Shown here piece by piece: positions 1 to 64,000 of a stretch of 64,000 bases of DNA; positions within the stretch are counted from its first letter, which is position 1; each line of letters begins with the position of its first letter. The translations under genes and the position numbers were made by a program. Source of the DNA: Citricoccus muralis (GTDB lineage: Bacteria > Actinomycetota > Actinomycetes > Actinomycetales > Micrococcaceae); contig NZ_CP121252.1 in assembly GCF_029637705.1 (NCBI RefSeq), positions 1,860,001 to 1,924,000 on the forward strand, read 5' to 3'. The notes beneath the pieces were generated by a model. That model did not search any database, was not told the origin of the DNA, and saw nothing but the letters and a program-made list of their open reading frames with translations.

Positions 1-299
1 GAGGTTCGAGGCGCGGCGAAGGCCTGCACCTGCAAGGTCGACTGATTCGAGGTCAGCGTGACTCCGATGATCCGCTTGCTCGATTCTTCGACGTCCAGAC
101 GCACCGGCACTTGGGCGCGCACCGGAACCTTCAGCGCACCGAGGTCGAGCAGACCTTTGACGTCGGGACGGGTGCTGCGGTCGAACGGACCCTCCTGTGC
201 CGGAGTCTCGGCCGTGTCTTCCGTCTCCTGCAGGTGACGCAGGTTCTCAGGCAGAGACACCGTCTCAGCTTTCACATGGCGATTTCGCCCGAAGAGCAT
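1..299 (-). CDS. DUF3710 family protein, 3' end outside window
   Basis: This is the N-terminal part (about 99 residues) of a protein whose C-terminus lies beyond base 1. It begins with ATG at 299, preceded by GGGAG about eight bases upstream. The translation contains the block LLDLGALKVPV (around residues 53-63), then a strand-rich segment and LQVQAFAAPR, which resembles the start of the DUF3710 family. DUF3710 genes commonly follow dut in actinobacteria, and here the gene lies 90 bases downstream of dut on the same strand. The family has no established biochemical role. The first 45 residues are polar and probably disordered. Confidence 0.8.
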   Translation of the reverse strand, partial: MLFGRNRHVKAETVSLPENLRHLQETEDTAETPAQEGPFDRSTRPDVKGLLDLGALKVPVRAQVPVRLDVEESSKRIIGVTLTSNQSTLQVQAFAAPRT

Positions 300-389
300 G
301 GCGTGATTCTCCCGTTTCTGTGGTGCATTCGCTCGCGATAGTCGTTGCCCAGCCTAATACAGGGCGTTGAGCACTCCCTGGCCGAGGCT

Positions 390-842
390 TTAGCTGGTGA
401 CGAAACCGCCGGTCGATCCGAAACCGCCGTCGCCGCGCACCGACTCCGAGAGTTCCTCAACCGGAGTGAAGGAGGCTTGGAGCACCGGCTGGATCACCAG
501 CTGGGCGATGCGATCGCCGCGGCGCAGGGTAATGGCCTCGTTGCGGTCCGTGTTCAGCAGCGGCACTTTGATTTCACCACGGTATCCGGCGTCAATAGTG
601 CCCGGAGAATTCACCAAGCTCAGCCCGTGACGCACGGCCAGCCCGGAACGAGGATGAATCAGCCCGACCAGACCTTCCGGGAGGGCGATCGCAATACCGG
701 TGGGCACCAGGGCGCGCTCCCCCGGTGCCAAGACCACGTCAACGGTGGTGCGCAGGTCAGCACCGGCATCACCGGGCAGGGCATAGCTGGGCGGCTCGAT
801 TCCGTCGTCCAGCATCTTCAGCTCCACGTGCACCTTTTCCAT
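390..842 (-). CDS. dut: dUTP diphosphatase
   Basis: Hydrolyses dUTP to dUMP and pyrophosphate, keeping uracil out of DNA and supplying dUMP for thymidylate synthesis. The 150-residue protein has all five trimeric dUTPase motifs in order: [27 protein letters not shown] (with the catalytic Asp), [10 protein letters not shown], and the C-terminal glycine-rich [11 protein letters not shown] that closes over the active site. The frame is open further upstream, but ATG at 842 gives the usual family length and has GAGAGG six bases before it. The gene is divergent from the DUF3093 gene and precedes the DUF3710 gene, a common actinobacterial pairing. Confidence 0.96.
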
Positions 843-994
843 TTCGGGCCTCTCTTGCATCCACTCTCGTCTCGGCGACTGACTGCCAAGCTTTCCGGTC
901 AACCGTGGACACTCTATCGCCTCTGCTGGCCGCCTCCGGCTTCCATCGAGACTCGATGCGCGGTAGGACACCGTCGATGTGGGAACCTAGTGTT

Positions 995-1564
995 ATGACA
1001 GATTCGACTCCTCCTGCATCCTCGCAGCCCACCGGCGAGCTCTTCGTGGAGCGGCTTTGGCCTTCGTGGTGGCTGTGGATCGTGGCCCTGATGTTCGCGG
1101 GTCTCAGCTACATGGTGCTCGCACCCGTGGGCGTGGCCTGGGGTATCGGCGCCGCGGTGGGAATGTACCTGCTGTGCACCATCATCCTCATCGCCACCAC
1201 CCCGAAGATTGTGGTCACCGAGACTACCTTGCAGGTGGGCCGCGCCGGGATCGAGCGGGAGCATCTGGGGCCGGTGACCGGTTACCGCGGCGACGACGCC
1301 ACCTACCAGCGCGGACCGGGCCTGCATGGGCTGGCTTTCCTCTGCTTGCGGGGCTGGATTTCTCCGGTGGTGCGCATCCAGATCACTGACCGTCGAGACC
1401 GGACCCCGTACTGGTTGACCTCGACGCGGCGTCCCGAGGAACTGGTAGCCGCCCTGAACGGTGCCATGTTTGCCGACGTGGTCGCCGACGTCGACGCCGA
1501 ACCGGACGAGAACGACATTGAGGGCCGGATTCGCCGCGAGCTGAACGAACATCACGAATACTGA
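995..1564 (+). CDS. DUF3093 family membrane protein
   Basis: A 189-residue protein with two adjacent hydrophobic segments near the N-terminus (roughly residues 23-45 and 48-68), followed by a soluble domain of about 110 residues. That domain includes RIQITDRRDRTPYWLTSTRRPEELVAAL, resembling the DUF3093 family, whose function is unknown. The same frame is open back to 725, but the upstream part overlaps dut and looks non-coding, so the ATG at 995 (beginning MTDSTPP) is preferred. The ribosome-binding site is weak (GGGAA nine bases upstream). The acidic tail ends just before a strong hairpin terminator shared with the convergent DUF4193 gene. Confidence 0.82.
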   Translation: MTDSTPPASSQPTGELFVERLWPSWWLWIVALMFAGLSYMVLAPVGVAWGIGAAVGMYLLCTIILIATTPKIVVTETTLQVGRAGIEREHLGPVTGYRGDDATYQRGPGLHGLAFLCLRGWISPVVRIQITDRRDRTPYWLTSTRRPEELVAALNGAMFADVVADVDAEPDENDIEGRIRRELNEHHEY

Positions 1565-1583
1565 GCACCTCATACCGCAAAAC

Positions 1584-1627
1584 AACGCTAGGGCGCTTCC
1601 TCACCATTGAGGAAGCGCCCTAGCGTT
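1584..1627. terminator. Bidirectional intrinsic terminator
   Basis: A perfect 20-bp inverted repeat (arms 1584-1603 and 1608-1627) with a CCAT loop lies between the converging DUF3093 (+) and DUF4193 (-) genes. Short T-rich runs follow on both strands (TTTCTTCT rightwards, GTTTTG leftwards), so it can serve both transcripts. Confidence 0.88.
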
Positions 1628-1659
1628 TCTTCTGATCTTGGACGAGCGACCGAGGAGGC

Positions 1660-1959
1660 TCAGCCTTCGCAGTCGGTGCAGTACAGCAGCCCGCCCTCTT
1701 CTTTCGCTACCTGCGAACGGTGACGCACCAGGAAGCAGGAGGCGCAGGTGAATTCGTCAGCCTGGGCCGGTAGCACGCGCACCTGCAGTTCTTCGTCGGA
1801 AAGGTCCGCGCCGGGAAGCTCAAACCCTTCGGCGGCTTCGGCCTCGTCTTCATCCACCACGGCCGACTGCGTATCGGTCCGGCGCGTCTTCAACTCTTCA
1901 ATGGAGTCCTCGCGGATCTCGTCTTCGTTCTTGCGTGGGGCATCATAATCGGTCGCCAT
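1660..1959 (-). CDS. DUF4193 family zinc-ribbon-like protein
   Basis: A 99-residue acidic protein starting MATDYDAPRKNEDEIREDS, the typical beginning of the actinobacterial DUF4193 family. Two CxxC pairs near the C-terminus (CASC and CTDC, about 20 residues apart) suggest a bound zinc ion. The ATG at 1959 is chosen over 2001 because it matches the family start and has GCGGGAAAA just upstream. The function is unknown. In mycobacteria the homologue is also found near the DUF3093, dut and DUF3710 genes, so this is conserved synteny. Confidence 0.88.
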   Translation of the reverse strand: MATDYDAPRKNEDEIREDSIEELKTRRTDTQSAVVDEDEAEAAEGFELPGADLSDEELQVRVLPAQADEFTCASCFLVRHRSQVAKEEGGLLYCTDCEG

Positions 1960-2288
1960 TGTTTTCCCGCTCCGCTCGGTCAGCATGTGAATGGTGAGCA
2001 CCTTCGCAACAACGGGTCAGTCCCCGGAATTCCCAGTGCTCGACGGCGTGAAGAATCAGCGTGTCCCGCGCTCCGTCGCCGCATGTTTCGCTGAGATTTT
2101 TCCCTAACCGCTCTGAAAACACAAATCAGGTCCTTCGAGGATCTGTCACACAAAGACCGAGAGTATCTCCAGAGGTTTTCTCACGAGGATCCTCGGCTAA
2201 TCGGCGACGCACCGCGGCACAGCAATGCACCTGACATAGAATCATGGCAAAGTTCACCCTGAAAGCCATTGGAAAGCGGAGGCACGGC
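1960..2288. other. Divergent intergenic region DUF4193/sepH
   Basis: This 329-base region holds no convincing gene. A -10-like TAGAAT lies at 2237-2242, about 46 bases before the chosen sepH start, with no good -35. A perfect 12-base palindrome (CGAGGATCCTCG, 2184-2195) shares the octamer CGAGGATC with 2136-2143 and could be a protein-binding site. Confidence 0.4.
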
Positions 2289-3554
2289 ATGGACACACCC
2301 CAGCAGCAGCTACGTCTTGTCGGGGTGCACGAGGACGGCGAACATCTTCTGCTCTCGGACCCGCAGGGCACCGAATTCACCCTGGAGATCACCGACGCGT
2401 TGCGCGCAGCGGCAACCCGCCCCATTGGGCGTCCGTCTGCCGCAGCTGCAGATGATGCAGCCACGGTGCTGTCACCCAAGGACATTCAGGCAAAGATCCG
2501 TGCCGGTGCCACGGCCGAGCAGCTGGCCGATTCCCATGGGCTCGACCCGGCCCGGTTGCGCACGTACGAGGCGCCCGTGCTCGCTGAGCGCGGCTGGATC
2601 GCCACGCAGGCCCAGGGTATTGAGGTGTCCTCCCCTCAGCCCGGCAATGATCTCTACCGGTCGGTGTTCGGTGACGACCCCGCCGCACTGGGTCCGATGG
2701 TCCGCCACCGGCTCACGGCGCTGGGTTTTGATGCCAGCACCTTGCAGTGGAACGCCTGGCGCGAAGAGGGTGAAACCTCCTGGACGATCTCGGCCGAGTT
2801 CTCCACGGAGGGCGGCCGCGCCGACATCGGCGATCACCCCCCGGCGCTGTGGAGTTTCCGCCCGGCCTCGAAGCAGGTAGGCAATCTCAACCGGTGGGCA
2901 CAAGTGCTCTCGGAACTGGAATCGGACTCCCCCTTCGGCACCCGCCGACTGTCGGCGGTCACCGATCATCCCTTCGACTTCGATGCTGCCCCGGCCCGGG
3001 AGCCGGAGAAACCTGCTGGTCCCCGTCCCGCCGTCGACCCTGAGGCGCAGGAAGAATTGCTCGACGTATTGCATGCCCGGCGCGGTCAGCGACTCGGCGT
3101 GGATGAAGAGGGCGACGACGAGCTAGCACTGATGTTGACCCGCGAGGAGCACCCCTCCACGTGGACGCGACCGCAGCTGGTCGTGACCCCGAACGACGCC
3201 GCTGATAACGGCGATTCCTCCGAATCCTCGGGCGCCGCAGACCAGCCTGAGACTGACGACGCGGTGCCGGCTGAAGACGAGCACGTTGCTGGCACGGAGG
3301 CGGGCGATCAACACACAGAGCAGGACTCCGCGACCTGGATTCCGCGTCTGCACTCTCACACCTCGCTGAAAACGGAACAATACGAGGTGAGCTCGGAAGA
3401 GATCGAGGGGCAGACTGATGCCTTCGAGGGACTTTCCGAGGACGAGACCGGTCAGGCGTTGAAGTCTGAGCGGTCCTCCCGGGTGAAGAACCGTAAAAAC
3501 CGTCCGAGCGTGCCCAGTTGGGATGAGATCATGTTTGGCACCAAGTCCGACTGA
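2289..3554 (+). CDS. sepH: Cell division protein SepH (DUF3071)
   Basis: A 421-residue protein. The N-terminal 165 residues match the DUF3071/SepH layout: a short beta-rich start (LRLVGVHEDGEHLLL), then a helix-turn-helix-like segment (LSPKDIQAKIRAGATAEQLADSHG, about residues 75-98). A long, acidic, low-complexity middle and a basic C-terminal tail ending PSVPSWDEIMFGTKSD complete it. In Streptomyces and mycobacteria SepH binds FtsZ and stimulates ring assembly. ATG at 2289 is preferred to ATG at 2244 because GGAGG lies six bases upstream and the family begins at this point. The conserved C-terminal SWDEIMFG block probably has a role of its own. Confidence 0.88.
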   Translation: MDTPQQQLRLVGVHEDGEHLLLSDPQGTEFTLEITDALRAAATRPIGRPSAAAADDAATVLSPKDIQAKIRAGATAEQLADSHGLDPARLRTYEAPVLAERGWIATQAQGIEVSSPQPGNDLYRSVFGDDPAALGPMVRHRLTALGFDASTLQWNAWREEGETSWTISAEFSTEGGRADIGDHPPALWSFRPASKQVGNLNRWAQVLSELESDSPFGTRRLSAVTDHPFDFDAAPAREPEKPAGPRPAVDPEAQEELLDVLHARRGQRLGVDEEGDDELALMLTREEHPSTWTRPQLVVTPNDAADNGDSSESSGAADQPETDDAVPAEDEHVAGTEAGDQHTEQDSATWIPRLHSHTSLKTEQYEVSSEEIEGQTDAFEGLSEDETGQALKSERSSRVKNRKNRPSVPSWDEIMFGTKSD

Positions 3555-3573
3555 TCCCAAGACCATCATCGGT

Positions 3574-4707
3574 TCACGAGGCCAGGCGCAGTAGCGGCAC
3601 CTCGCGCTCTGCCTTCGTGGGTGCCCCGTGGTGGCCCACCATCTCGAACGCCCCCGGTTGCACACGGCGCCCGTCATAGAGCGCCAGTGGCTCGAACGGT
3701 GCCACGATCAGCTCTCCCACCCGCGGCAGCACGCGCGGATCCACCGGACCGAACCATCCCGCGTCCACCGCTTCGGCCCGGGTGAGCACCCAGGCACGGT
3801 CACCGTAGGCCCTCCCCCAGGACCGCCGGGTGGACTCGCGAACGGCGTCGCTGGCGTCGTCGGCGAAATGGAGCTGCACAAACCGTGGCTCGCCGGCGGT
3901 GAACTGCACCCCGTCGATGAGCCGCGGTTCCAACGAGTAGTCGATGCGGTGCGCCTCGGGTACGTCAATCATCCCGTGGTCGCCGGTGGCCAACAGGCCC
4001 GTGCCCGAGGGTAACTGCGCCGCCAGACGACGAGCCGCCGAGTCCAGTTCCTCGAGCACCTCCAGCCAAGCTTCAGAGCCTGGACCGGCAGCGTGACCGA
4101 TCTTGTCCAGCTCATTAACGTAAAGATAGATCAACCGTCCGGGGTCTTGGGCTTCGCGTCGAGCGGCGGAGAAGCGGTCGGCCAATGATTTGGCGGGCAC
4201 AAAGCGGCTCCCCGTCAGTGCCGCGCGGGTCAGCCCCGAGGCGGCGAAATTCGGCCGGGACACCGTGACCGGTTCGATTCCGAGTTCGGCTAGCCGCGTA
4301 AACACGGTGGGGTGCGGTTGCCAGAGCTCAGGAACCGTTCCGGGGTCCCAGCCGCCGAGCTGGTTCACCACCACCCCGCGATCCGGGTCGAGGACGTCGT
4401 AACCGATGAGCCCGTGTTGGCCGGGCGCCAGGCCGGTGCCCAGGGTAGCCAGGGAGGCGGCCGTCGTCGTGGGAAACGCGGAGGACAGCGTGTCTCGTGC
4501 GGCCGAGGAAAGGAACGGGGCGTGACCGGCGTAGCGTTTCAGCAGGGCGGAACCGAGCCCGTCGATCATCAACAGGCAGGTGGTCTTCACTTTCGGTAGG
4601 CGCAGAGTGTTGGGCAGAGCGGCACCGAGGCTGGCCCCCATGGAGGGTAGCACGGCAGCAAGGGACCGGCTCGGGTAGGCAGGGCCGACGGGGACGGGCT
4701 GACTCAT
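3574..4707 (-). CDS. Nucleotide pyrophosphatase/phosphodiesterase family protein (alkaline phosphatase superfamily)
   Basis: A 377-residue soluble protein of the NPP-like branch of the alkaline phosphatase superfamily. Metal-binding and catalytic elements are visible in order: LLMIDGLGS (Asp), FPTTTAASLATLGTG (nucleophile Thr), a NELDKIGHAAG Asp/His pair, GDHGMID and GHHGAPT near the C-terminus. The substrate cannot be read from sequence. No signal peptide is obvious, so a cytoplasmic location is likely. The ATG at 4707 overlaps the stop of the DUF5998 gene (ATGA, 4704-4707), so it is the last gene of a translationally coupled trio with the acetyltransferase-like gene and the DUF5998 gene. 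Confidence 0.85.
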   Translation of the reverse strand: MSQPVPVGPAYPSRSLAAVLPSMGASLGAALPNTLRLPKVKTTCLLMIDGLGSALLKRYAGHAPFLSSAARDTLSSAFPTTTAASLATLGTGLAPGQHGLIGYDVLDPDRGVVVNQLGGWDPGTVPELWQPHPTVFTRLAELGIEPVTVSRPNFAASGLTRAALTGSRFVPAKSLADRFSAARREAQDPGRLIYLYVNELDKIGHAAGPGSEAWLEVLEELDSAARRLAAQLPSGTGLLATGDHGMIDVPEAHRIDYSLEPRLIDGVQFTAGEPRFVQLHFADDASDAVRESTRRSWGRAYGDRAWVLTRAEAVDAGWFGPVDPRVLPRVGELIVAPFEPLALYDGRRVQPGAFEMVGHHGAPTKAEREVPLLRLAS

Positions 4708-5303
4708 CGACCTGCCCACTGCACCGCGGCACGCCGCAGGGCACGGGAGAATGTGAGCGCCTGGTTGACCGCGGCCTGGCCTTCCGCTTCGGCGGCGACC
4801 CGCAGGGTGAGGTCTTCGCGCGAGGCGGTGCCAGTGTAGCCGTGGTCGGCGGTGCACTCGGGGTCCGCGCAGCCAGCCGGAGCCAGGTCGAGGCGCTGGC
4901 CACCCGCCCAGGTCACGGCCAGGGTGACCTCGGCGACCGCATCATTCGGGCGGTGCCGGTGAGGCTCATCATGCTGGGTGGTGAGCACCACGGAGTCCAG
5001 GCGTCGCAGCGGGATCAGCTCGGTGGCGACCTGGGCGCGCATCCGGTGTCCGGCGTCGTCGAGGGGGAAATCCGAGAGATGCACGGCGGCGAGCACGTCC
5101 TCGGTTAGCGCGAGCACGGTGATGTGCCGGTGCACGTCGTCGTAGTCGAAATGGGTGTCCACGTGCACCAGATGCTCGATGACGGCGCGCCCGTCCAGTT
5201 CCTCGCGCAACGCGTTAGCCACCAGCTGCGGGTAGAAACCGGTGCGCTCCAGGGCAGCGCTGAGTTGAGCCGTCGCATCAGGGTGTCGAGTCATGCTCAC
5301 CAT
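4704..5303 (-). CDS. DUF5998 family protein
   Basis: A conserved actinobacterial protein of about 196-199 residues with no known function. It carries GFYPQLVANALREEL near the start, VHVDTHFDYDDVHRHITVLALT in the middle, and a Cys-containing segment CADPECTADHGYTG. Two starts are possible: ATG 5303 has GGGGTG nine bases upstream and is used here. ATG 5294 would give MTRHPD, with GGTGAG too close to be ideal. It begins 20 bases after the acetyltransferase-like gene and overlaps the phosphodiesterase start, so the three are probably one operon. Confidence 0.8.
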   Translation of the reverse strand: MVSMTRHPDATAQLSAALERTGFYPQLVANALREELDGRAVIEHLVHVDTHFDYDDVHRHITVLALTEDVLAAVHLSDFPLDDAGHRMRAQVATELIPLRRLDSVVLTTQHDEPHRHRPNDAVAEVTLAVTWAGGQRLDLAPAGCADPECTADHGYTGTASREDLTLRVAAEAEGQAAVNQALTFSRALRRAAVQWAGR

Positions 5304-5322
5304 GGTAGCGGGCACCCCGGGG

Positions 5323-8124
5323 TCAGGAATCGCGCATGGCGCGGCGCGCGGAATCGGTGCGCTGCGCGGCATTGGCGACGTCGATCTCGGCTTGCAGCAC
5401 AGTCACCGTCGATTCCGAGGCCAGCACCGGGTTGAACCGCATCCGCGCGACCTGCGGCAGGTCGTCTTTGAGTGCCACTATGCGGGCCAGCAGGTCCTTG
5501 AGCGCCTCGGCGTCCACCGCCGGCATGCCGGAGTGACCGAAGAGCCGGGCTGCGGCCCGCGGGGTGCGGATCATGTTTTCGAGATCCTGGTCCGTCAGCG
5601 GCGGCACCATGTGTACCCAGTCGTCCAGCAGCTCGACGGCATCTCCAGAGAGACCGAAGGACACCACCGGGCCCAGCAGCGGGTCTTCCAGGGCGGTCAC
5701 GGTGCAGCCTTGGCCGGTCGGCGCCATGGTCTGGATTTCCAACTGGGGATCCCCATAGGGCGCCAGCACGGTGCGCATATGCCAGATGTTGTGACGCAGC
5801 GATTCCTCGTCCGGGATGTTGAGCCGGACCCCGCCCAAATCGAGGCGGTGGCGCAGGAATGAATCCACGGCTTTGATGGCCACGGGCCAGCCGAGCTCGT
5901 CGGCGGCGGCCACGGCCTCGTCGTCGGTGTCGAAGCTGCGCGACCCCAGAACGGAGATGCCATAACAGTCCAACAACTCCTGGGTTTGGGCGGGGTTCAG
6001 GCGCAGCAGGTCGGTACCTTGGACCCCGGCGACCCAGCCCGCGACCAGGGTCTCGGCCCGCTCTCGGTCGACGTCGGTGAGGTCGACCACGGTGCCGTGT
6101 TCGGCGTCTCGCCAGGCCCGATAGCGCACCAGCTTGGAGAGCATGGCGGCGGCTTGGCTCGGATTAGCGAAGACGGGCACCCCGGTTTGGAGCTGCACGG
6201 CGGCGGTGGCTGGGTCTGTTTCTGGCTCCGGGTCTGAGTCGGTTTCGGGCGCAGCGGGCAGGTCGGTGCGGTCGAGTACCCGCTCACCGCGGTCGGCGCC
6301 GGCGATCCCGGAAATACGGAACTCGTCGTCGAGCACCGCGGTGAAGGACGTCACCACCGTCACGGCCGAGTCTTCGCTGGCTTCGGCGATGGCTTCGGCC
6401 AGATCCGTGGTCTGGCCGGGCAGCTGATGCATCCCCGACTGGACGACGACGACCAGCCCGTCGATCTGCTGTGATTCCACGGCATCGCGTACGGCTCGTG
6501 TGAAGGAGCGAATGGCCTCGTCGACGGTGTGTCCGGCGTCGAGGGCGTCGATCAGATCCACCCGGGTGACTTTCATCCCCTGGCGCTGAGCGGCGTCGAT
6601 GACGAGACGGTTCATCGCCTCCGCATTGCCCAACACGCCGATGCGCTCACCAGCCGGAATCGGTTGGCAGGCCAGCACCTGCAGCAGGTCCATCAGATCC
6701 GAGTGGTTGTCCACCTGAATCACCCCGGCCTGGTCCAACATGGAGTTCACCGTGGCGGGCGGGGCTTGGGTGGTGCGAGTAGAGTGCCCGGGAGGGAGTC
6801 GGCGTCCCATGGCGTTGGAGCGGGAGACGATCACCGGCTTGGAACGGGAGAGCCGGCGCACGATGCGGCTGAATTTACGCGGGTTGCCGAAGGACTCCAG
6901 GTACACCCCCACCGCCGCCGAGGAGGCGTCGTCCTCGAAGTACTGCATGGCGTCGTTGCCGGACACGTCGGCGCGGTGTCCAGCGGAAATCATGGCGGTG
7001 AGTCCCAGCCCGCGGCGATGAGCCGCAGCGAACAGGGTGGCGCCGATGGCAGCCGACTGAGAAAAAACACCGATGGGGCCGCGGGCGGGCATGAACGGTG
7101 CCACTGAGGCGTTGAGGCGAGTGGCCGGGTCGGTATTGATCACCCCGGCGGAGGCGGGGCCAATCACGCGCATCCCCTGGCTGCGAGCAGCACCCACCAG
7201 CCGGCTTTGCAGCGCCAAAGATTCTTCGGAGCCGTCGAACACTTCGGTGACCACCAGTAGCCCGCGCACATTGTTGCGCGCACAATCCTCGATGACAACT
7301 TCCATGCGTTCCACCGGCACCGCAATGACAGCCAGATCGATCTGCTCGGGCACTTCCTCCAGGGATCCGAGGGAAATCATCCCGGCTAGCTCCATCGCTT
7401 CGGGATTGATCCCGTAGACGGAGCCGGTGAATCCACCCTCGATGATGTTCTCCAGCAGCGCGTACCCCACGGACCCCCAGCTGCGAGAGGCACCAATGAC
7501 GGCAATGGAGCGGGGGTTCAGCAGCTCGCGAACCGATTTGGCCTCGGCACGGTGCTCGCGGGATTCCATCACGGCGCGCACCTTATCCGTGGGATGGATG
7601 GAGAATTCGACCACCACGACGCCGTCGTCGAATTTTCGCGACACTTCGAATCCGGATTCTTGGAACACGGAGAGCATCTTGCGGTTTTCGGGCAGCACCT
7701 CGGCCGAGAAGCGACGGATCCCATTCTCCCGGGCGGCCGCCGCCAGGTGTTCCATCAGGATCGACCCGATGCCGCGGCCCTGATGTGCGTCGGCAATATT
7801 GAATGCGACCTCGGCTTCCAGCGGATCATCGAGGCGGTCATAGCGGCCGATACCCAGAATTTCAGCGCCGCGCAAGATCACCAGTGCCACCCGATCCACA
7901 TAGTCCACGACGGTGAATCGCTGCAGTTCCTTCGCCGTCAGCGAGGACTTGTAGGTAAAGTAACGCAGGTAGATCGAGCTCTGTGATTGTCCGGCATGCA
8001 TGCGCTGCACCGCCTCGGCGTCATCCGGCGTTATGGGCCGCAGGCGCGCGGTGGCACCATCGCGCAGGACGACATCGGCTTCCCAATGCGCCGGATATTC
8101 ACGGTTTTGAGTCTGCTCAGCCAT
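5323..8124 (-). CDS. GNAT acetyltransferase fused to NDP-forming acyl-CoA synthetase-like protein (Pat type)
   Basis: A 933-residue multidomain protein. Residues about 18-170 form a GNAT acetyltransferase with the acetyl-CoA loop HQGRGIGSILMEHL. Residues about 190-300 are a Rossmann CoA-binding domain (RSIAVIGASRSWGSVG). Succinyl-CoA-ligase-like domains follow, and an ATP-grasp domain occupies about 690-925. An N-terminal GNAT with a large synthetase-like part is the arrangement of actinobacterial protein acetyltransferases such as Streptomyces PatA, which acetylate acyl-CoA synthetases on an active-site lysine. The usual SQSGG motif of active NDP-forming synthetases reads SQSAA here, suggesting the large part senses ligand. 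It heads the operon with DUF5998 and the phosphodiesterase and is divergent from parC. Confidence 0.88.
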   Translation of the reverse strand: MAEQTQNREYPAHWEADVVLRDGATARLRPITPDDAEAVQRMHAGQSQSSIYLRYFTYKSSLTAKELQRFTVVDYVDRVALVILRGAEILGIGRYDRLDDPLEAEVAFNIADAHQGRGIGSILMEHLAAAARENGIRRFSAEVLPENRKMLSVFQESGFEVSRKFDDGVVVVEFSIHPTDKVRAVMESREHRAEAKSVRELLNPRSIAVIGASRSWGSVGYALLENIIEGGFTGSVYGINPEAMELAGMISLGSLEEVPEQIDLAVIAVPVERMEVVIEDCARNNVRGLLVVTEVFDGSEESLALQSRLVGAARSQGMRVIGPASAGVINTDPATRLNASVAPFMPARGPIGVFSQSAAIGATLFAAAHRRGLGLTAMISAGHRADVSGNDAMQYFEDDASSAAVGVYLESFGNPRKFSRIVRRLSRSKPVIVSRSNAMGRRLPPGHSTRTTQAPPATVNSMLDQAGVIQVDNHSDLMDLLQVLACQPIPAGERIGVLGNAEAMNRLVIDAAQRQGMKVTRVDLIDALDAGHTVDEAIRSFTRAVRDAVESQQIDGLVVVVQSGMHQLPGQTTDLAEAIAEASEDSAVTVVTSFTAVLDDEFRISGIAGADRGERVLDRTDLPAAPETDSDPEPETDPATAAVQLQTGVPVFANPSQAAAMLSKLVRYRAWRDAEHGTVVDLTDVDRERAETLVAGWVAGVQGTDLLRLNPAQTQELLDCYGISVLGSRSFDTDDEAVAAADELGWPVAIKAVDSFLRHRLDLGGVRLNIPDEESLRHNIWHMRTVLAPYGDPQLEIQTMAPTGQGCTVTALEDPLLGPVVSFGLSGDAVELLDDWVHMVPPLTDQDLENMIRTPRAAARLFGHSGMPAVDAEALKDLLARIVALKDDLPQVARMRFNPVLASESTVTVLQAEIDVANAAQRTDSARRAMRDS

Positions 8125-8178
8125 ATGATCAGCCTAAACGCTCATCAGCCCCAGAGATAGCAAACACCGAAGAGGATC

Positions 8179-10815
8179 ATGGCACGCACGTCGAAGAACC
8201 GCTCACAGGCTTCCTCCGCGGCAGCACCGGAGATGGTGCCGCTGGACGAGCAGAACATTCTCGACGTCGACGTCTCCTCGGAGATGGAGACCTCTTTTCT
8301 GGAGTACGCCTACTCGGTGATCTACTCCCGCGCGCTGCCGGACGCCCGCGATGGGCTCAAGCCGGTACAGCGCCGCATTCTCTACATGATGGCGCAGATG
8401 GGCCTGCGCCCGGACAAGGGTCATGTGAAGTCCGCCCGCGTGGTGGGAGAGGTGATGGGTAAGTTGCACCCGCACGGCGACTCGGCGATTTACGACGCAA
8501 TGGTGCGTCTGGCTCAGCCGTTCTCGTTGCGGCTGCCGCTGGTGGACGGCCACGGCAACTTCGGCTCTCTCGACGACGGACCGGCCGCCCCACGGTATAC
8601 CGAGGCACGCATGGCTCCCGCCGCGATCGCGATGACGGCGGACCTGGATGAAGACGTCGTCGATTTCATCCCCAACTACGACAACAAGTTCACTCAGCCT
8701 GAAGTACTGCCCGCGGCTTTCCCTCAGTTGTTGGTGAACGGCGCCTCCGGTATCGCCGTCGGTATGGCCACCAATATGGCCCCGCACAATCTGCGCGAGA
8801 CCATCAACGCGGCCCGGCACCTGATTGCCCACCCGGATGCCACCCTGGACGACCTGATGGAACATGTTCCGGGCCCGGATCTGCCCTCGGGCGGGCGCAT
8901 CGTGGGGATGCAGGGCATCCGTGACGCCTACGCCACCGGACGAGGCTCCTTCAAGATGAGAGCCAACGTCTCCGTCGAGCAGGTCTCCCCGCGCAAGACC
9001 GGCCTGGTGGTCACTGCCTTGCCCTATGGGGTGGGCCCGGAGAAGGTGATCGAGAAGCTCAAGGACGCCGTGAATGCCAAGAAGGTCTCCGGCATTGCCG
9101 ACGTGCTGGACCTCACGGACCGCAAAAACGGCCTGAAGATGGTCATCGAGCTGAAGTCCGGCTTCAATCCGCAGGCCGTGCTGGCCCAGCTCTACAAGTT
9201 CACCCCGCTGGAGGAGTCCTTCGGCATTAATAACGTGGCCCTCGTGGAGGGGCAACCGCGCACCCTGGGGTTGCGCGAGTTGCTCGAGGTCTACGTCGAG
9301 CACCGGATCTCGGTGGTGCGCCGCCGCACGGCGTTTCGGCTGAAAAAGAAGCAGGATCGACTACACCTGGTTGAGGGCCTGTTGCTGGCTCTGGTGGACA
9401 TCGACGAGGTCATCGAGATCATCCGGTCCTCCGACGACACTGCCGCGGCACGCCAGCGATTAATGATGGTGTTCGACCTGACCGAGATTCAGGCGAATCA
9501 CATTCTTGAGCTGCGGCTGCGTCAGCTCACCCGGTTCTCTCGGATCGAGCTGGAAGCGGAGCAAGATGAACTCAAGCGCGCCATTGCCGAGCTGGAAGCC
9601 ATTCTTGCTTCGGATGAGCTGCTGCGCACCACGGTCTCCGATGAGCTCGCCGAGGTGGCTGAGCTGCACGGTGACGACCGGCGGACCCAGTTGCTCGAGG
9701 CGGAAAACCTGGCACCGCTGCCCACCCCGGCTGCAACGGCGAAAGCCAAAGCTGCCGGCCAGGACACCATGATGGTGGCCGATGACCCGTGCTGGGTGCT
9801 GCTGTCGACCTCCGGCCAACTGGTGCGCACTCGCGATCGGACTCCCCTGACCGGCCACGGGCGGCGTCAACGCCACGATGCCTACCGGTCCATCGTCGCC
9901 ACCACCGCACGCGGTGAAGTGGGCGCGCTGATGTCCTCGGGACGGATCCAGCGGATCAATGTGGTGGACGTGCCCAGCCTGGCCGAACCCACCGAATCCC
10001 CGAATCTGGCCTCCGGAGTGGCGGTCAAGGACTTCGTCACGCTGCAACGCGGCGAGACGCTGGTGGCCATCGTACCCCTGAATACCGTGCTCGCACTCGG
10101 CACCCGCGCCGGTGTGGTCAAGCGTGTCCGCCCGGACTGGCCCCTGAATGCGGATGAATTCGACGCCATCGCTCTTAAGGGCAAGGACGAGGTGGTGGGC
10201 GCGGCCGCGGCCGATGACGACTCCCAGCTGGTGTTCATCACCACGGGCGCTCAGTTGTTGCGATTCTCGGCCTCCGCGGTGCGGCCTCAGGGGCGCACCG
10301 GCGGCGGGGTGGCCGGGATCAAGCTCGGCGCCGACGACCAGGTGCTGTCCTTCTCGGTGGCTCCCGACCACACAGTCACCGACGATCTGGACACCACAGC
10401 ATTGGCTGTGGTGGTGACTGTCACGGCGGGCGAGGAAGACCTGATCAGTTCTGCGGGCTCCGCAAAGGTGACTCCGCTTGCCGAGTATCCTGCCAAGGGT
10501 CGCGCTACCGGTGGTGTCCGGGGGCACCGATTGCTGAAGGGCGAATCCGGGCTGCGCACCGCCTGGGCTGGTCCGAGTCCGGCATTGGCCGCCTCCGAGA
10601 AGGGCGTAGCCCGCACGCTCCCGCTGGAGTTCGGCCGTCGCGACGGCTCGGGCATCCCGCTGGACAACGGCATCGACGTCGTGGGGCTGGGCGCAAGCCC
10701 TACGTCCGCGGCTGCACGGGCGGCCGCGGATGCTGATGAGAGCATCGAACCGGCATCATCAGCACCGGTGCATGACGACGACGGTCCCGTCCAGGGCTCA
10801 CTGCTCGACGGCTGA
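8179..10815 (+). CDS. parC: DNA topoisomerase IV subunit A
   Basis: An 878-residue type IIA topoisomerase A subunit, which cuts and rejoins DNA during chromosome decatenation with ParE. The catalytic tyrosine is Tyr140 in APRYTEARM. The quinolone-contact segment [10 protein letters not shown] retains Ser102 and Asp106, the usual sensitive residues. A coiled-coil tower follows (about residues 360-500), then a beta-pinwheel C-terminal domain. No canonical QRRGGKG-type GyrA box is visible, which together with a ParE-like gene 13 kb away favours ParC over GyrA. The stop is only 17 bases from that of the convergent cydDC gene. The start is the ATG at 8179 after a short AAGAGGATC leader. Confidence 0.92.
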
Positions 10816-10832
10816 GTCCCGAGCGGCGACGG

Positions 10833-13800
10833 CTACACGGACGTGTGACTGTCTCTGCGGCCGAGCTCCAAGTGCTGGGTGCCACGTTCTGCGAAGCGCT
10901 CATCATGGGTCACCATGATGACGGTGTGCCCCTGCAACGCGCGGCGCAGATCATCCACCAATTGGGCGGCTTCGTCGGCACCCAGGTGCGCTGTAGGTTC
11001 GTCCAACAAGACCGTGTGCGAGCGATTTAGCAGCGCTCGCGCCACCGCTAGGCGCTGGCGCTGACCTCCCGAGAGGAAATGGCCTCCCGGCCCCACCCGA
11101 GTGTCCAGTCCCTCGGGAGTCGCCGCCAACCACGGACCCAGCCCCACCAGCTCCAGAGTCTGAACCATTTCGGCATCGGTGGCGCGGTCTTCCGGATCGC
11201 GGGCCAGCAGCAGGTTTGAGCGCAGCGTGGAATCAAACAGGTGTGCGTCCTGGGGACACCAGGCCACCCCCGCCCCATGCTGGTTATCGTTGCTGGTGCT
11301 ACCGAGACGAAGGTGACCGGCGTGGGGTGGCAGAAAGCCCATCAGCACCGCCAATAGGGTCGATTTTCCGGATCCCGAGGGACCAGTCACCACCACGAAG
11401 TCACCTAAGCGTGCCGACAGACCGAGGTCTACGAGCACGGGGCCCTGGCCGTAATCTGCGCTGAGATGACGCATTTCCACCACACCGTCAGGGGCAGTTT
11501 CGATGCCGGTGATCGTCGGGTCGTCGCCGTTCCTGGTGATCAGCGGTTCCAATACCGCCAGCTGACGCCGCACCACTGACACCGACTGCGCGGCTGCGGC
11601 TACTTGTCCGAAGGGCTCGGCCAGCGCCAACACCATAAACACCGCCAATGCCGCGGACGGAGCATCCACCGCCTGGCTGACACAGATCCAGAGCACCGCC
11701 AGCGCGGTCAGCCCGGCCACGGTGGCGCTGAGCGATTGACCGAGACCCGCCACCCAGGCGCTGCGTTGCAACCGGGCGGCTCCGGCTCGATCTTCCGCAC
11801 CGAAGCGGAAAACAAGTTCCTGAGCGGTACCGGTCCCCTGAATGTCCGCTGCTGCGGCAAACAACACAGAGGTGCGTTGCATCAACCAGCTGCGGTGTGC
11901 CGCACTGGCCGCTGTGGCGCGTCGGTCCAGTCGCGCGGCAGCCCACGGAACCAGCACCAGCCCGAACAGCCCAGCCAGCGCCACAGCCCACCACGCCGGC
12001 GGCGCCATATACGCCACCACCACGATGCTCAGCCCCCAGGCCAGCACCGCTGCCGGGATGGGAACCACCACGCGTGGCACCGCGTCTCGGAGCTCATCGA
12101 TCTCCGACACCAGCACTGAGAGGGAGCCGCCAGCATGACGCAGCCGATTCCAGCCCTCGACCCGATACCCCAGTCCATCCCAGACCGCCAGCCGCACCCG
12201 GTGCGCCCACCGCAGCACGGCCTGATGCACGCTGAGTCGTTCGAGATAGCGGAACAGAGCGCGGCCAATGCCGAAAAAGCGCACGCCCACAATCACAGAG
12301 AGCAGGAACAACACCGGCGGCTCATAAGAAGCCTGCACGATCAGCCACCCCGATAGCGCAGACAGCAACGCACCGGCCAACAGCGCCGCCACCGCCCAGG
12401 CAATCCCGGAGCGGAATCCTTTCTCGCCCCAGGGCAGCGCCCGGAACATCTTGCGTAGCTGCAGCGGCTCCACTCGCTGGTTGTTCGGCGCGGCTGGTCC
12501 TGACAGTGCCATCGCATGTTCCGTGTTTGGCTGTGCATCGCCGTCCGGCACGGTCACGGACGAGGCAGGGACGGGCTCGGCGACATCGAAAACGTCAACG
12601 GTATCGACAACCTCAAACTCGCCACCCAGGTCACCCTGCACCAGCACGTCCGCCTCGGCGTGTAGGCGGGGATCGTGCGAGGCGACCAGCACGATGGCAT
12701 TCTGATCTCGCAGCCTGCGCAGGGCAGCACGGACGCGGGCGGCCGAGTCCGGATCCAAGTGGGCCGTCGGTTCATCGAGAAGCACCAGCCACGCCGATGG
12801 CGCACTCTCGTCACTGCGCACCCGCACCAGGACACGGGCCATACCTAAACGCCGTGCCTCCCCCGGACTGAGATCCATACACGCCTGGTCGCCCAGGCTT
12901 TCCAATCCCAAGGTCGCCAGGACCTCCTCGATGAGTACCTCATCGGCGGAGACATCGGTGTCATGATGTGTCTGACCGCGTTCGGCAGCCAGCACCAGGC
13001 GCACTTCCTCGGCTACGGTGGCTTCGGTGAAATGTGGATGCTGATCCAGCCACGCGATGCGTCGATCCGCCAGCCCAGAGATTGTCCCCGAGACGACGAT
13101 CTCGTCGTCACGCAACGCCCCGGCCAGGGCCCGTAACAACGTGGACTTGCCCGTCCCCGAGGCGCCCCCCAACACGGTCAGTGACCCGGCAGGTGCAGTG
13201 AGCGATACCCCGCGCACGACTGCTTGACGTCCGGGTTCGTCAGATGCCTGTCGACTGCGGTAATTCAGCTGTAGCTCGTCCACGACGAGGGCATCGGCAG
13301 TACCCGATGCTGTCGTTTCAGACTCCGCGTCCAGGGCATCTGCGAGGCGTTCTGAACGTGGTGTAGATAGTCGCTGGCGGGCGCGCCGCAGCGCCTCTAC
13401 CCCGTCCTCGGCCGCGTGATAGGCCGAACCCACCTCACGGAACGGTAGATAGATCTCGGGGGCAATGATCAAAATGAGCAGCCCCACCACCAGCTCCAGG
13501 TCTCCGTCGACCATCCGCACACCGATGAACACCGCCACCACAGCCACCGACAGGGTGGAGATCAGTTCAAGGGCGAACCCCGACATAAAGGCGGCACGCA
13601 GGGTCTTCATGGTGGTCGCCCGATATTCTTCGGCCACCGTCGTCAGCGAGGCGCGCTGCACCCCTGCCCGGCGAAGCCCCACCAACACGGGCAGCCCCCT
13701 CGCTAGCTCCAGTAGGTGATGTGAGAGTCGATCCAGCCCCTCTGCAGCCTCGTCCACGCGCTCCTCAGTGTGCCGTCCAATGAGAATCATGAATAGTGGG

Positions 13801-14381
13801 ATCAGCGGCAGAGTCAAAAGGACGACGATCGCCGAGATTAGATCGTGCAGAAGCACCCAGAAGCCCAGAACCGCTGGCACCACGACGGCCGAAACGAGAG
13901 CCGGCAGAAAATCCGTATAGTACTGGTCCAGCTCGTCGAGCCCATGCGAGGCCAGCATGGCGTCTTCTGCAGCAGAGTCCGACGTTGAGCCCCCTTCGTC
14001 GAGGTGCCGACGCACCAGCTGAAGGCGCAACCGCTCCTTCTCCCCCAGTGCGGCGCGACGCGACATGACCTGTTGGCCCCATAGGGCAACCCCGCGTACG
14101 AGCACCCCACCCAGCCCGAGCTGCAGACTGAGCAAGAAGCCGCCCGACTCAGCCAGCGCGCCCAATTCCGAGCGTTGTTCTTCGGTGGCCGGCAGCGGGT
14201 TGAAGAGCAAATGCAGTAACCGCGATGCGTCGGGAGCCGTCAGCGCATCGGCCAGCTGGCTCAGCACGGTGGCCGCAGCGGTGGCCAGCATGATCCAGCC
14301 CGCCGCTTTCACGACTGCGAGCGCGGTCAGCCAAATCAAAGCCCACCGGCCTGCCTTGGATTCCGGTAGTTCCGGCCTCAC
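10833..14381 (-). CDS. cydDC: CydDC fused ABC exporter for cytochrome bd assembly
   Basis: A single 1182-residue protein joining CydD (about 1-560) and CydC (about 620-1182), the exporter of thiols needed to assemble cytochrome bd. Each half has a six-helix membrane domain and an ATPase. Walker A is GGASGTGKST (Lys412) in the CydD half and GPSGSGKST (Lys1006) in the CydC half. The CydC signature LSGGQRQRL is canonical, while the CydD signature is degenerate (LSPGEARRL). The start is GTG at 14381, which overlaps the cydB stop as GTGA and has GGTGA five bases upstream. A longer frame continues inside cydB but is a shadow. Fused CydDC is known in several actinobacteria. Confidence 0.92.
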   Translation of the reverse strand: MRPELPESKAGRWALIWLTALAVVKAAGWIMLATAAATVLSQLADALTAPDASRLLHLLFNPLPATEEQRSELGALAESGGFLLSLQLGLGGVLVRGVALWGQQVMSRRAALGEKERLRLQLVRRHLDEGGSTSDSAAEDAMLASHGLDELDQYYTDFLPALVSAVVVPAVLGFWVLLHDLISAIVVLLTLPLIPLFMILIGRHTEERVDEAAEGLDRLSHHLLELARGLPVLVGLRRAGVQRASLTTVAEEYRATTMKTLRAAFMSGFALELISTLSVAVVAVFIGVRMVDGDLELVVGLLILIIAPEIYLPFREVGSAYHAAEDGVEALRRARQRLSTPRSERLADALDAESETTASGTADALVVDELQLNYRSRQASDEPGRQAVVRGVSLTAPAGSLTVLGGASGTGKSTLLRALAGALRDDEIVVSGTISGLADRRIAWLDQHPHFTEATVAEEVRLVLAAERGQTHHDTDVSADEVLIEEVLATLGLESLGDQACMDLSPGEARRLGMARVLVRVRSDESAPSAWLVLLDEPTAHLDPDSAARVRAALRRLRDQNAIVLVASHDPRLHAEADVLVQGDLGGEFEVVDTVDVFDVAEPVPASSVTVPDGDAQPNTEHAMALSGPAAPNNQRVEPLQLRKMFRALPWGEKGFRSGIAWAVAALLAGALLSALSGWLIVQASYEPPVLFLLSVIVGVRFFGIGRALFRYLERLSVHQAVLRWAHRVRLAVWDGLGYRVEGWNRLRHAGGSLSVLVSEIDELRDAVPRVVVPIPAAVLAWGLSIVVVAYMAPPAWWAVALAGLFGLVLVPWAAARLDRRATAASAAHRSWLMQRTSVLFAAAADIQGTGTAQELVFRFGAEDRAGAARLQRSAWVAGLGQSLSATVAGLTALAVLWICVSQAVDAPSAALAVFMVLALAEPFGQVAAAAQSVSVVRRQLAVLEPLITRNGDDPTITGIETAPDGVVEMRHLSADYGQGPVLVDLGLSARLGDFVVVTGPSGSGKSTLLAVLMGFLPPHAGHLRLGSTSNDNQHGAGVAWCPQDAHLFDSTLRSNLLLARDPEDRATDAEMVQTLELVGLGPWLAATPEGLDTRVGPGGHFLSGGQRQRLAVARALLNRSHTVLLDEPTAHLGADEAAQLVDDLRRALQGHTVIMVTHDERFAERGTQHLELGRRDSHTSV

Positions 14382-15397
14382 ACCGGGGTCACCACATGGT
14401 GTTCGGGAATGTGCTGTTCGCTCAGGCGCTGACGGAAGATCCAGTAACTGTACGCCGTGTAGGCGAGCACCAGCGGAATGAACACCGCTGCCACCCAGGC
14501 CATCACCGTCAGCGTGTAGCCACTGGATGAGGCGGTCTCGATGGTGAGGTGGAACGCGTCGTCCAGTGTCGAGGGCAACACCACCGGGTAAAGGCTTCCG
14601 AAGATCGCGGTTACCCCGGCCGTGACCGTGACAGCCATGGCCACGAACGACCAGCCTTCGCGTTGACGTAGCGCCCAGGCCCAGGCGAGCAGCGCCGCCA
14701 GGACGGCCACCACCAGCGCGCACCAGGTCCAGACCCGGCCGGCATTGAGCACCACAAGGAGCGACCAGGCCAGGAGGGGCAGCAAGTACAGGATCCCGAA
14801 GCGGCTCAGATGCCAGCCGGCGGCTTCGCGTGGGGCGCCCAGCGTCTTGAGGCCAAGCCAAGCCCAGCCCATGGCCAAGGAAATACCCAGCACAGCGAGC
14901 CCACCCAGTACCGCATAGGGGGTCAGCCAGGCGAAGGCCCCGCCCACTCGATCGCCGTTGGCGTTGAGGGGAAGCCCCGTGGTGGTGAGCCCCAGCAACG
15001 CACCAATAAAGAAGGCCGACACCGCGGAGCCGCCAAAGAGACACCAATCCCAGATGGTGCGGGTGAACACGGTCTCAGATTTACTGCGGTAATGAATGGC
15101 CACCGCTCGCACGATCAACGCCAACAGGGTCAGCGTCAACGGAATGTAGAGGGCGGAGAAGATCGCCGCGTACCAGAGCGGAAAGGCTGCAAACATGGCA
15201 CCGGCCGCGGTGATCAGCCATACTTCGTTTCCTTCCCATACCGGTCCAATGGTGTTGAGAAGCACGCGGCGTTGGGATTCGTTGCGGGCCCACACCTTCA
15301 TGAGCATGCCCACGCCGAGGTCGAAGCCCTCTAGCACCAGGTACCCGGTCCAGAGCACCGCGATAAGGATGAACCAGACTGTCGGAAGAAATTCCAT
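14378..15397 (-). CDS. cydB: Cytochrome bd quinol oxidase subunit II
   Basis: A 339-residue polytopic membrane protein with about eight or nine hydrophobic helices, starting MEFLPTVWFILIAVLWTGYLVLEGFDLGVGML, the conserved N-terminus of CydB. It partners CydA in the cytoplasmic membrane to oxidise quinol and reduce oxygen to water with high affinity. ATG at 15397 is preferred over ATG at 15403 because AAGGG then lies nine bases upstream and the protein begins where relatives do. It follows cydA by 42 bases and overlaps cydDC by four bases, so cydA-cydB-cydDC is one transcription unit. Confidence 0.95.
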   Translation of the reverse strand: MEFLPTVWFILIAVLWTGYLVLEGFDLGVGMLMKVWARNESQRRVLLNTIGPVWEGNEVWLITAAGAMFAAFPLWYAAIFSALYIPLTLTLLALIVRAVAIHYRSKSETVFTRTIWDWCLFGGSAVSAFFIGALLGLTTTGLPLNANGDRVGGAFAWLTPYAVLGGLAVLGISLAMGWAWLGLKTLGAPREAAGWHLSRFGILYLLPLLAWSLLVVLNAGRVWTWCALVVAVLAALLAWAWALRQREGWSFVAMAVTVTAGVTAIFGSLYPVVLPSTLDDAFHLTIETASSSGYTLTVMAWVAAVFIPLVLAYTAYSYWIFRQRLSEQHIPEHHVVTPV

Positions 15398-15439
15398 CGT
15401 CATCAGCCCTTCAGAGATTCGGTGGTGATATCGGGGTGG

Positions 15440-17020
15440 TCAGTAGGCAAACGCGAGAACGTCTTTGTCATGGCGCTCCTCGTCGTCATTGTCTTCATCA
15501 GCTAATAGTTCGGGCATCCCAGCGGGCACTCCGCCGCGAATGTAGCGAGCCAGCAGCCAGAGCTCGACCACCAGCAGCACCGCGTAGATCAGGGTCAATG
15601 CGATCAGCGAGAAGAGGATTTCTCCCCCGGAGACGCCCGGAGATACAGCCGCGGCGGTATACATCCAGACTTGGTCGATCCCCGTAGGGTCGGGATTGGG
15701 CGCGACGACGAACGGCTGGCGCCCCATTTCGGTAAAGATCCAGCCCGCGGAGTTAGCGAAGAACGAGAAGGTGATCTGTACCAGGGCCAGGCGCATCAGC
15801 CACTTATTGGTGGGCACGGTGCCCTTGCGACCCAGCCACAATCCGATGGCAGCAGCCAGGGCAGCCATGCCACCGAAGGTGATCATCAGTCGGAAGCCCC
15901 AGTACGTCACTTCCATCACCGGCAGGTAGTCGATCTCGCTCCCAGCTCGGTCCCCGTACATGGGGTCGTCGGGAAGATGCGTGCCGTACTTCTCCTGATA
16001 CTCGGGGATGAGCGTGTTGACGCCGTCCACCGGGGTGGTGAAGTCCTCATAGGCAAGGAACGAGAGCAGTCCCGGAATCTCGAAAACGCCCACGATGTCG
16101 TCACAGGTAGTCGCCCCATCGGTGTTGCGCAAATCGGCGAAAGAAAACACGGAGAACGCCGTGCCGTCGTGACAGGCTGCTTCGGCCGCAGCCATCTTCA
16201 GCGGCTGCTGTTCGATCATCAGCTGTGCCTGAGCGTGACCGGAAAACGCCGTACCGAGGAACGCCACCAAGGCAATCCAGCCTCCCCAACGGAACGAAGT
16301 GCGCCACACGCGGTAGTCGGTTTCGTCGCTGGCCTTGGATCCCGTGGTGCCGACCATGACCTTTCCGTCGGTGTCCACGGAGTCGATGCCCTGCACACGA
16401 CGTCGGTAGAGGTGGTACCAGGCCACACCGAAGAGGAACCCACCGGCCACGGCCAGGGCACCGAACACGGTGTGTGGGAAGTGCACGAGCAGCGTGTTGT
16501 TGGTCAGCACCGCCCAAATGTCGGTGAGCACGGGCCGTCCGTCCACCATCTCCACGCCCACGGGATGTTGCATCCACGCGTTGGCGGCCAGAATGAAGTA
16601 CGCCGAGAACATGGAGCCAATAGCGGCAGCCCACAGCGAAGCTAAGTGGATCCAGGGGCGCACCCGTCCCCAGCCGAAGATCCAGATGCCGAGGAACACC
16701 GACTCCATGAAGAAGGCGATCAGCGCCTCCATGGCCAGCGGTGCGCCAAAGACGTCACCGACGAAACGGGAATATTCACTCCAGGCCATTCCGAACTGGA
16801 ATTCCTGGACCAGGCCGGTGGCCACCCCCATGATGAAGTTGATCAGGAACAGCTTCCCGAAAAACTTGGTCATGCGCAGGTACTGCTCGTGTCCGGTGAT
16901 GTGCCACATGGTCTGCATGCTGGCCAGCACCACCCCGAGACCGATCGTCAGCGGAACCATCAGAAAGTGGTAAACGGTGGTGATTCCGAACTGCCACCGG
17001 GCAAGCTCCAGAGGATCCAT
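15440..17020 (-). CDS. cydA: Cytochrome bd quinol oxidase subunit I
   Basis: A 526-residue CydA beginning MDPLELARWQFGITTVYHFL, with the axial-ligand-bearing N-terminal histidines and conserved segments such as FGMAWSEYSRFVGDVFGAPLA. It carries the haem groups and the quinol site of the oxidase. The periplasmic quinol loop appears to be of the short type. ATG at 17020 has AAAGGA six bases upstream; the longer frame to 17098 is not conserved-looking. It is the first gene of the leftward cyd operon, whose promoter must lie in the 235-base gap shared with the divergent BlaI-family gene. Confidence 0.95.
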   Translation of the reverse strand: MDPLELARWQFGITTVYHFLMVPLTIGLGVVLASMQTMWHITGHEQYLRMTKFFGKLFLINFIMGVATGLVQEFQFGMAWSEYSRFVGDVFGAPLAMEALIAFFMESVFLGIWIFGWGRVRPWIHLASLWAAAIGSMFSAYFILAANAWMQHPVGVEMVDGRPVLTDIWAVLTNNTLLVHFPHTVFGALAVAGGFLFGVAWYHLYRRRVQGIDSVDTDGKVMVGTTGSKASDETDYRVWRTSFRWGGWIALVAFLGTAFSGHAQAQLMIEQQPLKMAAAEAACHDGTAFSVFSFADLRNTDGATTCDDIVGVFEIPGLLSFLAYEDFTTPVDGVNTLIPEYQEKYGTHLPDDPMYGDRAGSEIDYLPVMEVTYWGFRLMITFGGMAALAAAIGLWLGRKGTVPTNKWLMRLALVQITFSFFANSAGWIFTEMGRQPFVVAPNPDPTGIDQVWMYTAAAVSPGVSGGEILFSLIALTLIYAVLLVVELWLLARYIRGGVPAGMPELLADEDNDDEERHDKDVLAFAY

Positions 17021-17180
17021 CGGGTTCCTTTCCCTTCTTGCCACAAGACGCGTGTGAGACGTTTCGTGTTGATGTGGCCTCTGTGACGCAGAGCCCAACG
17101 ACGCACAGGCGGATAGAAGCTAGAGTTATGGGAAGATCAGCTACGATCCAGCGGCCGTTTCGCCACCAGTGTACGCCTTT

Positions 17181-17197
17181 TTCTACACGTTGTAGAA
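17181..17197. promoter_or_regulatory. Candidate BlaI-family operator and overlapping -10
   Basis: TTCTACA-CGT-TGTAGAA is a perfect inverted repeat with seven-base arms and a three-base spacer, built on the TACA/TGTA half-sites known for BlaI/MecI-type repressors. A -10-like TAGAAT (17193-17198) overlaps its right arm, 58 bases before the start of the BlaI-family gene, as expected for autorepression. No convincing -35 is visible. It lies about 160 bases upstream of the divergent cydA start. Confidence 0.65.
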
Positions 17198-17255
17198 TTC
17201 ATGCTGAGGGCACCCGTCGTCGATCGTCAAACACCACGAACACACCAGGAGCACC

Positions 17256-17624
17256 ATGTCCCTCGGACAGCTTGAACAGCAAGTCATGGACCTGCTCTGG
17301 GATCGCACCGAGCCACTGACCGCCAATGAATTGCGCGATCAGCTCATCGAGCGCTCCCCGCACGCCCCGGAGCCGGCCGTCACCACGGTGCTCACGGTCC
17401 TGACCCGACTGACGAAGAAGGGATTCGTGCTGCGCGAATCCGGGAAGCGTCCCCACCGCTTCAGGGCCGCCAGCTCGCGCGAAGAACACACCGTCGAACT
17501 CCTCAACGAAGTACTCGGTGCCGTCCCCGACCGTGAGGCCGTGTTGGCTCGATTCGTCGGAACCATCGGCCCCGAAGAGGCTGCCGCACTGCGCCGCGCC
17601 CTGAATTCGAGCGCGCCCGCCTAA
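17256..17624 (+). CDS. BlaI/MecI/CopY family transcriptional repressor
   Basis: A 122-residue winged-helix repressor (LGQLEQQVMDLLWDRTEPLTANELRDQL, then TTVLTVLTRLTKKGFVLRE), followed by a C-terminal dimerisation helix pair. Family members bind TACA/TGTA palindromes and are inactivated by proteolysis when a partner M56 protease senses a signal. ATG has GGAG five bases upstream. The M56 gene starts 13 bases after it, the classic repressor-protease pair also seen in mycobacteria (Rv1846c/Rv1845c). Beta-lactam regulation cannot be assumed, as no beta-lactamase lies nearby. The neighbours are cyd and ole genes. Confidence 0.92.
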   Translation: MSLGQLEQQVMDLLWDRTEPLTANELRDQLIERSPHAPEPAVTTVLTVLTRLTKKGFVLRESGKRPHRFRAASSREEHTVELLNEVLGAVPDREAVLARFVGTIGPEEAAALRRALNSSAPA

Positions 17625-17637
17625 TCCGTGCACCCTG

Positions 17638-18603
17638 ATGACGCCCTATTTGCTCCTGGTCGCGGCCATCGCTCTGGCCTGGCCCGTACCGGTGGCCCTG
17701 TCACGGGCGTCCTGGGTGCGACGCGCTCCAGCCACCGCGATGATCCTCTGGCAGGCCGTGGGCCTGGCCGGTGGCATCACCATGATCGGCGCCCCGCTGA
17801 TATGGGGGCTCGCACCCTTCGGCACCGGACTGATCAGCGCCGTGAGCGAACTCATCCATCTCGGCAGCCATGGTGGGCTGAGCGCCATTGTCGACGTCGA
17901 GGAATTCACCTCCGACCGCATTGTCGGGGTCACGCTAGGACTCGCCCTGGGAGTCCACCTCATCCTCACCCTGTTGGATGCGACCCGAAAAACGGTGCAG
18001 GAACGGAGCCGTCACCGCCGGGCCGTCCAGCTTCTCACGGCGGCTGCCCCCTTTCGCACCACTACCGATCCCACCACCGGTCAGATGCGGGTATTGCCCT
18101 TGGACCACCCGTTGGCGTACTGCCTCCCCGGAATCACCAATTCACTCACCGTCATCTCCCGGGGCTTGATCGAGCAGTTGGAACCTGCTCAACTCGATGC
18201 GGTGGTCGCCCATGAACAGGCTCACCTGCGCCAGCGCCACGATCTGCTGCGCCTGGCTTTCGAAGCCTGGAGCCGGGCCTGCGCGTGGCTGCCCACCACA
18301 GCGATCGCCCGGCAGGCGGTCACCGAACTCACCGAAATGCTGGCCGACGACGCCGCACTACGCAAACACCGCCAACACGATCTCGTGAGCGCCATCGCCG
18401 TGGTGGCGGGCGCTGGTGCGGGTACCCCCTCAGCGACGCCCACCTCCGACCACACCGAGAACGACGACCCGAAGCACTCCTCTAGCCGCCTGGAACGCTT
18501 GCTGCATCCACACCCGGCCCCCCCGCTGCTCTTCACGGGGACGGTCCTCGTCGTCTCCGCGATGCTCATGATCGGCCCAATCCTACTGATCCTCATCGGC
18601 TGA
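17638..18603 (+). CDS. M56 family membrane metallopeptidase (BlaR1-like, no sensor domain)
   Basis: A 321-residue membrane protein with hydrophobic segments at about 1-20, 35-60, 95-115 and 300-321. A cytoplasmic-type zinc protease loop carries HEQAH (His192, Glu193, His196) and a downstream EMLADD (Glu233) that fits the third ligand. It lacks the extracellular penicillin-binding sensor of BlaR1/MecR1, as in the mycobacterial homologue, so the trigger is unknown. Its likely substrate is the adjacent BlaI-family repressor, with which it is co-transcribed. A Pro/Thr/Ser-rich linker precedes the final helix. Confidence 0.87.
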   Translation: MTPYLLLVAAIALAWPVPVALSRASWVRRAPATAMILWQAVGLAGGITMIGAPLIWGLAPFGTGLISAVSELIHLGSHGGLSAIVDVEEFTSDRIVGVTLGLALGVHLILTLLDATRKTVQERSRHRRAVQLLTAAAPFRTTTDPTTGQMRVLPLDHPLAYCLPGITNSLTVISRGLIEQLEPAQLDAVVAHEQAHLRQRHDLLRLAFEAWSRACAWLPTTAIARQAVTELTEMLADDAALRKHRQHDLVSAIAVVAGAGAGTPSATPTSDHTENDDPKHSSSRLERLLHPHPAPPLLFTGTVLVVSAMLMIGPILLILIG

Positions 18604-18666
18604 AGTTTCGCGTAGAGCGTGCCCGTTACTGGTTCCTACCCAACGTTCAGGAGCGTGCCGATACAA

Positions 18667-18694
18667 TTGAGACTTGTGCCGGGTCCGCTATGGT
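18667..18694 (+). promoter_or_regulatory. Candidate promoter for the ole operon
   Basis: TTGAGA (18667-18672) and TATGGT (18689-18694) are separated by 16 bases, placing a start near 18701 and a leader of about 60 bases before oleA. An alternative -10-like TACAAT lies at 18662-18667. The 158-base gap after the M56 gene supports a separate promoter, though readthrough from the repressor operon is possible. Confidence 0.45.
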
Positions 18695-18761
18695 GACCTC
18701 AATACGCTCCACAGAGGCCGGGCACGACGCCATAGCACCCTACTGATTGAGTCGACGCCAC

Positions 18762-19784
18762 GTGTCAGGAAACGCCACCACGATCCATCATCATGCTGCC
18801 CTGCTTTCCGTTGTGGAGGTGAGCGCGCCGATCGAAGTGACGTCCGAGGACCTCGATCAACGCATCGACTCAGTGCTCAAGCGCCTGCATTTGCCCCACG
18901 GCCTGCTCCAACGCGTCGCCGGCGTCAAAGCCCGGCGGATGTGGAAACAACGCGGTGACTATCTCGACGGCGCCGCCCAGGCAGGAACCAAAGCCCTGAA
19001 AGAAGCGGGAATCACCCCCGACCAGGTCGGCATGCTGATCAATACCTCGGTCACCCGGGACACCCTGGAACCGGCAGTGTCGGTGCGGATCCATGACCAG
19101 ATGGGGCTGCCGAGTTCGGCGATGAACTTCGACATCACCAACGCCTGCCTCGGCTTTGTCAACGGCATGGACCTGGCCTCCACTATGGTTGACGCCGGAC
19201 ACATCGACTACGCACTGGTGGTCGCCGGCGAAGACGCCAACGCCGTGCACGACGCCACCATCAAAAACCTGCACGCCAACTCCGTCACCCGTGATAATTT
19301 CCTCCAGCAGTTCGCCTCTCTGACCTTGGGATCCGGGGCCGCTGCCGCGGTCATCGGCCGGGCTGAAGCTCACCCCGAGGGCCACCGCATTCTGCGCGGC
19401 GTCACCCGGGCCGGCACCGAGCACCATCACCTGTGCGCCGGTGATCACAACGGTATGTACACCGACTCCGCGGGGCTCCTCACCAACGGGCTCCAGTTGG
19501 TGATGGACGCCTGGAACGACGCGCCAGAGGAGTGGGATTGGGCGTCGATGGACCGCTACATCACCCACCAGGTGTCGCAGATGCACACCGATGCGATCAT
19601 CGACTCCGCCGGCATCGCCCGTGAGAAAATTCCCACCACGTTCCCGGTGCTCGGCAATATCGGCCCGGCGGCACTGCCCATCACGCTCGCCCGCGAAACT
19701 GATTCCCTGTCCTCCGGCGACCGCGTCCTCTGTATGGGTGTGGGCTCCGGATTGAACGTGGCCATGCTCGAAATCGAATGGTGA
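18762..19784 (+). CDS. oleA: Long-chain acyl-CoA head-to-head condensing enzyme OleA
   Basis: A 340-residue thiolase-superfamily enzyme that joins two fatty acyl-CoA molecules head-to-head into a 2-alkyl-3-ketoalkanoic acid, the first step of long-chain olefin synthesis. The nucleophilic cysteine is Cys129 in TNACLGFVNGM. The catalytic histidine (ITHQVSQMHT) and the GNIGPAALP asparagine loop follow in the expected order. The GTG at 18762 gives VSGNATTIHHHAALLSV, resembling the start of Micrococcus OleA; a TTG at 18747 is an alternative. The ribosome-binding site is poor. It lies seven bases before oleBC and is clearly part of the ole operon. Confidence 0.92.
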   Translation: MSGNATTIHHHAALLSVVEVSAPIEVTSEDLDQRIDSVLKRLHLPHGLLQRVAGVKARRMWKQRGDYLDGAAQAGTKALKEAGITPDQVGMLINTSVTRDTLEPAVSVRIHDQMGLPSSAMNFDITNACLGFVNGMDLASTMVDAGHIDYALVVAGEDANAVHDATIKNLHANSVTRDNFLQQFASLTLGSGAAAAVIGRAEAHPEGHRILRGVTRAGTEHHHLCAGDHNGMYTDSAGLLTNGLQLVMDAWNDAPEEWDWASMDRYITHQVSQMHTDAIIDSAGIAREKIPTTFPVLGNIGPAALPITLARETDSLSSGDRVLCMGVGSGLNVAMLEIEW

Positions 19785-19791
19785 TCAACTG

Positions 19792-22590
19792 ATGCGTATT
19801 CCCGCCCAGCCCGCCGGTCTCCCCCACGAATTCGCCCCGGACACCGAGCTACCCGGGTGGGATCCTGCCTGGTCGCGCCTTGTCGAGGCCGACACCCACG
19901 ACGGCGTCCACACCTTCCACGTCCTCGACACCGGCCCCGAGCTGGAGCGACTAGGGGTTAAGCCCGATGCCGTCATCCTCGCCGTACACGGCAACCCCAC
20001 CTGGTCCTACCTGTGGCGACATGTGGCCGCAACTAGCCTCGCCACGGCCAGGGAATGGGTCGAGGCGGCTTCCACAGACAGTCCGCGCCGACGTCAGCGT
20101 CGACCCCGAATCTGGCGCCTCGTGGCCCCCGACCAGCTTGATATGGGCTTCTCCGAGAGGCTCGAGCACACCAGCTCTCCCACCCCGGGGCGTCCACGCA
20201 GCTATCGCACCTTGGCTGAGCGTCTCAGCGATCTCGACGCCGTCGTCCGCGCCCTCGGTCTCGACGTCGACGCCCAGCGGTCCACCGCACCCGTCCCGTT
20301 GTTCACCCTCGGTCACGACTGGGGCGGCGTCATCTCCCTGGGCTGGGCTGCCGACCATCAACACCTGGTGAGTGGTTCGATCTCTCTCAACACCGCGGTG
20401 CACCACGACGCTGACGAGCCGATTCCTGCCCCCTTGCAGGCAGCCCTCGCCGGGCCGGTGCTCGCCGGATCCACCGTTGTCACCACCGCGTTCCTCGATG
20501 TCACGCTCGGCCTGGGTCACCCGGGCCTCGCCTCCGAGACCAAGCACGCTTATCGTGCGCCCTATCAGGGGCTGGAACGACGCGGAGGCATTGGCGGCTT
20601 CGTCGCCGACATCCCCGCAGATGCCAAGCATCACTCGTACCAGCCGCTGCGCCATATCGCCCGTAACCTGAGCTCCTCGTCCTTGCCGACCCTTTTACTC
20701 TGGGGCGCTCTGGACCCGGTGTTCCTAGACCGCTATCAGCAGGACCTGCTGGAACGGATCCCTCAGGTTGACCTGCACCGGTACGAAACCTCTGGGCATC
20801 TGCTCGCCGAAGACCAAGACCTCGGCACCCCGATCTTTTCCTGGGCAAACGCAGTGGTTGACGAACAAAGTCGCCCGCTGGATTCCGCCGTGGCCGCGGC
20901 CTCGCCCCGACCAGCCTATCGCGCTCTGTGGTCGTTCCTGGAAGAGAAATCAGACAGCTCAGAGACCGCCCTCGTGGATATGACGGCCACCCGGAATTCG
21001 CGCCCCGACGGCGTCTCGTGGGCCACGCTGTCCCGGGTGGTCAACGCGATCGCCGTGGGTCTACGCCGCAGCGGGGTGAAGCCCGGGGACCGGGTCTCTC
21101 TGCTGGTCCAGCCCGGACGTGACCTCACCGCCGCCCTCTACGCCGTGCTCCGCGTGGGTGCCACCGCTGTGATCGCCGACGCGGGCCTGGGTATCCAGGG
21201 CATGACGCGCGCTGTGCATACCGCCCGCCCCCAGTGGATCATCGGCGAGCTACCGGGCCTTACCCTCGCCCGCGCCCAGCGGTGGCCGGGCCGTCGCCTC
21301 TCCGTATCCACTCTCGGCGCACCCCTGCGTGCCGCGCTGCAGGTGGAGAACAGCCTCTACCGGCTCGCGGACACCTACAACGGCCACGTCTATCACGCGA
21401 CAAAGGATCATCCGGATCCCGAGCCAGCACAGACCGCAGCAATCCTCTTCACCTCCGGCTCGACCGGGCCGGCCAAAGGCGTGCGATACACCCACGATCG
21501 GCTCTCGGCTCTCACCCAGTTGCTACGTGATAATTTCGGCGTGGTCCCCGGGTCGTCCCTACTCGCCGGGTTCGCACCTTTCGCGTTGCTGGGACCGGCG
21601 ATCGGCGCCACCTCCGTCACCCCGAAAATGTCGGTCACCAAGCCCGCCACCCTCACCGCCACCGCGGTGGCCGAGGCTGCAGCCGCCGGATCCGCGACCA
21701 TGGTCTTCGCGTCCCCCGCGGCCCTGCGCAACGTCGTTGCCACCGCGCCGCAGCTGAGCGAAGATCAGCGTCGGCAATTGGGCACCATTTCACTCATGCT
21801 CTCCGCTGGCGCCCCGGTGGCGCCGGATCTTATGGACCAGGTACTCGAGCTGATGCCCCAGGCGGAATTCCATTCCCCTTACGGGATGACGGAATCCCTG
21901 CTCCTGGCCGACATCGACCGAGACACCCTGCGCGCCGCACACCGCGAGGCCCCCACCGAACAACACGGGGTGTGCGTGGGCCACCCCGTTCCGGGCGTGG
22001 AGATCGCGATCGCGCCTCTCAACGCTGACGGCACTGCCTCATCCCAGTTACGCCGGGGTACTGAGTCCCAGGGAATCCTGGGCGAGATCGTGGTGTCGGC
22101 CCCGCACATGACCGCTGGCTACGATCGGCTCTGGTATACCGACCATCTTTCCAAGCGCGACTTCGACGGCGAACGCCAGTGGCACCGCACCGCCGATATC
22201 GGTCGCATCGACGGATCATCCCGGTTGTGGATCGAAGGCCGCCTGCAGCATGTGGTCACCACCGCCCACGGCCCCCTGGCCCCGGGCGGCCCCGAAGCCC
22301 AGATCGACACCCTCCAGGCGGTCTCCCGCAGCGCCGTCGTCGGCGTCGGCCCGCACGGCACCCAGGCAGTGGTCGCCGTGATCGAACCGACCGACCGCTC
22401 CGTTAAACCCGGGCTAGCCCCCACCTGGCTGAGCGACCAGGTGCGCGAGACAGTCGACACCCCGATCGCCGCCGTGCTCGTCACCAACCAGGTGCCGGTG
22501 GACATCCGCCACAATTCCAAAATCGACCGCACCCGACTGTCGCGTTGGGCTGAGACCGTGCTCAGTGGAGGAAAGGTGAGCACCCCATGA
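19792..22590 (+). CDS. oleBC: OleBC fusion: beta-lactone decarboxylase and beta-lactone synthetase
   Basis: A 932-residue fusion. Residues 1-370 are the alpha/beta-hydrolase OleB, with HGNPTWSY, nucleophile Asp176 in GHDWGG and His336 in SGHLLAED. Residues 385-932 are the adenylate-forming OleC, with FTSGSTGPAKG (about 553-563), GMTE and a C-terminal lid. OleC activates the beta-hydroxy acid and closes it to a beta-lactone; OleB decarboxylates the lactone to an internal olefin. Fused OleBC is characteristic of Gram-positive ole clusters, while Gram-negative clusters have separate genes. The stop overlaps the oleD start (ATGA). Confidence 0.93.
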   Translation: MRIPAQPAGLPHEFAPDTELPGWDPAWSRLVEADTHDGVHTFHVLDTGPELERLGVKPDAVILAVHGNPTWSYLWRHVAATSLATAREWVEAASTDSPRRRQRRPRIWRLVAPDQLDMGFSERLEHTSSPTPGRPRSYRTLAERLSDLDAVVRALGLDVDAQRSTAPVPLFTLGHDWGGVISLGWAADHQHLVSGSISLNTAVHHDADEPIPAPLQAALAGPVLAGSTVVTTAFLDVTLGLGHPGLASETKHAYRAPYQGLERRGGIGGFVADIPADAKHHSYQPLRHIARNLSSSSLPTLLLWGALDPVFLDRYQQDLLERIPQVDLHRYETSGHLLAEDQDLGTPIFSWANAVVDEQSRPLDSAVAAASPRPAYRALWSFLEEKSDSSETALVDMTATRNSRPDGVSWATLSRVVNAIAVGLRRSGVKPGDRVSLLVQPGRDLTAALYAVLRVGATAVIADAGLGIQGMTRAVHTARPQWIIGELPGLTLARAQRWPGRRLSVSTLGAPLRAALQVENSLYRLADTYNGHVYHATKDHPDPEPAQTAAILFTSGSTGPAKGVRYTHDRLSALTQLLRDNFGVVPGSSLLAGFAPFALLGPAIGATSVTPKMSVTKPATLTATAVAEAAAAGSATMVFASPAALRNVVATAPQLSEDQRRQLGTISLMLSAGAPVAPDLMDQVLELMPQAEFHSPYGMTESLLLADIDRDTLRAAHREAPTEQHGVCVGHPVPGVEIAIAPLNADGTASSQLRRGTESQGILGEIVVSAPHMTAGYDRLWYTDHLSKRDFDGERQWHRTADIGRIDGSSRLWIEGRLQHVVTTAHGPLAPGGPEAQIDTLQAVSRSAVVGVGPHGTQAVVAVIEPTDRSVKPGLAPTWLSDQVRETVDTPIAAVLVTNQVPVDIRHNSKIDRTRLSRWAETVLSGGKVSTP

Positions 22591-23579
22591 GCTCCTCTCC
22601 GAACCACGTTCTGGTCACCGGCGCCTCGGGTGTGCTCGGTTCCGGCGTCGCCGGTGCGCTACTCGCTCAAGGCGCGGGTGTCACCACCCTGCAACGTCGC
22701 CCCGCCCAGCTCGACGGCGCCCGTGAGGTCCGCGGCTCCGTCACCGATCACGACACCGTCCGCCAAGCGCTGACCGGCGTCGACACCGTGGTGCACCTGG
22801 CCGCCAAGGTCTCCGTCTCCGGTCCTGGCCACGAATTTGAGCACGTCAATGTGGAAGGCACCCGGCTCCTGCTCAACGCCGCCCGTGACGCGGGGGTGTC
22901 CCGGTTCGTCCACATTTCCTCGCCCTCCGTGGCACACTCTGGTACCTCCATCATCGGCGACGGCGCTCAACCGGCCGATCCGGTGCATGCCCGCGGCCAC
23001 TACGCCCGCACCAAAGCCGCCGGTGAGTTGCTAGCGCTGGATGCAGACGCCGAAGATTTCCGTGTTCTCGTGTTGCGTCCGCACCTGATGTGGGGGCCGG
23101 GCGATACCCAACTCACCGAGCGGATCATTGATCGTTCCCGCAGTGGCCGCATGCCGATCATCGGCTCCGGTGCCGCGTTGGTGGATACCCTGTATGTGGC
23201 GAACGCCGTCGATGCTGTCCTCGCCGCCACCCGTGCGGTGGACCGCCATCACGGCGAGGCACTCGTCGTGACTAATGGTGAACCGCGCCCCATCGGCGAG
23301 CTCATTCGAGGGCTGGCCCGTGCCGGCGGCTCCCCCGAGCCCGTTCTGCGCGTGCCCGCGGGACTGGCCCGCGTCGCAGGATCCGTGATTGAGCGCATCT
23401 GGGAAGCGATACCCGCCGAATCCGGCGACGGCGAGCCCCCGCTCACCCGGTTCCTGGCCGAACAACTCTCGACGGCGCACTGGTTTGATCAGCGCCGCAC
23501 CCGCGAGGTCCTGGACTGGACGCCGCGTGTGTCGATCGATGAGGGGATGCGGCTTACCGCCGAGCATTACGCCGGGTAG
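22587..23579 (+). CDS. oleD: NADPH-dependent 2-alkyl-3-ketoacid reductase OleD
   Basis: A 330-residue extended short-chain dehydrogenase. The nucleotide-binding TGASGVLGSG is at residues 11-20 and the catalytic YxxxK is HYARTKAAGE. It reduces the OleA product to the beta-hydroxy acid used by OleC. ATG overlaps the oleBC stop by four bases, implying translational coupling, with GGAAAGG upstream. Its own stop is 18 bases from that of the convergent parE gene, with no hairpin between. OleA, OleBC and OleD together are a complete olefin pathway. Confidence 0.92.
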   Translation: MSSSPNHVLVTGASGVLGSGVAGALLAQGAGVTTLQRRPAQLDGAREVRGSVTDHDTVRQALTGVDTVVHLAAKVSVSGPGHEFEHVNVEGTRLLLNAARDAGVSRFVHISSPSVAHSGTSIIGDGAQPADPVHARGHYARTKAAGELLALDADAEDFRVLVLRPHLMWGPGDTQLTERIIDRSRSGRMPIIGSGAALVDTLYVANAVDAVLAATRAVDRHHGEALVVTNGEPRPIGELIRGLARAGGSPEPVLRVPAGLARVAGSVIERIWEAIPAESGDGEPPLTRFLAEQLSTAHWFDQRRTREVLDWTPRVSIDEGMRLTAEHYAG

Positions 23580-23597
23580 TGAAACACCCGGACAGGG

Positions 23598-25706
23598 TCA
23601 AGCGTCGATCTGTTCCCGGCCCAGTTCCTCGGCGCCGGAAATGATGAACTGCTTGCGCGGCGCCACATCCGAGCCCATCAGTAGCTCGAAAATCTGCTCC
23701 GCCTGATCTGCTTCGGCAATGTTGACCCTGCGCAACGTCCGGTACCGGGGATCCATGGTGGTCTCTGAAAGCTGGTCCGCGTCCATCTCGCCCAAACCTT
23801 TGTAACGCTGAATGTCGTCCTTGTACTTGCGCCCCTCCGCGTCCAGTTTCTGTAGCACCGCGGTCAGTTCCGCCTCGGTGTAGGTGTAAATGATCTCGTT
23901 CTCACCGGAGCCGGGGGTCATCACTTCGATGCGGTGTAGCGGCGGCACGGCAGCGTAAACCCGACCAGCTTCGACCATCGGGCGCATATACCGGAAGAAC
24001 AACGTCAGCAGCAGGGTGCGGATGTGTGCGCCGTCGACGTCAGCGTCCGTCATCAGGATGACTTTGCCGTACCGGGTCGCGTCCAGGTCGAAGCTACGCC
24101 CAGCACCGCCACCAACCACCTGGATCAAGGCCGCACACTCGGCGTTGTTCAGCATGTCGCCCACCGAAGCTTTCTGGACGTTGAGGATCTTGCCGCGAAT
24201 AGGCAACAGCGCCTGGAAGTCCGAGGAGCGCGCCAGTTTGGCCGTACCGAGCGCGGAGTCACCCTCCACAATGAACAGCTCCGAGTTTTGGGCGTCATTG
24301 GTGCGGCAGTCTGCCAGCTTCGCCGGCATGGTGGAGGTTTCCAGGGCGTTTTTACGCCGCTGGTTTTCCTTATGCGTCCGCGCCGAGATACGAGACTTCA
24401 TCTCCGCCACGATCTTCTCAAGCAGCTGAGTGGTTTGCTGCTTGTCCTGCCGCTTCGACGAATTTAGCAGCTTACCCAGCTCATCGGAGACCACCTTATT
24501 GACGATCTGTTTCGCCGCGGGCGTGCCCAGAACTTCCTTGGTCTGGCCCTCGAACTGCGGCTCAGAGAGACGCACGGTCAGCACCGCGGTCAGCCCGGCC
24601 ATCACATCGTCCTTGTCGATCTTGTCATTACCGACTTTGAGTTTGCGGGCGTTGGAATCGACTGCCTTGCGGAAGACCTTTAGCAAGGCCTGCTCAAACC
24701 CGGATTGATGCGTGCCGCCTTTGGGTGTGGCAATAATATTGACGAAGCTACGCATCGTGGTGTCGTAGCCGACGTCCCAACGCAGGGCAACGTCAACCTC
24801 GCACACACGCTCAAGATCCTTCATCTCGGTGTGGCCGTTCTCGCCCAACACCGGTACCCGTTCAGTGAAGGTGTCGGAGCCCTGCAGTCGCCAAATATCG
24901 GTGACCGGGTTCAGGTTGGCCAAATGATCGACGAACTCTGAGATGCCGCCGTCGTAGTGGAAGACCTCTTCCACCGGACCGTGCTCACCCGGGGTGCCGG
25001 GCACGCGCCGCTCGTCACGGATCGCGATGCGTAGGCCGGGCACCAGGTATGCGGTTTGGCGGGCGCGGTTCTCCAGTTCCTGATAGTTGAACTTGGCATC
25101 CGGGGTGAAAATCTGCTCATCGGCCCAGTAACGGACCCGGGTGCCGGTATAGCCACGCTTGGCTTTGCCGACGACGTCCAGGCTGGAGGAATCTTCGAAG
25201 GGTGAGAAAGTAGCGTTCGGTTTGGGATTGCTCCCGGTATCAGCGAACCGACCCGGCTCACCTCGGCGGAACGACATCTGGTACGTTTTCCCGCCACGGA
25301 ATACTTGAACATCCAGACGAGAGGACAACGCGTTAACGACGGACGCACCCACGCCGTGTAGACCGCCAGAAGCTGCGTAGGATCCTCCACCAAACTTGCC
25401 GCCGGCGTGTAGCTTCGTGAAGACCACTTCCACGCCGGAGAGTCCGGTACGTGGCTCAATATCGACCGGGATACCACGGCCATTGTCCTCGACTTCCACG
25501 GAACCATCCGCATACAAGGTGATGCTGATGGACTGACCGTATCCGGCCAGTGCCTCATCCACCGAGTTATCGATGATCTCCCAGAGGCAGTGCATCAGAC
25601 CGCGGGAATCGGTGGAGCCGATGTACATACCCGGGCGCTTGCGGACAGCTTCGAGCCCCTCCAGAACGGAGAGGTGCCGTGCGTTGTATTCAGTCTGTCG
25701 CGCCAC
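23598..25706 (-). CDS. parE: DNA topoisomerase IV subunit B
   Basis: A 702-residue GHKL-ATPase topoisomerase B subunit. Visible parts are the ATPase site (IIDNSVDEALAG, VEVEDNGRGIPVD, SGGLHGVGASVVNALS), a transducer domain, and the Toprim domain with FIVEGDSALG and LMTDADVDGAHI acidic metal ligands. It pairs with the parC product. Lack of a GyrB-specific insert and the presence of parC in the region favour ParE over GyrB. The start is GTG at 25706; an in-frame stop lies four codons upstream, so no earlier start is possible. AAAGG is rather far (13 bases). Confidence 0.92.
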   Translation of the reverse strand: MARQTEYNARHLSVLEGLEAVRKRPGMYIGSTDSRGLMHCLWEIIDNSVDEALAGYGQSISITLYADGSVEVEDNGRGIPVDIEPRTGLSGVEVVFTKLHAGGKFGGGSYAASGGLHGVGASVVNALSSRLDVQVFRGGKTYQMSFRRGEPGRFADTGSNPKPNATFSPFEDSSSLDVVGKAKRGYTGTRVRYWADEQIFTPDAKFNYQELENRARQTAYLVPGLRIAIRDERRVPGTPGEHGPVEEVFHYDGGISEFVDHLANLNPVTDIWRLQGSDTFTERVPVLGENGHTEMKDLERVCEVDVALRWDVGYDTTMRSFVNIIATPKGGTHQSGFEQALLKVFRKAVDSNARKLKVGNDKIDKDDVMAGLTAVLTVRLSEPQFEGQTKEVLGTPAAKQIVNKVVSDELGKLLNSSKRQDKQQTTQLLEKIVAEMKSRISARTHKENQRRKNALETSTMPAKLADCRTNDAQNSELFIVEGDSALGTAKLARSSDFQALLPIRGKILNVQKASVGDMLNNAECAALIQVVGGGAGRSFDLDATRYGKVILMTDADVDGAHIRTLLLTLFFRYMRPMVEAGRVYAAVPPLHRIEVMTPGSGENEIIYTYTEAELTAVLQKLDAEGRKYKDDIQRYKGLGEMDADQLSETTMDPRYRTLRRVNIAEADQAEQIFELLMGSDVAPRKQFIISGAEELGREQIDA

Positions 25707-25899
25707 TGACGTGCACTACCTTTCGCCTGATCCATCGATCTGCCCCGTCGGGCACATCTCTTTACAATATCCGCAAACACCTGCTGATCATTGGAGGACG
25801 TCCCGCTGGAATCACCAATGCGCTCAGCAACCTACGCGCGGAGCGAAACACTAGCCGATATCGGCCGAACTGCGAACATTTTCCTCGCCGAGATGGTTC

Positions 25900-25905
25900 T
25901 ATAGT
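25900..25905 (+). promoter_or_regulatory. Candidate -10 element for the DUF7455 gene
   Basis: TATAGT lies 29 bases before the GTG start of the small DUF7455 gene and just upstream of its perfect AAGGAGGT ribosome-binding site (25923-25930). No clear -35 is present. The 228-base gap to parE otherwise shows nothing gene-like. Confidence 0.4.
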
Positions 25906-25934
25906 GTGAAAGTAGTTCGACGAAGGAGGTCACA

Positions 25935-26159
25935 GTGACCACTGCAGCCACCGCAGAGAAGCCGACCATGACTGCCGCGGAGCGTTGCGACCGTTGCGGC
26001 GCGCAGGCATATGTCCGCGCTGTCCTGACGTCCGGCGGCCAACTCCTGTTCTGCGCCCACCACGCGCGCGCCGTCGAGGAGACCCTGCGTCCCCAGACGA
26101 CTCAATGGCAGGACGAGACTGAGCGTCTCCACGAAGACAACCGGACTGTCGTACGCTGA
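25935..26159 (+). CDS. DUF7455 family small zinc-ribbon-like protein
   Basis: A 74-residue protein with ERCDRCGAQAYVRAVLTSGG and LLFCAHHARA, two knuckles (CxxC and CxxH) that could bind one zinc ion. This matches small actinobacterial DUF7455 proteins often encoded beside sigA. The function is unknown. GTG at 25935 has a full consensus AAGGAGGT four bases upstream, so strong translation is expected. It is convergent with sigA and shares a bidirectional terminator. Confidence 0.85.
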   Translation: MTTAATAEKPTMTAAERCDRCGAQAYVRAVLTSGGQLLFCAHHARAVEETLRPQTTQWQDETERLHEDNRTVVR

Positions 26160-26185
26160 TCTGAGCGCACTTCAGCACCGCTGAC

Positions 26186-26224
26186 AAAGGCGTGGCCCCA
26201 CCGTTCCGGTGGGGCCACGCCTTT
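26186..26224. terminator. Bidirectional intrinsic terminator
   Basis: Perfect 17-bp stem (26186-26202 with 26208-26224) and GTTCC loop, with AAA/TTT ends on both strands, between the DUF7455 gene (+) and sigA (-). Confidence 0.88.
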
Positions 26225-26267
26225 ATGTTTGATTTTCGTGCGCGGGTCCAGGGACCCGGCCGCGTGT

Positions 26268-27599
26268 TTACTCGAGGTAGTCGCGCAGCACCTGGGAACG
26301 CGAGGGGTGGCGCAGCTTCGACATGGTCTTGGACTCTATCTGGCGGATGCGCTCGCGCGTAACCCCGTAGACCTTGCCGATCTCATCGAGGGTCTTGGGC
26401 TGACCATCGGTGAGACCGAAGCGCATGGCCACCACGCCGGCTTCACGCTCTGACAGAGTGTCGAGCACCGAATGCAGCTGCTCCTGCAACAGGGTGAAGG
26501 AGACCGCATCCGCAGGGACGACCGCCTCTGAATCTTCGATCAGGTCACCGAACTCGGAGTCGCCGTCCTCACCCAGAGGGGTGTGCAGCGAAATCGGTTC
26601 GCGGCCATACTTCTGGACTTCGACGACCTTCTCCGGCGTCATGTCCAGCTCTTTGGCCAGCTCTTCTGGAGTGGGTTCCCGACCCAAGTCCTGTAGCATC
26701 TGACGCTGCACGCGCGCCAGCTTGTTGATGACCTCGACCATGTGCACCGGAATACGGATGGTGCGAGCCTGGTCGGCCATGGCGCGGGTGATGGCCTGAC
26801 GGATCCACCAGGTGGCGTAGGTAGAAAACTTGAAGCCCTTCGTGTAGTCGAACTTTTCGACCGCACGGATCAGACCCAAGTTACCTTCCTGAATTAGGTC
26901 CAGGAACAGCATGCCACGACCGGTGTAACGTTTCGCCAGCGAGACAACCAGACGCAGGTTGGCTTCGAGGAGGTGGTTCTTGGCCCGACGTCCATCGGCG
27001 ATTACCAGCTCGTAGTCGCGACGCAGACGCGTGTCCTCGATGGGATTCTCTTTGATCTTGTGCTCGGCGTAGAGGCCAGCCTCAATGCGCAGAGCTAGGT
27101 CGACTTCCTGCTCGGCGTTGAGGAGAGCGACTTTACCGATCTGCTTCAGGTAGTCCTTGACAGGGTCTGCGGTAGCACCGGAGGTGACCACCTGCTGCAC
27201 GGGGGCATCCTCGTCGGAATCCGAAACGACGAAACCGCCGGAGGTGGTTTCTTCTTCGGCTTTGCCCGACTTGCCCTTGGCATCGCCTTCGGTCTCGGCG
27301 GCCTCTTCCTCAGCGGCCTCTTCGGCCTCTTTGAGAACGGCGTCCTCTTCGAGCTCTTCTACGATCTCGTCAACGTCGGATTCAACCTTGGTCGGCTTTG
27401 CAGAACCGCTCTTTCCTGCCGCAGCTTTCGGAGCAGCCTTTTTCGGCGCCGCCTTCTTAGTCGTCGTCGACCCCCCAACACGGGTGCTGGTCTTGGTCGA
27501 GGACGCGGCGGACGCGGACTCCTTTGATTCGTCGGCTTGTTCTGCGGCGGACGCTTTGGCGCCCGACCGCGACTTGGCCTTCGCTGGAGTAGTAGTCAC
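26268..27599 (-). CDS. sigA: Principal RNA polymerase sigma factor
   Basis: A 443-residue group 1 sigma factor. The first 140 residues are a Lys/Ala- and Glu-rich low-complexity extension typical of actinobacterial HrdB/SigA. Region 1.2 ([16 protein letters not shown]), regions 2.1-2.4 ([18 protein letters not shown] to [13 protein letters not shown]), region 3 and region 4.2 ([22 protein letters not shown]) follow. It directs transcription of housekeeping genes. The start is GTG at 27599 with AAGG seven bases upstream. The upstream 306-base region may contain a stress-sigma promoter. Confidence 0.95.
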
Positions 27600-27905
27600 T
27601 CAGAACCTTCCTACGGCAATGTGGAGCGAACAGTGGTCTAAACCACTATGACCCTGTCAAGTCCGAAACATTTGTAAGTTGCTGTAGGCCGACCGAAAAA
27701 CGGCCGGCTCAGCGACTTGCTCGCGCTTCAGACGCAGGGTCTTTAGGGGGTGAAACGACCTGGACTGCGACTTTGTTCCCGCGTATCCGAAATTCCTGAG
27801 AAAAATCGGACCGTGGTCAGATCACCCCCACAATTATTGCATGTTCGCTGCCACATCTTGGCAACCGCGACGTTCAGGCCCTACATGACGATGCCACTGA
27901 TCATG
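27600..27905 (-). promoter_or_regulatory. sigA upstream region with candidate SigH/SigR-type promoter
   Basis: This 306-base gap has no gene. On the minus strand GGGAAC (27775-27780) and GTT (27754-27756) are separated by exactly 18 bases, matching the GGGAAT-N18/19-GTT pattern of SigR/SigH-type promoters. A start near 27746 would give a leader of about 147 bases. A consensus TTGACA (27655-27660) lacks a good -10. Just after it lies the palindrome AGTGGT-N4-ACCACT (27632-27647), a possible operator. Confidence 0.45.
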
Positions 27906-29159
27906 TCATGCCACCGTCCGGTCGCGACCCGACCATGCGATTTTCCGGTTCAGGGCCCACGGATTAATGAGTCCGGCGCTGACTGCTTCCGCGAGTAATG
28001 AAGCGAGGCTACAGGTAACGTCCCAGGACAGCGCTTGGTCTAGCAATGCAGTGGCGCGAGTGCCGCGTCCACGCGACCATTCGATCCACGCGGCCGTCGC
28101 TGCCGTAGCGGCCGCGGCTGGCATAGAAGCCTGAGGCACCAGGTCGCTACAGTATCCACGGAGCCGGTCCAACCGTGACCAATCCGGAGATAGCCCTGTT
28201 CGGCCGGTGAGCGTTTCAGCGACCAACCACGCATTGTCTTCCGACGCCGTCGTCTCATACAGCCGGGGCAGTCCGTCAGGTACCCGGGCGGAGAAGGCCA
28301 AACCAGACACCGCTGTTTCGAACCCGAAGCACGCTCCCACGATCAACAAGTCTCGCCAGACGCTCATCCCCAGAGGAGCCACAAGGAGAGCCGCTTCCTC
28401 TGGAGCGAGAGGCCGACCATCGTTGAGCACATCGTCCCACTGACGCGTCCAGTTCCAACATGCCACCGTGTCGCCTTCATACGGTGCTGCCGGCAGCGAC
28501 GCGGGATCACCACACGGCTCCGGTAGGCAAACGGCGACGTGATCCGCCTCAATGGGCTGCCCCAACAGCGTCAAGGAATCGCTGACATAGGTTCCTCGTG
28601 CCTCTTTAACGGCAGAGCCCTGTGTCGCGCAGAATCCGCGTTCTCGGCAATAGAGGTGCCAGACCCGTCGTTCGTTGATGACCCAGCTCTCGAATACTGG
28701 CAACTCGGTGAGTGCGGCCCCGCGGCGCACGCATCGGTCGATCTGCCGCAGGATTTCGGGAGGTGACCCGACCCCGCCGGCCGAGGATGACATATCGGGG
28801 GCTTTCGACTCGGCATCAAGCAAGTACACCATCAGAATCCGGTCGGATTCGATGTCGTGCTTAAGTTTCGTGGCCACGAACTGGCCGAGGCTTTGCGCCT
28901 CGTGCTCAAGCCGATCGACTTCATCGGGGTCCGCGATGCCGTGGGTGAGCGCCAGTTCCATAGAAGGAAGCAGATCCCCTCGCATCACGGCACCGAGCTG
29001 ACGATTGCGTATCGCAACACCCACCCACGACCGAGTCGGTTCAAAGCCAAGCGTATGGATGATGTAGGCCATCAGCTCCGCGGGCTCACGGACGGTGAGG
29101 CGCCGAGAAACGATGTCACTAGCGGGAAGTAGACCGGGGCGATGATTCGATGCGTTCAT
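27906..29159 (-). CDS. DUF4192 family protein
   Basis: A soluble protein of about 417 residues. The N-terminal LTVREPAELMAYIIHTLGFEPTRSWVGVAI matches the DUF4192 family, widespread in actinobacteria and of unknown function. A C-terminal Ala-rich helical region (AAAATAATAAWIEWSRGRGTRATALLDQAL) looks like TPR-type helices. Start choice is uncertain between ATG 29159 and ATG 29171; neither has a strong ribosome-binding site. It lies downstream of the PAC2 gene on the same strand, with a hairpin in the 98-base gap. Confidence 0.78.
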   Translation of the reverse strand: MNASNHRPGLLPASDIVSRRLTVREPAELMAYIIHTLGFEPTRSWVGVAIRNRQLGAVMRGDLLPSMELALTHGIADPDEVDRLEHEAQSLGQFVATKLKHDIESDRILMVYLLDAESKAPDMSSSAGGVGSPPEILRQIDRCVRRGAALTELPVFESWVINERRVWHLYCRERGFCATQGSAVKEARGTYVSDSLTLLGQPIEADHVAVCLPEPCGDPASLPAAPYEGDTVACWNWTRQWDDVLNDGRPLAPEEAALLVAPLGMSVWRDLLIVGACFGFETAVSGLAFSARVPDGLPRLYETTASEDNAWLVAETLTGRTGLSPDWSRLDRLRGYCSDLVPQASMPAAAATAATAAWIEWSRGRGTRATALLDQALSWDVTCSLASLLAEAVSAGLINPWALNRKIAWSGRDRTVA

Positions 29160-29225
29160 GTGCACCAGCATCGTTACGACGTGTGGTTCTTCGAGCGCCG
29201 CTCAGACCAGTTTGTGGATGACGCC

Positions 29226-29247
29226 CTCCACACCGAAGGGTGTGGAG
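29226..29247 (-). terminator. Hairpin after the PAC2 gene
   Basis: Perfect 9-bp stem (CTCCACACC and GGTGTGGAG, loop GAAG) starts 10 bases past the PAC2 stop. There is no T-run, so termination may be partial or Rho-assisted. Confidence 0.45.
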
Positions 29248-29257
29248 CACCAAGGTG

Positions 29258-30331
29258 TTAGTCCTCGGAGGGAGAATCCGGCCTAGTACCGTCAGTCGCG
29301 TCCGCATCCTCTTCTCGGCTTCCCGTGTCATCCAAATTCAGGTGATCCTGTGAACGAGACGGCATAATCGACCGCGGCTGAACGTGTTCCTGAGCGTGAC
29401 GCGGCTGAGAAGAGAGATACTCTTCCACTGCTGCGCCCAGAGATTCGGCGTCCGGAACCTGTGCGTCGCGATTAAGCAACAGTGAGCGCACTTCCCCAGA
29501 TTTCGTCGCATGCTGGTCGAAGTTCTGCTCGAGCCCGGTCACCATGGCCCGGATTTCCCCGGATGATTCGGTCTGACGGTCTAGCTCCAGGTCGATTTCT
29601 CGTCCCTTTTCACGCAGTTCATCGGTGGGGAGCATCCGCTCAAGTGCAGCGCCGGCGTATTCCAGAGCCGATACCGCAGCCTGTGGGTAGGTGGCGTCGG
29701 CCAGATAGTGCGGGACGTGGATGGTGTATCCGCTGGTGTCATACGAAGCCTCTTCCAGACGCAATTCCAACAGCTGCCCCACACCGGAAAGCATGCGCGC
29801 CTGCGGCGACCAGGTGCTGAGGCCGGCCACCAACTCCTCACGGCTACCGTGTGCGGTCACCCCCAGGGGGCGAGTATGAGGTACCGGTAATGGCATGGCA
29901 TCCAGCATGGTCACCAGCCGCACGTCCAGCTCTTCCACCAGGAAAAGAACAGACGAGACGAACCGCTCCCACTGATAGTCCGGTTCCTGGCCAGACAAAA
30001 GCAGGAACGGTTTGCCGAGAACGTCGTTCACTAGATGCAACTGCAGCTCGGGAGCCCGGTAATCGGTGAATCGCTGACCGTCGAAGGTGATGTGTGGCCT
30101 CCGGGAGCGATAGTCAACCAACTGGTCGGCGTCGAAGCTCGCCAGGAGCTGATGGTCCAATCGTTCCAACAGGGTGTCATTCACCTGACGGGCGATATTG
30201 CCGGCGTCGAGGTGGCCGCTGAACACAGCAAGCATGCCCAGCCCGCGTAGAGGAGACTCCCCATCGACCTGGGCCGAGAGTAGTTCGCGGCCTTCCGGCT
30301 GCAGCCTAAACAGCATTCTGGGATCTTGCAC
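29258..30331 (-). CDS. PAC2 family protein (proteasome-assembly-chaperone-like)
   Basis: A 357-residue protein starting VQDPRMLFRLQPEGRE. The PAC2 fold covers about residues 20-260 (GLGMLAVFSGHLDAGNIARQVNDTLLE, then GVTAHGSREELV and ATYPQAAVSALEYAGAAL). An acidic, disordered C-terminus completes it. Actinobacterial PAC2 proteins are presumed, not proven, to assist in proteasome-related or ligase functions. GTG at 30331 is chosen because AAGGA lies six bases upstream and the family begins at this point; TTG one codon earlier is an alternative. Divergent from pepA. Confidence 0.85.
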   Translation of the reverse strand: MQDPRMLFRLQPEGRELLSAQVDGESPLRGLGMLAVFSGHLDAGNIARQVNDTLLERLDHQLLASFDADQLVDYRSRRPHITFDGQRFTDYRAPELQLHLVNDVLGKPFLLLSGQEPDYQWERFVSSVLFLVEELDVRLVTMLDAMPLPVPHTRPLGVTAHGSREELVAGLSTWSPQARMLSGVGQLLELRLEEASYDTSGYTIHVPHYLADATYPQAAVSALEYAGAALERMLPTDELREKGREIDLELDRQTESSGEIRAMVTGLEQNFDQHATKSGEVRSLLLNRDAQVPDAESLGAAVEEYLSSQPRHAQEHVQPRSIMPSRSQDHLNLDDTGSREEDADATDGTRPDSPSED

Positions 30332-30465
30332 CAAGGTTCCTTCCTGTGGCGACCATTTCGAGCTTATCCATCTCAACGGCGAAGTGCCTCAGAAGTATTC
30401 CAAAGCCCCGTTAGGATGGGACCGACCCCACACCGCTGACTCACTCTCAAAAGGACGTGATCTTC

Positions 30466-32088
30466 GTGACCACTGCGTCAACCCCCACTTTCATCACCAC
30501 CACCGGTCCGACTTTGAACGCTGTCGCCGAGGTTCCCGCTGTACAGGCACTGGTGCTTGCGACGGAATCCACTTCCGATGGTCCGCGACTGGTCGAATCT
30601 TCGGTGTTGACTCAGGAGGAAACGCAGCGGATCACTGATCTGCTCCCCGCGCTCGGAGTGCGCGGCGCTGCTGATGAAGTTCTGCGGATCCCTGCTTCAG
30701 CGGAGAGCAACTACGACGTCATGGTCCTCGCCGGTGTTGGTTCGAAGGATCGCCCTGCCCAAGGCACTCCTGCGGTCGATGGGTCGCCAGAAGGCGAGAT
30801 TGCCGTCGAGAACCTTCGACGCGCTGCCGGTTCTGCTGTTCGTAGCCTGGCCGGATTGAAGAGCGTCGCGTTCGCTTTCCCTGCCGATACCGCGGAACGC
30901 CTAGCCGCCATCACCGAAGGCGCGGCCATCGCGGCGTACTCTTTCACCGCATTCCGTTCCACTAACTCGAGCAAAGATGCGTCCACGAACGAGGCCGACA
31001 CGGATGCCGCTTCCCAGACGGAAAACGCCGGTTCCGCTCAGTCTCCCGTGGCGGAGATTTTCGTGGTCAGTGATCTGGAGGCCGTCACCGCCGCGGACAT
31101 TGTACGCCGCGCCGAAACCGTGGCTCAGGCCGTTCGAGTGACCCGTGACTTCGTCAACACCCCTCCCTCGCATCTCTTCCCAGCCTCGCTCGCTGATGCG
31201 GCCGTGGATTTAGTCAAGGATCTCGACATCGAGACCACCGTGTGGGATGAAAAGCGCCTAGCCGAAGAAGGATTCGGCGGAATTCTGGGCATCGGACAGG
31301 GGTCGTCGCGTCCTCCGCGTCTGGTGCGGATGGCTTACTCCCCCGCCGATGCACAGGGCCACATCGCTCTGGTGGGAAAAGGCATTACCTTCGACACCGG
31401 TGGAATTTCGCTCAAGCCGGCCGCGTCAATGATGACCATGAAGTCGGATATGACGGGCGCGGCCACCGTCACCGCCGTCGTTGCAGCTGTTGCTCGCCTC
31501 CAGTTTCCGATTAAGGTCACCGGCTGGCTGGCTGTTGCAGAGAACATGCCCTCCGCTACGGCGATTCGCCCGTCGGATGTACTCACCACATTCGGCGGAA
31601 AGACCGTTGAAGTACTCAACACCGATGCCGAAGGTCGTGTGGTCATGGCCGACGCCTTGGTCGCGGCCTGCCAGGAAAAACCTGATGCAGTGATCGACAT
31701 CGCCACTCTCACGGGTGCGCAAATGGTTGCCCTTGGTAATCGCACCACCGGTGTGATGGGCCAGGACGCGCTGCGCGAAGAACTCGTTACCGCCGGCCAG
31801 ACCTCCGGAGAAAGCATCTGGCCGATGCCGATCCCCGCCAACCAGCGGGCGTCGCTGGATTCTTCCGTCGCCGATATCTCCAACATGGGCGATCGATTCG
31901 GGGGCATGCTGACCGCGGCGGCCTTCCTCCGTGAATTCGTCGGCGACACCCCCTGGGCTCACCTCGACATCGCGGGACCCTCATTCAACGAATCAAGCGC
32001 CTGGGGATACACCCCGAAGGATGCGACCGGCGTGATGGTCCGCACACTGCTGACGTTCTTGTCCCAGCGCGCAGGAATCACTGCCTAA
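30466..32088 (+). CDS. pepA: Leucyl aminopeptidase (M17 family)
   Basis: A 540-residue M17 aminopeptidase that releases N-terminal amino acids from peptides in the cytoplasm. The two-metal catalytic domain carries LVGKGITFDTGGISLKP, MKSDMTGAA and the family signature NTDAEGRVVMADAL. The N-terminal domain has an unusual Ser/Thr/Asp-rich insert at about residues 170-190 (NSSKDASTNEADTDAAS). GTG at 30466 is preferred to GTG at 30457, as AAGGA is ten bases before the former and one base before the latter. A -10-like TAGGAT lies at 30412-30417. The stop codon lies inside a tandem repeat. Confidence 0.94.
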   Translation: MTTASTPTFITTTGPTLNAVAEVPAVQALVLATESTSDGPRLVESSVLTQEETQRITDLLPALGVRGAADEVLRIPASAESNYDVMVLAGVGSKDRPAQGTPAVDGSPEGEIAVENLRRAAGSAVRSLAGLKSVAFAFPADTAERLAAITEGAAIAAYSFTAFRSTNSSKDASTNEADTDAASQTENAGSAQSPVAEIFVVSDLEAVTAADIVRRAETVAQAVRVTRDFVNTPPSHLFPASLADAAVDLVKDLDIETTVWDEKRLAEEGFGGILGIGQGSSRPPRLVRMAYSPADAQGHIALVGKGITFDTGGISLKPAASMMTMKSDMTGAATVTAVVAAVARLQFPIKVTGWLAVAENMPSATAIRPSDVLTTFGGKTVEVLNTDAEGRVVMADALVAACQEKPDAVIDIATLTGAQMVALGNRTTGVMGQDALREELVTAGQTSGESIWPMPIPANQRASLDSSVADISNMGDRFGGMLTAAAFLREFVGDTPWAHLDIAGPSFNESSAWGYTPKDATGVMVRTLLTFLSQRAGITA

Positions 32089-32110
32089 TAACGAATCACT
32101 GCCTAATAAC
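32075..32110 (+). repeat. 18-bp tandem duplication across the pepA stop
   Basis: The unit GAATCACTGCCTAATAAC occurs twice in tandem (32075-32092 and 32093-32110). The first copy contains the last pepA codons and its TAA stop. The first nine bases recur at 32128-32136. This looks like a small replication-slippage event with no effect on the protein. Confidence 0.85.
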
Positions 32111-32250
32111 GCCGCGGACGCACAGGCGAATCACTGAAAAGCACGGTGCATTCACCCGTGCGTCATCGCTTGTTGCGAGTAGCCGATCAGCCCAATTCAT
32201 AGATAAGGTTGATTTCAAAGTCTCGCAGGCTGAACATTGCCCGCAATTCA

Positions 32251-32265
32251 TACTGGATTCCAGTA
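32251..32265. promoter_or_regulatory. Candidate operator upstream of lpd
   Basis: TACTGGA-T-TCCAGTA is a perfect 7-1-7 inverted repeat 49 bases before the lpd start, in the 226-base gap after pepA. It is placed as an operator would be, but I do not recognise the binding protein. A GC-rich hairpin possibility (CGGGG/CCCCG) follows in the leader. Confidence 0.45.
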
Positions 32266-32314
32266 CAACCGGGGCGGGAAAATCCCCGTGCCCTAACGTA
32301 GAGGAGCAACACTC

Positions 32315-33688
32315 GTGTCCGAAACCGCTCAGGAATTTGACGTCCTCATTCTCGGCGGTGGCTCCGCCGGCTATGGCGCAGCACTGCGAGCCGTCCAGCA
32401 TGGCCTGACCGTAGGCCTGATCGAGAAGAGCAAGCTCGGCGGTACTTGCCTCCACTGGGGTTGCATCCCTACCAAGGCATACCTGCACGCAGCTGAGGTC
32501 GCCGACGAGGCACGTCATGCCTCGTCCTTCGGCGTCAACGCTACCGTCGAGTCCGTCGACATGGGCAAGGTGCGCGACTACAAGGACGGCATCGTCGCTG
32601 GCAAGTTCAAGGGTTTGTCCGGCCTGCTGAAGATGCGCAAGGTCAACGTCATCGAAGGTGAAGGCAAGCTCGTTTCCCAGAACGAGATCGAGGTTGACGG
32701 AACGCGTTACCAGGGCAAGCACATCATCCTGGCTTCCGGTTCGTACTCCAAGACTTTCGGCCTGACCGTCAGCGACCGAATCATGACCTCGACCGAGGCC
32801 TTGCAGCTCGACTACCTGCCCAAGTCCGCCATCGTCCTCGGCGGCGGCGTCATCGGTTCGGAGTTCGCGTCCTTGTGGAACTCCTTCGGGGTTGATGTCA
32901 CCATTATCGAGGGCCTGGACCACCTGGTGCCCAACGAGGACCCATCGATCATCAAGATCCTGGAGCGCGAGTTCAAGAAGAAGAAGATCAAGTCCAACCT
33001 GGGCACCTTCTTCGACAAGGTTGAGGAAACCGATTCCGGCGTCAAGGTCACCTTGGCAGACGGCAAGGAATTCGAAGCCGAGGTCTGCCTCGTGGCGGTG
33101 GGTCGCGGTCCGAACACCGAGGGCCTGGGCTTTGAAGAGCAGGGCATCACCCTCGACCGTGGTTTCGTCATCACCGATGAGCGTCTCCACACCGGCGTGG
33201 GCAACATTTACGCCATCGGCGATATCGTCCCCGGCGTTCAGCTGGCGCACCGCGGCTACCAGCAGGGCATCTTCGTTGCCGAAGAGATCGCCGGCAACAA
33301 CCCGCTCATCGTTGAGGATGTCAACATCCCGAAGGTCACCTTCACTGAGCCGGAGATCATGTCCGTCGGCTACTCCCAGCCCAAGGCTGAAGAGAAGTTC
33401 GGCAAAGAAAACATCGAGGTCACCGAATACAACCTTGCGGGCAACGGCAAGTCCTCGATCCTCGGCACCGGCGGCGTGATCAAGATGGTCCGTCAGAAAG
33501 ACGGCGCCATCATTGGTGTCCACGGTATCGGCAAGCGCATCTCCGAGCAGATCGGTGAAGCCCAGCTCATCGTGAACTGGGAGGCGTACCCCGAGGATGT
33601 TGCAGCCTTCATCCACGCACACCCGACCCAGAACGAGTCTCTCGGCGAAGCAGCGATGGCCCTCAACGGTCATCCGCTCCACGGCTGA
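32315..33688 (+). CDS. lpdA: Dihydrolipoyl dehydrogenase (E3)
   Basis: A 457-residue flavoprotein that reoxidises dihydrolipoyl groups of 2-oxoacid dehydrogenase complexes, passing electrons to NAD. It shows FAD-binding GGGSAGYGAA, the redox-active disulfide GGTCLHWGCIPTK, NAD-binding GGGVIGSEFA, the second FAD motif GNIYAIGDI and the C-terminal interface pair HAHPTQNES (catalytic His). GTG start with GAGGAG eight bases upstream. sucB follows 85 bases later, so E3 and E2 are probably expressed together. Codon choice is strongly biased, consistent with high expression. Confidence 0.95.
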   Translation: MSETAQEFDVLILGGGSAGYGAALRAVQHGLTVGLIEKSKLGGTCLHWGCIPTKAYLHAAEVADEARHASSFGVNATVESVDMGKVRDYKDGIVAGKFKGLSGLLKMRKVNVIEGEGKLVSQNEIEVDGTRYQGKHIILASGSYSKTFGLTVSDRIMTSTEALQLDYLPKSAIVLGGGVIGSEFASLWNSFGVDVTIIEGLDHLVPNEDPSIIKILEREFKKKKIKSNLGTFFDKVEETDSGVKVTLADGKEFEAEVCLVAVGRGPNTEGLGFEEQGITLDRGFVITDERLHTGVGNIYAIGDIVPGVQLAHRGYQQGIFVAEEIAGNNPLIVEDVNIPKVTFTEPEIMSVGYSQPKAEEKFGKENIEVTEYNLAGNGKSSILGTGGVIKMVRQKDGAIIGVHGIGKRISEQIGEAQLIVNWEAYPEDVAAFIHAHPTQNESLGEAAMALNGHPLHG

Positions 33689-33690
33689 GC

Positions 33691-33721
33691 CACCCCAATA
33701 TTCGGGTGGCGACGCCACCCA
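33691..33721 (+). promoter_or_regulatory. Alternative hairpins between lpd and sucB
   Basis: GGGTGGCG-A-CGCCACCC (33705-33721) is a perfect short-loop hairpin, while CCACCCC (33691-33697) can pair instead with CGGGTGG (33704-33710). The two stems exclude each other. There is no T-run. This could act as an mRNA-processing or attenuation element, or only a weak terminator. Confidence 0.35.
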
Positions 33722-33773
33722 TCACCGCATGTCCGGTGAGGAACCGGAAAACTGAGAGAGGAAACGGGACATC

Positions 33774-35534
33774 ATGTCTGAAACCGTGAGCTTGCCAGCA
33801 CTGGGTGAGTCCGTCACCGAGGGCACCGTCACCCGCTGGCTGAAGCAGGTCGGAGACCAGGTCGAGGTGGACGAGCCCTTAGTGGAAGTCTCGACTGACA
33901 AAGTCGATACTGAAATCCCTTCGCCGGTAGCCGGCGTTCTGGAAGAGATCCTCGTTGAAGAGGACGAGACCGTCGAGGTCGGGGCCGACTTGGCTCGTAT
34001 TGGCGGCGGCGACGGTGCCGCGTCCGGAAGCAACGAAGACGATTCCGCAGAGGCCGAGGCAGAGGCCGAAGAAGCCCCGGCTGAGGCAGAGGACGAGCCC
34101 GAGGCAGAGGACGAGCCCGAGGCAGAAGCCGAGGCACCAGCTGCTGACGCTGATTCCTCCGATGACGCCGGATCCGGCGGAGCCACCGAGGTGACTCTTC
34201 CTGCACTGGGCGAGTCCGTCACTGAAGGTACCGTTACCCGCTGGCTTAAGGAAGTGGGCGACGACGTCGAGGTCGACGAGCCACTGCTCGAAGTCTCCAC
34301 CGACAAGGTCGACACCGAGATTCCCTCCCCCGTAGCAGGCAAGCTGCTCGAGGTGAAGGTTGGCGAGGACGAGACCGCTGAGGTCGGCGACGTGCTGGCC
34401 CTGATCGGTTCCGGTTCCGCTGGTTCTTCGGCTCCCGCTGCTGCTCCTGCCCCGGAAGAGAAGGCCCCCGCGAAGGAAGAGGCTTCCGCAGAAGAGAAGA
34501 AGGAAGAGCCCAAGGAAACTCCCGCCGAGGCACCGAAGCAGGAGAAGACCGAGTCCGCACCGGGACCTGCCGCTCCGGACAGCGGTTCCGCTGACGAAAC
34601 ACGCGGTGACGGCTACGTGACCCCGCTGGTGCGTCGCCTGGCCCGTCAGCACAACGTCGATCTGTCCGCCATCAAGGGCAGCGGCGTGGGTGGACGCATC
34701 CGCAAGCAGGACGTGCTGGATGCCGCTCAGACCAAGGAAGAGACAGCACCTGCGGACGCTCCCGCGGCAGCGCCGGCAGCCAAGGCTCCGGTGTCCTCCG
34801 TGGATCCCTCGAAGCGCGGCACCACCGAAAAGGCTCCGCGCATCCGTCAGGTGATCGCCCGCCGTATGCGCGAGTCGCTGGATACCTCCACACAGCTCAC
34901 CCAGGTCCACGAGATCGATATGACTCGTATCGTGGCCCTGCGCGGACGCGCGAAGAACGATTTCGCTCAGAAGCACGGTGTGAAGCTCACCTACCTGCCC
35001 TTCATCACCCAAGCTGTGGCCGAGGCGCTCAAGCAGCACCCCAAGCTGAACGCATCCTTCGATGAAGACGCCGGCGAAATCACCTACCACGCCACCGAGG
35101 ACGTCGCCATCGCGGTTGACACGGATCGTGGCCTGTTGGTTCCCGTGATTGCTGACACCGGTTCCCTGAACCTTTCGGGTGTTGCCAGCAAGATCGCCGA
35201 TCTGGCAGAGCGTGCGCGCACGAACAAGATCTCCCCTGATGAGCTTTCCGGCGGAACGTTCTCGATCACCAACATCGGGTCCGTGGGCGCTCTGTTCGAC
35301 ACTCCGATCATCAATCAGCCGCAGGTGGCCATCCTGGGAACGGGTGCCATCGTCAAGCGTCCGATGGTGGTTTCCGATGCCGATGGAAATGACTCCATCG
35401 CCATCCGCCACATGATGTACCTGTGCCTGACCTACGATCACCGCCTCGTGGATGGCGCTGACGCAGGTCGCTTCCTGCAGACCGTCAAGGCACGGCTGGA
35501 AGCCGGCGAATTCGCCAACGAGCTCGGACTCTGA
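33774..35534 (+). CDS. sucB: 2-Oxoacid dehydrogenase E2 component with two lipoyl domains
   Basis: A 586-residue dihydrolipoamide acyltransferase. Two lipoyl domains (1-77, lysine acceptor Lys43; 140-215, acceptor Lys178) are separated by acidic Ala/Glu linkers. Then come an E3-binding domain (about 283-318, [24 protein letters not shown]) and the catalytic domain ending with [14 protein letters not shown]. In actinobacteria one such E2 serves both pyruvate and 2-oxoglutarate dehydrogenases, as DlaT/SucB in Mycobacterium and Corynebacterium. The two lipoyl domains are nearly identical in protein but differ at many silent positions. ATG with GAGAGAGG upstream. Confidence 0.94.
34083..34118 (+). 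repeat. 18-bp tandem repeat in the sucB linker
   Basis: GAGGCAGAGGACGAGCCC is present twice in tandem, encoding [12 protein letters not shown] in the flexible linker between the lipoyl domains, followed by a partial third copy. Linker length may therefore vary between strains. Confidence 0.8.
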
Positions 35535-35552
35535 GGGGGAACACCGTAGCTC

Positions 35553-35906
35553 ATGGAAACTGTCACACTCATCTTCGTCGCCATCCACATCATCGGCGCT
35601 GCCGCGCTGGTGGGTGGCTGGCTGGCTAAATTCAAGAACCCGACGGTCACCCTGTCCCAGTGGTGGGGTGCGATCATCATGCTGGTCACCGGCTTGATTC
35701 TGGTTGGGCTCTCCTATGTCGGTGACGGTGACGGACCGAACAACGTCAAGATCGCAGTCAAGCTTGGTTTGGCCTTGCTCGTTTTCATCACCGCGTGGAT
35801 CGGTCGTCGTAAAGAGAATCGCGGTCAGCCGGTTCCGATTGGTATTGCCCACTCTGTCGGCGGGCTGTCGCTGATCAACCTCGTGATTGCTGTCGTTTGG
35901 CAGTAG
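35553..35906 (+). CDS. Small four-helix membrane protein, function unknown
   Basis: A 117-residue protein with four predicted membrane helices (about 3-24, 33-55, 68-85 and 95-116) and short basic loops (KFKNPTV, GRRKENRG). I do not recognise a family beyond a general resemblance to small integral membrane proteins of Micrococcaceae. It starts 18 bases after sucB, so it is probably on the same transcript, though its ribosome-binding site is weak. Its stop abuts that of the convergent kinase gene. A strong terminator lies 14 bases downstream. Confidence 0.75.
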   Translation: METVTLIFVAIHIIGAAALVGGWLAKFKNPTVTLSQWWGAIIMLVTGLILVGLSYVGDGDGPNNVKIAVKLGLALLVFITAWIGRRKENRGQPVPIGIAHSVGGLSLINLVIAVVWQ

Positions 35907-37556
35907 TCATCCACTCAAAGGTGGGGCCGTCTCGTAATCGGGACGGCCCCACTTTTTTCTCACGATTTGCCCTGGAACATTCGGTAATGCTGCGGCAGTG
36001 TTGGTCTGAGGTCGTGCGTCGTCAACAGACGCGGGCGTGACCGACTCGATGCGCCATTCGTCGTCAATGAGCTTGGATTGAATCCAGACATGCTCCGTAC
36101 TGCCCGGTGTGCGCTGCGCATCGTCCGCTGCGTCATTCGCCGAGCGCACCGCGTACGAACTCATCGTCCATTCGACCAAAACGTGGGCAGAAGCCCCCTC
36201 CACGCTGGCATCATCCACCTGAGCCGTCATCGACAACCCCTCGTAAACGATCCCCTGTTGCTGAAGTGCATCAATTAGGGCTCGATCGTCGTCGGCAGCG
36301 GCTCCCGTATCCACTGCATAGCTTCCCACCACGGACGCATCCCGCTGCGTCAATGCCACGGCGCGACGCTCGCTCCATTGGTCCACAATGGTGTCCCAGG
36401 CAGGAGACGGTACGACTTCCGACGCCGTCTGGTCAGCACCGGCGTTCGGAACGGGTTGCGGTTCCGACCCTGACCACATGTTGCTAAGAATCATGCTGGC
36501 GCCGAGCACCGTCGCTCCGAGCCCCAAGCCCATTCTGGTGTGCGCACTTCGCATCCCCTTCTTACGCGGAACTGGCCGACGCTTCCGATGGGCGGTGGGT
36601 TGTTTCCGTCGACGCTGACGGTTGTTGCTCCGGGGTGCCAGCAAGCCGCCGCCTCGACGGCGCTGAGCGGGATGTTGTTCGCCCAGCTCGTGGCGTGTCG
36701 GAAGAAAAAGTGCGGTCCGTTCATCAACCAGAGCATGCAATTGCAATGGCTCCGGCAGCGCCCAGGAATAGCACGCAACGGAAAATTCAGTCAGTGTGGG
36801 ACGCTGCCCAGGGTCTGGGTTCAGGCCGGCTTCCAGCAGTTCGGCGACCTCATCGTGCGCTTCAGGCAATAAGATCTTGAGCGCCGGTCGGCGTGCCTCG
36901 TCGCCGGGGAGTCGTCCCGTGAGGAGAAACCAACCCAATGCTGCCAGCGAATATACGTCAGCAGCAGGTTGCAAGCTAACACGGTACTCATGGATATCGA
37001 GCTCAGGAGCGCTGAAGCCCTCGGTCCCTGTCCAGCGGTCTGGGTTACTGATGCTTCGAGCTTCCCCCACGTCACAGAGTTTCGGTCTGCCCTGAGTGTC
37101 AAAGACAACGTTGCCCGGAGATACATCTCCATGAACGACTCCCTGTTCGTGGGCGTAGTCCAACGCCTGTGCCAGGGGTACCAAAACCGTCACCGCCTGG
37201 GACACTCGCAATGGTCCGAGCACCTGCACCAGACTCAATGCATCGCCGGCGGCACAATACTCCCAGAGAGTGCCTTCCCCCCTGCTCGTCTGCACCGGTC
37301 CAAGAAAAGAAACGATGTGCGGGTGGGTGAGTCCTACTGCGAAGTGCCTTTCGCGTTGAAGAGCAGCCGCGTCCGCGGTCGATCGCGGAATCTTGAGGAC
37401 GCACTGCTCTTGATTCGCATTCAACGAGTCCATGACCCAGGCCTCGGCGTGCGCACCATGAGCAAGGATCCGGCGTGCCTGCCAGCCCTTCACTAACGGG
37501 GTCTCCGTCGCGTTCTCACCGTCGAGATCGGCATCTGCGTTGTCGGAAACGAACAT
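35907..37556 (-). CDS. Atypical serine/threonine protein kinase-like membrane protein
   Basis: A 549-residue protein. Residues about 20-290 are a protein-kinase fold with Lys55 (CVLKIPR), a helix C Glu (RERHF), HGDVSPGNV (Asp144, Asn149) and CDVGEA in place of DFG (Asp162). The glycine-rich loop is degenerate (AHGAHAEAW), and HRD reads HGD. Activity is possible but the ATP site is unusual. A basic linker (RRRKQPTAHRKRRPVPRKK), one membrane helix (about 375-395) and an outside domain of about 145 residues follow. ATG at 37556 has GGAG six bases upstream. It lies where lipB-lipA stand in related genomes. Its last 14 codons coincide with the terminator of the convergent gene. Confidence 0.82.
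   Translation of the reverse strand: MFVSDNADADLDGENATETPLVKGWQARRILAHGAHAEAWVMDSLNANQEQCVLKIPRSTADAAALQRERHFAVGLTHPHIVSFLGPVQTSRGEGTLWEYCAAGDALSLVQVLGPLRVSQAVTVLVPLAQALDYAHEQGVVHGDVSPGNVVFDTQGRPKLCDVGEARSISNPDRWTGTEGFSAPELDIHEYRVSLQPAADVYSLAALGWFLLTGRLPGDEARRPALKILLPEAHDEVAELLEAGLNPDPGQRPTLTEFSVACYSWALPEPLQLHALVDERTALFLPTRHELGEQHPAQRRRGGGLLAPRSNNRQRRRKQPTAHRKRRPVPRKKGMRSAHTRMGLGLGATVLGASMILSNMWSGSEPQPVPNAGADQTASEVVPSPAWDTIVDQWSERRAVALTQRDASVVGSYAVDTGAAADDDRALIDALQQQGIVYEGLSMTAQVDDASVEGASAHVLVEWTMSSYAVRSANDAADDAQRTPGSTEHVWIQSKLIDDEWRIESVTPASVDDARPQTNTAAALPNVPGQIVRKKWGRPDYETAPPLSG
35921..35958 (+). terminator. Intrinsic terminator of the lpd-sucB transcript
   Basis: An 11-bp perfect stem (GTGGGGCCGTC with GACGGCCCCAC) is followed by TTTTTT. 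It is oriented for the rightward sucB/four-helix transcript but lies inside the 3' end of the leftward kinase gene, where it encodes residues near KWGRPDYETAPPL. Confidence 0.88.
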
Positions 37557-37656
37557 TGCTCTCTCCATTTCTTCAGCCGTACTTCTATCGTCTCCGGAAC
37601 CAACAACTCGTGTTCGAGGTTTTCCACAGGCGAATTGCCGGTAGACTAGAGGCACT

Positions 37657-38478
37657 ATGGCCTCGAATAGCAATCACAACGACGCAACCCCTGCCCGCGC
37701 TCCTCAGAAGGACCTGAAGACCGTCAAACGCGAGCAGCGTGAGCGTCGCGCTCAAGAGAAGGCTCTGGCGAAGGCGACCAGGGCAGAAAAGAAGGCAGCG
37801 AAGAAGAACAAGAAGGGTTTCTTCAAGCAGATCGCCGAAGTCTTTTCGATGACCCGTAAGCACGACAAGACGCTCGTGCTGTGGATGGTCCTTGCGTTCG
37901 TCATCGCCCTGGTGGTCGGCCTGGGTGTCGGATTGCTCCTCAACAACTGGATCACCTGGCTGTTGATCTCGATTCCGTTCGGTCTGCTCGCGGCTCTCAT
38001 CGTGATGAACCGCAAGGCTGAACGTGCCGCTTACGCGCAGATCGAAGGACGCCCGGGCGCAGCCGGCGCTGCTTTGAGCAACATCGGCCGCGGCTGGGTG
38101 GTTCCTCAGGAACCGGTGGCGATGAACGCGAAGACCCAGGATGCTGTCTACCGCGCGGTCGGACGTCCCGGTGTGGTTCTCGTGGGAGAAGGCGGCTACG
38201 AGCGAGTTAAAAAGTTGGCCGATCAAGAGCGCCGCAAGATGGCTCGTTACCTTCCCAATGTCGAGATTCGCATAGTCCAGGTCGGCAAGGGACCCAGTGA
38301 GATTGAGCTGCACGAGATCAAGCCGACTCTCAAGCGTATGAAGAAGACTCTCACCAAGCACGAAGTTCGTGCGGTCGAGAATCGTCTGGCCTCACTGCCG
38401 TCCAACAAGCTTCCAATTCCGAAGGGAATCGACCCCTACCGGATGCGCCCTGACCGCAAAGCGATGCGCGGACGCTGA
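37657..38478 (+). CDS. DUF4191 family membrane protein
   Basis: A 273-residue protein with a very basic N-terminus (residues 20-52), two adjacent membrane helices (about 70-95 and 98-118) and a conserved cytosolic domain (RPGVVLVGEGGYERVKKLADQERRKMARYLPNVEIRIVQVG). This is the DUF4191 family of actinobacteria, usually located between lipA and glnA, function unknown. A -10-like TAGACT at 37642-37647 ends only nine bases before the ATG, so the mRNA may be leaderless or nearly so. AGAGG also sits four bases before the ATG. Confidence 0.87.
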   Translation: MASNSNHNDATPARAPQKDLKTVKREQRERRAQEKALAKATRAEKKAAKKNKKGFFKQIAEVFSMTRKHDKTLVLWMVLAFVIALVVGLGVGLLLNNWITWLLISIPFGLLAALIVMNRKAERAAYAQIEGRPGAAGAALSNIGRGWVVPQEPVAMNAKTQDAVYRAVGRPGVVLVGEGGYERVKKLADQERRKMARYLPNVEIRIVQVGKGPSEIELHEIKPTLKRMKKTLTKHEVRAVENRLASLPSNKLPIPKGIDPYRMRPDRKAMRGR

Positions 38479-38491
38479 TCTGCGTGATTCG

Positions 38492-38529
38492 ATGGAGCGG
38501 GCCTTGGCATTTGTCAGGGCCCGTTCCAT
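38492..38529. terminator. Bidirectional terminator between DUF4191 and RDD genes
   Basis: Arms ATGGAGCGGGCC and GGCCCGTTCCAT pair over 12 positions with one G-U/A-C exception around a 14-base loop, between converging genes. T-rich flanks are weak. Confidence 0.6.
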
Positions 38530-38564
38530 TTCCGTTACTAGTTACGGCTTTTGTCGCTCCGGAC

Positions 38565-39002
38565 TTACATCACGATCTCGACCGACTTGGCCAGACGATC
38601 ATGAAGTCCGCGACCGTCGGAATCGATGATTATCAGTGGGACGATCACCATCCACAATGCGGTACGGATCAAAGAGGTCGACAAGGTGGCGTTGGCGCCA
38701 CCCACTTTGACAATCTGAATGCGAGCGATGCGCTTGCCAATAGTCGTGCCCAACAGGCCGATCATGAGAATGTGCATGCCGGCAAAAATGAGCAAAGGAG
38801 CGATTTCGCTTCCGTTGAAGAACAGTGCGCCAAGGCCGAGGGCGATCACCCAGTCGATGATCAGGGCCAGAAAACGTCGCCCGTACCCCGCCATGGCAGC
38901 AGGCCCTTCAGGAGGTAACCCCAACTCTTGACCTGGGTAGCTACCGGCCGCGTGATGTGGAGGACCTTCAATCCACGAGCCTAAATCCTTCCGGCTGATC
39001 AT
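38565..39002 (-). CDS. RDD family membrane protein
   Basis: A 145-residue protein with a Pro/Gly-rich N-terminal 35 residues and an RDD-type domain: YGRRFLALIIDWVIALGLG (Arg and Asp), GTTIGKRIARIQIV and IDSDGRGLHDRLAKS. Three membrane helices are evident. Substrate or role is unknown; some RDD proteins are linked to ion transport. ATG 39002 (MISRKDLGSW) is chosen because relatives start with a similar xDRKDLGSWLEGP block. The longer GTG start at 39047 seems unlikely. Conserved neighbour of DUF4191 and glnA in actinobacteria. Confidence 0.85.
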   Translation of the reverse strand: MISRKDLGSWIEGPPHHAAGSYPGQELGLPPEGPAAMAGYGRRFLALIIDWVIALGLGALFFNGSEIAPLLIFAGMHILMIGLLGTTIGKRIARIQIVKVGGANATLSTSLIRTALWMVIVPLIIIDSDGRGLHDRLAKSVEIVM

Positions 39003-39076
39003 CGATTCCGGTTGGTTCTTCGGCTTCTCGCCACGCTTTCGTCCCACACATGTGAGTGTACCGCCGCTAATGATTC

Positions 39077-39127
39077 GTTACATGTCGGAAACATTCGTGA
39101 CACGATTAATTCACCGTCGCCGATAGT
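39077..39127 (+). promoter_or_regulatory. glnA promoter with GlnR-like box
   Basis: GTTAC-N6-GAAAC (39077-39092) is a full a-b half of the actinobacterial GlnR box. It is followed by GTGAC-N6-AATTC (39097-39112), a weaker second half whose spacing is four rather than six bases. GTGACA (39097-39102) and GATAGT (39122-39127) could be -35 and -10 with a 19-base spacer. This would place glnA under nitrogen control. Confidence 0.5.
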
Positions 39128-39162
39128 CTTTAGTCAAGAGTTCACCACGACAGGAGTACCTC

Positions 39163-40587
39163 ATGTTCTCTTCTCCCGAAGAAGTCCTCGAGTTCATCAA
39201 GTCCGAGGAGATCGAATTCATCGACGTTCGCTTCACGGACCTCCCAGGCCTGCAGCACCACTTCAACCTGCCGGCCAAGTCCATTGACGACGACTTCTTC
39301 ACCGAAGGGCAGCTCTTCGACGGTTCCTCCATCCGAGGTTTCCAGGGCATCGCCGAGTCTGACATGCAGCTGATTCCGGATATCGCCACCGCGTTCGTGG
39401 ACCCCTTCCGTGTCCGCAAAACCCTGACGATGAACTTCTCCATCGTCAACCCCCGTACCGGCGAGCCCTACCACCGCGATCCCCGGGGTGTGGCCCAGCG
39501 TGCCGAGGAATACCTCGCTTCCACCGGTATCGCCGACACGGCAAACTTCGCACCCGAAGCCGAGTTCTTCATCTTCGATGAGGTACGCTACTCCTCCTCG
39601 CCGGAGCACAGCTTCTACCGGATTGATTCCGAAGAGGCTAACTGGAACACCGGCCGCAAAGAAGAGGGCGGAAACCTCGGCCACAAGATGTCGATCAAGG
39701 GCGGGTACTTCCCCGTCTCACCGATGGACAAGCAAGCCGACATCCGCGACGAGATGTGTGCGGTTCTCGATGAGGTCGGCCTTGAAGTCGAGCGCTCGCA
39801 CCACGAAGTGGGTGCTCCCGGGCAGGCCGAGATCAACTACCGGTTCAACACGCTCACCCACGCAGCTGATGACCTGCTGAAGTTCAAATACGTCGTGAAG
39901 AACACCGCGGATGCCTTTGGCAAGTCGGCGACCTTCATGCCCAAGCCGGTCTTCGGAGACAACGGTTCTGGCATGCACTGCCACCAGTCGCTGTGGCAGG
40001 GTGGCCAGCCCCTCTTCTTCGATGAGAAGGGCTACGCCAACCTTTCCGACACTGCCCGCTGGTACATCGGCGGATTGCTCAAGCACGCCTCGGCGGTGTT
40101 AGCCTTCACCAATCCGACGGTGAACTCCTACCGTCGACTGGTCAAGGGCTTCGAGGCACCGATCAACATGGTGTACTCGCAGGGCAACCGCTCGGCCGCG
40201 ATTCGCATCCCAATCACCGGTTCCAACCCCAAGGCCAAGCGCCTGGAGTTCCGCGCTCCGGACCCGTCATCGAACCCGTACCTGGCCTTCGCCGCCCAGC
40301 TGATGGCTGGCCTGGACGGTATTCGTAACCGCATCGAGCCAGCAGATCCGATCGACAAGGACCTCTACGAGCTGCCCCCGGAAGAGGCCGCTGACATCCA
40401 GAAGGCACCCGGTTCACTGGATGAGGCCCTGGACGCTCTGGAGGCAGACTACGAGTTCCTGCTCGCTGGCGATGTTTTCACCGAGGACCTGATCCAGACC
40501 TGGATCGAGTACAAGCGGGAGAACGAAATCATTCCTCTGGCAGCTCGCCCGAACCCTTTGGAATTCGAGCTCTACTACGGAGTCTGA
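39163..40587 (+). CDS. glnA: Glutamine synthetase type I (adenylylatable)
   Basis: A 474-residue GSI-beta enzyme making glutamine from glutamate, ammonia and ATP as a cytoplasmic dodecamer. Signatures include FDGSSIRGF, the ATP/metal site [31 protein letters not shown] and NRSAAIRIP. The adenylylation site is conserved: Tyr402 in [11 protein letters not shown], the target of GlnE encoded 6 kb away. AGGAG lies six bases before the ATG. The upstream region contains a GlnR-like box. The gene is monocistronic with a hairpin after it. Confidence 0.96.
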
Positions 40588-40613
40588 TTGTCTCCCCGCA
40601 GCTGAGTTTCAAT

Positions 40614-40646
40614 GGTGCCCGTCGAGTGATCTACTCGGCGGGCACC
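40614..40646. terminator. Hairpin between glnA and the convergent orphan gene
   Basis: GGTGCCCGTCGAGT and ACTCGGCGGGCACC form a 14-bp stem with one G-U-type mismatch and a short loop. It follows glnA and overlaps the last codons of the convergent gene. T-runs are poor. Confidence 0.6.
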
Positions 40647-41338
40647 GCTGTTTGGTCCCAGTACCCCTTCATCGCGTCCATCACTTGGCAGTGCAACCGG
40701 TAGCTCGACCAGCCTCGATCCAACAACCAGCACCGGTCATCGCCGTCGCTGACCAGTTCATTTCGAAAGAAAGTGTCGCCTTCCAGGTCCGAATCGGTGC
40801 GCAGTTCGGCCAAAAGGGCCTCAAAACGCTGACGTGCTTCAGCATCATCGGCCACGACACCACGTAAGACGGTGTGCAAACCATGCACCAGGCTCTGTTC
40901 GTCGACACAGCGCTCCATGACCAGCTGACAGAAGCCGTCCATGTCCATGTCACCGTGGTCAAACCCAAAAGCTGAGTCGGCCTCATAGACCACCTGGTTC
41001 AGTGGGCGACAAGCCTCCGCTCCGAATTCCTTCTGCAACACAAACTGATTCAAAGTCAGGCATTCCACCGCTTCTACCGGGTTGAACTCGCGCACCGTCT
41101 CACAGACGAAGCACTCACTAAGTTGGCTGTCTTCATCCACCAAGCACAGTTCGTCGTGCGTCAAGACGATGTCCAACAGACAATCCATGGCGCGGTTCAA
41201 AGTGCGCAGGTGATCCCACCGATGCATCAGGAACATCACCGCGACCGTGGTCCTGCTCATCACATGTCGGCAATCGGCAGCGATTCCGTCACCGTCTCCG
41301 AGTGGACTCTGATCTGGATTCAAATCGAACGACACCAT
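40631..41338 (-). CDS. Acidic protein of unknown function
   Basis: A 235-residue, strongly acidic soluble protein starting MVSFDLNPDQSPLGDGDG. I recognise no family. It has several cysteines (CRHV, CLLD, CLVD, CFVCE, CRPL, CQLV, CVDE, CWLL), including one CxxC (CFVC), and is mostly helical. No signal peptide or membrane segment is evident. The frame is open further upstream, but only this part looks coding. ATG 41338 has AGAAG just upstream. It lies alone between glnA and the riboflavin operon, divergent from the latter. Confidence 0.65.
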   Translation of the reverse strand: MVSFDLNPDQSPLGDGDGIAADCRHVMSRTTVAVMFLMHRWDHLRTLNRAMDCLLDIVLTHDELCLVDEDSQLSECFVCETVREFNPVEAVECLTLNQFVLQKEFGAEACRPLNQVVYEADSAFGFDHGDMDMDGFCQLVMERCVDEQSLVHGLHTVLRGVVADDAEARQRFEALLAELRTDSDLEGDTFFRNELVSDGDDRCWLLDRGWSSYRLHCQVMDAMKGYWDQTAVPAE

Positions 41339-41479
41339 GGGCTTCTTTCTTTCGTCGGATGGGTGGTTCCATGCCATCAGCGTGGGTGCACGTTGGGAGT
41401 CGCCCGGCCCAGAGAATGGGGACAGGGGCCGGCATCCCGGCCCCTGTGGAGGACGCGAAGCCGCGAATGTGTCGTGGCG

Positions 41480-41510
41480 TTGCTCGTCTGAGACGACAAC
41501 CGAGTACAGT
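41480..41510 (+). promoter_or_regulatory. Candidate promoter of the riboflavin operon
   Basis: TTGCTC (41480-41485) and TACAGT (41505-41510) with a 19-base spacer would start transcription near 41517, immediately before the FMN riboswitch. A small palindrome TCGTCT-G-AGACGA (41484-41496) lies in the spacer. Confidence 0.5.
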
Positions 41511-41520
41511 AGGAACCGTG

Positions 41521-41646
41521 TTCCGGGGTCGGTGTGATTCCGAACCGGCGGTGAGAGTCCGCGACCCCCGTGCCACGGGGCTGAACCGGTGAAATTCCGG
41601 TACCGACGGTAATGTGCTGGTACAGCGCTAGTCCGGATGAGAGGAA
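41521..41646 (+). ncRNA. FMN riboswitch (RFN element)
   Basis: The conserved RFN blocks are present in order: GGGGTCGGTGTGATTCCGAA, CCGGCGGTGAGAGTCCGCGA, CTGAACCGGTGAAATTCCGG, TACCGACGGTAATGTG and AGTCCGGATGAGAGGAA. P1 is closed by TTCC (41521-41524) with GGAA (41643-41646). FMN binding is expected to shut off the downstream riboflavin operon. With a Shine-Dalgarno-hiding hairpin at 41675-41705 and no T-rich terminator, translational control is likely. Confidence 0.96.
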
Positions 41647-41674
41647 CGCGGGGCGGCAGCGTACCGTCCCGTAC

Positions 41675-41705
41675 CCGGCGCACCCGTCTGCAAGGAGGGC
41701 GCCGG
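41675..41705 (+). promoter_or_regulatory. Shine-Dalgarno sequestering hairpin before ribD
   Basis: CCGGCGC (41675-41681) pairs perfectly with GCGCCGG (41699-41705), which directly abuts the ribD ATG at 41706. The AAGGAGG ribosome-binding site (41692-41698) lies at the loop edge. This is the likely expression platform of the FMN riboswitch. Confidence 0.65.
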
Positions 41706-42863
41706 ATGACTCGTCTCGGCGATATCGACGACGCCATGGAGCGTGCCCTGACGCTGGCCCGCCGCTCCCCAGCGCTGGGACCGGACAACCAGAACCCACC
41801 CGTGGGATGTGTGCTCATCGATGCCGACGGCCGCATTGTCGCCGAAGGCTGGCACCGCGGCGCCGGTACTCCTCACGCAGAAGTCGAGGCTCTGACTCAC
41901 CTGCAGCGACGTCACTCACCGGGGCTGGACCCCGCGGAACTCACCGCCGTCGTCACCCTGGAGCCCTGCAATCATATCGGCCGAACCGGACCCTGTTCGC
42001 AAGCACTGCTTGACGCCGGCATCGGCGCCGTAGCCTATGGCGCTGCGGATCCTGGGCCCGAGTCGTCAGGAGGCGCACAGCGGTTGCTCTGCAACGGCGT
42101 CACCGTCATCCCACGAGTTCAAGAACAGCGTTGCCTCGGCTTGATCCGCGACTGGCTCATCCAGCTCGAGGAGCGCCCGGCTGCCGCGGTGATCGTGAAA
42201 TGGGCGCAGTCGCTCGACGGCCGGGTGGCTGCGGAAGACGGCAGTAGCCAATGGATCACGTCCCCCGAGGCCCGCACTGATGTACATCACCAGCGGTCAC
42301 GGGCAGATTTCATCGTGGTCGGCACCGGGACGCTGCTCAGTGACGACCCCAGCCTCACCGCACGCGACACCGACGGAGGGTTACTGGTGCCACCGGTGCA
42401 TCAACCCGTTCCCGTGGTCATCGGGCACCGCCCCATCCCGGCTGAGGCTGCCGTGCTGCGTCACCCTGCGCTGGATGCCCACGGGCTGGACGCTCCGCTG
42501 CAACTCACCGGCGACGACCTGGCTGCAGATCTGGCGAACCTGGTTGAACGTGGCGGACCCGGAACCCGTATCTTCGTCGAAGGCGGACCTCGGCTGGCCA
42601 ATGCCATCCTGCGAGCCGGGCTGGCCACCGACGTGCTCGTCTACACCGCCCCTGTGTTGCTCGGCGGCCCCTACACCGCCGTCGATTCGCTCGGCGTGAC
42701 CACCGTGGGAGGCGCCGTGAAGTTACGTCCCCTCACCGAGCACTGGCTCGGCCCAGATCATGTGCTGCACGCCGTGCTGCCCACCACTTCAGCAGGCTCC
42801 CCCACTGACGACGACAATCACACCCGCACCAAAGGAGAAAACCGTGTTCACAGGACTCGTTGA
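41706..42863 (+). CDS. ribD: Bifunctional riboflavin deaminase/reductase RibD
   Basis: A 385-residue protein. Residues 1-150 are the deaminase with zinc motif TPHAEVEAL and EPCNHIGRTGPC. Residues about 165-365 are the NADPH-dependent reductase (VIVKWAQSLDGRVA, FVEGGPRLANAIL). Together they convert the GTP cyclohydrolase II product to the ribitylamino-pyrimidine. ATG 41706 follows AAGGAGG and the sequestering hairpin. The C-terminal 20 bases overlap ribE. First gene of a four-gene riboflavin operon. Confidence 0.95.
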   Translation: MTRLGDIDDAMERALTLARRSPALGPDNQNPPVGCVLIDADGRIVAEGWHRGAGTPHAEVEALTHLQRRHSPGLDPAELTAVVTLEPCNHIGRTGPCSQALLDAGIGAVAYGAADPGPESSGGAQRLLCNGVTVIPRVQEQRCLGLIRDWLIQLEERPAAAVIVKWAQSLDGRVAAEDGSSQWITSPEARTDVHHQRSRADFIVVGTGTLLSDDPSLTARDTDGGLLVPPVHQPVPVVIGHRPIPAEAAVLRHPALDAHGLDAPLQLTGDDLAADLANLVERGGPGTRIFVEGGPRLANAILRAGLATDVLVYTAPVLLGGPYTAVDSLGVTTVGGAVKLRPLTEHWLGPDHVLHAVLPTTSAGSPTDDDNHTRTKGENRVHRTR

Positions 42864-43473
42864 GGAGACCGGGAGGATCATCGGGCTGGAACGCCTCCCC
42901 GATGATGCCCTGCGCATCACTGTTGACGCCCCGCTCGTCACCTCGGACGCCGACCACGGTGCCTCTATTTGTGTTTCCGGCGTCTGCCTGACCATTGTGC
43001 AGCGGGAAGGCACCGCCTTCTCCGCCGATGTGATGGGTCAAACCCTGGCGGTTTCGGCGCTGGCCGACCGGGAGGTGGGTGACGCGGTGAATTTGGAACG
43101 AGCCGTGGCCGGAACCACCCGGCTGGGCGGGCACGTGGTGCAAGGGCACGTGGACGGTACCGCGGTGGTCTCCGTCATCACTCCGGGCGAAGTCTGGCAC
43201 ACGGTGCGTTTCGGTCTTGAGGATGCCGCCCTGGCACCGCTACTGGTAGACAAAGGCTCGATCACGGTGGACGGGGTGTCGCTGACGCTCAGCGCCGTGT
43301 CCTCCCCTGAGGAGGCGCAAGCATGGTTCGAGGTCTCGCTCATCCCAGAGACGCTGGAAGCGACGACGCTGGGCGGGCTGGAACCCGGCCGGCGCGTCAA
43401 CGTGGAGACCGATATTTTGGCCCGGCACGTCGCCCGACTGCTGGCCTTCTCCGGGAAGGACAACCGCGCATGA
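42844..43473 (+). CDS. ribE: Riboflavin synthase alpha chain
   Basis: A 209-residue enzyme with two homologous lumazine-binding barrels, each beginning with a MFTGLVEETG- or DILARHVARLL-linked strand set. It disproportionates two 6,7-dimethyl-8-ribityllumazine molecules to riboflavin. Start GTG at 42844 (reading FTGLVEETGRI) with GGAG seven bases upstream, overlapping ribD by 20 bases. The stop overlaps the ribBA ATG (ATGA). Confidence 0.95.
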   Translation: MFTGLVEETGRIIGLERLPDDALRITVDAPLVTSDADHGASICVSGVCLTIVQREGTAFSADVMGQTLAVSALADREVGDAVNLERAVAGTTRLGGHVVQGHVDGTAVVSVITPGEVWHTVRFGLEDAALAPLLVDKGSITVDGVSLTLSAVSSPEEAQAWFEVSLIPETLEATTLGGLEPGRRVNVETDILARHVARLLAFSGKDNRA

Positions 43474-44786
43474 GCCACGCTGCATTGCCTCTCTCCTCCA
43501 TCGAGGATGCTCTGGCCGCCGTCGCCGCTGGTCGGCCTGTGATTGTCGCTGACGATGAGGACCGCGAGAACGAAGGCGACGTCATTCTCTCGGCACAGCT
43601 GGCCAGCGCCCAATGGATTGCCTGGACCGTCGCCCACTCCTCTGGGTTGCTGTGTGCGCCGATGTCCAACGACATTGCCGATCAGTTGGATCTGCCCATG
43701 ATGGTGGCCCGCAACGAGGATGTGCGCTCGACGGCGTACACCGTGACCGTCGACGCCGCCCGGGGGGTCACCACCGGCATTTCCGCGCACGACCGGGCGC
43801 GCACCGTGCAGGTGCTCGCCGATCCAGAGTCGGGTCCGCGTGATGTAAACCGTCCCGGGCACATCCTCCCGTTGCGTGCGGTCGACGGCGGAGTCCGCGC
43901 CCGCGCCGGACACACCGAAGCCGCCGTCGAGCTGATGCGATTGTCAGGGCTCCGCGAGGTTGGTGTCATTGCGGAAATCGTGGCCGAGGACGGTGACATG
44001 ATGCGGTTGCCCGGGCTGATCAAGCTCGGCGCCGAACACGACATCCCGGTGATCACCATCGAAGCGCTCATCTCCTATCTCAACGCGAACGAGAACATTC
44101 ACCGGCCAGACGAGGAGGCCGGGACCGCGCCCGCCCCGGTGAAACGCCGGGTGTCGCTGCATGCCGACACACTGGTACCCACCCACTACGGCGAACTACG
44201 CATGATGGCCTTCCGCGACCGGCGCGCCGGAGTCGAGCACCTGGCGCTGGTGAGCCCAGGCCCCGACGGCGCGCTCCCGGCCGACGGCGCCCTGGTCCGG
44301 GTGCATTCGGAGTGCCTCACCGGTGAGGTTTTCGGGTCCCTGAAATGCGAGTGCGGCCCCCAACTGGAGACCGCCCTCGCCGAGATTGCCGCCACCGGTG
44401 GCGTCCTGATCTACATGCGCGGCCACGAGGGACGCGGCATCGGACTAGCCAATAAGCTGCGCGCCTACCAACTACAGGAGTCCGGACTAGACACCATCGA
44501 CGCCAACCTCGAACTGGGTCTGCCCGTCGACAGCCGCGACTACGAGGCGGCCGCCGAAATGCTCCAGCACCTGGGACTGGCTCGCATCCGCCTGCTCACC
44601 AACAACCCTGACAAGGTCGAACAACTGCAGCGCCACGGAATCCAGGTGACCGAGCATCTCCCCCTCGTGGTCGGCCGCGGTGAACACAATGCCGGCTATC
44701 TGGATGCCAAGCGCGACCGGTTGCGCCACACCTTGCCTTTCGTTTCTACCACCCCGAACCCCACTGAGGAGAACTTCCATGAGTAA
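43470..44786 (+). CDS. ribBA: Bifunctional DHBP synthase/GTP cyclohydrolase II
   Basis: A 438-residue fusion supplying both riboflavin precursors. Residues 1-205 are 3,4-dihydroxy-2-butanone-4-phosphate synthase (VIVADDEDRENEGDV, TTGISAHDRARTV, GHTEAAVELMRLSG). Residues about 220-425 are GTP cyclohydrolase II with the zinc cysteines of SECLTGEVFGSLKCECG and the catalytic GHEGRGIGL. The ATG overlaps the ribE stop by four bases. Confidence 0.95.
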   Translation: MSHAALPLSSIEDALAAVAAGRPVIVADDEDRENEGDVILSAQLASAQWIAWTVAHSSGLLCAPMSNDIADQLDLPMMVARNEDVRSTAYTVTVDAARGVTTGISAHDRARTVQVLADPESGPRDVNRPGHILPLRAVDGGVRARAGHTEAAVELMRLSGLREVGVIAEIVAEDGDMMRLPGLIKLGAEHDIPVITIEALISYLNANENIHRPDEEAGTAPAPVKRRVSLHADTLVPTHYGELRMMAFRDRRAGVEHLALVSPGPDGALPADGALVRVHSECLTGEVFGSLKCECGPQLETALAEIAATGGVLIYMRGHEGRGIGLANKLRAYQLQESGLDTIDANLELGLPVDSRDYEAAAEMLQHLGLARIRLLTNNPDKVEQLQRHGIQVTEHLPLVVGRGEHNAGYLDAKRDRLRHTLPFVSTTPNPTEENFHE

Positions 44787-45255
44787 GCACGGCGCCCCTA
44801 GCCTTACCGTCGACGCCACCGGACGCCGCGTGGCAATCATCGCCGGTTCCTGGCACCAGCAGGTCATGGCCGGGCTGATCGCGGGGGCCGAGCAGACCCT
44901 CGAGGCAGCTCACGCCTCGCACACCCTGATCACGGTGGCCGGTTCCTTCGAGATCCCCTTGGCCGCCCAGGCCGCGCTCGCCCAGGACTACGACGCCGTC
45001 GTATGCCTTGGTGTCATCGTGCGTGGTGAGACCCCGCACTTCGACTTTGTCGCTTCCGCCGTCACCGAGGGACTCACCCGGGTGCAGCTCGACGCGGGCA
45101 AGCCCGTGGGCTTCGGCATTCTCACCGTCGACGACGACGCCCAGGCACTGGACCGAGCCGGCCTCGAGGGCTCATCCGAATCGAAAGGTCAGGAGGCCGC
45201 CGAAGCGGCACTGCATCTGGACCATGTGGTGGCCGGGCTTCGGGGTGCTCGCTGA
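44779..45255 (+). CDS. ribH: 6,7-Dimethyl-8-ribityllumazine synthase
   Basis: A 158-residue lumazine synthase, condensing the RibD-derived pyrimidine with dihydroxybutanone phosphate. Motifs: AIIAGSWHQQVMAGL, VAGSFEIPLAAQ, CLGVIVRGETPHFDFVASAV and VGFGILTVDDDAQALDRAG. ATG 44779 has GAGGAG eight bases upstream and overlaps ribBA by eight bases. Last of the rib genes. Confidence 0.95.
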   Translation: MSKHGAPSLTVDATGRRVAIIAGSWHQQVMAGLIAGAEQTLEAAHASHTLITVAGSFEIPLAAQAALAQDYDAVVCLGVIVRGETPHFDFVASAVTEGLTRVQLDAGKPVGFGILTVDDDAQALDRAGLEGSSESKGQEAAEAALHLDHVVAGLRGAR

Positions 45256-45332
45256 CGGCGAACAGGGAATATTGCCGGTCAACCCCACGCTGAGATCATT
45301 GAGTACAAACGATCTTTGAAAGCCGGTGCCCC

Positions 45333-46313
45333 GTGACCTCGCTGTCCTTCCCCATCTCGATCCTCGACCTCGCTCTGGTGCGCAGCCAGCAGAGCATTTC
45401 CGAGGCCGTGGCCGAATCGGTAGAGCTGGCCCAGCTCGCCGAACAGCAGGGGTTCCACCGCATCTGGTTCGCGGAGCACCACAACATGCCGGGCATCGCG
45501 TCGTCGGCCACCTCGGTGTTGCTGGCGCACGTGGCGGCACATACCGACCGTATTCGTCTGGGGTCCGGTGGCGTCATGCTGCCGAACCACTCGCCGCTGG
45601 TCATCGCCGAGCAATTCGGCACCCTGGCCGAGTTGCACGGGGACCGGATTGACCTGGGCGTGGGCCGGGCACCGGGCACCGACCAGCGCACCCTGCATGC
45701 CCTCCGGCGTGATCACTCTTCGGCCGATTCCTTCCCCCAGGATGTTTTGGAGCTGATCGGCTACCTCCACGGCGAATCCCGCATTCCCGGCATCGATGCC
45801 TACCCGGGTAAGGGCACTCGGGTTCCGGTGTGGATCTTGGGGTCCTCCCATTTCGGCGCGCAGCTGGCAGCACAACTGGGCCTGGGTTACGCCTTCGCCT
45901 CCCACTTTGCCCCGCAGATGCTGGAGTCCGCCGCCCGGATCTACCGAGAGTCCTTCGAGTCCCAGGATGGCTCCGAGCCCTGGTTCATCGCCGCGGTCAA
46001 CGTGATTGCCGCAGACACCGAAGAGCAAGCACACGCGGCCTTCGAGCAGGCCCAGCGCGACCGCATCCGGATGATGCTCGGCCGCGGCCGTTCCCTGACC
46101 GAAGACGAGGTGACCATGCTGATGCACTCCCCCGGCGGCGAGCAAGTGTTGAGCATGCTCAAGTACTCCGCCGTGGGCACGCCCGAGACGGTACGCGAGT
46201 ATCTGAACCAGTTCAGAGAGCGCGTCCAGGCTGACGAGCTGATCATCACTAATATGGCACCCGAGCTCTCCGCTCGGCGCCGCACCCTCGAACTGCTCGG
46301 TCAGGCCCCGTAG
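45333..46313 (+). CDS. LLM class flavin-dependent oxidoreductase (luciferase-like)
   Basis: A 326-residue TIM-barrel luciferase-like monooxygenase starting [19 protein letters not shown], with [37 protein letters not shown] and [27 protein letters not shown] typical of the group. Such enzymes use reduced FMN or F420; the AEHH type usually uses FMN. Substrate unknown. It follows ribH by 77 bases on the same strand, so it may share the riboswitch-controlled transcript. GTG start at 45333. The end overlaps the convergent glnE end by 13 bases. Confidence 0.88.
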
Positions 46314-49300
46314 AACCGGCGGTCGAACACGGACCGGGCGCGGCGCGTGGTGCGCAAGTAGTCCTCTTCCAACTCTGAGGCTCTGCCCGGTTCGTACCCG
46401 CACCAACGGGCGATCGCTTCCAGATCGTCACGGTTGGTGGGCAACACGTCTGAGGTCTTCCCGGTCCACAAAACGCTGGCCGCACGCACCCGAGTGGCCA
46501 ACCGCCACGCCTCGGCCAGCTGGCTCGCTTCCTCCCGGTCCAGGGCTCCAATACTGGTCAACGCCTCTAGTGCTGGCATCGTGCCGGTCTCGTGCAGGCT
46601 CTCATAGTCTCCGGCGTGTTGCAGCTGCAGGGTCTGTACCAGCCACTCCACGTCCGAGAGCCCGCCGCGACCGAGCTTGATGTGTCGTGCCGGGTCCGCT
46701 CCACGGGGTAACCGTTCGGCTTCCACCCGCGCCTTGATCCGACGGATCTCCCGCAGCTGGGTTCCCGCCACTTCTGTGTCATAGCGCACCGAGTCTGCCC
46801 AGGCGGTGATCTCCTGCTGAAAGTCGTCCGGCCCGGCAATCGGGCGCGCCCGCAGCAGGGCCTGCACTTCCCAGATCTCACCCCAGCGGTGATAGTACTC
46901 GCGGTAAGAATCCAACGAGCGCACCAGTGGACCCTTCTTGCCCTCCGGACGCAGGTCGGCGTCGATCATCAGGAGCGGCTCGAGCGGAATTGCCGGCGTC
47001 AGTGGCGCTTTGAGCAGGGTGGTCAGCCGCTTGGCCATCTCTATGCCCTGCTTCTGAGCATCCTCCGGGGCCCCTGCGCCGGTGGCTCGCTGGACGAACA
47101 TCACGTCCAGGTCGGAACCGTAGGTGATCTCCCGTCCGCCTTGGCGGCCCATAGCCACGATGGCGAGATCAGCTGCGCGGTCCTCACCGGCTTCGCGCAC
47201 CACGATCTTCAGAGCGGCCACCACAGCGGCCTGGTCGATATCGGCCAGGGCGTGACACACCGTTTTCAGATCGCTCACGCCCGTGGCGTCCGACAGGGCC
47301 GTGCGTAGAATCTCGCGACGACGAATCAACCGGACCTGTCGCATCGCGGAATCGGCTTTCGGGTGACGCACAACGACAGCGCGCATCTCCTGCAGTTGGT
47401 CCTCCAGGCTCCGCGGCACCAGGTGCCGGTCCTGGTCCAGCCACGCCGCGGCGTCCGGGGCGTGTTCCAGCATGTCGGAGAGGAAACGTGACGAGCTCAG
47501 CACATGGCACAGTCGCTCCGCGGCCGCCGAGGAATCCCGTAGCATCCGCAAGAACCAGGGCGAGTTCCCCAGCGATTCGCTGAGTCGACGGAACCCCAGC
47601 AGCCCTCCGTCGGGGTCCGCGCCGTTGGCCATCCACGCCAGCAACGCCGGCAAGAGTTGACGTTGCAGCGTGGCCCTCCGCGACACCCCGGCCGAAAGCG
47701 CCTCAATATGGCGCATCGCCCCCGACGGAGCGCGATAACCCAGGGCAGCCAGCCGCTGTTGCACCGCTTCCGGCGTCAGCTGGACCTCGTCGGCGGACAG
47801 GCTGGCCACGGAGGACAACAGTGGCCGGTAGAAGATCCGCTGATGCAGCTCCTGGACGCGACGGCGGGTCTGGTGCCAGGAGGCTTGCAGTTGCGCGGCA
47901 TTCATCACCTGCGTGGCGGGCCGGTCTGCGGGCTCAATGGCCCGGGCGAGCACGCGCAGCGCCTCCTCCTGCTCCGGCATGAGGTGGGTCCGGCGCATGT
48001 GCACCAGCTGGATGCGATGTTCCAGCAGCCGCAGATACCGATAGGCACGAGCCAGATCCTCGGCATCGGCGCGGCCGATGTACACCCCGTCGCGCAGGGC
48101 GGTGATGGCGTCTTCGGTGCCATGCACATGCAGGGTTTCATCGGTCTTGCCATGCACCAGCTGCAGCAACTGCACGCTGAATTCGACGTCGCGCAACCCT
48201 CCGGCGCCGAGTTTAATCTCGCGTTCTTTGTCACGACTGGCGATATTGTCCATCACCCGCCGACGCATGGAGCGTACCTGCTCCACGAAGCCTTCGCGGG
48301 AGGAGGCATCCCACACCAGCGGATGGATGCCGTCCAGATACTGTTGAGCGAGCTCGCCGTCGCCGGCAATCGGCCGGGCCTTGAGCAGCGCCTGAAACTC
48401 CCAGGTGTGAGCCCAGCGTCGGTAGTACTCCAGATGGGATTCCACCGTCCGCGACAGCGCACCGTCTTTGCCTTCCGGACGAAGGTTGGCGTCCACTTCC
48501 CACAGCCCCGGCTCAGCGGCGGGCCGATTGATGTGCACCGAGATTCCCGCCGCCAGTTCCTCGGCGATCCCCTGGTGTTCTTCGGGCTCCTCATGGACGA
48601 AAATGACGTCGACGTCGGAAATGTAGTTCAGCTCGCGGGCGCCGCATTTACCCATGCCGAGCACGCTCAGTCGCACCTGGTCGACGGCGTCTCCGTGCTT
48701 CTCCACGGCCTCGGCACGGGCCACCGCCAACGCTGCTTCTACCGCCGCGGCGGCAATATCCGCCAGCCAGCGAGAGACAGCGGGTTGAGCCTCCACCGGA
48801 TCCGGAGCCATCACATCTTGGAGGGTGATCGCCACGATCTGCCGCCGATACGCCACGCGAAGGGCCACAGCGGCATCCTTGCCGGTGAGGGTGGCCCGGG
48901 GCGGGTTCTGTGAGTCGGCATCGGCGCCGACCGCTTCCAGCAGTAGTCGCCGCACTTCCGCCGCGGGGTCCCGGTCCTCGGGTTCCAGCTCGAGACCGTA
49001 CAGTGCCGGGGCCGTCGAAGCCGCCTGCTCCGGCTCGAGGATCAGGTCGAGGTGCTCGGGCCGTCGGATGAGGAACTCTGCGAGAGCTTCCGAAGCGCCC
49101 AACAGACGCAGCAGCGTCACTAGTTGCCGTTCGCCCGCTGGGGTATCGGTCGACGACGGCGCTACCACCAAGGACTGCAGTTGCGGGGCCCGATCGAGTA
49201 GCCGCAAGAGCAGCAACAGTGCTTGATCAGCGTCGGCGACCGAGCGCATGGAGCGCAACAGTAAGGCGCGGTCACTGCCTTCGAGCTCGTGGGAGTCGAG

Positions 49301-49414
49301 GAACTGCAGGGCGCGTTCGAGGTCGGAAAATCCGGCCGCAATCAGATCGCGTCGGCGCAGCTCAGTCCCTCCGATGATGGTCGGTCGATCGCTGGCTGGG
49401 CCTGGCACGGTCAC
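46301..49414 (-). CDS. glnE: Bifunctional glutamine synthetase adenylyltransferase/deadenylylase
   Basis: A 1037-residue enzyme that attaches AMP to, and removes it from, the GlnA tyrosine. Two nucleotidyltransferase domains are visible: the N-terminal deadenylylase with [12 protein letters not shown] (about residue 265) and the C-terminal adenylylase with [11 protein letters not shown] (about residue 766), each with its LRPEGK and LGRGGL/GAGGL-DVE blocks. Starts with GTG at 49414 overlapping the glnA2 stop (GTGA). The target, GlnA Tyr402, is conserved in the window. Usual length for the family. Confidence 0.95.
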
Positions 49415-50751
49415 AGAATCCCGAGATAGCGCTGCAGCTCGTACGGAGAAACGTTCACCCGGTAGTCATCCCATTCCTGACGCTTATTGCGCAGGAAGTT
49501 CTCAAAGACCTGCTCACCGAGCACCTCGGCGACGAATTCGGAGTCTTCCATCACCCGCAACGCATCGTGCAACGTGCCGGGCAGCGGGTCGTGACCCAGA
49601 ACTCGGCGTTCGTGCGAGGTCAGTGCCGAAATGTCTTCCACAGCTGCTTCGGGAAGCTCGTATTCTTCCTCGATCCCCTTCAACCCGGCCGAAATCAGCG
49701 CAGCATAAGCCAGGTAAGGGTTCGCCGCGGAGTCGATACCGCGGTACTCCACTCGAGCGGAACCCGCCTTGTCCGGCTTGTAGAGAGGAACGCGCACCAA
49801 AGCGGAGCGGTTGTTATGCCCCCACGACACATAGGCCGGGGCTTCTCCTCCGCCCCACAGCCGCTTGTAGGAGTTCACGAACTGGTGGGTGATCGCCGAG
49901 AGCTCGACCGAATGATGCAACAGCCCGGCAATAAACCTGCGGCCCGTGGTCGAGAGTTTGTACTCTGCGCTGGGCTCGTAGAAGGCGTTGGAGTCGCCCT
50001 CGAACAGCGAGAAGTGGGTGTGCATCCCGGATCCGGGGTGGTCGCCGAACGGCTTGGGCATGAAGGTGGCGTAGCTGCCCTGCAGCTGAGCGACTTCCTT
50101 CACCACGGTGCGGAAGGTCATGATGTTATCCGCGGTCGTCAGCGCATCGGCGGCGCGCAGGTCGATCTCGTTCTGACCGGGGCCGTTCTCGTGGTGGCTG
50201 AATTCCACCGAGATCCCGATGGCTTCCAGCATCGACACGACGTGGCGACGAAAATCTTGGGCCACCCCACCCGGCACGTGATCAAAGTAGCCGGCCTGAT
50301 CCACCGGCACCGGCAGACCGCTGGTATCCAGGTGATGGGATTTCAGTAGATAGAACTCGATCTCGGGGTGGGTGTAGCAGGTGAACCCCATATCGCCGGC
50401 TTTGTCCAGGGCGCGGCGCAGCACATTGCGCGGGTCTGCGGCCGAGGAGGCCCCGTCGGGGGTCTGCACATCACAGAACATGCGCGACGTCGGCTCGTCC
50501 TGTCCGCGCCACGGCAGAATCTGGAACGTGGAAGCATCCGGCGCCAGCAGCATGTCTGACTCAAAGATCCGGGTGTACCCATCGATGGAGGAGCCGTCGA
50601 ATCCCAGCCCCTCTTGGAAGGCGTTCTCGACCTCGGCCGGGGCCAGCGCTACCGATTTTAGTGTTCCCGTCACATCCGTGAACCACAGGCGCACAAAACG
50701 CACGTCGCGATCCTCGATGGTGCGTAGGACGAACTCTTGCTGACGATCCAT
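49411..50751 (-). CDS. glnA2: Glutamine synthetase GlnA2-type
   Basis: A 446-residue type I glutamine synthetase of the GSI-alpha-like kind, about 28 residues shorter than GlnA. It has FDGSSIDGYTRI, HPEIEFYLL, MPKPFGDHPGSGMHTHFSLF and NNRSALVRVPLYKP. It lacks the NLY-D/E-LPPEE adenylylation block, so GlnE probably does not modify it. ATG 50751 is used (GGAGG four bases upstream) rather than the adjacent ATG 50754. It is the first gene of a coupled pair with glnE. Some GlnA2 homologues act on polyamines in Streptomyces, but this cannot be judged here. Confidence 0.92.
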   Translation of the reverse strand: MDRQQEFVLRTIEDRDVRFVRLWFTDVTGTLKSVALAPAEVENAFQEGLGFDGSSIDGYTRIFESDMLLAPDASTFQILPWRGQDEPTSRMFCDVQTPDGASSAADPRNVLRRALDKAGDMGFTCYTHPEIEFYLLKSHHLDTSGLPVPVDQAGYFDHVPGGVAQDFRRHVVSMLEAIGISVEFSHHENGPGQNEIDLRAADALTTADNIMTFRTVVKEVAQLQGSYATFMPKPFGDHPGSGMHTHFSLFEGDSNAFYEPSAEYKLSTTGRRFIAGLLHHSVELSAITHQFVNSYKRLWGGGEAPAYVSWGHNNRSALVRVPLYKPDKAGSARVEYRGIDSAANPYLAYAALISAGLKGIEEEYELPEAAVEDISALTSHERRVLGHDPLPGTLHDALRVMEDSEFVAEVLGEQVFENFLRNKRQEWDDYRVNVSPYELQRYLGIL

Positions 50752-50847
50752 CATGCCTCCGGATTGGGTGCTTCTCAGAGCGATCCGCCTGCGGGGGCGC
50801 TCTTGGACTCCACAATAGTCCCCCGCCTCTCCGCTAAGCTAACGGAC

Positions 50848-51660
50848 ATGGCCGACTCGACTCCTCGGAAATTCCGCACTGTCCATTTCCAGCAGGCAAA
50901 AGACGAAGGGCGCCGCTTCGCGATGCTCACCTGTTACGACGCGATCACCGCTGGCCTCTTCGACCAGTCTGGCATCGAAATGCTGCTCATCGGTGATTCG
51001 GTGGGCAACACGGTGTTGGGTCATGCCACCACCCTGCCGGTCACCCTGGACGACATCATCACCTTTTCTCAAGCAGTCGTCCGCGGCACCGAGCGCGCCT
51101 TCGTGGTGGCCGATCTGCCCTTTGGTAGCTACGAGGTCTCCCCCGCCCAGGCCGTGGAGTCCGGAGTCCGGCTCGTCAAAGAGTCGGGCATCTCGGCGGT
51201 CAAGATCGAAGGCGGGTCGGAGTACACGGATCACGTGCGCGCCCTGGTTTCCGCCGGTGTTGCCGTCATCGGACACATCGGGTTCACCCCGCAGTCGGAG
51301 AACGTGCTGGGCGGCTATCGCATTCAGGGACGCGACGACGACGCCGCGGCCGCCATGGTCGAGGACGCTCTGGCTCTCCAGGAAGCCGGGGCCTTCGCAA
51401 TCCTGATGGAAATGGTGCCCGCCGCCGTGGCGCGCCGCGTGGACGAGGCACTGCGCGTGCCCACCATCGGCATCGGCGCCGGCTCCGACACTACCGGCCA
51501 GGTGCTGGTCTGGCAGGACATGCTGGGGTTGCGCCAGGGCAAGATGGCGCGTTTCGTGAAGCAGTACGCACAGCTACACACCGTCGTCACCGATGCGGTC
51601 TCCACCTACCACCGCGAGGTACTCGAGGGCAGCTTCCCTTCCGAAGAGCACGGCTACTAA
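50848..51660 (+). CDS. panB: 3-Methyl-2-oxobutanoate hydroxymethyltransferase
   Basis: A 270-residue PanB, which transfers a hydroxymethyl group to ketoisovalerate to make ketopantoate for pantothenate and CoA. Motifs: MLTCYDAITAGLFDQSG, LIGDSVGNTVLGH with TTLPVT, DLPFGSYE, KIEGG and MEMVPA (catalytic Glu). ATG 50848 gives the family start MADSTPRKFRT. No strong ribosome-binding site is present; TAAGCT at 50835-50840 could be a -10 with a near-leaderless mRNA. No panC or panD lies nearby. Confidence 0.94.
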   Translation: MADSTPRKFRTVHFQQAKDEGRRFAMLTCYDAITAGLFDQSGIEMLLIGDSVGNTVLGHATTLPVTLDDIITFSQAVVRGTERAFVVADLPFGSYEVSPAQAVESGVRLVKESGISAVKIEGGSEYTDHVRALVSAGVAVIGHIGFTPQSENVLGGYRIQGRDDDAAAAMVEDALALQEAGAFAILMEMVPAAVARRVDEALRVPTIGIGAGSDTTGQVLVWQDMLGLRQGKMARFVKQYAQLHTVVTDAVSTYHREVLEGSFPSEEHGY

Positions 51661-51693
51661 CCGGAGTCGCCAGGGTCTACTCGCAGACGAGTC

Positions 51694-51861
51694 TTATTCG
51701 TCTTCCTCGTCCTCGTCCCAACGCTCATTGTTGGCCTGCACCTTCGACAGGGCCTGTTGTGCTGCTTCACGGGTCTCATAGGGCCCGAGCAGTTTCGACC
51801 AGTCGGACTGCGGACCTTCTTCGACCTGGTGGGTTTCTACGTTGAACCAATACTCAGTCAT
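51694..51861 (-). CDS. Small SPOR-like protein
   Basis: A 55-residue protein, [18 protein letters not shown] followed by a SPOR-like fold fragment ([19 protein letters not shown]) and a strongly acidic tail. It resembles a small actinobacterial family annotated as SPOR-domain proteins, often next to map. Function unknown. Divergent from map. Confidence 0.75.
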
Positions 51862-51929
51862 AGCCTCATGACTATCACACCGGTGACGCACACGATAGCG
51901 ACACTCGACGCGGTTGCCCCCGCCCGCGA

Positions 51930-51935
51930 TAGGAT
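51930..51935 (+). promoter_or_regulatory. Candidate -10 for leaderless map mRNA
   Basis: TAGGAT ends seven bases before the A of the map ATG (51943), the spacing expected if transcription begins on the start codon. A -35 is not evident. Confidence 0.4.
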
Positions 51936-51942
51936 CGGGGGC

Positions 51943-52923
51943 ATGACCGAGAATGATCTGCTCTCCACCGCGTCCACCACCGGCTTGGAAGCCCCGGCAC
52001 CGGGAAGCGACGCCAGCCACAACCATCCGGTGGACGGGCCCGATCGAGGCCAGCCCGGCTCACGCGCGCCCCGCGGCCGGCTCGTCCCGGGAACGATCTC
52101 GGCCGAGCGCTTCGTCCCGGCCCGCATTGCTCGCCCGGAATACGTCGGGAAGAAGACCGCCGACGAGGGCAAAGCCGGGGACGTCTACGATGCCGCCGGC
52201 ATCGAGAGGATCCGGACCGCAGGACGCATCGCGTCCCAAGCTCTCGACGCCCTCGAAGAGTACATCCGCCCCGGCGTCACCACCGATGAGCTCGACGTCA
52301 TCGCCCACCAGTTCCTCATCGAGGCCGGTGCCTACCCTTCATGCTTGTCGTACAAGGGGTTCCCCAAGTCGATCTGCACCTCGCTCAACGAGGTGGTCTG
52401 CCACGGCATCCCCGATTCCACCGTCCTGGAAGACGGAGACCTGCTCAACGTCGACATCACTGCGTACTACGACGGCGTCCACGGTGACACCAATCGCACC
52501 TTCCGAGTGGGTACCGTCGACGAAGAAACCGATCTGCTCATCGAACGCACCCATGAGGCCATGATGCGCGGCATCCGCGCGGTGAAGCCCGGGCGCGAAA
52601 TCAACGTCATCGGCCGGACTATCGAGTCCTACGCCAAACGCTTCGGCTACGGCGTGGTGAAGGATTTCGTCGGGCATGGGGTCGGCGTCGAGTTCCACTC
52701 TGGGCTCATCGTGCCGCATTATGATGCCGCACCGGCCTACAACACTGTGATGGTGCCGGGAATGGTGTTTACCATTGAACCGATGATCGCGCTGGGCGGG
52801 ATCGAGTGGGACCTATGGGACGACGGCTGGACCGTCACCACACGTGACCGCAGCCGGACGGCACAGTTCGAGCACACGCTCGTGGTGACCGAAGACGGCA
52901 CCGACATCCTGACCCTGTCCTGA
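51943..52923 (+). CDS. map: Type I methionine aminopeptidase
   Basis: A 326-residue enzyme removing the initiator methionine. It has an N-terminal extension of about 70 residues rich in Pro, Gly and Asp before the catalytic domain. Metal ligands are visible: [18 protein letters not shown] (two Asp), [11 protein letters not shown] (His), FTIEP (Glu) and QFEHTLVV (Glu), plus substrate His in CHGIPD. The frame is open upstream across the divergent small gene, so ATG 51943 is chosen. ppgK follows after 43 bases. Confidence 0.93.
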
Positions 52924-52966
52924 TCCGTTCTCTCGACCACACCGTATATCGCTTCAAGGAGTGTCC

Positions 52967-53779
52967 ATGGCCGATTCGTCCGGCAAGTCCAGCACCTACA
53001 TCGGCATCGACATCGGTGGCACCGGCATTAAGGGCGGCATCGTCCGGCTGAAGTCGGGGCACGACACCAACGGGGAGCTACACGGTTCGCGTTTCCGGAT
53101 TCCTACCCCGCGGCCAGCCACCCCGGAGCACGTGGCCGACACGGTAGCCGAGATCGTCGCCGAGCTGGATTCCCGTCCCAAGGCGCCGCAGTCGTCCAAC
53201 CCGGTGGGCATCTGCTTCCCTGCGGTCATCCACCACGGGATTTGCCTCTCCGCGAACAACATCGACCCTTCCTGGGTGGGTGCCGAAGTCGCCGACCTGT
53301 TCTCGGCTCGACTGGAGCGCGAAGTACGCGTGCTTAATGACGCCGATGCCGCCGGACTGGCGGAATCGCGCTTCGGCGCCGGAGTAGACAAAGCAGGCAC
53401 CGTCCTGACCATTACCCTGGGCACCGGCATCGGTTCTGCCTTGGTCCATGATGGCGTGCTGATTCCCAATCTCGAGCTTGGTTCCCTGGAATTCTGGGGC
53501 GGTAGTATGGCCGAGAAGAAAGCTTCGGCAGCCGCACGTGAGCGTGAGGACCTGGACTGGCAGGTCTACGCCAAAGAGCGCCTGCAACCCTATCTGACTC
53601 ACGTGGAGCGACTCTTTTCACCGGACCTGGTGATCATCGGAGGCGGCATTTCCAAGCGTCCGGATGATTTCATGCCTTACCTGTCACTCCGCGCCCCCAT
53701 CGTGACGGCCGACATGACGAACAACGCCGGCATCATCGGAGCAGCGCTGTTCGCTTCCGAGGCTTCAGCCAGCAACTAA
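52967..53779 (+). CDS. ppgK: Polyphosphate glucokinase
   Basis: A 270-residue ROK-family kinase phosphorylating glucose with polyphosphate or ATP. Motifs: GIDIGGTGIKGGIV, VLNDADAAGLAESRFGAG, LTITLGTGIGSALVHDG and ELGSLEFWGG. This set of short motifs is typical of actinobacterial PpgK rather than general ROK glucokinases, and the ROK zinc-cysteine cluster is absent. ATG 52967 has AAGGAG five bases upstream. Probably co-transcribed with map. Confidence 0.9.
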   Translation: MADSSGKSSTYIGIDIGGTGIKGGIVRLKSGHDTNGELHGSRFRIPTPRPATPEHVADTVAEIVAELDSRPKAPQSSNPVGICFPAVIHHGICLSANNIDPSWVGAEVADLFSARLEREVRVLNDADAAGLAESRFGAGVDKAGTVLTITLGTGIGSALVHDGVLIPNLELGSLEFWGGSMAEKKASAAAREREDLDWQVYAKERLQPYLTHVERLFSPDLVIIGGGISKRPDDFMPYLSLRAPIVTADMTNNAGIIGAALFASEASASN

Positions 53780-53810
53780 GAACCCTCGCCGAGGCGAGTG
53801 CGAAAGTGGA

Positions 53811-53850
53811 CCGGTGGCGGCTCCGGCTTCCCCTCCGGAACCGCCACCGG
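53811..53850. terminator. Hairpin between ppgK and nrdR
   Basis: CCGGTGGCGG pairs with CCGCCACCGG and, after one mismatch, TCCGG with CCGGA (arms 53811-53826 and 53835-53850, loop CTTCCCCT region). It lies between converging genes. T-runs are short. Confidence 0.65.
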
Positions 53851-53854
53851 CGGT

Positions 53855-54340
53855 TTAGCGCGTGAACAGTTTGGGCTGCAGGATCTCCCGTGCGCCCGGG
53901 TGTTCACGAAGTTCGTGGATCGCCTTCTCGAAGTCTTGTAGATTTTCGAAGTCCTGGTAGACCGAGGCGAAACGCAAGTACGCTACCTGGTCGAGCTGTC
54001 GCAGCGGTCCAAGAATGGCCAACCCCACATCATGGGCGTCAACTTCGGAGTTGCCCGTCGAGCGAATCGCCTCTTCGACTTCCTGCGCCAACACGGCCAG
54101 GTCGTCGTTGGAGACGGGACGACCTTGGCACGCCTTGCGGACACCGTTGATGACCTTCGATCGATCGAATGGCTCGGCCACACCGGAGCGCTTGACGACG
54201 GTCAGCGCGGTGGTCTCCATGGTGGTGAATCGCTTACCGCAGGACTGGCACTGGCGCCGCCGGCGAATGGCCGTGCCGTCGTCTAAGGAACGAGAGTCCA
54301 CCACACGGGACTCCTCGTGACGACAGAACGGACAGTGCAT
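53855..54340 (-). CDS. nrdR: Transcriptional repressor NrdR
   Basis: A 161-residue repressor of ribonucleotide reductase genes. A zinc ribbon at the N-terminus ([18 protein letters not shown] and CQSCGKRF) binds DNA. An ATP-cone (about residues 47-140, [25 protein letters not shown]) senses ATP/dATP. It lies 118 bases downstream of dnaE on the same strand, and this gap holds candidate NrdR boxes, so it has its own probably autoregulated promoter. No nrd reductase gene is in the window. Confidence 0.96.
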
Positions 54341-54404
54341 ACTCCAGCCTTACTTCAGACAGGGTCGATTGATGTACTTTCGTACACCCTACCCGAACAG
54401 CATA

Positions 54405-54452
54405 TAACTACATCTTGCACTCAGACAACATGCTCAACACTAGATCTTGGGT
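54405..54452 (-). promoter_or_regulatory. Candidate tandem NrdR boxes and nrdR promoter
   Basis: ACACTAGATCTTGGGT (54437-54452) matches 13 of 16 positions of the NrdR-box consensus ACACWATATATWGTGT. A weaker copy, TAACTACATCTTGCAC (54405-54420), shares ACTA.ATCTTG and starts exactly 32 bases away, three helical turns. On the minus strand TTGTCT (54423-54428) and TATGCT (54399-54404) could be -35 and -10 with an 18-base spacer. Confidence 0.55.
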
Positions 54453-54458
54453 TGAATC

Positions 54459-57400
54459 TTATTCGAGACAGGACGGGCCCAAGAGCACCTTCAGATCGCC
54501 GAAGAGCGCCGGATTAGGCGTGACTCGGTAGTCAGGTCCCAACTGCATGACTTCGAGCCCGTTGGATCCGCTCAACACTAGCCGGACTTCGGTCTTGCCC
54601 GAGTGATTCTTCAGCACCGAACCGAGTTCGCTGATCACGTCCTCGGTTGCTTTGAAGGCCGGCATCGACAGCTGGACCGGTCCGTTACCGCCTTCAGCGG
54701 TGGTATCGATCAGGGTCAGTTCCTGTGCCGAGAGCACCACGGATCCATCATCGCGGCGTTGCACACGCCCGCGCACGGCGACGACCAGGTCCTCGGCCAG
54801 CAGAGTCGCAATGGGCGCATAGACCTGGCCAAAGAACATGACGTCCATGGAACCGGCCAAGTCCTCGATCTCACAGCGCGCGTAGGCGTTACCTGAGGCC
54901 TTAGCGATCCTGCGCTCCAAGGTGGTGATCAGACCGGCGATGGTGACACTGGAGCCGTCGGCGGGCCCGTCCTCTGAGAGCACCGAGGTCACGCTGTGGT
55001 CGGCGTGCTGCGAGAGAATTCCCTCGGTACCCTGCAGCGGGTGATCGGAGACGTAGAGTCCGAGCATCTCGCGCTCGAAACTGAGCTTGGTCTTCTTGTC
55101 CCATTCCGGCAATTCGGGCACGGTGATGCCCAGGCCCATGTCGCTTTCGGCCGAATCGTCTTCCAGCAGGGAGAAGAAGTCGAACTGGTTGTTCGCTTCT
55201 TGCCGCTTCTGGGAGACGGTCGCATCCACCGCCTCTTCGTGAATGGATAGCAGGGCACGGCGCGGATACCCCAGAGAGTCGAACCCGCCGGCTTTGATCA
55301 TCGATTCGATGGTGCGCTTGTTGCATACCACCACCGGCACCTTTTTGAAGAAGTCCTGGAAGGAGGTGTAGGCGCCCTTTTCCTCGCGGGCGCTGACCAT
55401 GCCGTTGACGACATTGGCGCCGACATTACGTACCGCGCCCATGCCGAAACGGATGTCCTGGCCGACAGGGGTGAAGTTCAGCGCCGATTCGTTGACGTCC
55501 GGCGGAAGCACGGTGATGCCCATGCGACGACACTCGTTGAGGTACATCGCCAGCTTGTCCTTGTCGTCACCGACGGAGGTCAGCAGGGCTGCCATGTACT
55601 CGGCCGGGTAGTGAGCCTTCAGATAGGCGGTCCAGTAGGACACCAGCCCATAGGCAGCCGAGTGGGCTTTGTTGAACGCGTAATCGGAGAAGGGTAGCAG
55701 GATGTCCCAGAGCGCCTTCACCGCGGCCTCGGAGTAGCCCCGGTCCAGCATGCCCTGGTGGAAGGCGGCGTACTGCTTGTCCAGCTCGGATTTCTTCTTC
55801 TTACCCATGGCGCGGCGCAGAATATCTGCCTGGCCGAGCGAGTACCCGGCAACCTTCTGGGCGATGGCCATGACCTGCTCCTGGTACACGATCAGGCCGT
55901 AGGTGGTATCGAGAATTTCGCGCAGCGGCTCTTCCAGCTCGGCATGAATCGGAGTGATCTCCTGCTGGTTGTTCTTACGCAACGCGTAGTTGGTGTGCGA
56001 GTTCGCACCCATAGGACCAGGACGATACAGGGCGATCGTCGCGGAAATGTCTTCGAAGTTGTCGGGGCGCATCATCTTCAGCAGAGAGCGCATGGGTCCA
56101 CCATCGAGCTGGAACACGCCGAGCGTGTCACCACGAGCCAGCAGCTTGTAGGACTCTTCATCCTCGAGCCCCAGGTGCTCCAGGTCCAGATCGAAGTCCT
56201 TGTTCAACTTAATGTTGGCGATGGCATCGGAAATGATCGTGAGGTTTCGTAGCCCCAGGAAGTCCATCTTGATCAGTCCGAGGCCCTCGGCCGTGGGGTA
56301 GTCGAACTGGGTAATAACCTGGCCATCCTGCAGACGGCGCATGATGGGGATGACGTCGATGATTGGTTCGGAGGACATGATCACGCCGGCGGCGTGCACG
56401 CCCCACTGGCGCTTTAGTCCCTCGATACCCTTGGCTGTTTCGAAGACTTCGGCTGCCACCGGGTCGGACTTGATCAGCTCACGGAACTCCCCCGCTTCGC
56501 CGTAGCGGGGCGCCTCTGGATCTTCGATGTCCTTCAGCGGGATGTCCTTGGCCATCACGGCGGGCGGCAGCGCCTTGGTGAGCTGCTCGCCCATGGAGAA
56601 CGGCTGATCCATCACGCGGGCGGAGTCCTTCAGCGCCTGTTTGGTTTTAATGGTGCCGTAGGTGACGATCATGGATACGCGCTCGTCGCCGTATTTTTCG
56701 GTCACGTAGTCAATGACTTCCGAGCGGCGACGATCATCGAAGTCGACATCGAAGTCGGGCATGGACACACGGTCCGGGTTCAGAAAGCGCTCGAAGATCA
56801 GTCCGTGTTTCAACGGATCCAGCTCGGTGATACGCAAGGCGTAAGCGACCATGGAACCGGCACCGGAACCACGCCCCGGACCGACGCGAATATCGTGGTC
56901 CTTAGCCCAGTTGATGAAGTCGGCCACCACGAGAAAGTAGCCGGGGAAGCCCATGGAGATGATGACGTCGAGTTCGTAGTCGGCTTGCTTGCGCACGTCC
57001 GCTGGCACACCGTTCGGGTACCGGTAGGCCAGGCCGGAGGCGACCTCTTTGATCAGCCATGAGGTCTCGTCTTCACCCTCGGGGGTGGGGAACCGCGGCA
57101 TGTAGTTAGCTTCGGTGTTGAAGGACACCTCGCACTGTTCGGCGATCAGCAAGGTGTTATCGCAGGCTTCCGGAAGCTCCTTGAACAGCTCACGCATCTG
57201 CCGGGCGGACTTCAAGTAGTATTCGGTGCCGCTGAAGGCGAAGCGGGAGCCTCCCTGATCATACGTAGGCTCGTTGAGCTTGGAACCCGACTGAATCGCC
57301 AGCAGGGCCTCGTGGGCCTTGGAGTCGTGCTCATGCGTGTAATGAAGGTCGTTGCTAGCCACCAGGGGCAGGTCGAGGTCCTTGGCCAGGCGGAGCAGGT

Positions 57401-58043
57401 CGTCAATGACGCGCTTCTCCAGGTCCAAGCCGTGCTGCATGAGTTCGCAGTAGAAGTTCCCGGCGCCGAAGATGTCCTTGAACTCGGCCGCGGCTTTGAC
57501 GGCTTCGTCGTACTGCCCAAGGCGCAGTCGGGTCTGCACCTCGCCCGAGGGGCAACCCGTGGTACCAATCAGGCCCTCGGAGTACTCACTGAGCAGCTCA
57601 CGGTCGATACGAGGCCACTTGGCGTAGGCCGAATCCAGGGACGCGATCGAGCCGGCCTTGAAGAGATTGTGCATGCCGGTGTTGTTCTTCGACAGCAGCG
57701 TCATATGGGTGATCGCACCACCACCGGAAACATCGTCACCGCGCTGGTCTTTCTCACCCCAGCGAATACGGGTGTTGTCGCTACGGTGCTGGTGCCCCGG
57801 GGTGAGGTAGGCTTCCACTCCGATGATCGGCTTGATACCGGCGTCGGTGGCTTGCTTCCAGAAGTCGAACGCGCCGAAGAGGTAGCCGTGGTCGGTGATG
57901 GCGATAGATTTCTGACCCAGCCGGTTCGCTTCTGCGAAGAGGTCCTTCAGCTTCGCCGCACCGTCGAGCATCGAGTATTCGGTGTGGGTGTGAAGGTGGA
58001 CGAATCCGCCATCCGCGTTAGCTTCAGTCTCGTTCATCGTCAT
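54459..58043 (-). CDS. dnaE: DNA polymerase III alpha subunit
   Basis: A replicative polymerase of about 1194 residues. An N-terminal PHP domain (FVHLHTHTEYSMLDGAAK, AITDHG) is followed by the catalytic palm with PDFDVDFDDRRR, fingers, a helix-hairpin-helix region and a C-terminal OB fold (VTIAGLITTLERRIAKASG) near residues 990-1090. Length and order fit DnaE1. Start is uncertain among GTG 58055, ATG 58043 and ATG 58037; 58043 is used. It follows the pseudouridine synthase by 38 bases. Confidence 0.95.
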   Translation of the reverse strand: MTMNETEANADGGFVHLHTHTEYSMLDGAAKLKDLFAEANRLGQKSIAITDHGYLFGAFDFWKQATDAGIKPIIGVEAYLTPGHQHRSDNTRIRWGEKDQRGDDVSGGGAITHMTLLSKNNTGMHNLFKAGSIASLDSAYAKWPRIDRELLSEYSEGLIGTTGCPSGEVQTRLRLGQYDEAVKAAAEFKDIFGAGNFYCELMQHGLDLEKRVIDDLLRLAKDLDLPLVASNDLHYTHEHDSKAHEALLAIQSGSKLNEPTYDQGGSRFAFSGTEYYLKSARQMRELFKELPEACDNTLLIAEQCEVSFNTEANYMPRFPTPEGEDETSWLIKEVASGLAYRYPNGVPADVRKQADYELDVIISMGFPGYFLVVADFINWAKDHDIRVGPGRGSGAGSMVAYALRITELDPLKHGLIFERFLNPDRVSMPDFDVDFDDRRRSEVIDYVTEKYGDERVSMIVTYGTIKTKQALKDSARVMDQPFSMGEQLTKALPPAVMAKDIPLKDIEDPEAPRYGEAGEFRELIKSDPVAAEVFETAKGIEGLKRQWGVHAAGVIMSSEPIIDVIPIMRRLQDGQVITQFDYPTAEGLGLIKMDFLGLRNLTIISDAIANIKLNKDFDLDLEHLGLEDEESYKLLARGDTLGVFQLDGGPMRSLLKMMRPDNFEDISATIALYRPGPMGANSHTNYALRKNNQQEITPIHAELEEPLREILDTTYGLIVYQEQVMAIAQKVAGYSLGQADILRRAMGKKKKSELDKQYAAFHQGMLDRGYSEAAVKALWDILLPFSDYAFNKAHSAAYGLVSYWTAYLKAHYPAEYMAALLTSVGDDKDKLAMYLNECRRMGITVLPPDVNESALNFTPVGQDIRFGMGAVRNVGANVVNGMVSAREEKGAYTSFQDFFKKVPVVVCNKRTIESMIKAGGFDSLGYPRRALLSIHEEAVDATVSQKRQEANNQFDFFSLLEDDSAESDMGLGITVPELPEWDKKTKLSFEREMLGLYVSDHPLQGTEGILSQHADHSVTSVLSEDGPADGSSVTIAGLITTLERRIAKASGNAYARCEIEDLAGSMDVMFFGQVYAPIATLLAEDLVVAVRGRVQRRDDGSVVLSAQELTLIDTTAEGGNGPVQLSMPAFKATEDVISELGSVLKNHSGKTEVRLVLSGSNGLEVMQLGPDYRVTPNPALFGDLKVLLGPSCLE

Positions 58044-58081
58044 CTCAGCACACACCTTTCACTTACGAGATGCTGGGGGCG

Positions 58082-59023
58082 CTACGAGTCTAATCTCTCG
58101 CCGCGCAACACGCTCAAGGCGTAGGAGAGATCGGGTTGGTAGTCACTGTGGTACTCGACCCACTCCCCCGTGCCCGGGTGCTCGAAGCCCAGCTGATGTG
58201 CGTGAAGCCACTGCCGGGTCAGGCCCAGTTCTGCAGCTTGGGTGGGATCTGCACCATAGGTCAGGTCGCCGATGCACGGGTGATTCATCCCCGAGAAATG
58301 GACCCGGATCTGGTGGGTGCGCCCGGTTTCCAAGGTCACTTCGACGAGGGTGGCCGGGCCAAACGCCTCCAGTGTCTTGTAATGGGTAATGGAGTCACGG
58401 CCGCCCTCGAGTACCGTGAATTTCCAGTCGTGGCCCGGATGCCGTCCGATGGGGGCGTCGATGGTCCCGTTGAGAGGGTCAGGCAGGCCCTGGACGATGG
58501 TGTGATAAATCTTCTTGGGCGTGCGGTCACGGAAAGCGTTCTTCAACGCCGTGTAAGCGTGTTCCGTGGTGGCCACCACCATGAGACCTGAGGTGCCCAC
58601 ATCCAGGCGATGCACGATCCCTTGGCGCTCTGCGGCCCCGGAGGTGCTGATGCGGTATCCCAGACCTGCCAGTCCTCCCACGACGGTGGGACCAGACCAG
58701 CCCGGCGATGGGTGTGCTGCTACCCCGGCAGGCTTGTCCACCACGACGTAGTCATGTTCATCGGCAATGACGTTGAGTCCGGCCACGATCTCCACCTTCA
58801 CATCCAGAGGGTCGGGTTCTTCGGGAATCTCGATGACGAGCCTCGACCCTAGTGCGATCTTGGTTGACTTTCCGACGACCTCAAGAGCATCCGAGTTCGG
58901 TCCCGCCCGGACGACGCCCAGGGTGCACCACTGAGCCGCTTTCGTGCGGGAGATCCCGAGGTGCTCCGCAACGAGGGCGTCGGCACGTCCCGGGCGATCG
59001 ACGTCGAAGGTCTCAGTGTTCAT
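58082..59023 (-). CDS. RluA-family 23S rRNA/tRNA pseudouridine synthase
   Basis: A 313-residue enzyme with an N-terminal S4 RNA-binding domain (ADALVAEHLGISRTKAAQW) and a catalytic domain with HRLDVGTSGLMVVA, containing the catalytic Asp. Also VVDKPAGVAAHPSPG and GRTHQIRVH, as in RluD. The exact RNA site is not deducible. ATG 59023 overlaps the end of lspA by 11 bases. This lspA-rluD pairing is common in bacteria. Confidence 0.93.
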   Translation of the reverse strand: MNTETFDVDRPGRADALVAEHLGISRTKAAQWCTLGVVRAGPNSDALEVVGKSTKIALGSRLVIEIPEEPDPLDVKVEIVAGLNVIADEHDYVVVDKPAGVAAHPSPGWSGPTVVGGLAGLGYRISTSGAAERQGIVHRLDVGTSGLMVVATTEHAYTALKNAFRDRTPKKIYHTIVQGLPDPLNGTIDAPIGRHPGHDWKFTVLEGGRDSITHYKTLEAFGPATLVEVTLETGRTHQIRVHFSGMNHPCIGDLTYGADPTQAAELGLTRQWLHAHQLGFEHPGTGEWVEYHSDYQPDLSYALSVLRGERLDS

Positions 59024-59576
59024 TGTTGTTTTCGACTGGCTCGGAGTCGTCGTGAGGCGTGGGTTCTTTTGTGACGGCAGTGTCGCGGGAGCCATCGAGC
59101 TGCCGGCCTGTGAGCACCAGCAAGGCGATACCGATCATCGAGCAGACGATCAGGGAGTCGGCGATATTGAAGATTGCGAAGTTCGGCAGGGCTATGAAGT
59201 CGACCACGTGACCCATGCCGAAACCCGGTTCGCGGAAGAGACGGTCGATCAGGTTCCCGAGCACACCGGCGAGCAAGGATCCGAGCGCCACGGCCCAGAT
59301 TTTGGAACGAACCTTGAACAGTAGGACCGTGACCACCACGGCAGCCACAGCCTGCAGGATCGTGAAGATCCAGGTGTAGTCCTGGCCAATAGAGAACGCG
59401 GCACCCGGGTTACGAATGAAGTGCCAGTGCAACAATGGAGGAATGACCGCGATTTTCTCGCCTTCGGTCATGGCGTCGACCACAATCCATTTCGTGATCT
59501 GATCGGCGGCCAGTCCGATAACAAACGGAATGAGCGCCAGCCAACCTGACCGGGCGAGACGAGGATGGTCCTCCAC
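59013..59576 (-). CDS. lspA: Lipoprotein signal peptidase (signal peptidase II)
   Basis: A 187-residue inner-membrane aspartyl protease cleaving prolipoprotein signal peptides. Four membrane helices and the catalytic aspartates in GNLIDRLFR-linked HVVDFIALP and FNIADSLI are visible. The acidic C-terminal tail of about 30 residues is dispensable-looking. GTG start at 59576 with GGAG five bases upstream. Follows divIVA by 79 bases and overlaps the pseudouridine synthase. Confidence 0.94.
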   Translation of the reverse strand: MEDHPRLARSGWLALIPFVIGLAADQITKWIVVDAMTEGEKIAVIPPLLHWHFIRNPGAAFSIGQDYTWIFTILQAVAAVVVTVLLFKVRSKIWAVALGSLLAGVLGNLIDRLFREPGFGMGHVVDFIALPNFAIFNIADSLIVCSMIGIALLVLTGRQLDGSRDTAVTKEPTPHDDSEPVENNNEH

Positions 59577-59610
59577 ACGAACTCCTGTATTGAGGGACAG
59601 AGACGACAGC

Positions 59611-59642
59611 GGGGTCGGTCACGGCTCGCACCGTGACCCCCC
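59611..59642 (-). terminator. Hairpin between divIVA and lspA
   Basis: GGTCACGG and CCGTGACC pair perfectly around CTCGCA, with outer G-run/C-run pairing. There is no T-run on the minus strand, so it may only reduce readthrough from divIVA into lspA. Confidence 0.4.
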
Positions 59643-59655
59643 GAGACGCCGCTAA

Positions 59656-60345
59656 TTACTGATCGACGATCTGAGCCTGGGAGTCCAGGTCCTGTAGCTG
59701 TCCTTCGATGAAGGACTTCAGGCGGCTGCGGTAGTCCCGCTCGAATCCGCGCAACTCCTCCACCTGACGCTCGAGGACGGACTTCTTCTTTTCCAGCTCG
59801 GTGAGAATCTTGCGGGACTTTTCCTGAGCGTCGGTGACCAGGCTGTCGGCCTCGATCTTGGCTTCTGCGATGATCTGATCGCGCTTGGCTTCACCCTGGG
59901 CGACGTATTCGTCGTGCAGGCGCTGAGCCATGGCGAGAACGCCAGCGGCACTGTTTGCGTCTCCGCTGTGAGCGGCTTCGGCGGCCGGAGCGGCTGCAGG
60001 AGCGGCGGCGGTAACCGGCGCGGGCTGCGTGGTCTCGGCGACGACCTCTTCGGTCTCTTCGACGACAACCTCTTCTTCGGCCTCGGGCTCAGTTGGGTCT
60101 TCTTCGGCGGCCGTTTCGCCGGACTGTCCGTCGGCAGACACCGGAGCCGGAACCGCAGCGTCAGCACCGTCGCCGGACTGCAGCTCGGACACCTTGCGGC
60201 GCAGCTCGTCGTTCTCCTGGTTCAGGCGACGCAGCTCAACAACAATCTCGTCAAGGAAGTCGTCGACTTCATCCTGGTCGTAGCCTTCACGGAACTTGGT
60301 CGCCTGGAACCGTTTGTTGACTACATCTTCCGGCGTCAGAGCCAT
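59656..60345 (-). CDS. divIVA: DivIVA/Wag31 polar growth protein
   Basis: A 229-residue coiled-coil protein. The N-terminal DivIVA membrane-binding and crossed-loop region is MALTPEDVVNKRFQATKFREGYDQDEVDDFLDEIV in family register, followed by a coiled coil. A Pro/Ala/Glu-rich linker (about 60-125) and a second coiled coil (AMAQRLHDEYVAQGEAKRDQII onward) end the protein. In actinobacteria it marks curved membrane and recruits peptidoglycan synthesis. ATG 60345 with GAGG six bases upstream. The 184-base gap upstream should hold its promoter. Confidence 0.95.
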   Translation of the reverse strand: MALTPEDVVNKRFQATKFREGYDQDEVDDFLDEIVVELRRLNQENDELRRKVSELQSGDGADAAVPAPVSADGQSGETAAEEDPTEPEAEEEVVVEETEEVVAETTQPAPVTAAAPAAAPAAEAAHSGDANSAAGVLAMAQRLHDEYVAQGEAKRDQIIAEAKIEADSLVTDAQEKSRKILTELEKKKSVLERQVEELRGFERDYRSRLKSFIEGQLQDLDSQAQIVDQ

Positions 60346-60529
60346 GTGGTCACCTCATAACGTGGTCGTCCCTGCCGGGTGGCAGAATTTCTTCGGTGCG
60401 GTTGTGAGGGTCTGTCAATCTGTCTCAACAGTCTCGCTGTGCACATCTGGTGTTTACATTACCACCGCGTCGAGGTCATCGGCGAGAGCATGGAACCTCT
60501 CGCTGCCCGAGCGGTGCGAATCGTGTCGA

Positions 60530-60829
60530 TCAAAGCGACGATTGTGCCAGAACCAGGGCAATGGACTTGGCGAGCATGACAACGACGAAGAGGATGAGGA
60601 AAGCCACGTCAATGCCCACACCGCCCAAGTTCAATGGCGGGATCTTGGAACGCAACCACCGCAACGGCGCATCGGTCATCGAGTAAACGGCCGAAGCAAT
60701 GAGCAGCAGAATTCCGCGCGGCGCCCAATCACGGGCGAAAGACTGCACGACGTCGAAGACGATACGTACGAGCAGTGCCATCTGCAGCAGCATCAGCAGC
60801 AGATAGGCGGTGGCCCATACAAAAATCAC
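60530..60829 (-). CDS. yggT: YggT family membrane protein
   Basis: A 99-residue protein with two membrane helices (about 2-25 and 75-97) and a conserved middle FDVVQSFARDWAPRG to DAPLRWLRSKIPPLNLGGVGIDVAF, characteristic of YggT. Role uncertain; linked to osmotic stress and division-site assembly in other bacteria. GTG start at 60829 with GGGAG six bases upstream, 30 bases after sepF. Confidence 0.9.
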   Translation of the reverse strand: MIFVWATAYLLLMLLQMALLVRIVFDVVQSFARDWAPRGILLLIASAVYSMTDAPLRWLRSKIPPLNLGGVGIDVAFLILFVVVMLAKSIALVLAQSSL

Positions 60830-60859
60830 GTGTTACTCCCGACGGTGAGCGGTGGTCGA

Positions 60860-61429
60860 TCAGTTCTGGTTGAAGAAGGAGGTCTCTTCCGAAGGGGTGT
60901 TCTGCCCTTCGGTAACGACCTCGACATCGGCGGGCGTCAGCAAGAAGACCTTGTTGGTCACGCGCTCAATCGAGCCACGCAAACCGAAGACCAGGCCTGC
61001 AGAGAAATCCACGAGGCGCTTGGCTTCAGACTCTGACATATCGGTCACGTTCATAATGACCGGAATGTTGTTCCGGAAGGACTCGCCAATGCGCTTGGCA
61101 TCATTGTAGGACCGGGGATGGATCGTGGTGAGCTGGTGCACTGCCTTGGATTCCTCTCGAGCCTGTGCCGCGCGCTTAATGGGGGTCACCGGTGCACGGT
61201 ATTCCGTATCAACCAATTCCACAGACGAGGATGATTCACCGTCCCAGGCAGCCTGACGTGCTGCCGCGCGGTCGCTAGGTCGATTGACCGTGGCGCGCGG
61301 AGCTACTTCGGGAGCCGACTCCGCACGCTCTTCATTGCGGGTCTCGCGCTCACGCTGCTCTGCTTCGTACTGTTCCTCGCTGTCGGCGAGACCCAAGTAG
61401 ATCATCGCCTTTTTCATTCCACCAGCCAT
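60860..61429 (-). CDS. sepF: Cell division protein SepF
   Basis: A 189-residue protein. The amphipathic N-terminal membrane anchor ([15 protein letters not shown]) is followed by a polar linker and the SepF domain (about 95-170, [29 protein letters not shown]), which polymerises into rings and anchors FtsZ to the membrane. ATG 61429 with GAGGTG six bases upstream. Actinobacteria lack FtsA, so SepF is the main anchor. Confidence 0.95.
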
Positions 61430-61510
61430 GCCAACACCTCATCCATCGTTTCTGTCGGATAATTCCGAGACTAGTTCACGGTGATGCCCACACCGTGGAG
61501 ATCTGGCGCA

Positions 61511-62248
61511 TCATGCGGGCGTGTCGCCGCGCCAGACCAGTCCCGCGAATCGACCTTGGCCCGGCGCTCTCCGGTGTGAGAACACCCGGTCGTCTTCTAG
61601 GGTGCAGACTGCACTGCGACTGACCTGGACTCCCACCCTGGTCAGAAGTGTTTCTGCGGCGCGAGGTAGGTTCAAGGCGGGGGTGCCCCACGATGTGGTG
61701 GAGGCTGCGGTCGAGTGCACACCGGCAACGTCGTCACGCATCTGCTCCGGGACCTCATAACAAGACCCACAAATAGCCGGCCCAATCCACGCCGATATGT
61801 GCACCGGGTCGACACCCAGCTGCTCCAGCGTACTTTCCAGTACCCCGGAGACGAGGCCGACTCGGCCGGCATGTGCCACCGCAGTGTCCCCGTCGCGCGT
61901 CACAAATGCCACCGGCAGGCAGTCCGCCACCATGATGGCCAGTGGGGTGCCGCCTCCCCGACTGATCATGGCGTCGGCCGCGGGCGGAGTCTGAGAAGCA
62001 GTCGCTTCACCCCAACCAAGCCCCTCGGCATCCACGACAGTGGCCGAGTGGACCTGGTGCAGAAATGCAGTGGATCCGACACTGAGGTCCAAGGCTCGTT
62101 CCAAGTCCGCGCGATGAGTGCGCGCCTGCTCGAGTGAGTCAGTGGTCTGGCCCTCCAGGTGTAGGGCCAAGTTGCCGGTCTGAACCGACGTAAATCCCAC
62201 GTGCACGCCGTTGCCAGCGTGGTGGTACTCGAGCAGGGTGGCGGTCAC
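61511..62248 (-). CDS. pgeF: Peptidoglycan editing factor PgeF (polyphenol-oxidase-like)
   Basis: A 245-residue multicopper-polyphenol-oxidase-like protein ([49 protein letters not shown]), the YfiH/PgeF family, which helps remove misincorporated serine from peptidoglycan precursors in E. coli. The His/Cys metal ligands are retained. GTG at 62248 overlaps the ftsZ stop (GTGA), so it is coupled to ftsZ. An 80-base gap with a CACGGTG/CACCGTG hairpin (61477-61497) separates it from sepF. Confidence 0.9.
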
Positions 62249-63432
62249 TTCAGGAAGTCGGGGACGTCCAGGTCGTCCTGGCGACGGCTCTGCGTCGTTT
62301 CGGTGACGGTGGCGACGTCAGGCTCCTGAACGGTGTCCGGAAGCGGGGTCGGCTCATCCTGGGCTGCAGGAGCTGCAGCATGGGTGGCTTCCTGCGCCGG
62401 GGCGTCGACACGCTGTGCCGGAGCGGGGGTGCTCGGCGCGGGAGCGGCTGCCACGGCGGACTTGGCCGGTGCTTCGTTCAACGGGTCAACGGCGTCGAAA
62501 CCGGCGGCGATCACAGTCACGCGCACTTCGTCTCCGAGGTTGTCGGAGATCACGGCGCCGAAGATGATGTTGGCTTCGGGGTGAGCGACTTCCTGGACCA
62601 TGCGTGCGGCTTCGTTAATCTCGAACAGGCCGAGGTCCGAGCCACCTTGGATGGAGAGCAGCACGCCGTGGGCGCCGTCGATGGAGGCTTCCAGCAACGG
62701 CGAAGCAATAGCGGCTTCGGTTGCCTTGATGGCGCGATCTTCGCCCTGCGCGGCGCCGATCCCCATGAGCGCGGAGCCGGCGCCCTGCATCACCGACTTC
62801 ACGTCGGCGAAGTCGAGGTTGATTAAGCCGGCGGTGGTGATCAGGTCGGTGATGCCCTGCACACCGGAGAGCAGCACCTGGTCGGCCAGTTCGAAGGCTT
62901 CCATTACGGAGATGGAGCGGTCGGAGACCGAGAGCAGGCGGTCGTTCGGGATGACGATCAGGGTATCGACCTCGTCGCGCAGCGCCTCGATGCCGTTCTC
63001 GGCCGAGGTGGCGCGGCGGCGGCCCTCGAAGGTAAAGGGGCGGGTGACAACACCGATGGTCAGGGCGCCCAGGGAGCGGGCCACGCGTGCGACAACGGGT
63101 GCGCCACCGGTACCGGTGCCGCCGCCTTCACCTGCGGTCACGAAAACCATGTCGGCGCCCTTGAGAGCGTCTTCGATCTCGGTGACGTGATCTTCGGCCG
63201 CCTGGCGGCCCACCTCAGGGTCAGCTCCAGCGCCGAGGCCGCGGGTCAGCTCTCGACCGACGTCGAGCTTGACGTCCGCCGACGACATCAGCAGTGCCTG
63301 GGCATCAGTGTTGATCGCGATGAACTCGACTCCGCGCAGTCCAACTTCGATCATGCGGTTGACCGCGTTCACGCCGCCGCCGCCGACGCCGACGACCTTG
63401 ATGACGGCCAGGTAGTTTTGGGGTGATGCCAC
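62245..63432 (-). CDS. ftsZ: Cell division GTPase FtsZ
   Basis: A 395-residue tubulin homologue. The GTPase motif [15 protein letters not shown] and the N-terminal [17 protein letters not shown]-like segment are present, followed by the T7 loop [12 protein letters not shown] Pro/Ala-rich linker and the C-terminal peptide [10 protein letters not shown], which binds SepF, end the protein. GTG start at 63432 with AAGGG about ten bases upstream. The 184-base gap to ftsQ probably holds its promoter. Confidence 0.97.
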
Positions 63433-63616
63433 GATGAGATTCCCTTGCTCGCTGTTGATGCTGAATCGTTGTGCTAAATCTGCTCGGTTCCCTTGCAGTC
63501 GCTAGGTTTCAACCCGTGGTTTAAGGTTGTCGTCGACTCAAGTTCTACTACTCAAAACGGTACGTTGAGCGCCCGAAATGACCAACCACCGTGGCGCGCG
63601 TGTCGTGAACAGAATC

Positions 63617-64000
63617 TCATCGGGTGACGGGGTGATCCGGGGTGGAGACGTCGTATTCCGAGACGGGTTCTTCCGGGTCGTCTTCGATGGTGAGCAGTGC
63701 GGTGAGCACTGCCGCTTTCTGTTCGGAATCTTCGGCGTTGCCCCACAGCACGGTCCGACCATTATGCAGGCTCAGCACTACAGAGTCGACCGTTTCACCC
63801 GAAGCCGAGCGAACTTGCTTCAGGATATCTTCCGGCAATCCGCCCAAGACCTCGGTGATGGTGTTGAACAATTCTGGATCGGTGACGTCTTCCGCGGAGG
63901 ACACTACGGGAAGGTCGTAGGGCTGGGCGGCAGACGCTGAGAGCACGGTCAATTCGGTGCCGTGGGTGTTGAAGAGCACGTATTGCGAGTTGCCGTCCGC
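63617..64000 (-). CDS. ftsQ: Cell division protein FtsQ, 5' end outside window
   Basis: The C-terminal part (about 128 residues) of a FtsQ/DivIB protein, open to the window edge. The segment VVLSLHNGRTVLWGNAEDSEQKAAVLTALL matches the conserved end of the FtsQ beta domain, and the location directly upstream of ftsZ is standard for the actinobacterial division cluster. The extracytoplasmic domain interacts with FtsB/FtsL. The N-terminal helix and POTRA domain lie outside the window. Confidence 0.85.
   Translation of the reverse strand, partial: ADGNSQYVLFNTHGTELTVLSASAAQPYDLPVVSSAEDVTDPELFNTITEVLGGLPEDILKQVRSASGETVDSVVLSLHNGRTVLWGNAEDSEQKAAVLTALLTIEDDPEEPVSEYDVSTPDHPVTR

Follow-up and report, generated by a model that had tools for sequence, protein, structure and literature searches.

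Between the genes for the two topoisomerase IV subunits of Citricoccus muralis, in a stretch of 64,000 nucleotides that was analysed as a whole (the window), lies a block of genes for a cytochrome bd oxidase, a BlaI-family repressor with a membrane protease, and an olefin pathway. Open reading frames and Pfam and NCBIfam matches give the order parC> <cydDC <cydB <cydA (operator) blaI> M56> oleA> oleBC> oleD> <parE, with the following features.

8179..10815, + strand: parC, topoisomerase IV subunit A, left flank (PF00521, E 1.3e-150)
10833..14381, - strand: cydDC, fused thiol-reductant ABC exporter for cytochrome bd assembly (scores of 616 bits with the NCBIfam CydD model and 515 bits with the CydC model, above cut-off in both cases); probable start GTG 14381, picked among candidates
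14378..15403, - strand: cydB, cytochrome bd oxidase subunit II (PF02322, E 8.8e-93)
15440..17020, - strand: cydA, cytochrome bd oxidase subunit I (PF01654, E 1.5e-147); start ATG 17020
17181..17197, no strand: predicted BlaI operator TTCTAC-N5-GTAGAA, a perfect palindrome
17256..17624, + strand: blaI, Penicillinase_R-family repressor (PF03965, E 2e-19)
17638..18603, + strand: BlaR1/M56-like (M48/M56-type) membrane zinc metalloprotease without a penicillin-binding sensor domain
18667..18694, + strand: promoter-like match TTGAGA-16-TATGGT upstream of oleA (consensus scan only)
18762..19784, + strand: oleA, head-to-head acyl condensing thiolase (PF08541/PF08545; NF006720, 446 bits against a cut-off of 285); probable start GTG 18762
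19792..22590, + strand: oleBC, fused alpha/beta hydrolase and AMP-binding beta-lactone synthetase (PF00561 and PF00501; olefin beta-lactone synthetase model 286 bits, below its cut-off of 900)
22587..23579, + strand: oleD, 2-alkyl-3-oxoalkanoate reductase (PF01370/PF01073; OleD equivalog model 270 bits, below its cut-off of 580)
23598..25706, - strand: parE, topoisomerase IV subunit B, right flank (PF00204, E 5.5e-48)

The cytochrome bd cluster is complete, with CydA, CydB, CydD and CydC all matched, and the olefin genes follow the oleABCD pathway order as OleA, OleBC and OleD. No beta-lactamase gene was found in the block. An earlier note on this DNA had described the same block between parC and parE, and the description is sound: open reading frames and domain matches agree, only small corrections of start positions were needed, and the block is indeed separated from parC by 17 bases and from parE by 18. 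The note had also proposed transcription outward from a central control region at 17021-17255. This holds for cyd and for blaI-M56, but one rightward transcript that includes the ole genes is not established, since a 158-bp gap with a promoter-like match of its own precedes oleA.

The repressor, its protease and the predicted operator

The window BlaI passes the PF03965 gathering score (70.5 bits against 22.6). Its nearest solved structure, at 98 bits, is 2g9w, which we take to be Mycobacterium tuberculosis BlaI (Rv1846c), and MecI scores 26 bits. The sequence RF[IVL] near residue 99, presumably the equivalent of the staphylococcal cleavage site, is present in 77 of the 80 BlaI proteins from named loci. 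Directly downstream of blaI, in the window and at all 80 named loci, is the gene for the M56-like protease. Its HExxH zinc motif (residues 192-196 in the window protein) was found in 78 of 78 proteases examined, two loci giving no usable frame, and is invariant in A2 and A3. The window protease falls below the cut-off of PF05569 (M56; 23.7 bits against 31) and above that of PF01435 (M48). The predicted model of the protein (pLDDT 88.9) has BlaR1 as its best VIA match at Z 10.5, M48-type proteases scoring only slightly lower, although values of about 10 are modest when the protein is helical.

A perfect 7-3-7 palindrome, TTCTACA-CGT-TGTAGAA, occupies the 17 bp at positions 17181-17197 inside the control region, with cydA 160 bp away on one side and blaI 58 bp away on the other. 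Across the 80 named loci, an operator of the form TTCTAC-N5-GTAGAA is present without exception no more than 400 bp upstream of blaI, perfect in 75 and with one mismatch in 5. A looser guess, CTACA-N3-TGTAG, was dropped after comparison of BlaI upstream regions, as many BlaI loci lacked it and in many genomes the reversed control was equally common or commoner. With consensus patterns, no Rex-like site was detected at up to 4 mismatches in 17021-17255, and Crp-like matches appeared there only at 2 to 3 mismatches.

BlaI/BlaR-type pairs are mostly read as regulators of antibiotic resistance. The family matches of BlaI, and the presence of CopC and oxidase-assembly genes among the predicted targets described below, would fit a classical penicillin- or copper-responsive repressor of the BlaR1/BlaI or CopY type, to which the cyd link is secondary. 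However, the C-terminal CxC motif is absent from all 80 named-locus BlaI proteins, and metal sensing through it was therefore rejected; the window BlaI contains no cysteine, and TIGR02698 (the CopY/CopR family) matches it with 24 bits, far below the cut-off of 122. The protease, at 321 amino acids compared with 602 for BlaR1, aligns as a model to BlaR1 residues 1-293 only, so that by length and alignment the C-terminal penicillin-binding sensor domain is missing. The conserved site is also spaced unlike the classical TACA-N2-TGTA operator. A classical resistance or copper repressor is thus very unlikely.

Conservation of cyd with BlaI-M56 and placement of the ole genes

Among the 120 genomes of the family, 97 have both cydA and BlaI, and in 92 of these the two are divergent neighbours. 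Before counting, the second pieces of split genes were excluded, as were BlaI matches below 92 bits (paralogues and divergent g11 copies), cydA matches below cut-off and three oleA matches below 82 bits (G038, G062 and G119). The trio of cyd, BlaI and M56 recurs in two other families. Because the layout recurs across the family, it is more than chance, and, as read from gene order, cyd with BlaI-M56 is the conserved core of the block, the three parts of which are not one unit. A gene labelled cydDC in Nesterenkonia (g12) is probably a weak ABC-transporter match and not cyd (32-34% identity, 60-63 bits).

The ole genes behave differently from this core. BlaI and oleA occur together in 78 genomes; they are within 3 kb of each other in 15, within 15 kb in 5, and at a greater distance or on different contigs in 58. 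Each of the 13 genomes that lack BlaI keeps oleA (four genomes with a divergent BlaI copy being counted apart), and oleA is absent from 25 of the 103 BlaI genomes. To the question of whether cyd, BlaI-M56 and ole move together, these counts answer that ole is separable, and for ole they supply what the earlier note had named as its refutation, relatives with the parts at unrelated loci. By this comparison, the ole genes appear to be lineage-specific neighbours that entered the parC-parE interval a single time, in an ancestor of one clade.

The earlier note had gone further and suggested a three-part module, in which BlaI-M56 controls cyd to the left and ole to the right and an envelope signal coordinates respiration with membrane olefins. 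Such a module would account for the unbroken same-strand run of blaI, M56, oleA, oleBC and oleD, which is found in five genera of one clade and in which no terminator-like site was found in the 158-bp gap between M56 and oleA; the atpB operator described below is likewise confined to the clade to which the ole-linked genera belong. However, at up to 2 mismatches the window has no operator anywhere from the end of blaI to parE, and none precedes oleA at 20 adjacent loci (four of them duplicates, and L055 with a broken oleA whose start is not placeable) or at 20 non-adjacent loci (including G085, in which ole and BlaI are no more than 12 kb apart, and G001, which lacks BlaI). The gap before oleA instead holds its own promoter-like match, one in the consensus scan compared with a shuffle mean of 0.2. 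The ole genes persist without BlaI/M56 in G013 and G104, and in G013 without cyd as well, and the single evolutionary placement reduces the conservation to one event. The three-part module is therefore unlikely, and coordination of the oxidase with hydrocarbon production by BlaI-M56 is unsupported. The ole genes probably use their own promoter; run-on transcription from blaI-M56 could still raise their expression, and olefin co-regulation by BlaI beyond such possible read-through is likewise unsupported by the sequences.

Operator copies and predicted targets

The perfect TTCTAC-N5-GTAGAA pattern has 560 copies in the 103 BlaI genomes, against 44 for a reversed-pattern control, and 1 copy in the 13 BlaI-less genomes, against 2 for the reversed pattern, a contrast that is partly phylogenetic because the BlaI-less genomes are confined to three genera (g2, g5 and g14) and the members of g5 and g14 that hold BlaI have only 0 to 1 sites each. 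One genome, G086, has BlaI and no perfect site. Of the five genomes with cydA away from BlaI, two, G003 and G064, were covered by a check for operators, and in each of them two perfect copies precede the unlinked cydA. The tie between BlaI-M56 and the terminal oxidase that the earlier note had drawn is thus supported by the divergent arrangement, by the operator at every named blaI and by the operators kept at unlinked cydA. These data also bear on whether the parC-parE interval is shared simply through inherited gene order, the BlaI-cyd link having no regulatory meaning. The flanking of the block by parC and/or parE in most mapped loci and the vertical inheritance of the ole placement would both be expected from shared gene order. 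Yet cyd, BlaI and M56 are found together without parE in family f18 (L406-L411), unlinked cydA retains operators, and operator counts follow the presence of BlaI; plain synteny is very unlikely.

Outside the cyd-blaI gap, 61 of the 68 fetched loci with a perfect site have the start of a named or recurrent target within about 420 bp and 7 have no assigned target, the target list having been drawn from the very sites being scored (the 68 family loci and the f6 loci). A perfect site precedes hemQ in 11 genomes of six genera, and further targets are resA-like genes (6), flavohaemoglobin (5), ctaC (2), SURF1 (2), sdhC (2) and ctaB (1). In family f6, 5 of 10 non-cyd site loci precede relatives of resA, CopC, universal stress protein or small membrane protein genes, and the other 5 have no assigned target. 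Nine further loci were fetched around looser sites; four are without a perfect site, two are the cyd-blaI gap and three are within the 68.

Two candidate targets did not generalize. A site with at most one mismatch precedes atpB in 10 of 63 BlaI genomes tested (G010, one of the 63, has only the divergent BlaI copy), all 10 in a single clade, and ATP synthase control was rejected as a family-wide rule. For ctaE, 6 of 30 loci have a site, the 30 being the best of 118 genomes by match and 24 of them coming from BlaI genomes, and control of ctaE was rejected as a general rule. The 3.13 Mb genome of C. muralis itself has 2 perfect copies, one being that at 17181-17197. One-mismatch sites precede atpB (by about 200 bp), ctaE and hemQ. 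Taken one by one, such sites are weak in this genome, since there are just the 2 perfect copies and, once up to 2 mismatches are allowed, the reversed control (134) outnumbers the pattern (74). One of the seven one-mismatch sites in this genome falls inside sodA.

A predicted respiratory switch and known systems

In light of the layout and the operators, BlaI-M56 is most likely a respiratory switch that has the cydA-blaI divergon as its home locus and the ole operon as a neighbour. The predicted regulon appears to be respiration-wide, a point absent from the first reading of this DNA. A BlaI dimer would bind TTCTAC-N5-GTAGAA and repress cyd, blaI and the other targets; the membrane protease, once activated, would cleave or displace BlaI, and its release would give more terminal oxidase and a greater supply of haem proteins. 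Since cytochrome bd, HemQ, flavohaemoglobin and cytochrome c assembly are the targets that recur, the activating signal might be a failing respiratory chain or haem supply, such as low oxygen, nitric oxide, or an oxidase or haem defect.

If this is true, a widespread branch of such pairs governs the assembly and protection of the respiratory chain in actinobacteria, the signal for the protease is probably respiratory and not a beta-lactam, the defined operator makes the predicted regulon testable, and the reported BlaI control of mycobacterial ATP synthase gains a physiological setting. A bolder version is conceivable, albeit doubtful: a sensor-less BlaR1-like protease and BlaI could be a master switch for the biogenesis of aerobic respiration across several actinobacterial families, the protease sensing, within the membrane itself, that the respiratory chain is failing or haem is short, and releasing cytochrome bd, haem synthesis, cytochrome c and aa3 assembly, nitric-oxide detoxification and ATP synthase, with olefin synthesis under read-through control in one clade.

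As in staphylococcal BlaR1-BlaI and MecR1-MecI, a repressor adjoins a membrane zinc protease, with a fold nearest to BlaR1; unlike in those systems, the protease has no penicillin-binding sensor and the predicted targets are respiratory. The CopY/CopR copper repressors belong to the same winged-helix family as this BlaI, which differs from them in having a paired protease and no CxC metal site. The operator reported for CopY, BlaI and MecI is TACANNTGTA, (PMC7253601), whereas that predicted here is TTCTAC-N5-GTAGAA, or TACA-N3-TGTA where extended. An oleABCD olefin operon is reported from Micrococcus luteus and other Micrococcales, and the oleA, fused oleBC and oleD genes described here resemble it, but here they stand beside cyd and BlaI-M56; a term search of the main text of that paper returned neither "cyd" nor "topoisomerase" (PMC7158056). 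For cyd itself, control by Crp is reported for cydAB of Mycobacterium smegmatis and control by Rex for Streptomyces (PMC7739888). Among the matches listed, no paper was seen to connect BlaI with cyd or with cytochrome oxidase genes, the search having taken in neither subscription journals nor preprints.

A further close parallel is with M. tuberculosis, whose BlaI is the nearest one with a solved structure and whose BlaI system also has a sensor-less BlaR. Repression of the ATP synthase operon by BlaI is reported for that organism (PMC12565901; PMC5874750), and this operon is a predicted target here as well. In contrast to that regulon, the home locus here is the cydA divergon, and the predicted targets are oxidases and genes of haem and cytochrome assembly.

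Arrangement of the locus and the standing of ole

The earlier note had placed these genes correctly, small start-codon questions aside.

Features of the locus (window positions)
ends 10815: parC, left of the block
minus strand, after parC: cydDC, cydB, cydA (cytochrome bd)
235 bp: divergent gap between cydA and blaI
17181-17197: palindrome TTCTACA-CGT-TGTAGAA, perfect, inside the cydA-blaI gap
plus strand, right of the 235-bp gap: blaI, membrane zinc protease gene (M56), oleA, oleBC, oleD
18667-18694: promoter-like match in the M56-oleA gap
minus strand, ends 23598: parE

Among 120 genomes of the family, this BlaI was found in 103 and cydA in 109, with both present in 97; in 92 of these 97 the two genes are divergent neighbors within 3 kb. 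oleA was found in 91 of the 120, and the 78 genomes holding both BlaI and oleA have them within 3 kb in 15 cases, within 15 kb in 5, and farther apart or on other contigs in 58. oleA is retained in all 13 genomes without this BlaI or the divergent copy of genus g11, and it is absent from 25 of the BlaI genomes. In maps of 40 chosen loci, the usual arrangement is parC, leftward cyd, rightward BlaI-M56, and leftward parE. Informative exceptions have ole but neither cyd nor BlaI in the interval (G013), cyd plus ole with BlaI-M56 missing (G104), BlaI-M56 with cyd not at the locus (G003, G024, and G051), or ole before parC (G011 and G064). A similar order occurs in 11 named Nesterenkonia records, in which oleBC and oleD precede parC and oleA falls beyond the stretch examined. 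The placement of ole between parC and parE is best read, on a tree built from parE and parC (39 rows), as one evolutionary event, since all 12 rows with ole in the interval form a single clade with one change (SH-aLRT 99, from a quick method).

Two further loci deserve mention. At about 11985-14783 of L055 (genome G015; BlaI-forward orientation), the ole genes seem decayed, the oleA match beginning at residue 88 and holding an internal stop, and oleBC being only partial. A record titled Sporosarcina beigongshangi (L305) has a typical Micrococcaceae cyd-BlaI-M56-parE locus; the assembly is probably mislabelled or contaminated.

With up to two mismatches allowed, no operator was found before oleA in 20 ole-adjacent loci (including four duplicates) and 20 nonadjacent loci, nor from the end of blaI to parE in the window. 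A TAGGCT/TAAGCT-like box, seen by eye, recurs in the M56-oleA gap of ole-linked relatives. A terminator was looked for in the M56-oleA gap of the window and not found, so transcription may read through from M56 into oleA. The earlier note had proposed that cyd, BlaI-M56, and ole may form one coregulated module; that neighborhood is real and meaningful, but its boundary should not take in ole. The conserved regulatory unit is cyd plus BlaI-M56, with a predicted regulon that is respiration-wide, and ole is its clade-specific neighbor.

The putative operator and its predicted regulon

Comparison of 37 BlaI upstream regions of the family, including one that belongs to the divergent g11 copy, gave TTCTAC-N5-GTAGAA as the invariant part. 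The site occurs within 400 bp upstream of blaI in all 80 named records collected via BlaI alignment (75 perfect, 5 with one mismatch), many having two or three perfect copies. Across the 103 BlaI genomes there were 560 perfect sites versus 44 for a reversed-pattern control; 13 BlaI-less genomes gave 1 versus 2, and four genomes with divergent BlaI had one apiece. This contrast is partly phylogenetic, since the BlaI-less genomes come from three genera, in two of which BlaI-holding members have just 0 or 1 sites.

Among the matches listed outside the cyd-blaI gap, 68 loci with 70 perfect sites were examined, in 19 genomes of seven genera, and an assignable start lies within about 420 bp of the site in 61 of those 68 loci. 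The genes preceded by perfect sites are hemQ (at least 11 genomes, in six genera), a TlpA/ResA-like gene (at least 6), a flavohemoglobin gene and an HTH/ABC-transporter divergon (at least 5 each), ctaC, SURF1, and sdhC (at least 2 each), and ctaB (at least 1), along with several small membrane proteins of unnamed kind. Pfam backs at least one example protein per named target family, the label resA resting on a thioredoxin-like match and ctaB on a UbiA match. Because the target set was taken from the same sites, the evidence is recurrence across genera rather than the fraction assigned. BlaI and cydA are apart in five genomes; the two examined (G003 and G064) have two perfect sites before cydA, so regulation is separable from gene order. 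A membrane protein in five g3 genomes (L334, L336, L339, L342, and L348) also bears a perfect operator, and the L334 protein has no Pfam match.

The window's own genome (G000) has two perfect sites, the first at cydA/blaI and the second in front of a gene for a small membrane protein.

Gene at the second perfect site
L169:1561-1941 (G000:C1:2782041-2782421): 126-aa membrane protein gene with perfect operator

This protein has no NCBIfam match; in two g12 genomes (G011 and G064) its relative bears the site too, beside isocitrate lyase, and a 76% relative has the operator in another family (L399). Five sites have one mismatch: one is inside sodA, identified by eye from translation, and the others precede atpB, ctaE, hemQ, and a gene with weak similarity to methylenetetrahydrofolate reductase. 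At two or fewer mismatches the operator pattern is rarer in G000 than the reversed control (74 versus 134), and single one-mismatch sites therefore need comparative support. The atpB site occurs in 10 of 63 BlaI genomes tested (one with the divergent copy only), all 10 in the window's clade, versus 0 of 13 BlaI-less genomes; the ctaE site, at one mismatch or fewer, occurs in 6 of 30 loci, all 6 among the 24 that come from BlaI genomes.

Two 17-base strings each occur at least four times (either strand) among the G000 near-operator matches listed, for example at G000:C1 1445138, 2309713, and 2739950 and at 1168479, 1189748, 1202405, and 1754425; they are probably inside repeated mobile elements. 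G000 also encodes a second BlaI-family repressor (G000:C1:2825154-2825474), which scores 86 bits against PF03965 versus 70 for the window BlaI.

Occurrence beyond the family and comparison with known systems

Across the order, 29 of 159 genomes scanned have a perfect site; 10 of them belong to the window's family and the other 19 to families f6, f14, and f18, the three with matches among 18 other families sampled. Neighborhoods outside the family were checked for some of the matching genomes. cyd-BlaI-M56 stands at the site in two f6 genomes, with parE, and in six f18 genomes, with parE absent from the stretch examined; in two f14 genomes BlaI-M56 lies about 2.5 kb or less from sites, with no cyd there. 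Five of ten more f6 site loci adjoin a relative of resA, CopC, universal stress protein, or the small membrane protein, and the other five have no assigned target. The trio also occurs in a named Microbacterium record, with no parE in the stretch examined.

Three reports describe the ATP synthase operon as bound and repressed by Mycobacterium tuberculosis BlaI (PMC12565901, PMC5874750, PMC8265638), and another describes cydAB as Crp-controlled in Mycobacterium smegmatis and Rex-controlled in Streptomyces (PMC7739888). No published link of BlaI to cyd or to cytochrome oxidase genes was found among the literature matches listed. For the unit described here, we infer BlaI binding, repression, proteolysis, and a signal.

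The closest solved structure to the window BlaI is 2g9w (98 bits; MecI, 26 bits), which we take to be M. tuberculosis BlaI. The CxC copper motif was found in 0 of 80 BlaI proteins, and HExxH was present in all 78 M56-type proteases examined. The protease model (pLDDT 88.9) has BlaR1 as its best structural match (Z 10.5, 226 residues, rmsd 6.6), aligning just to BlaR1 residues 1-293, and M48-type proteases score nearly as well; Foldseek alone also put BlaR1 at the top (E 3.8e-3), though the TM-score was low, at 0.33. Unlike BlaR1, the window protease is without a penicillin-binding domain.
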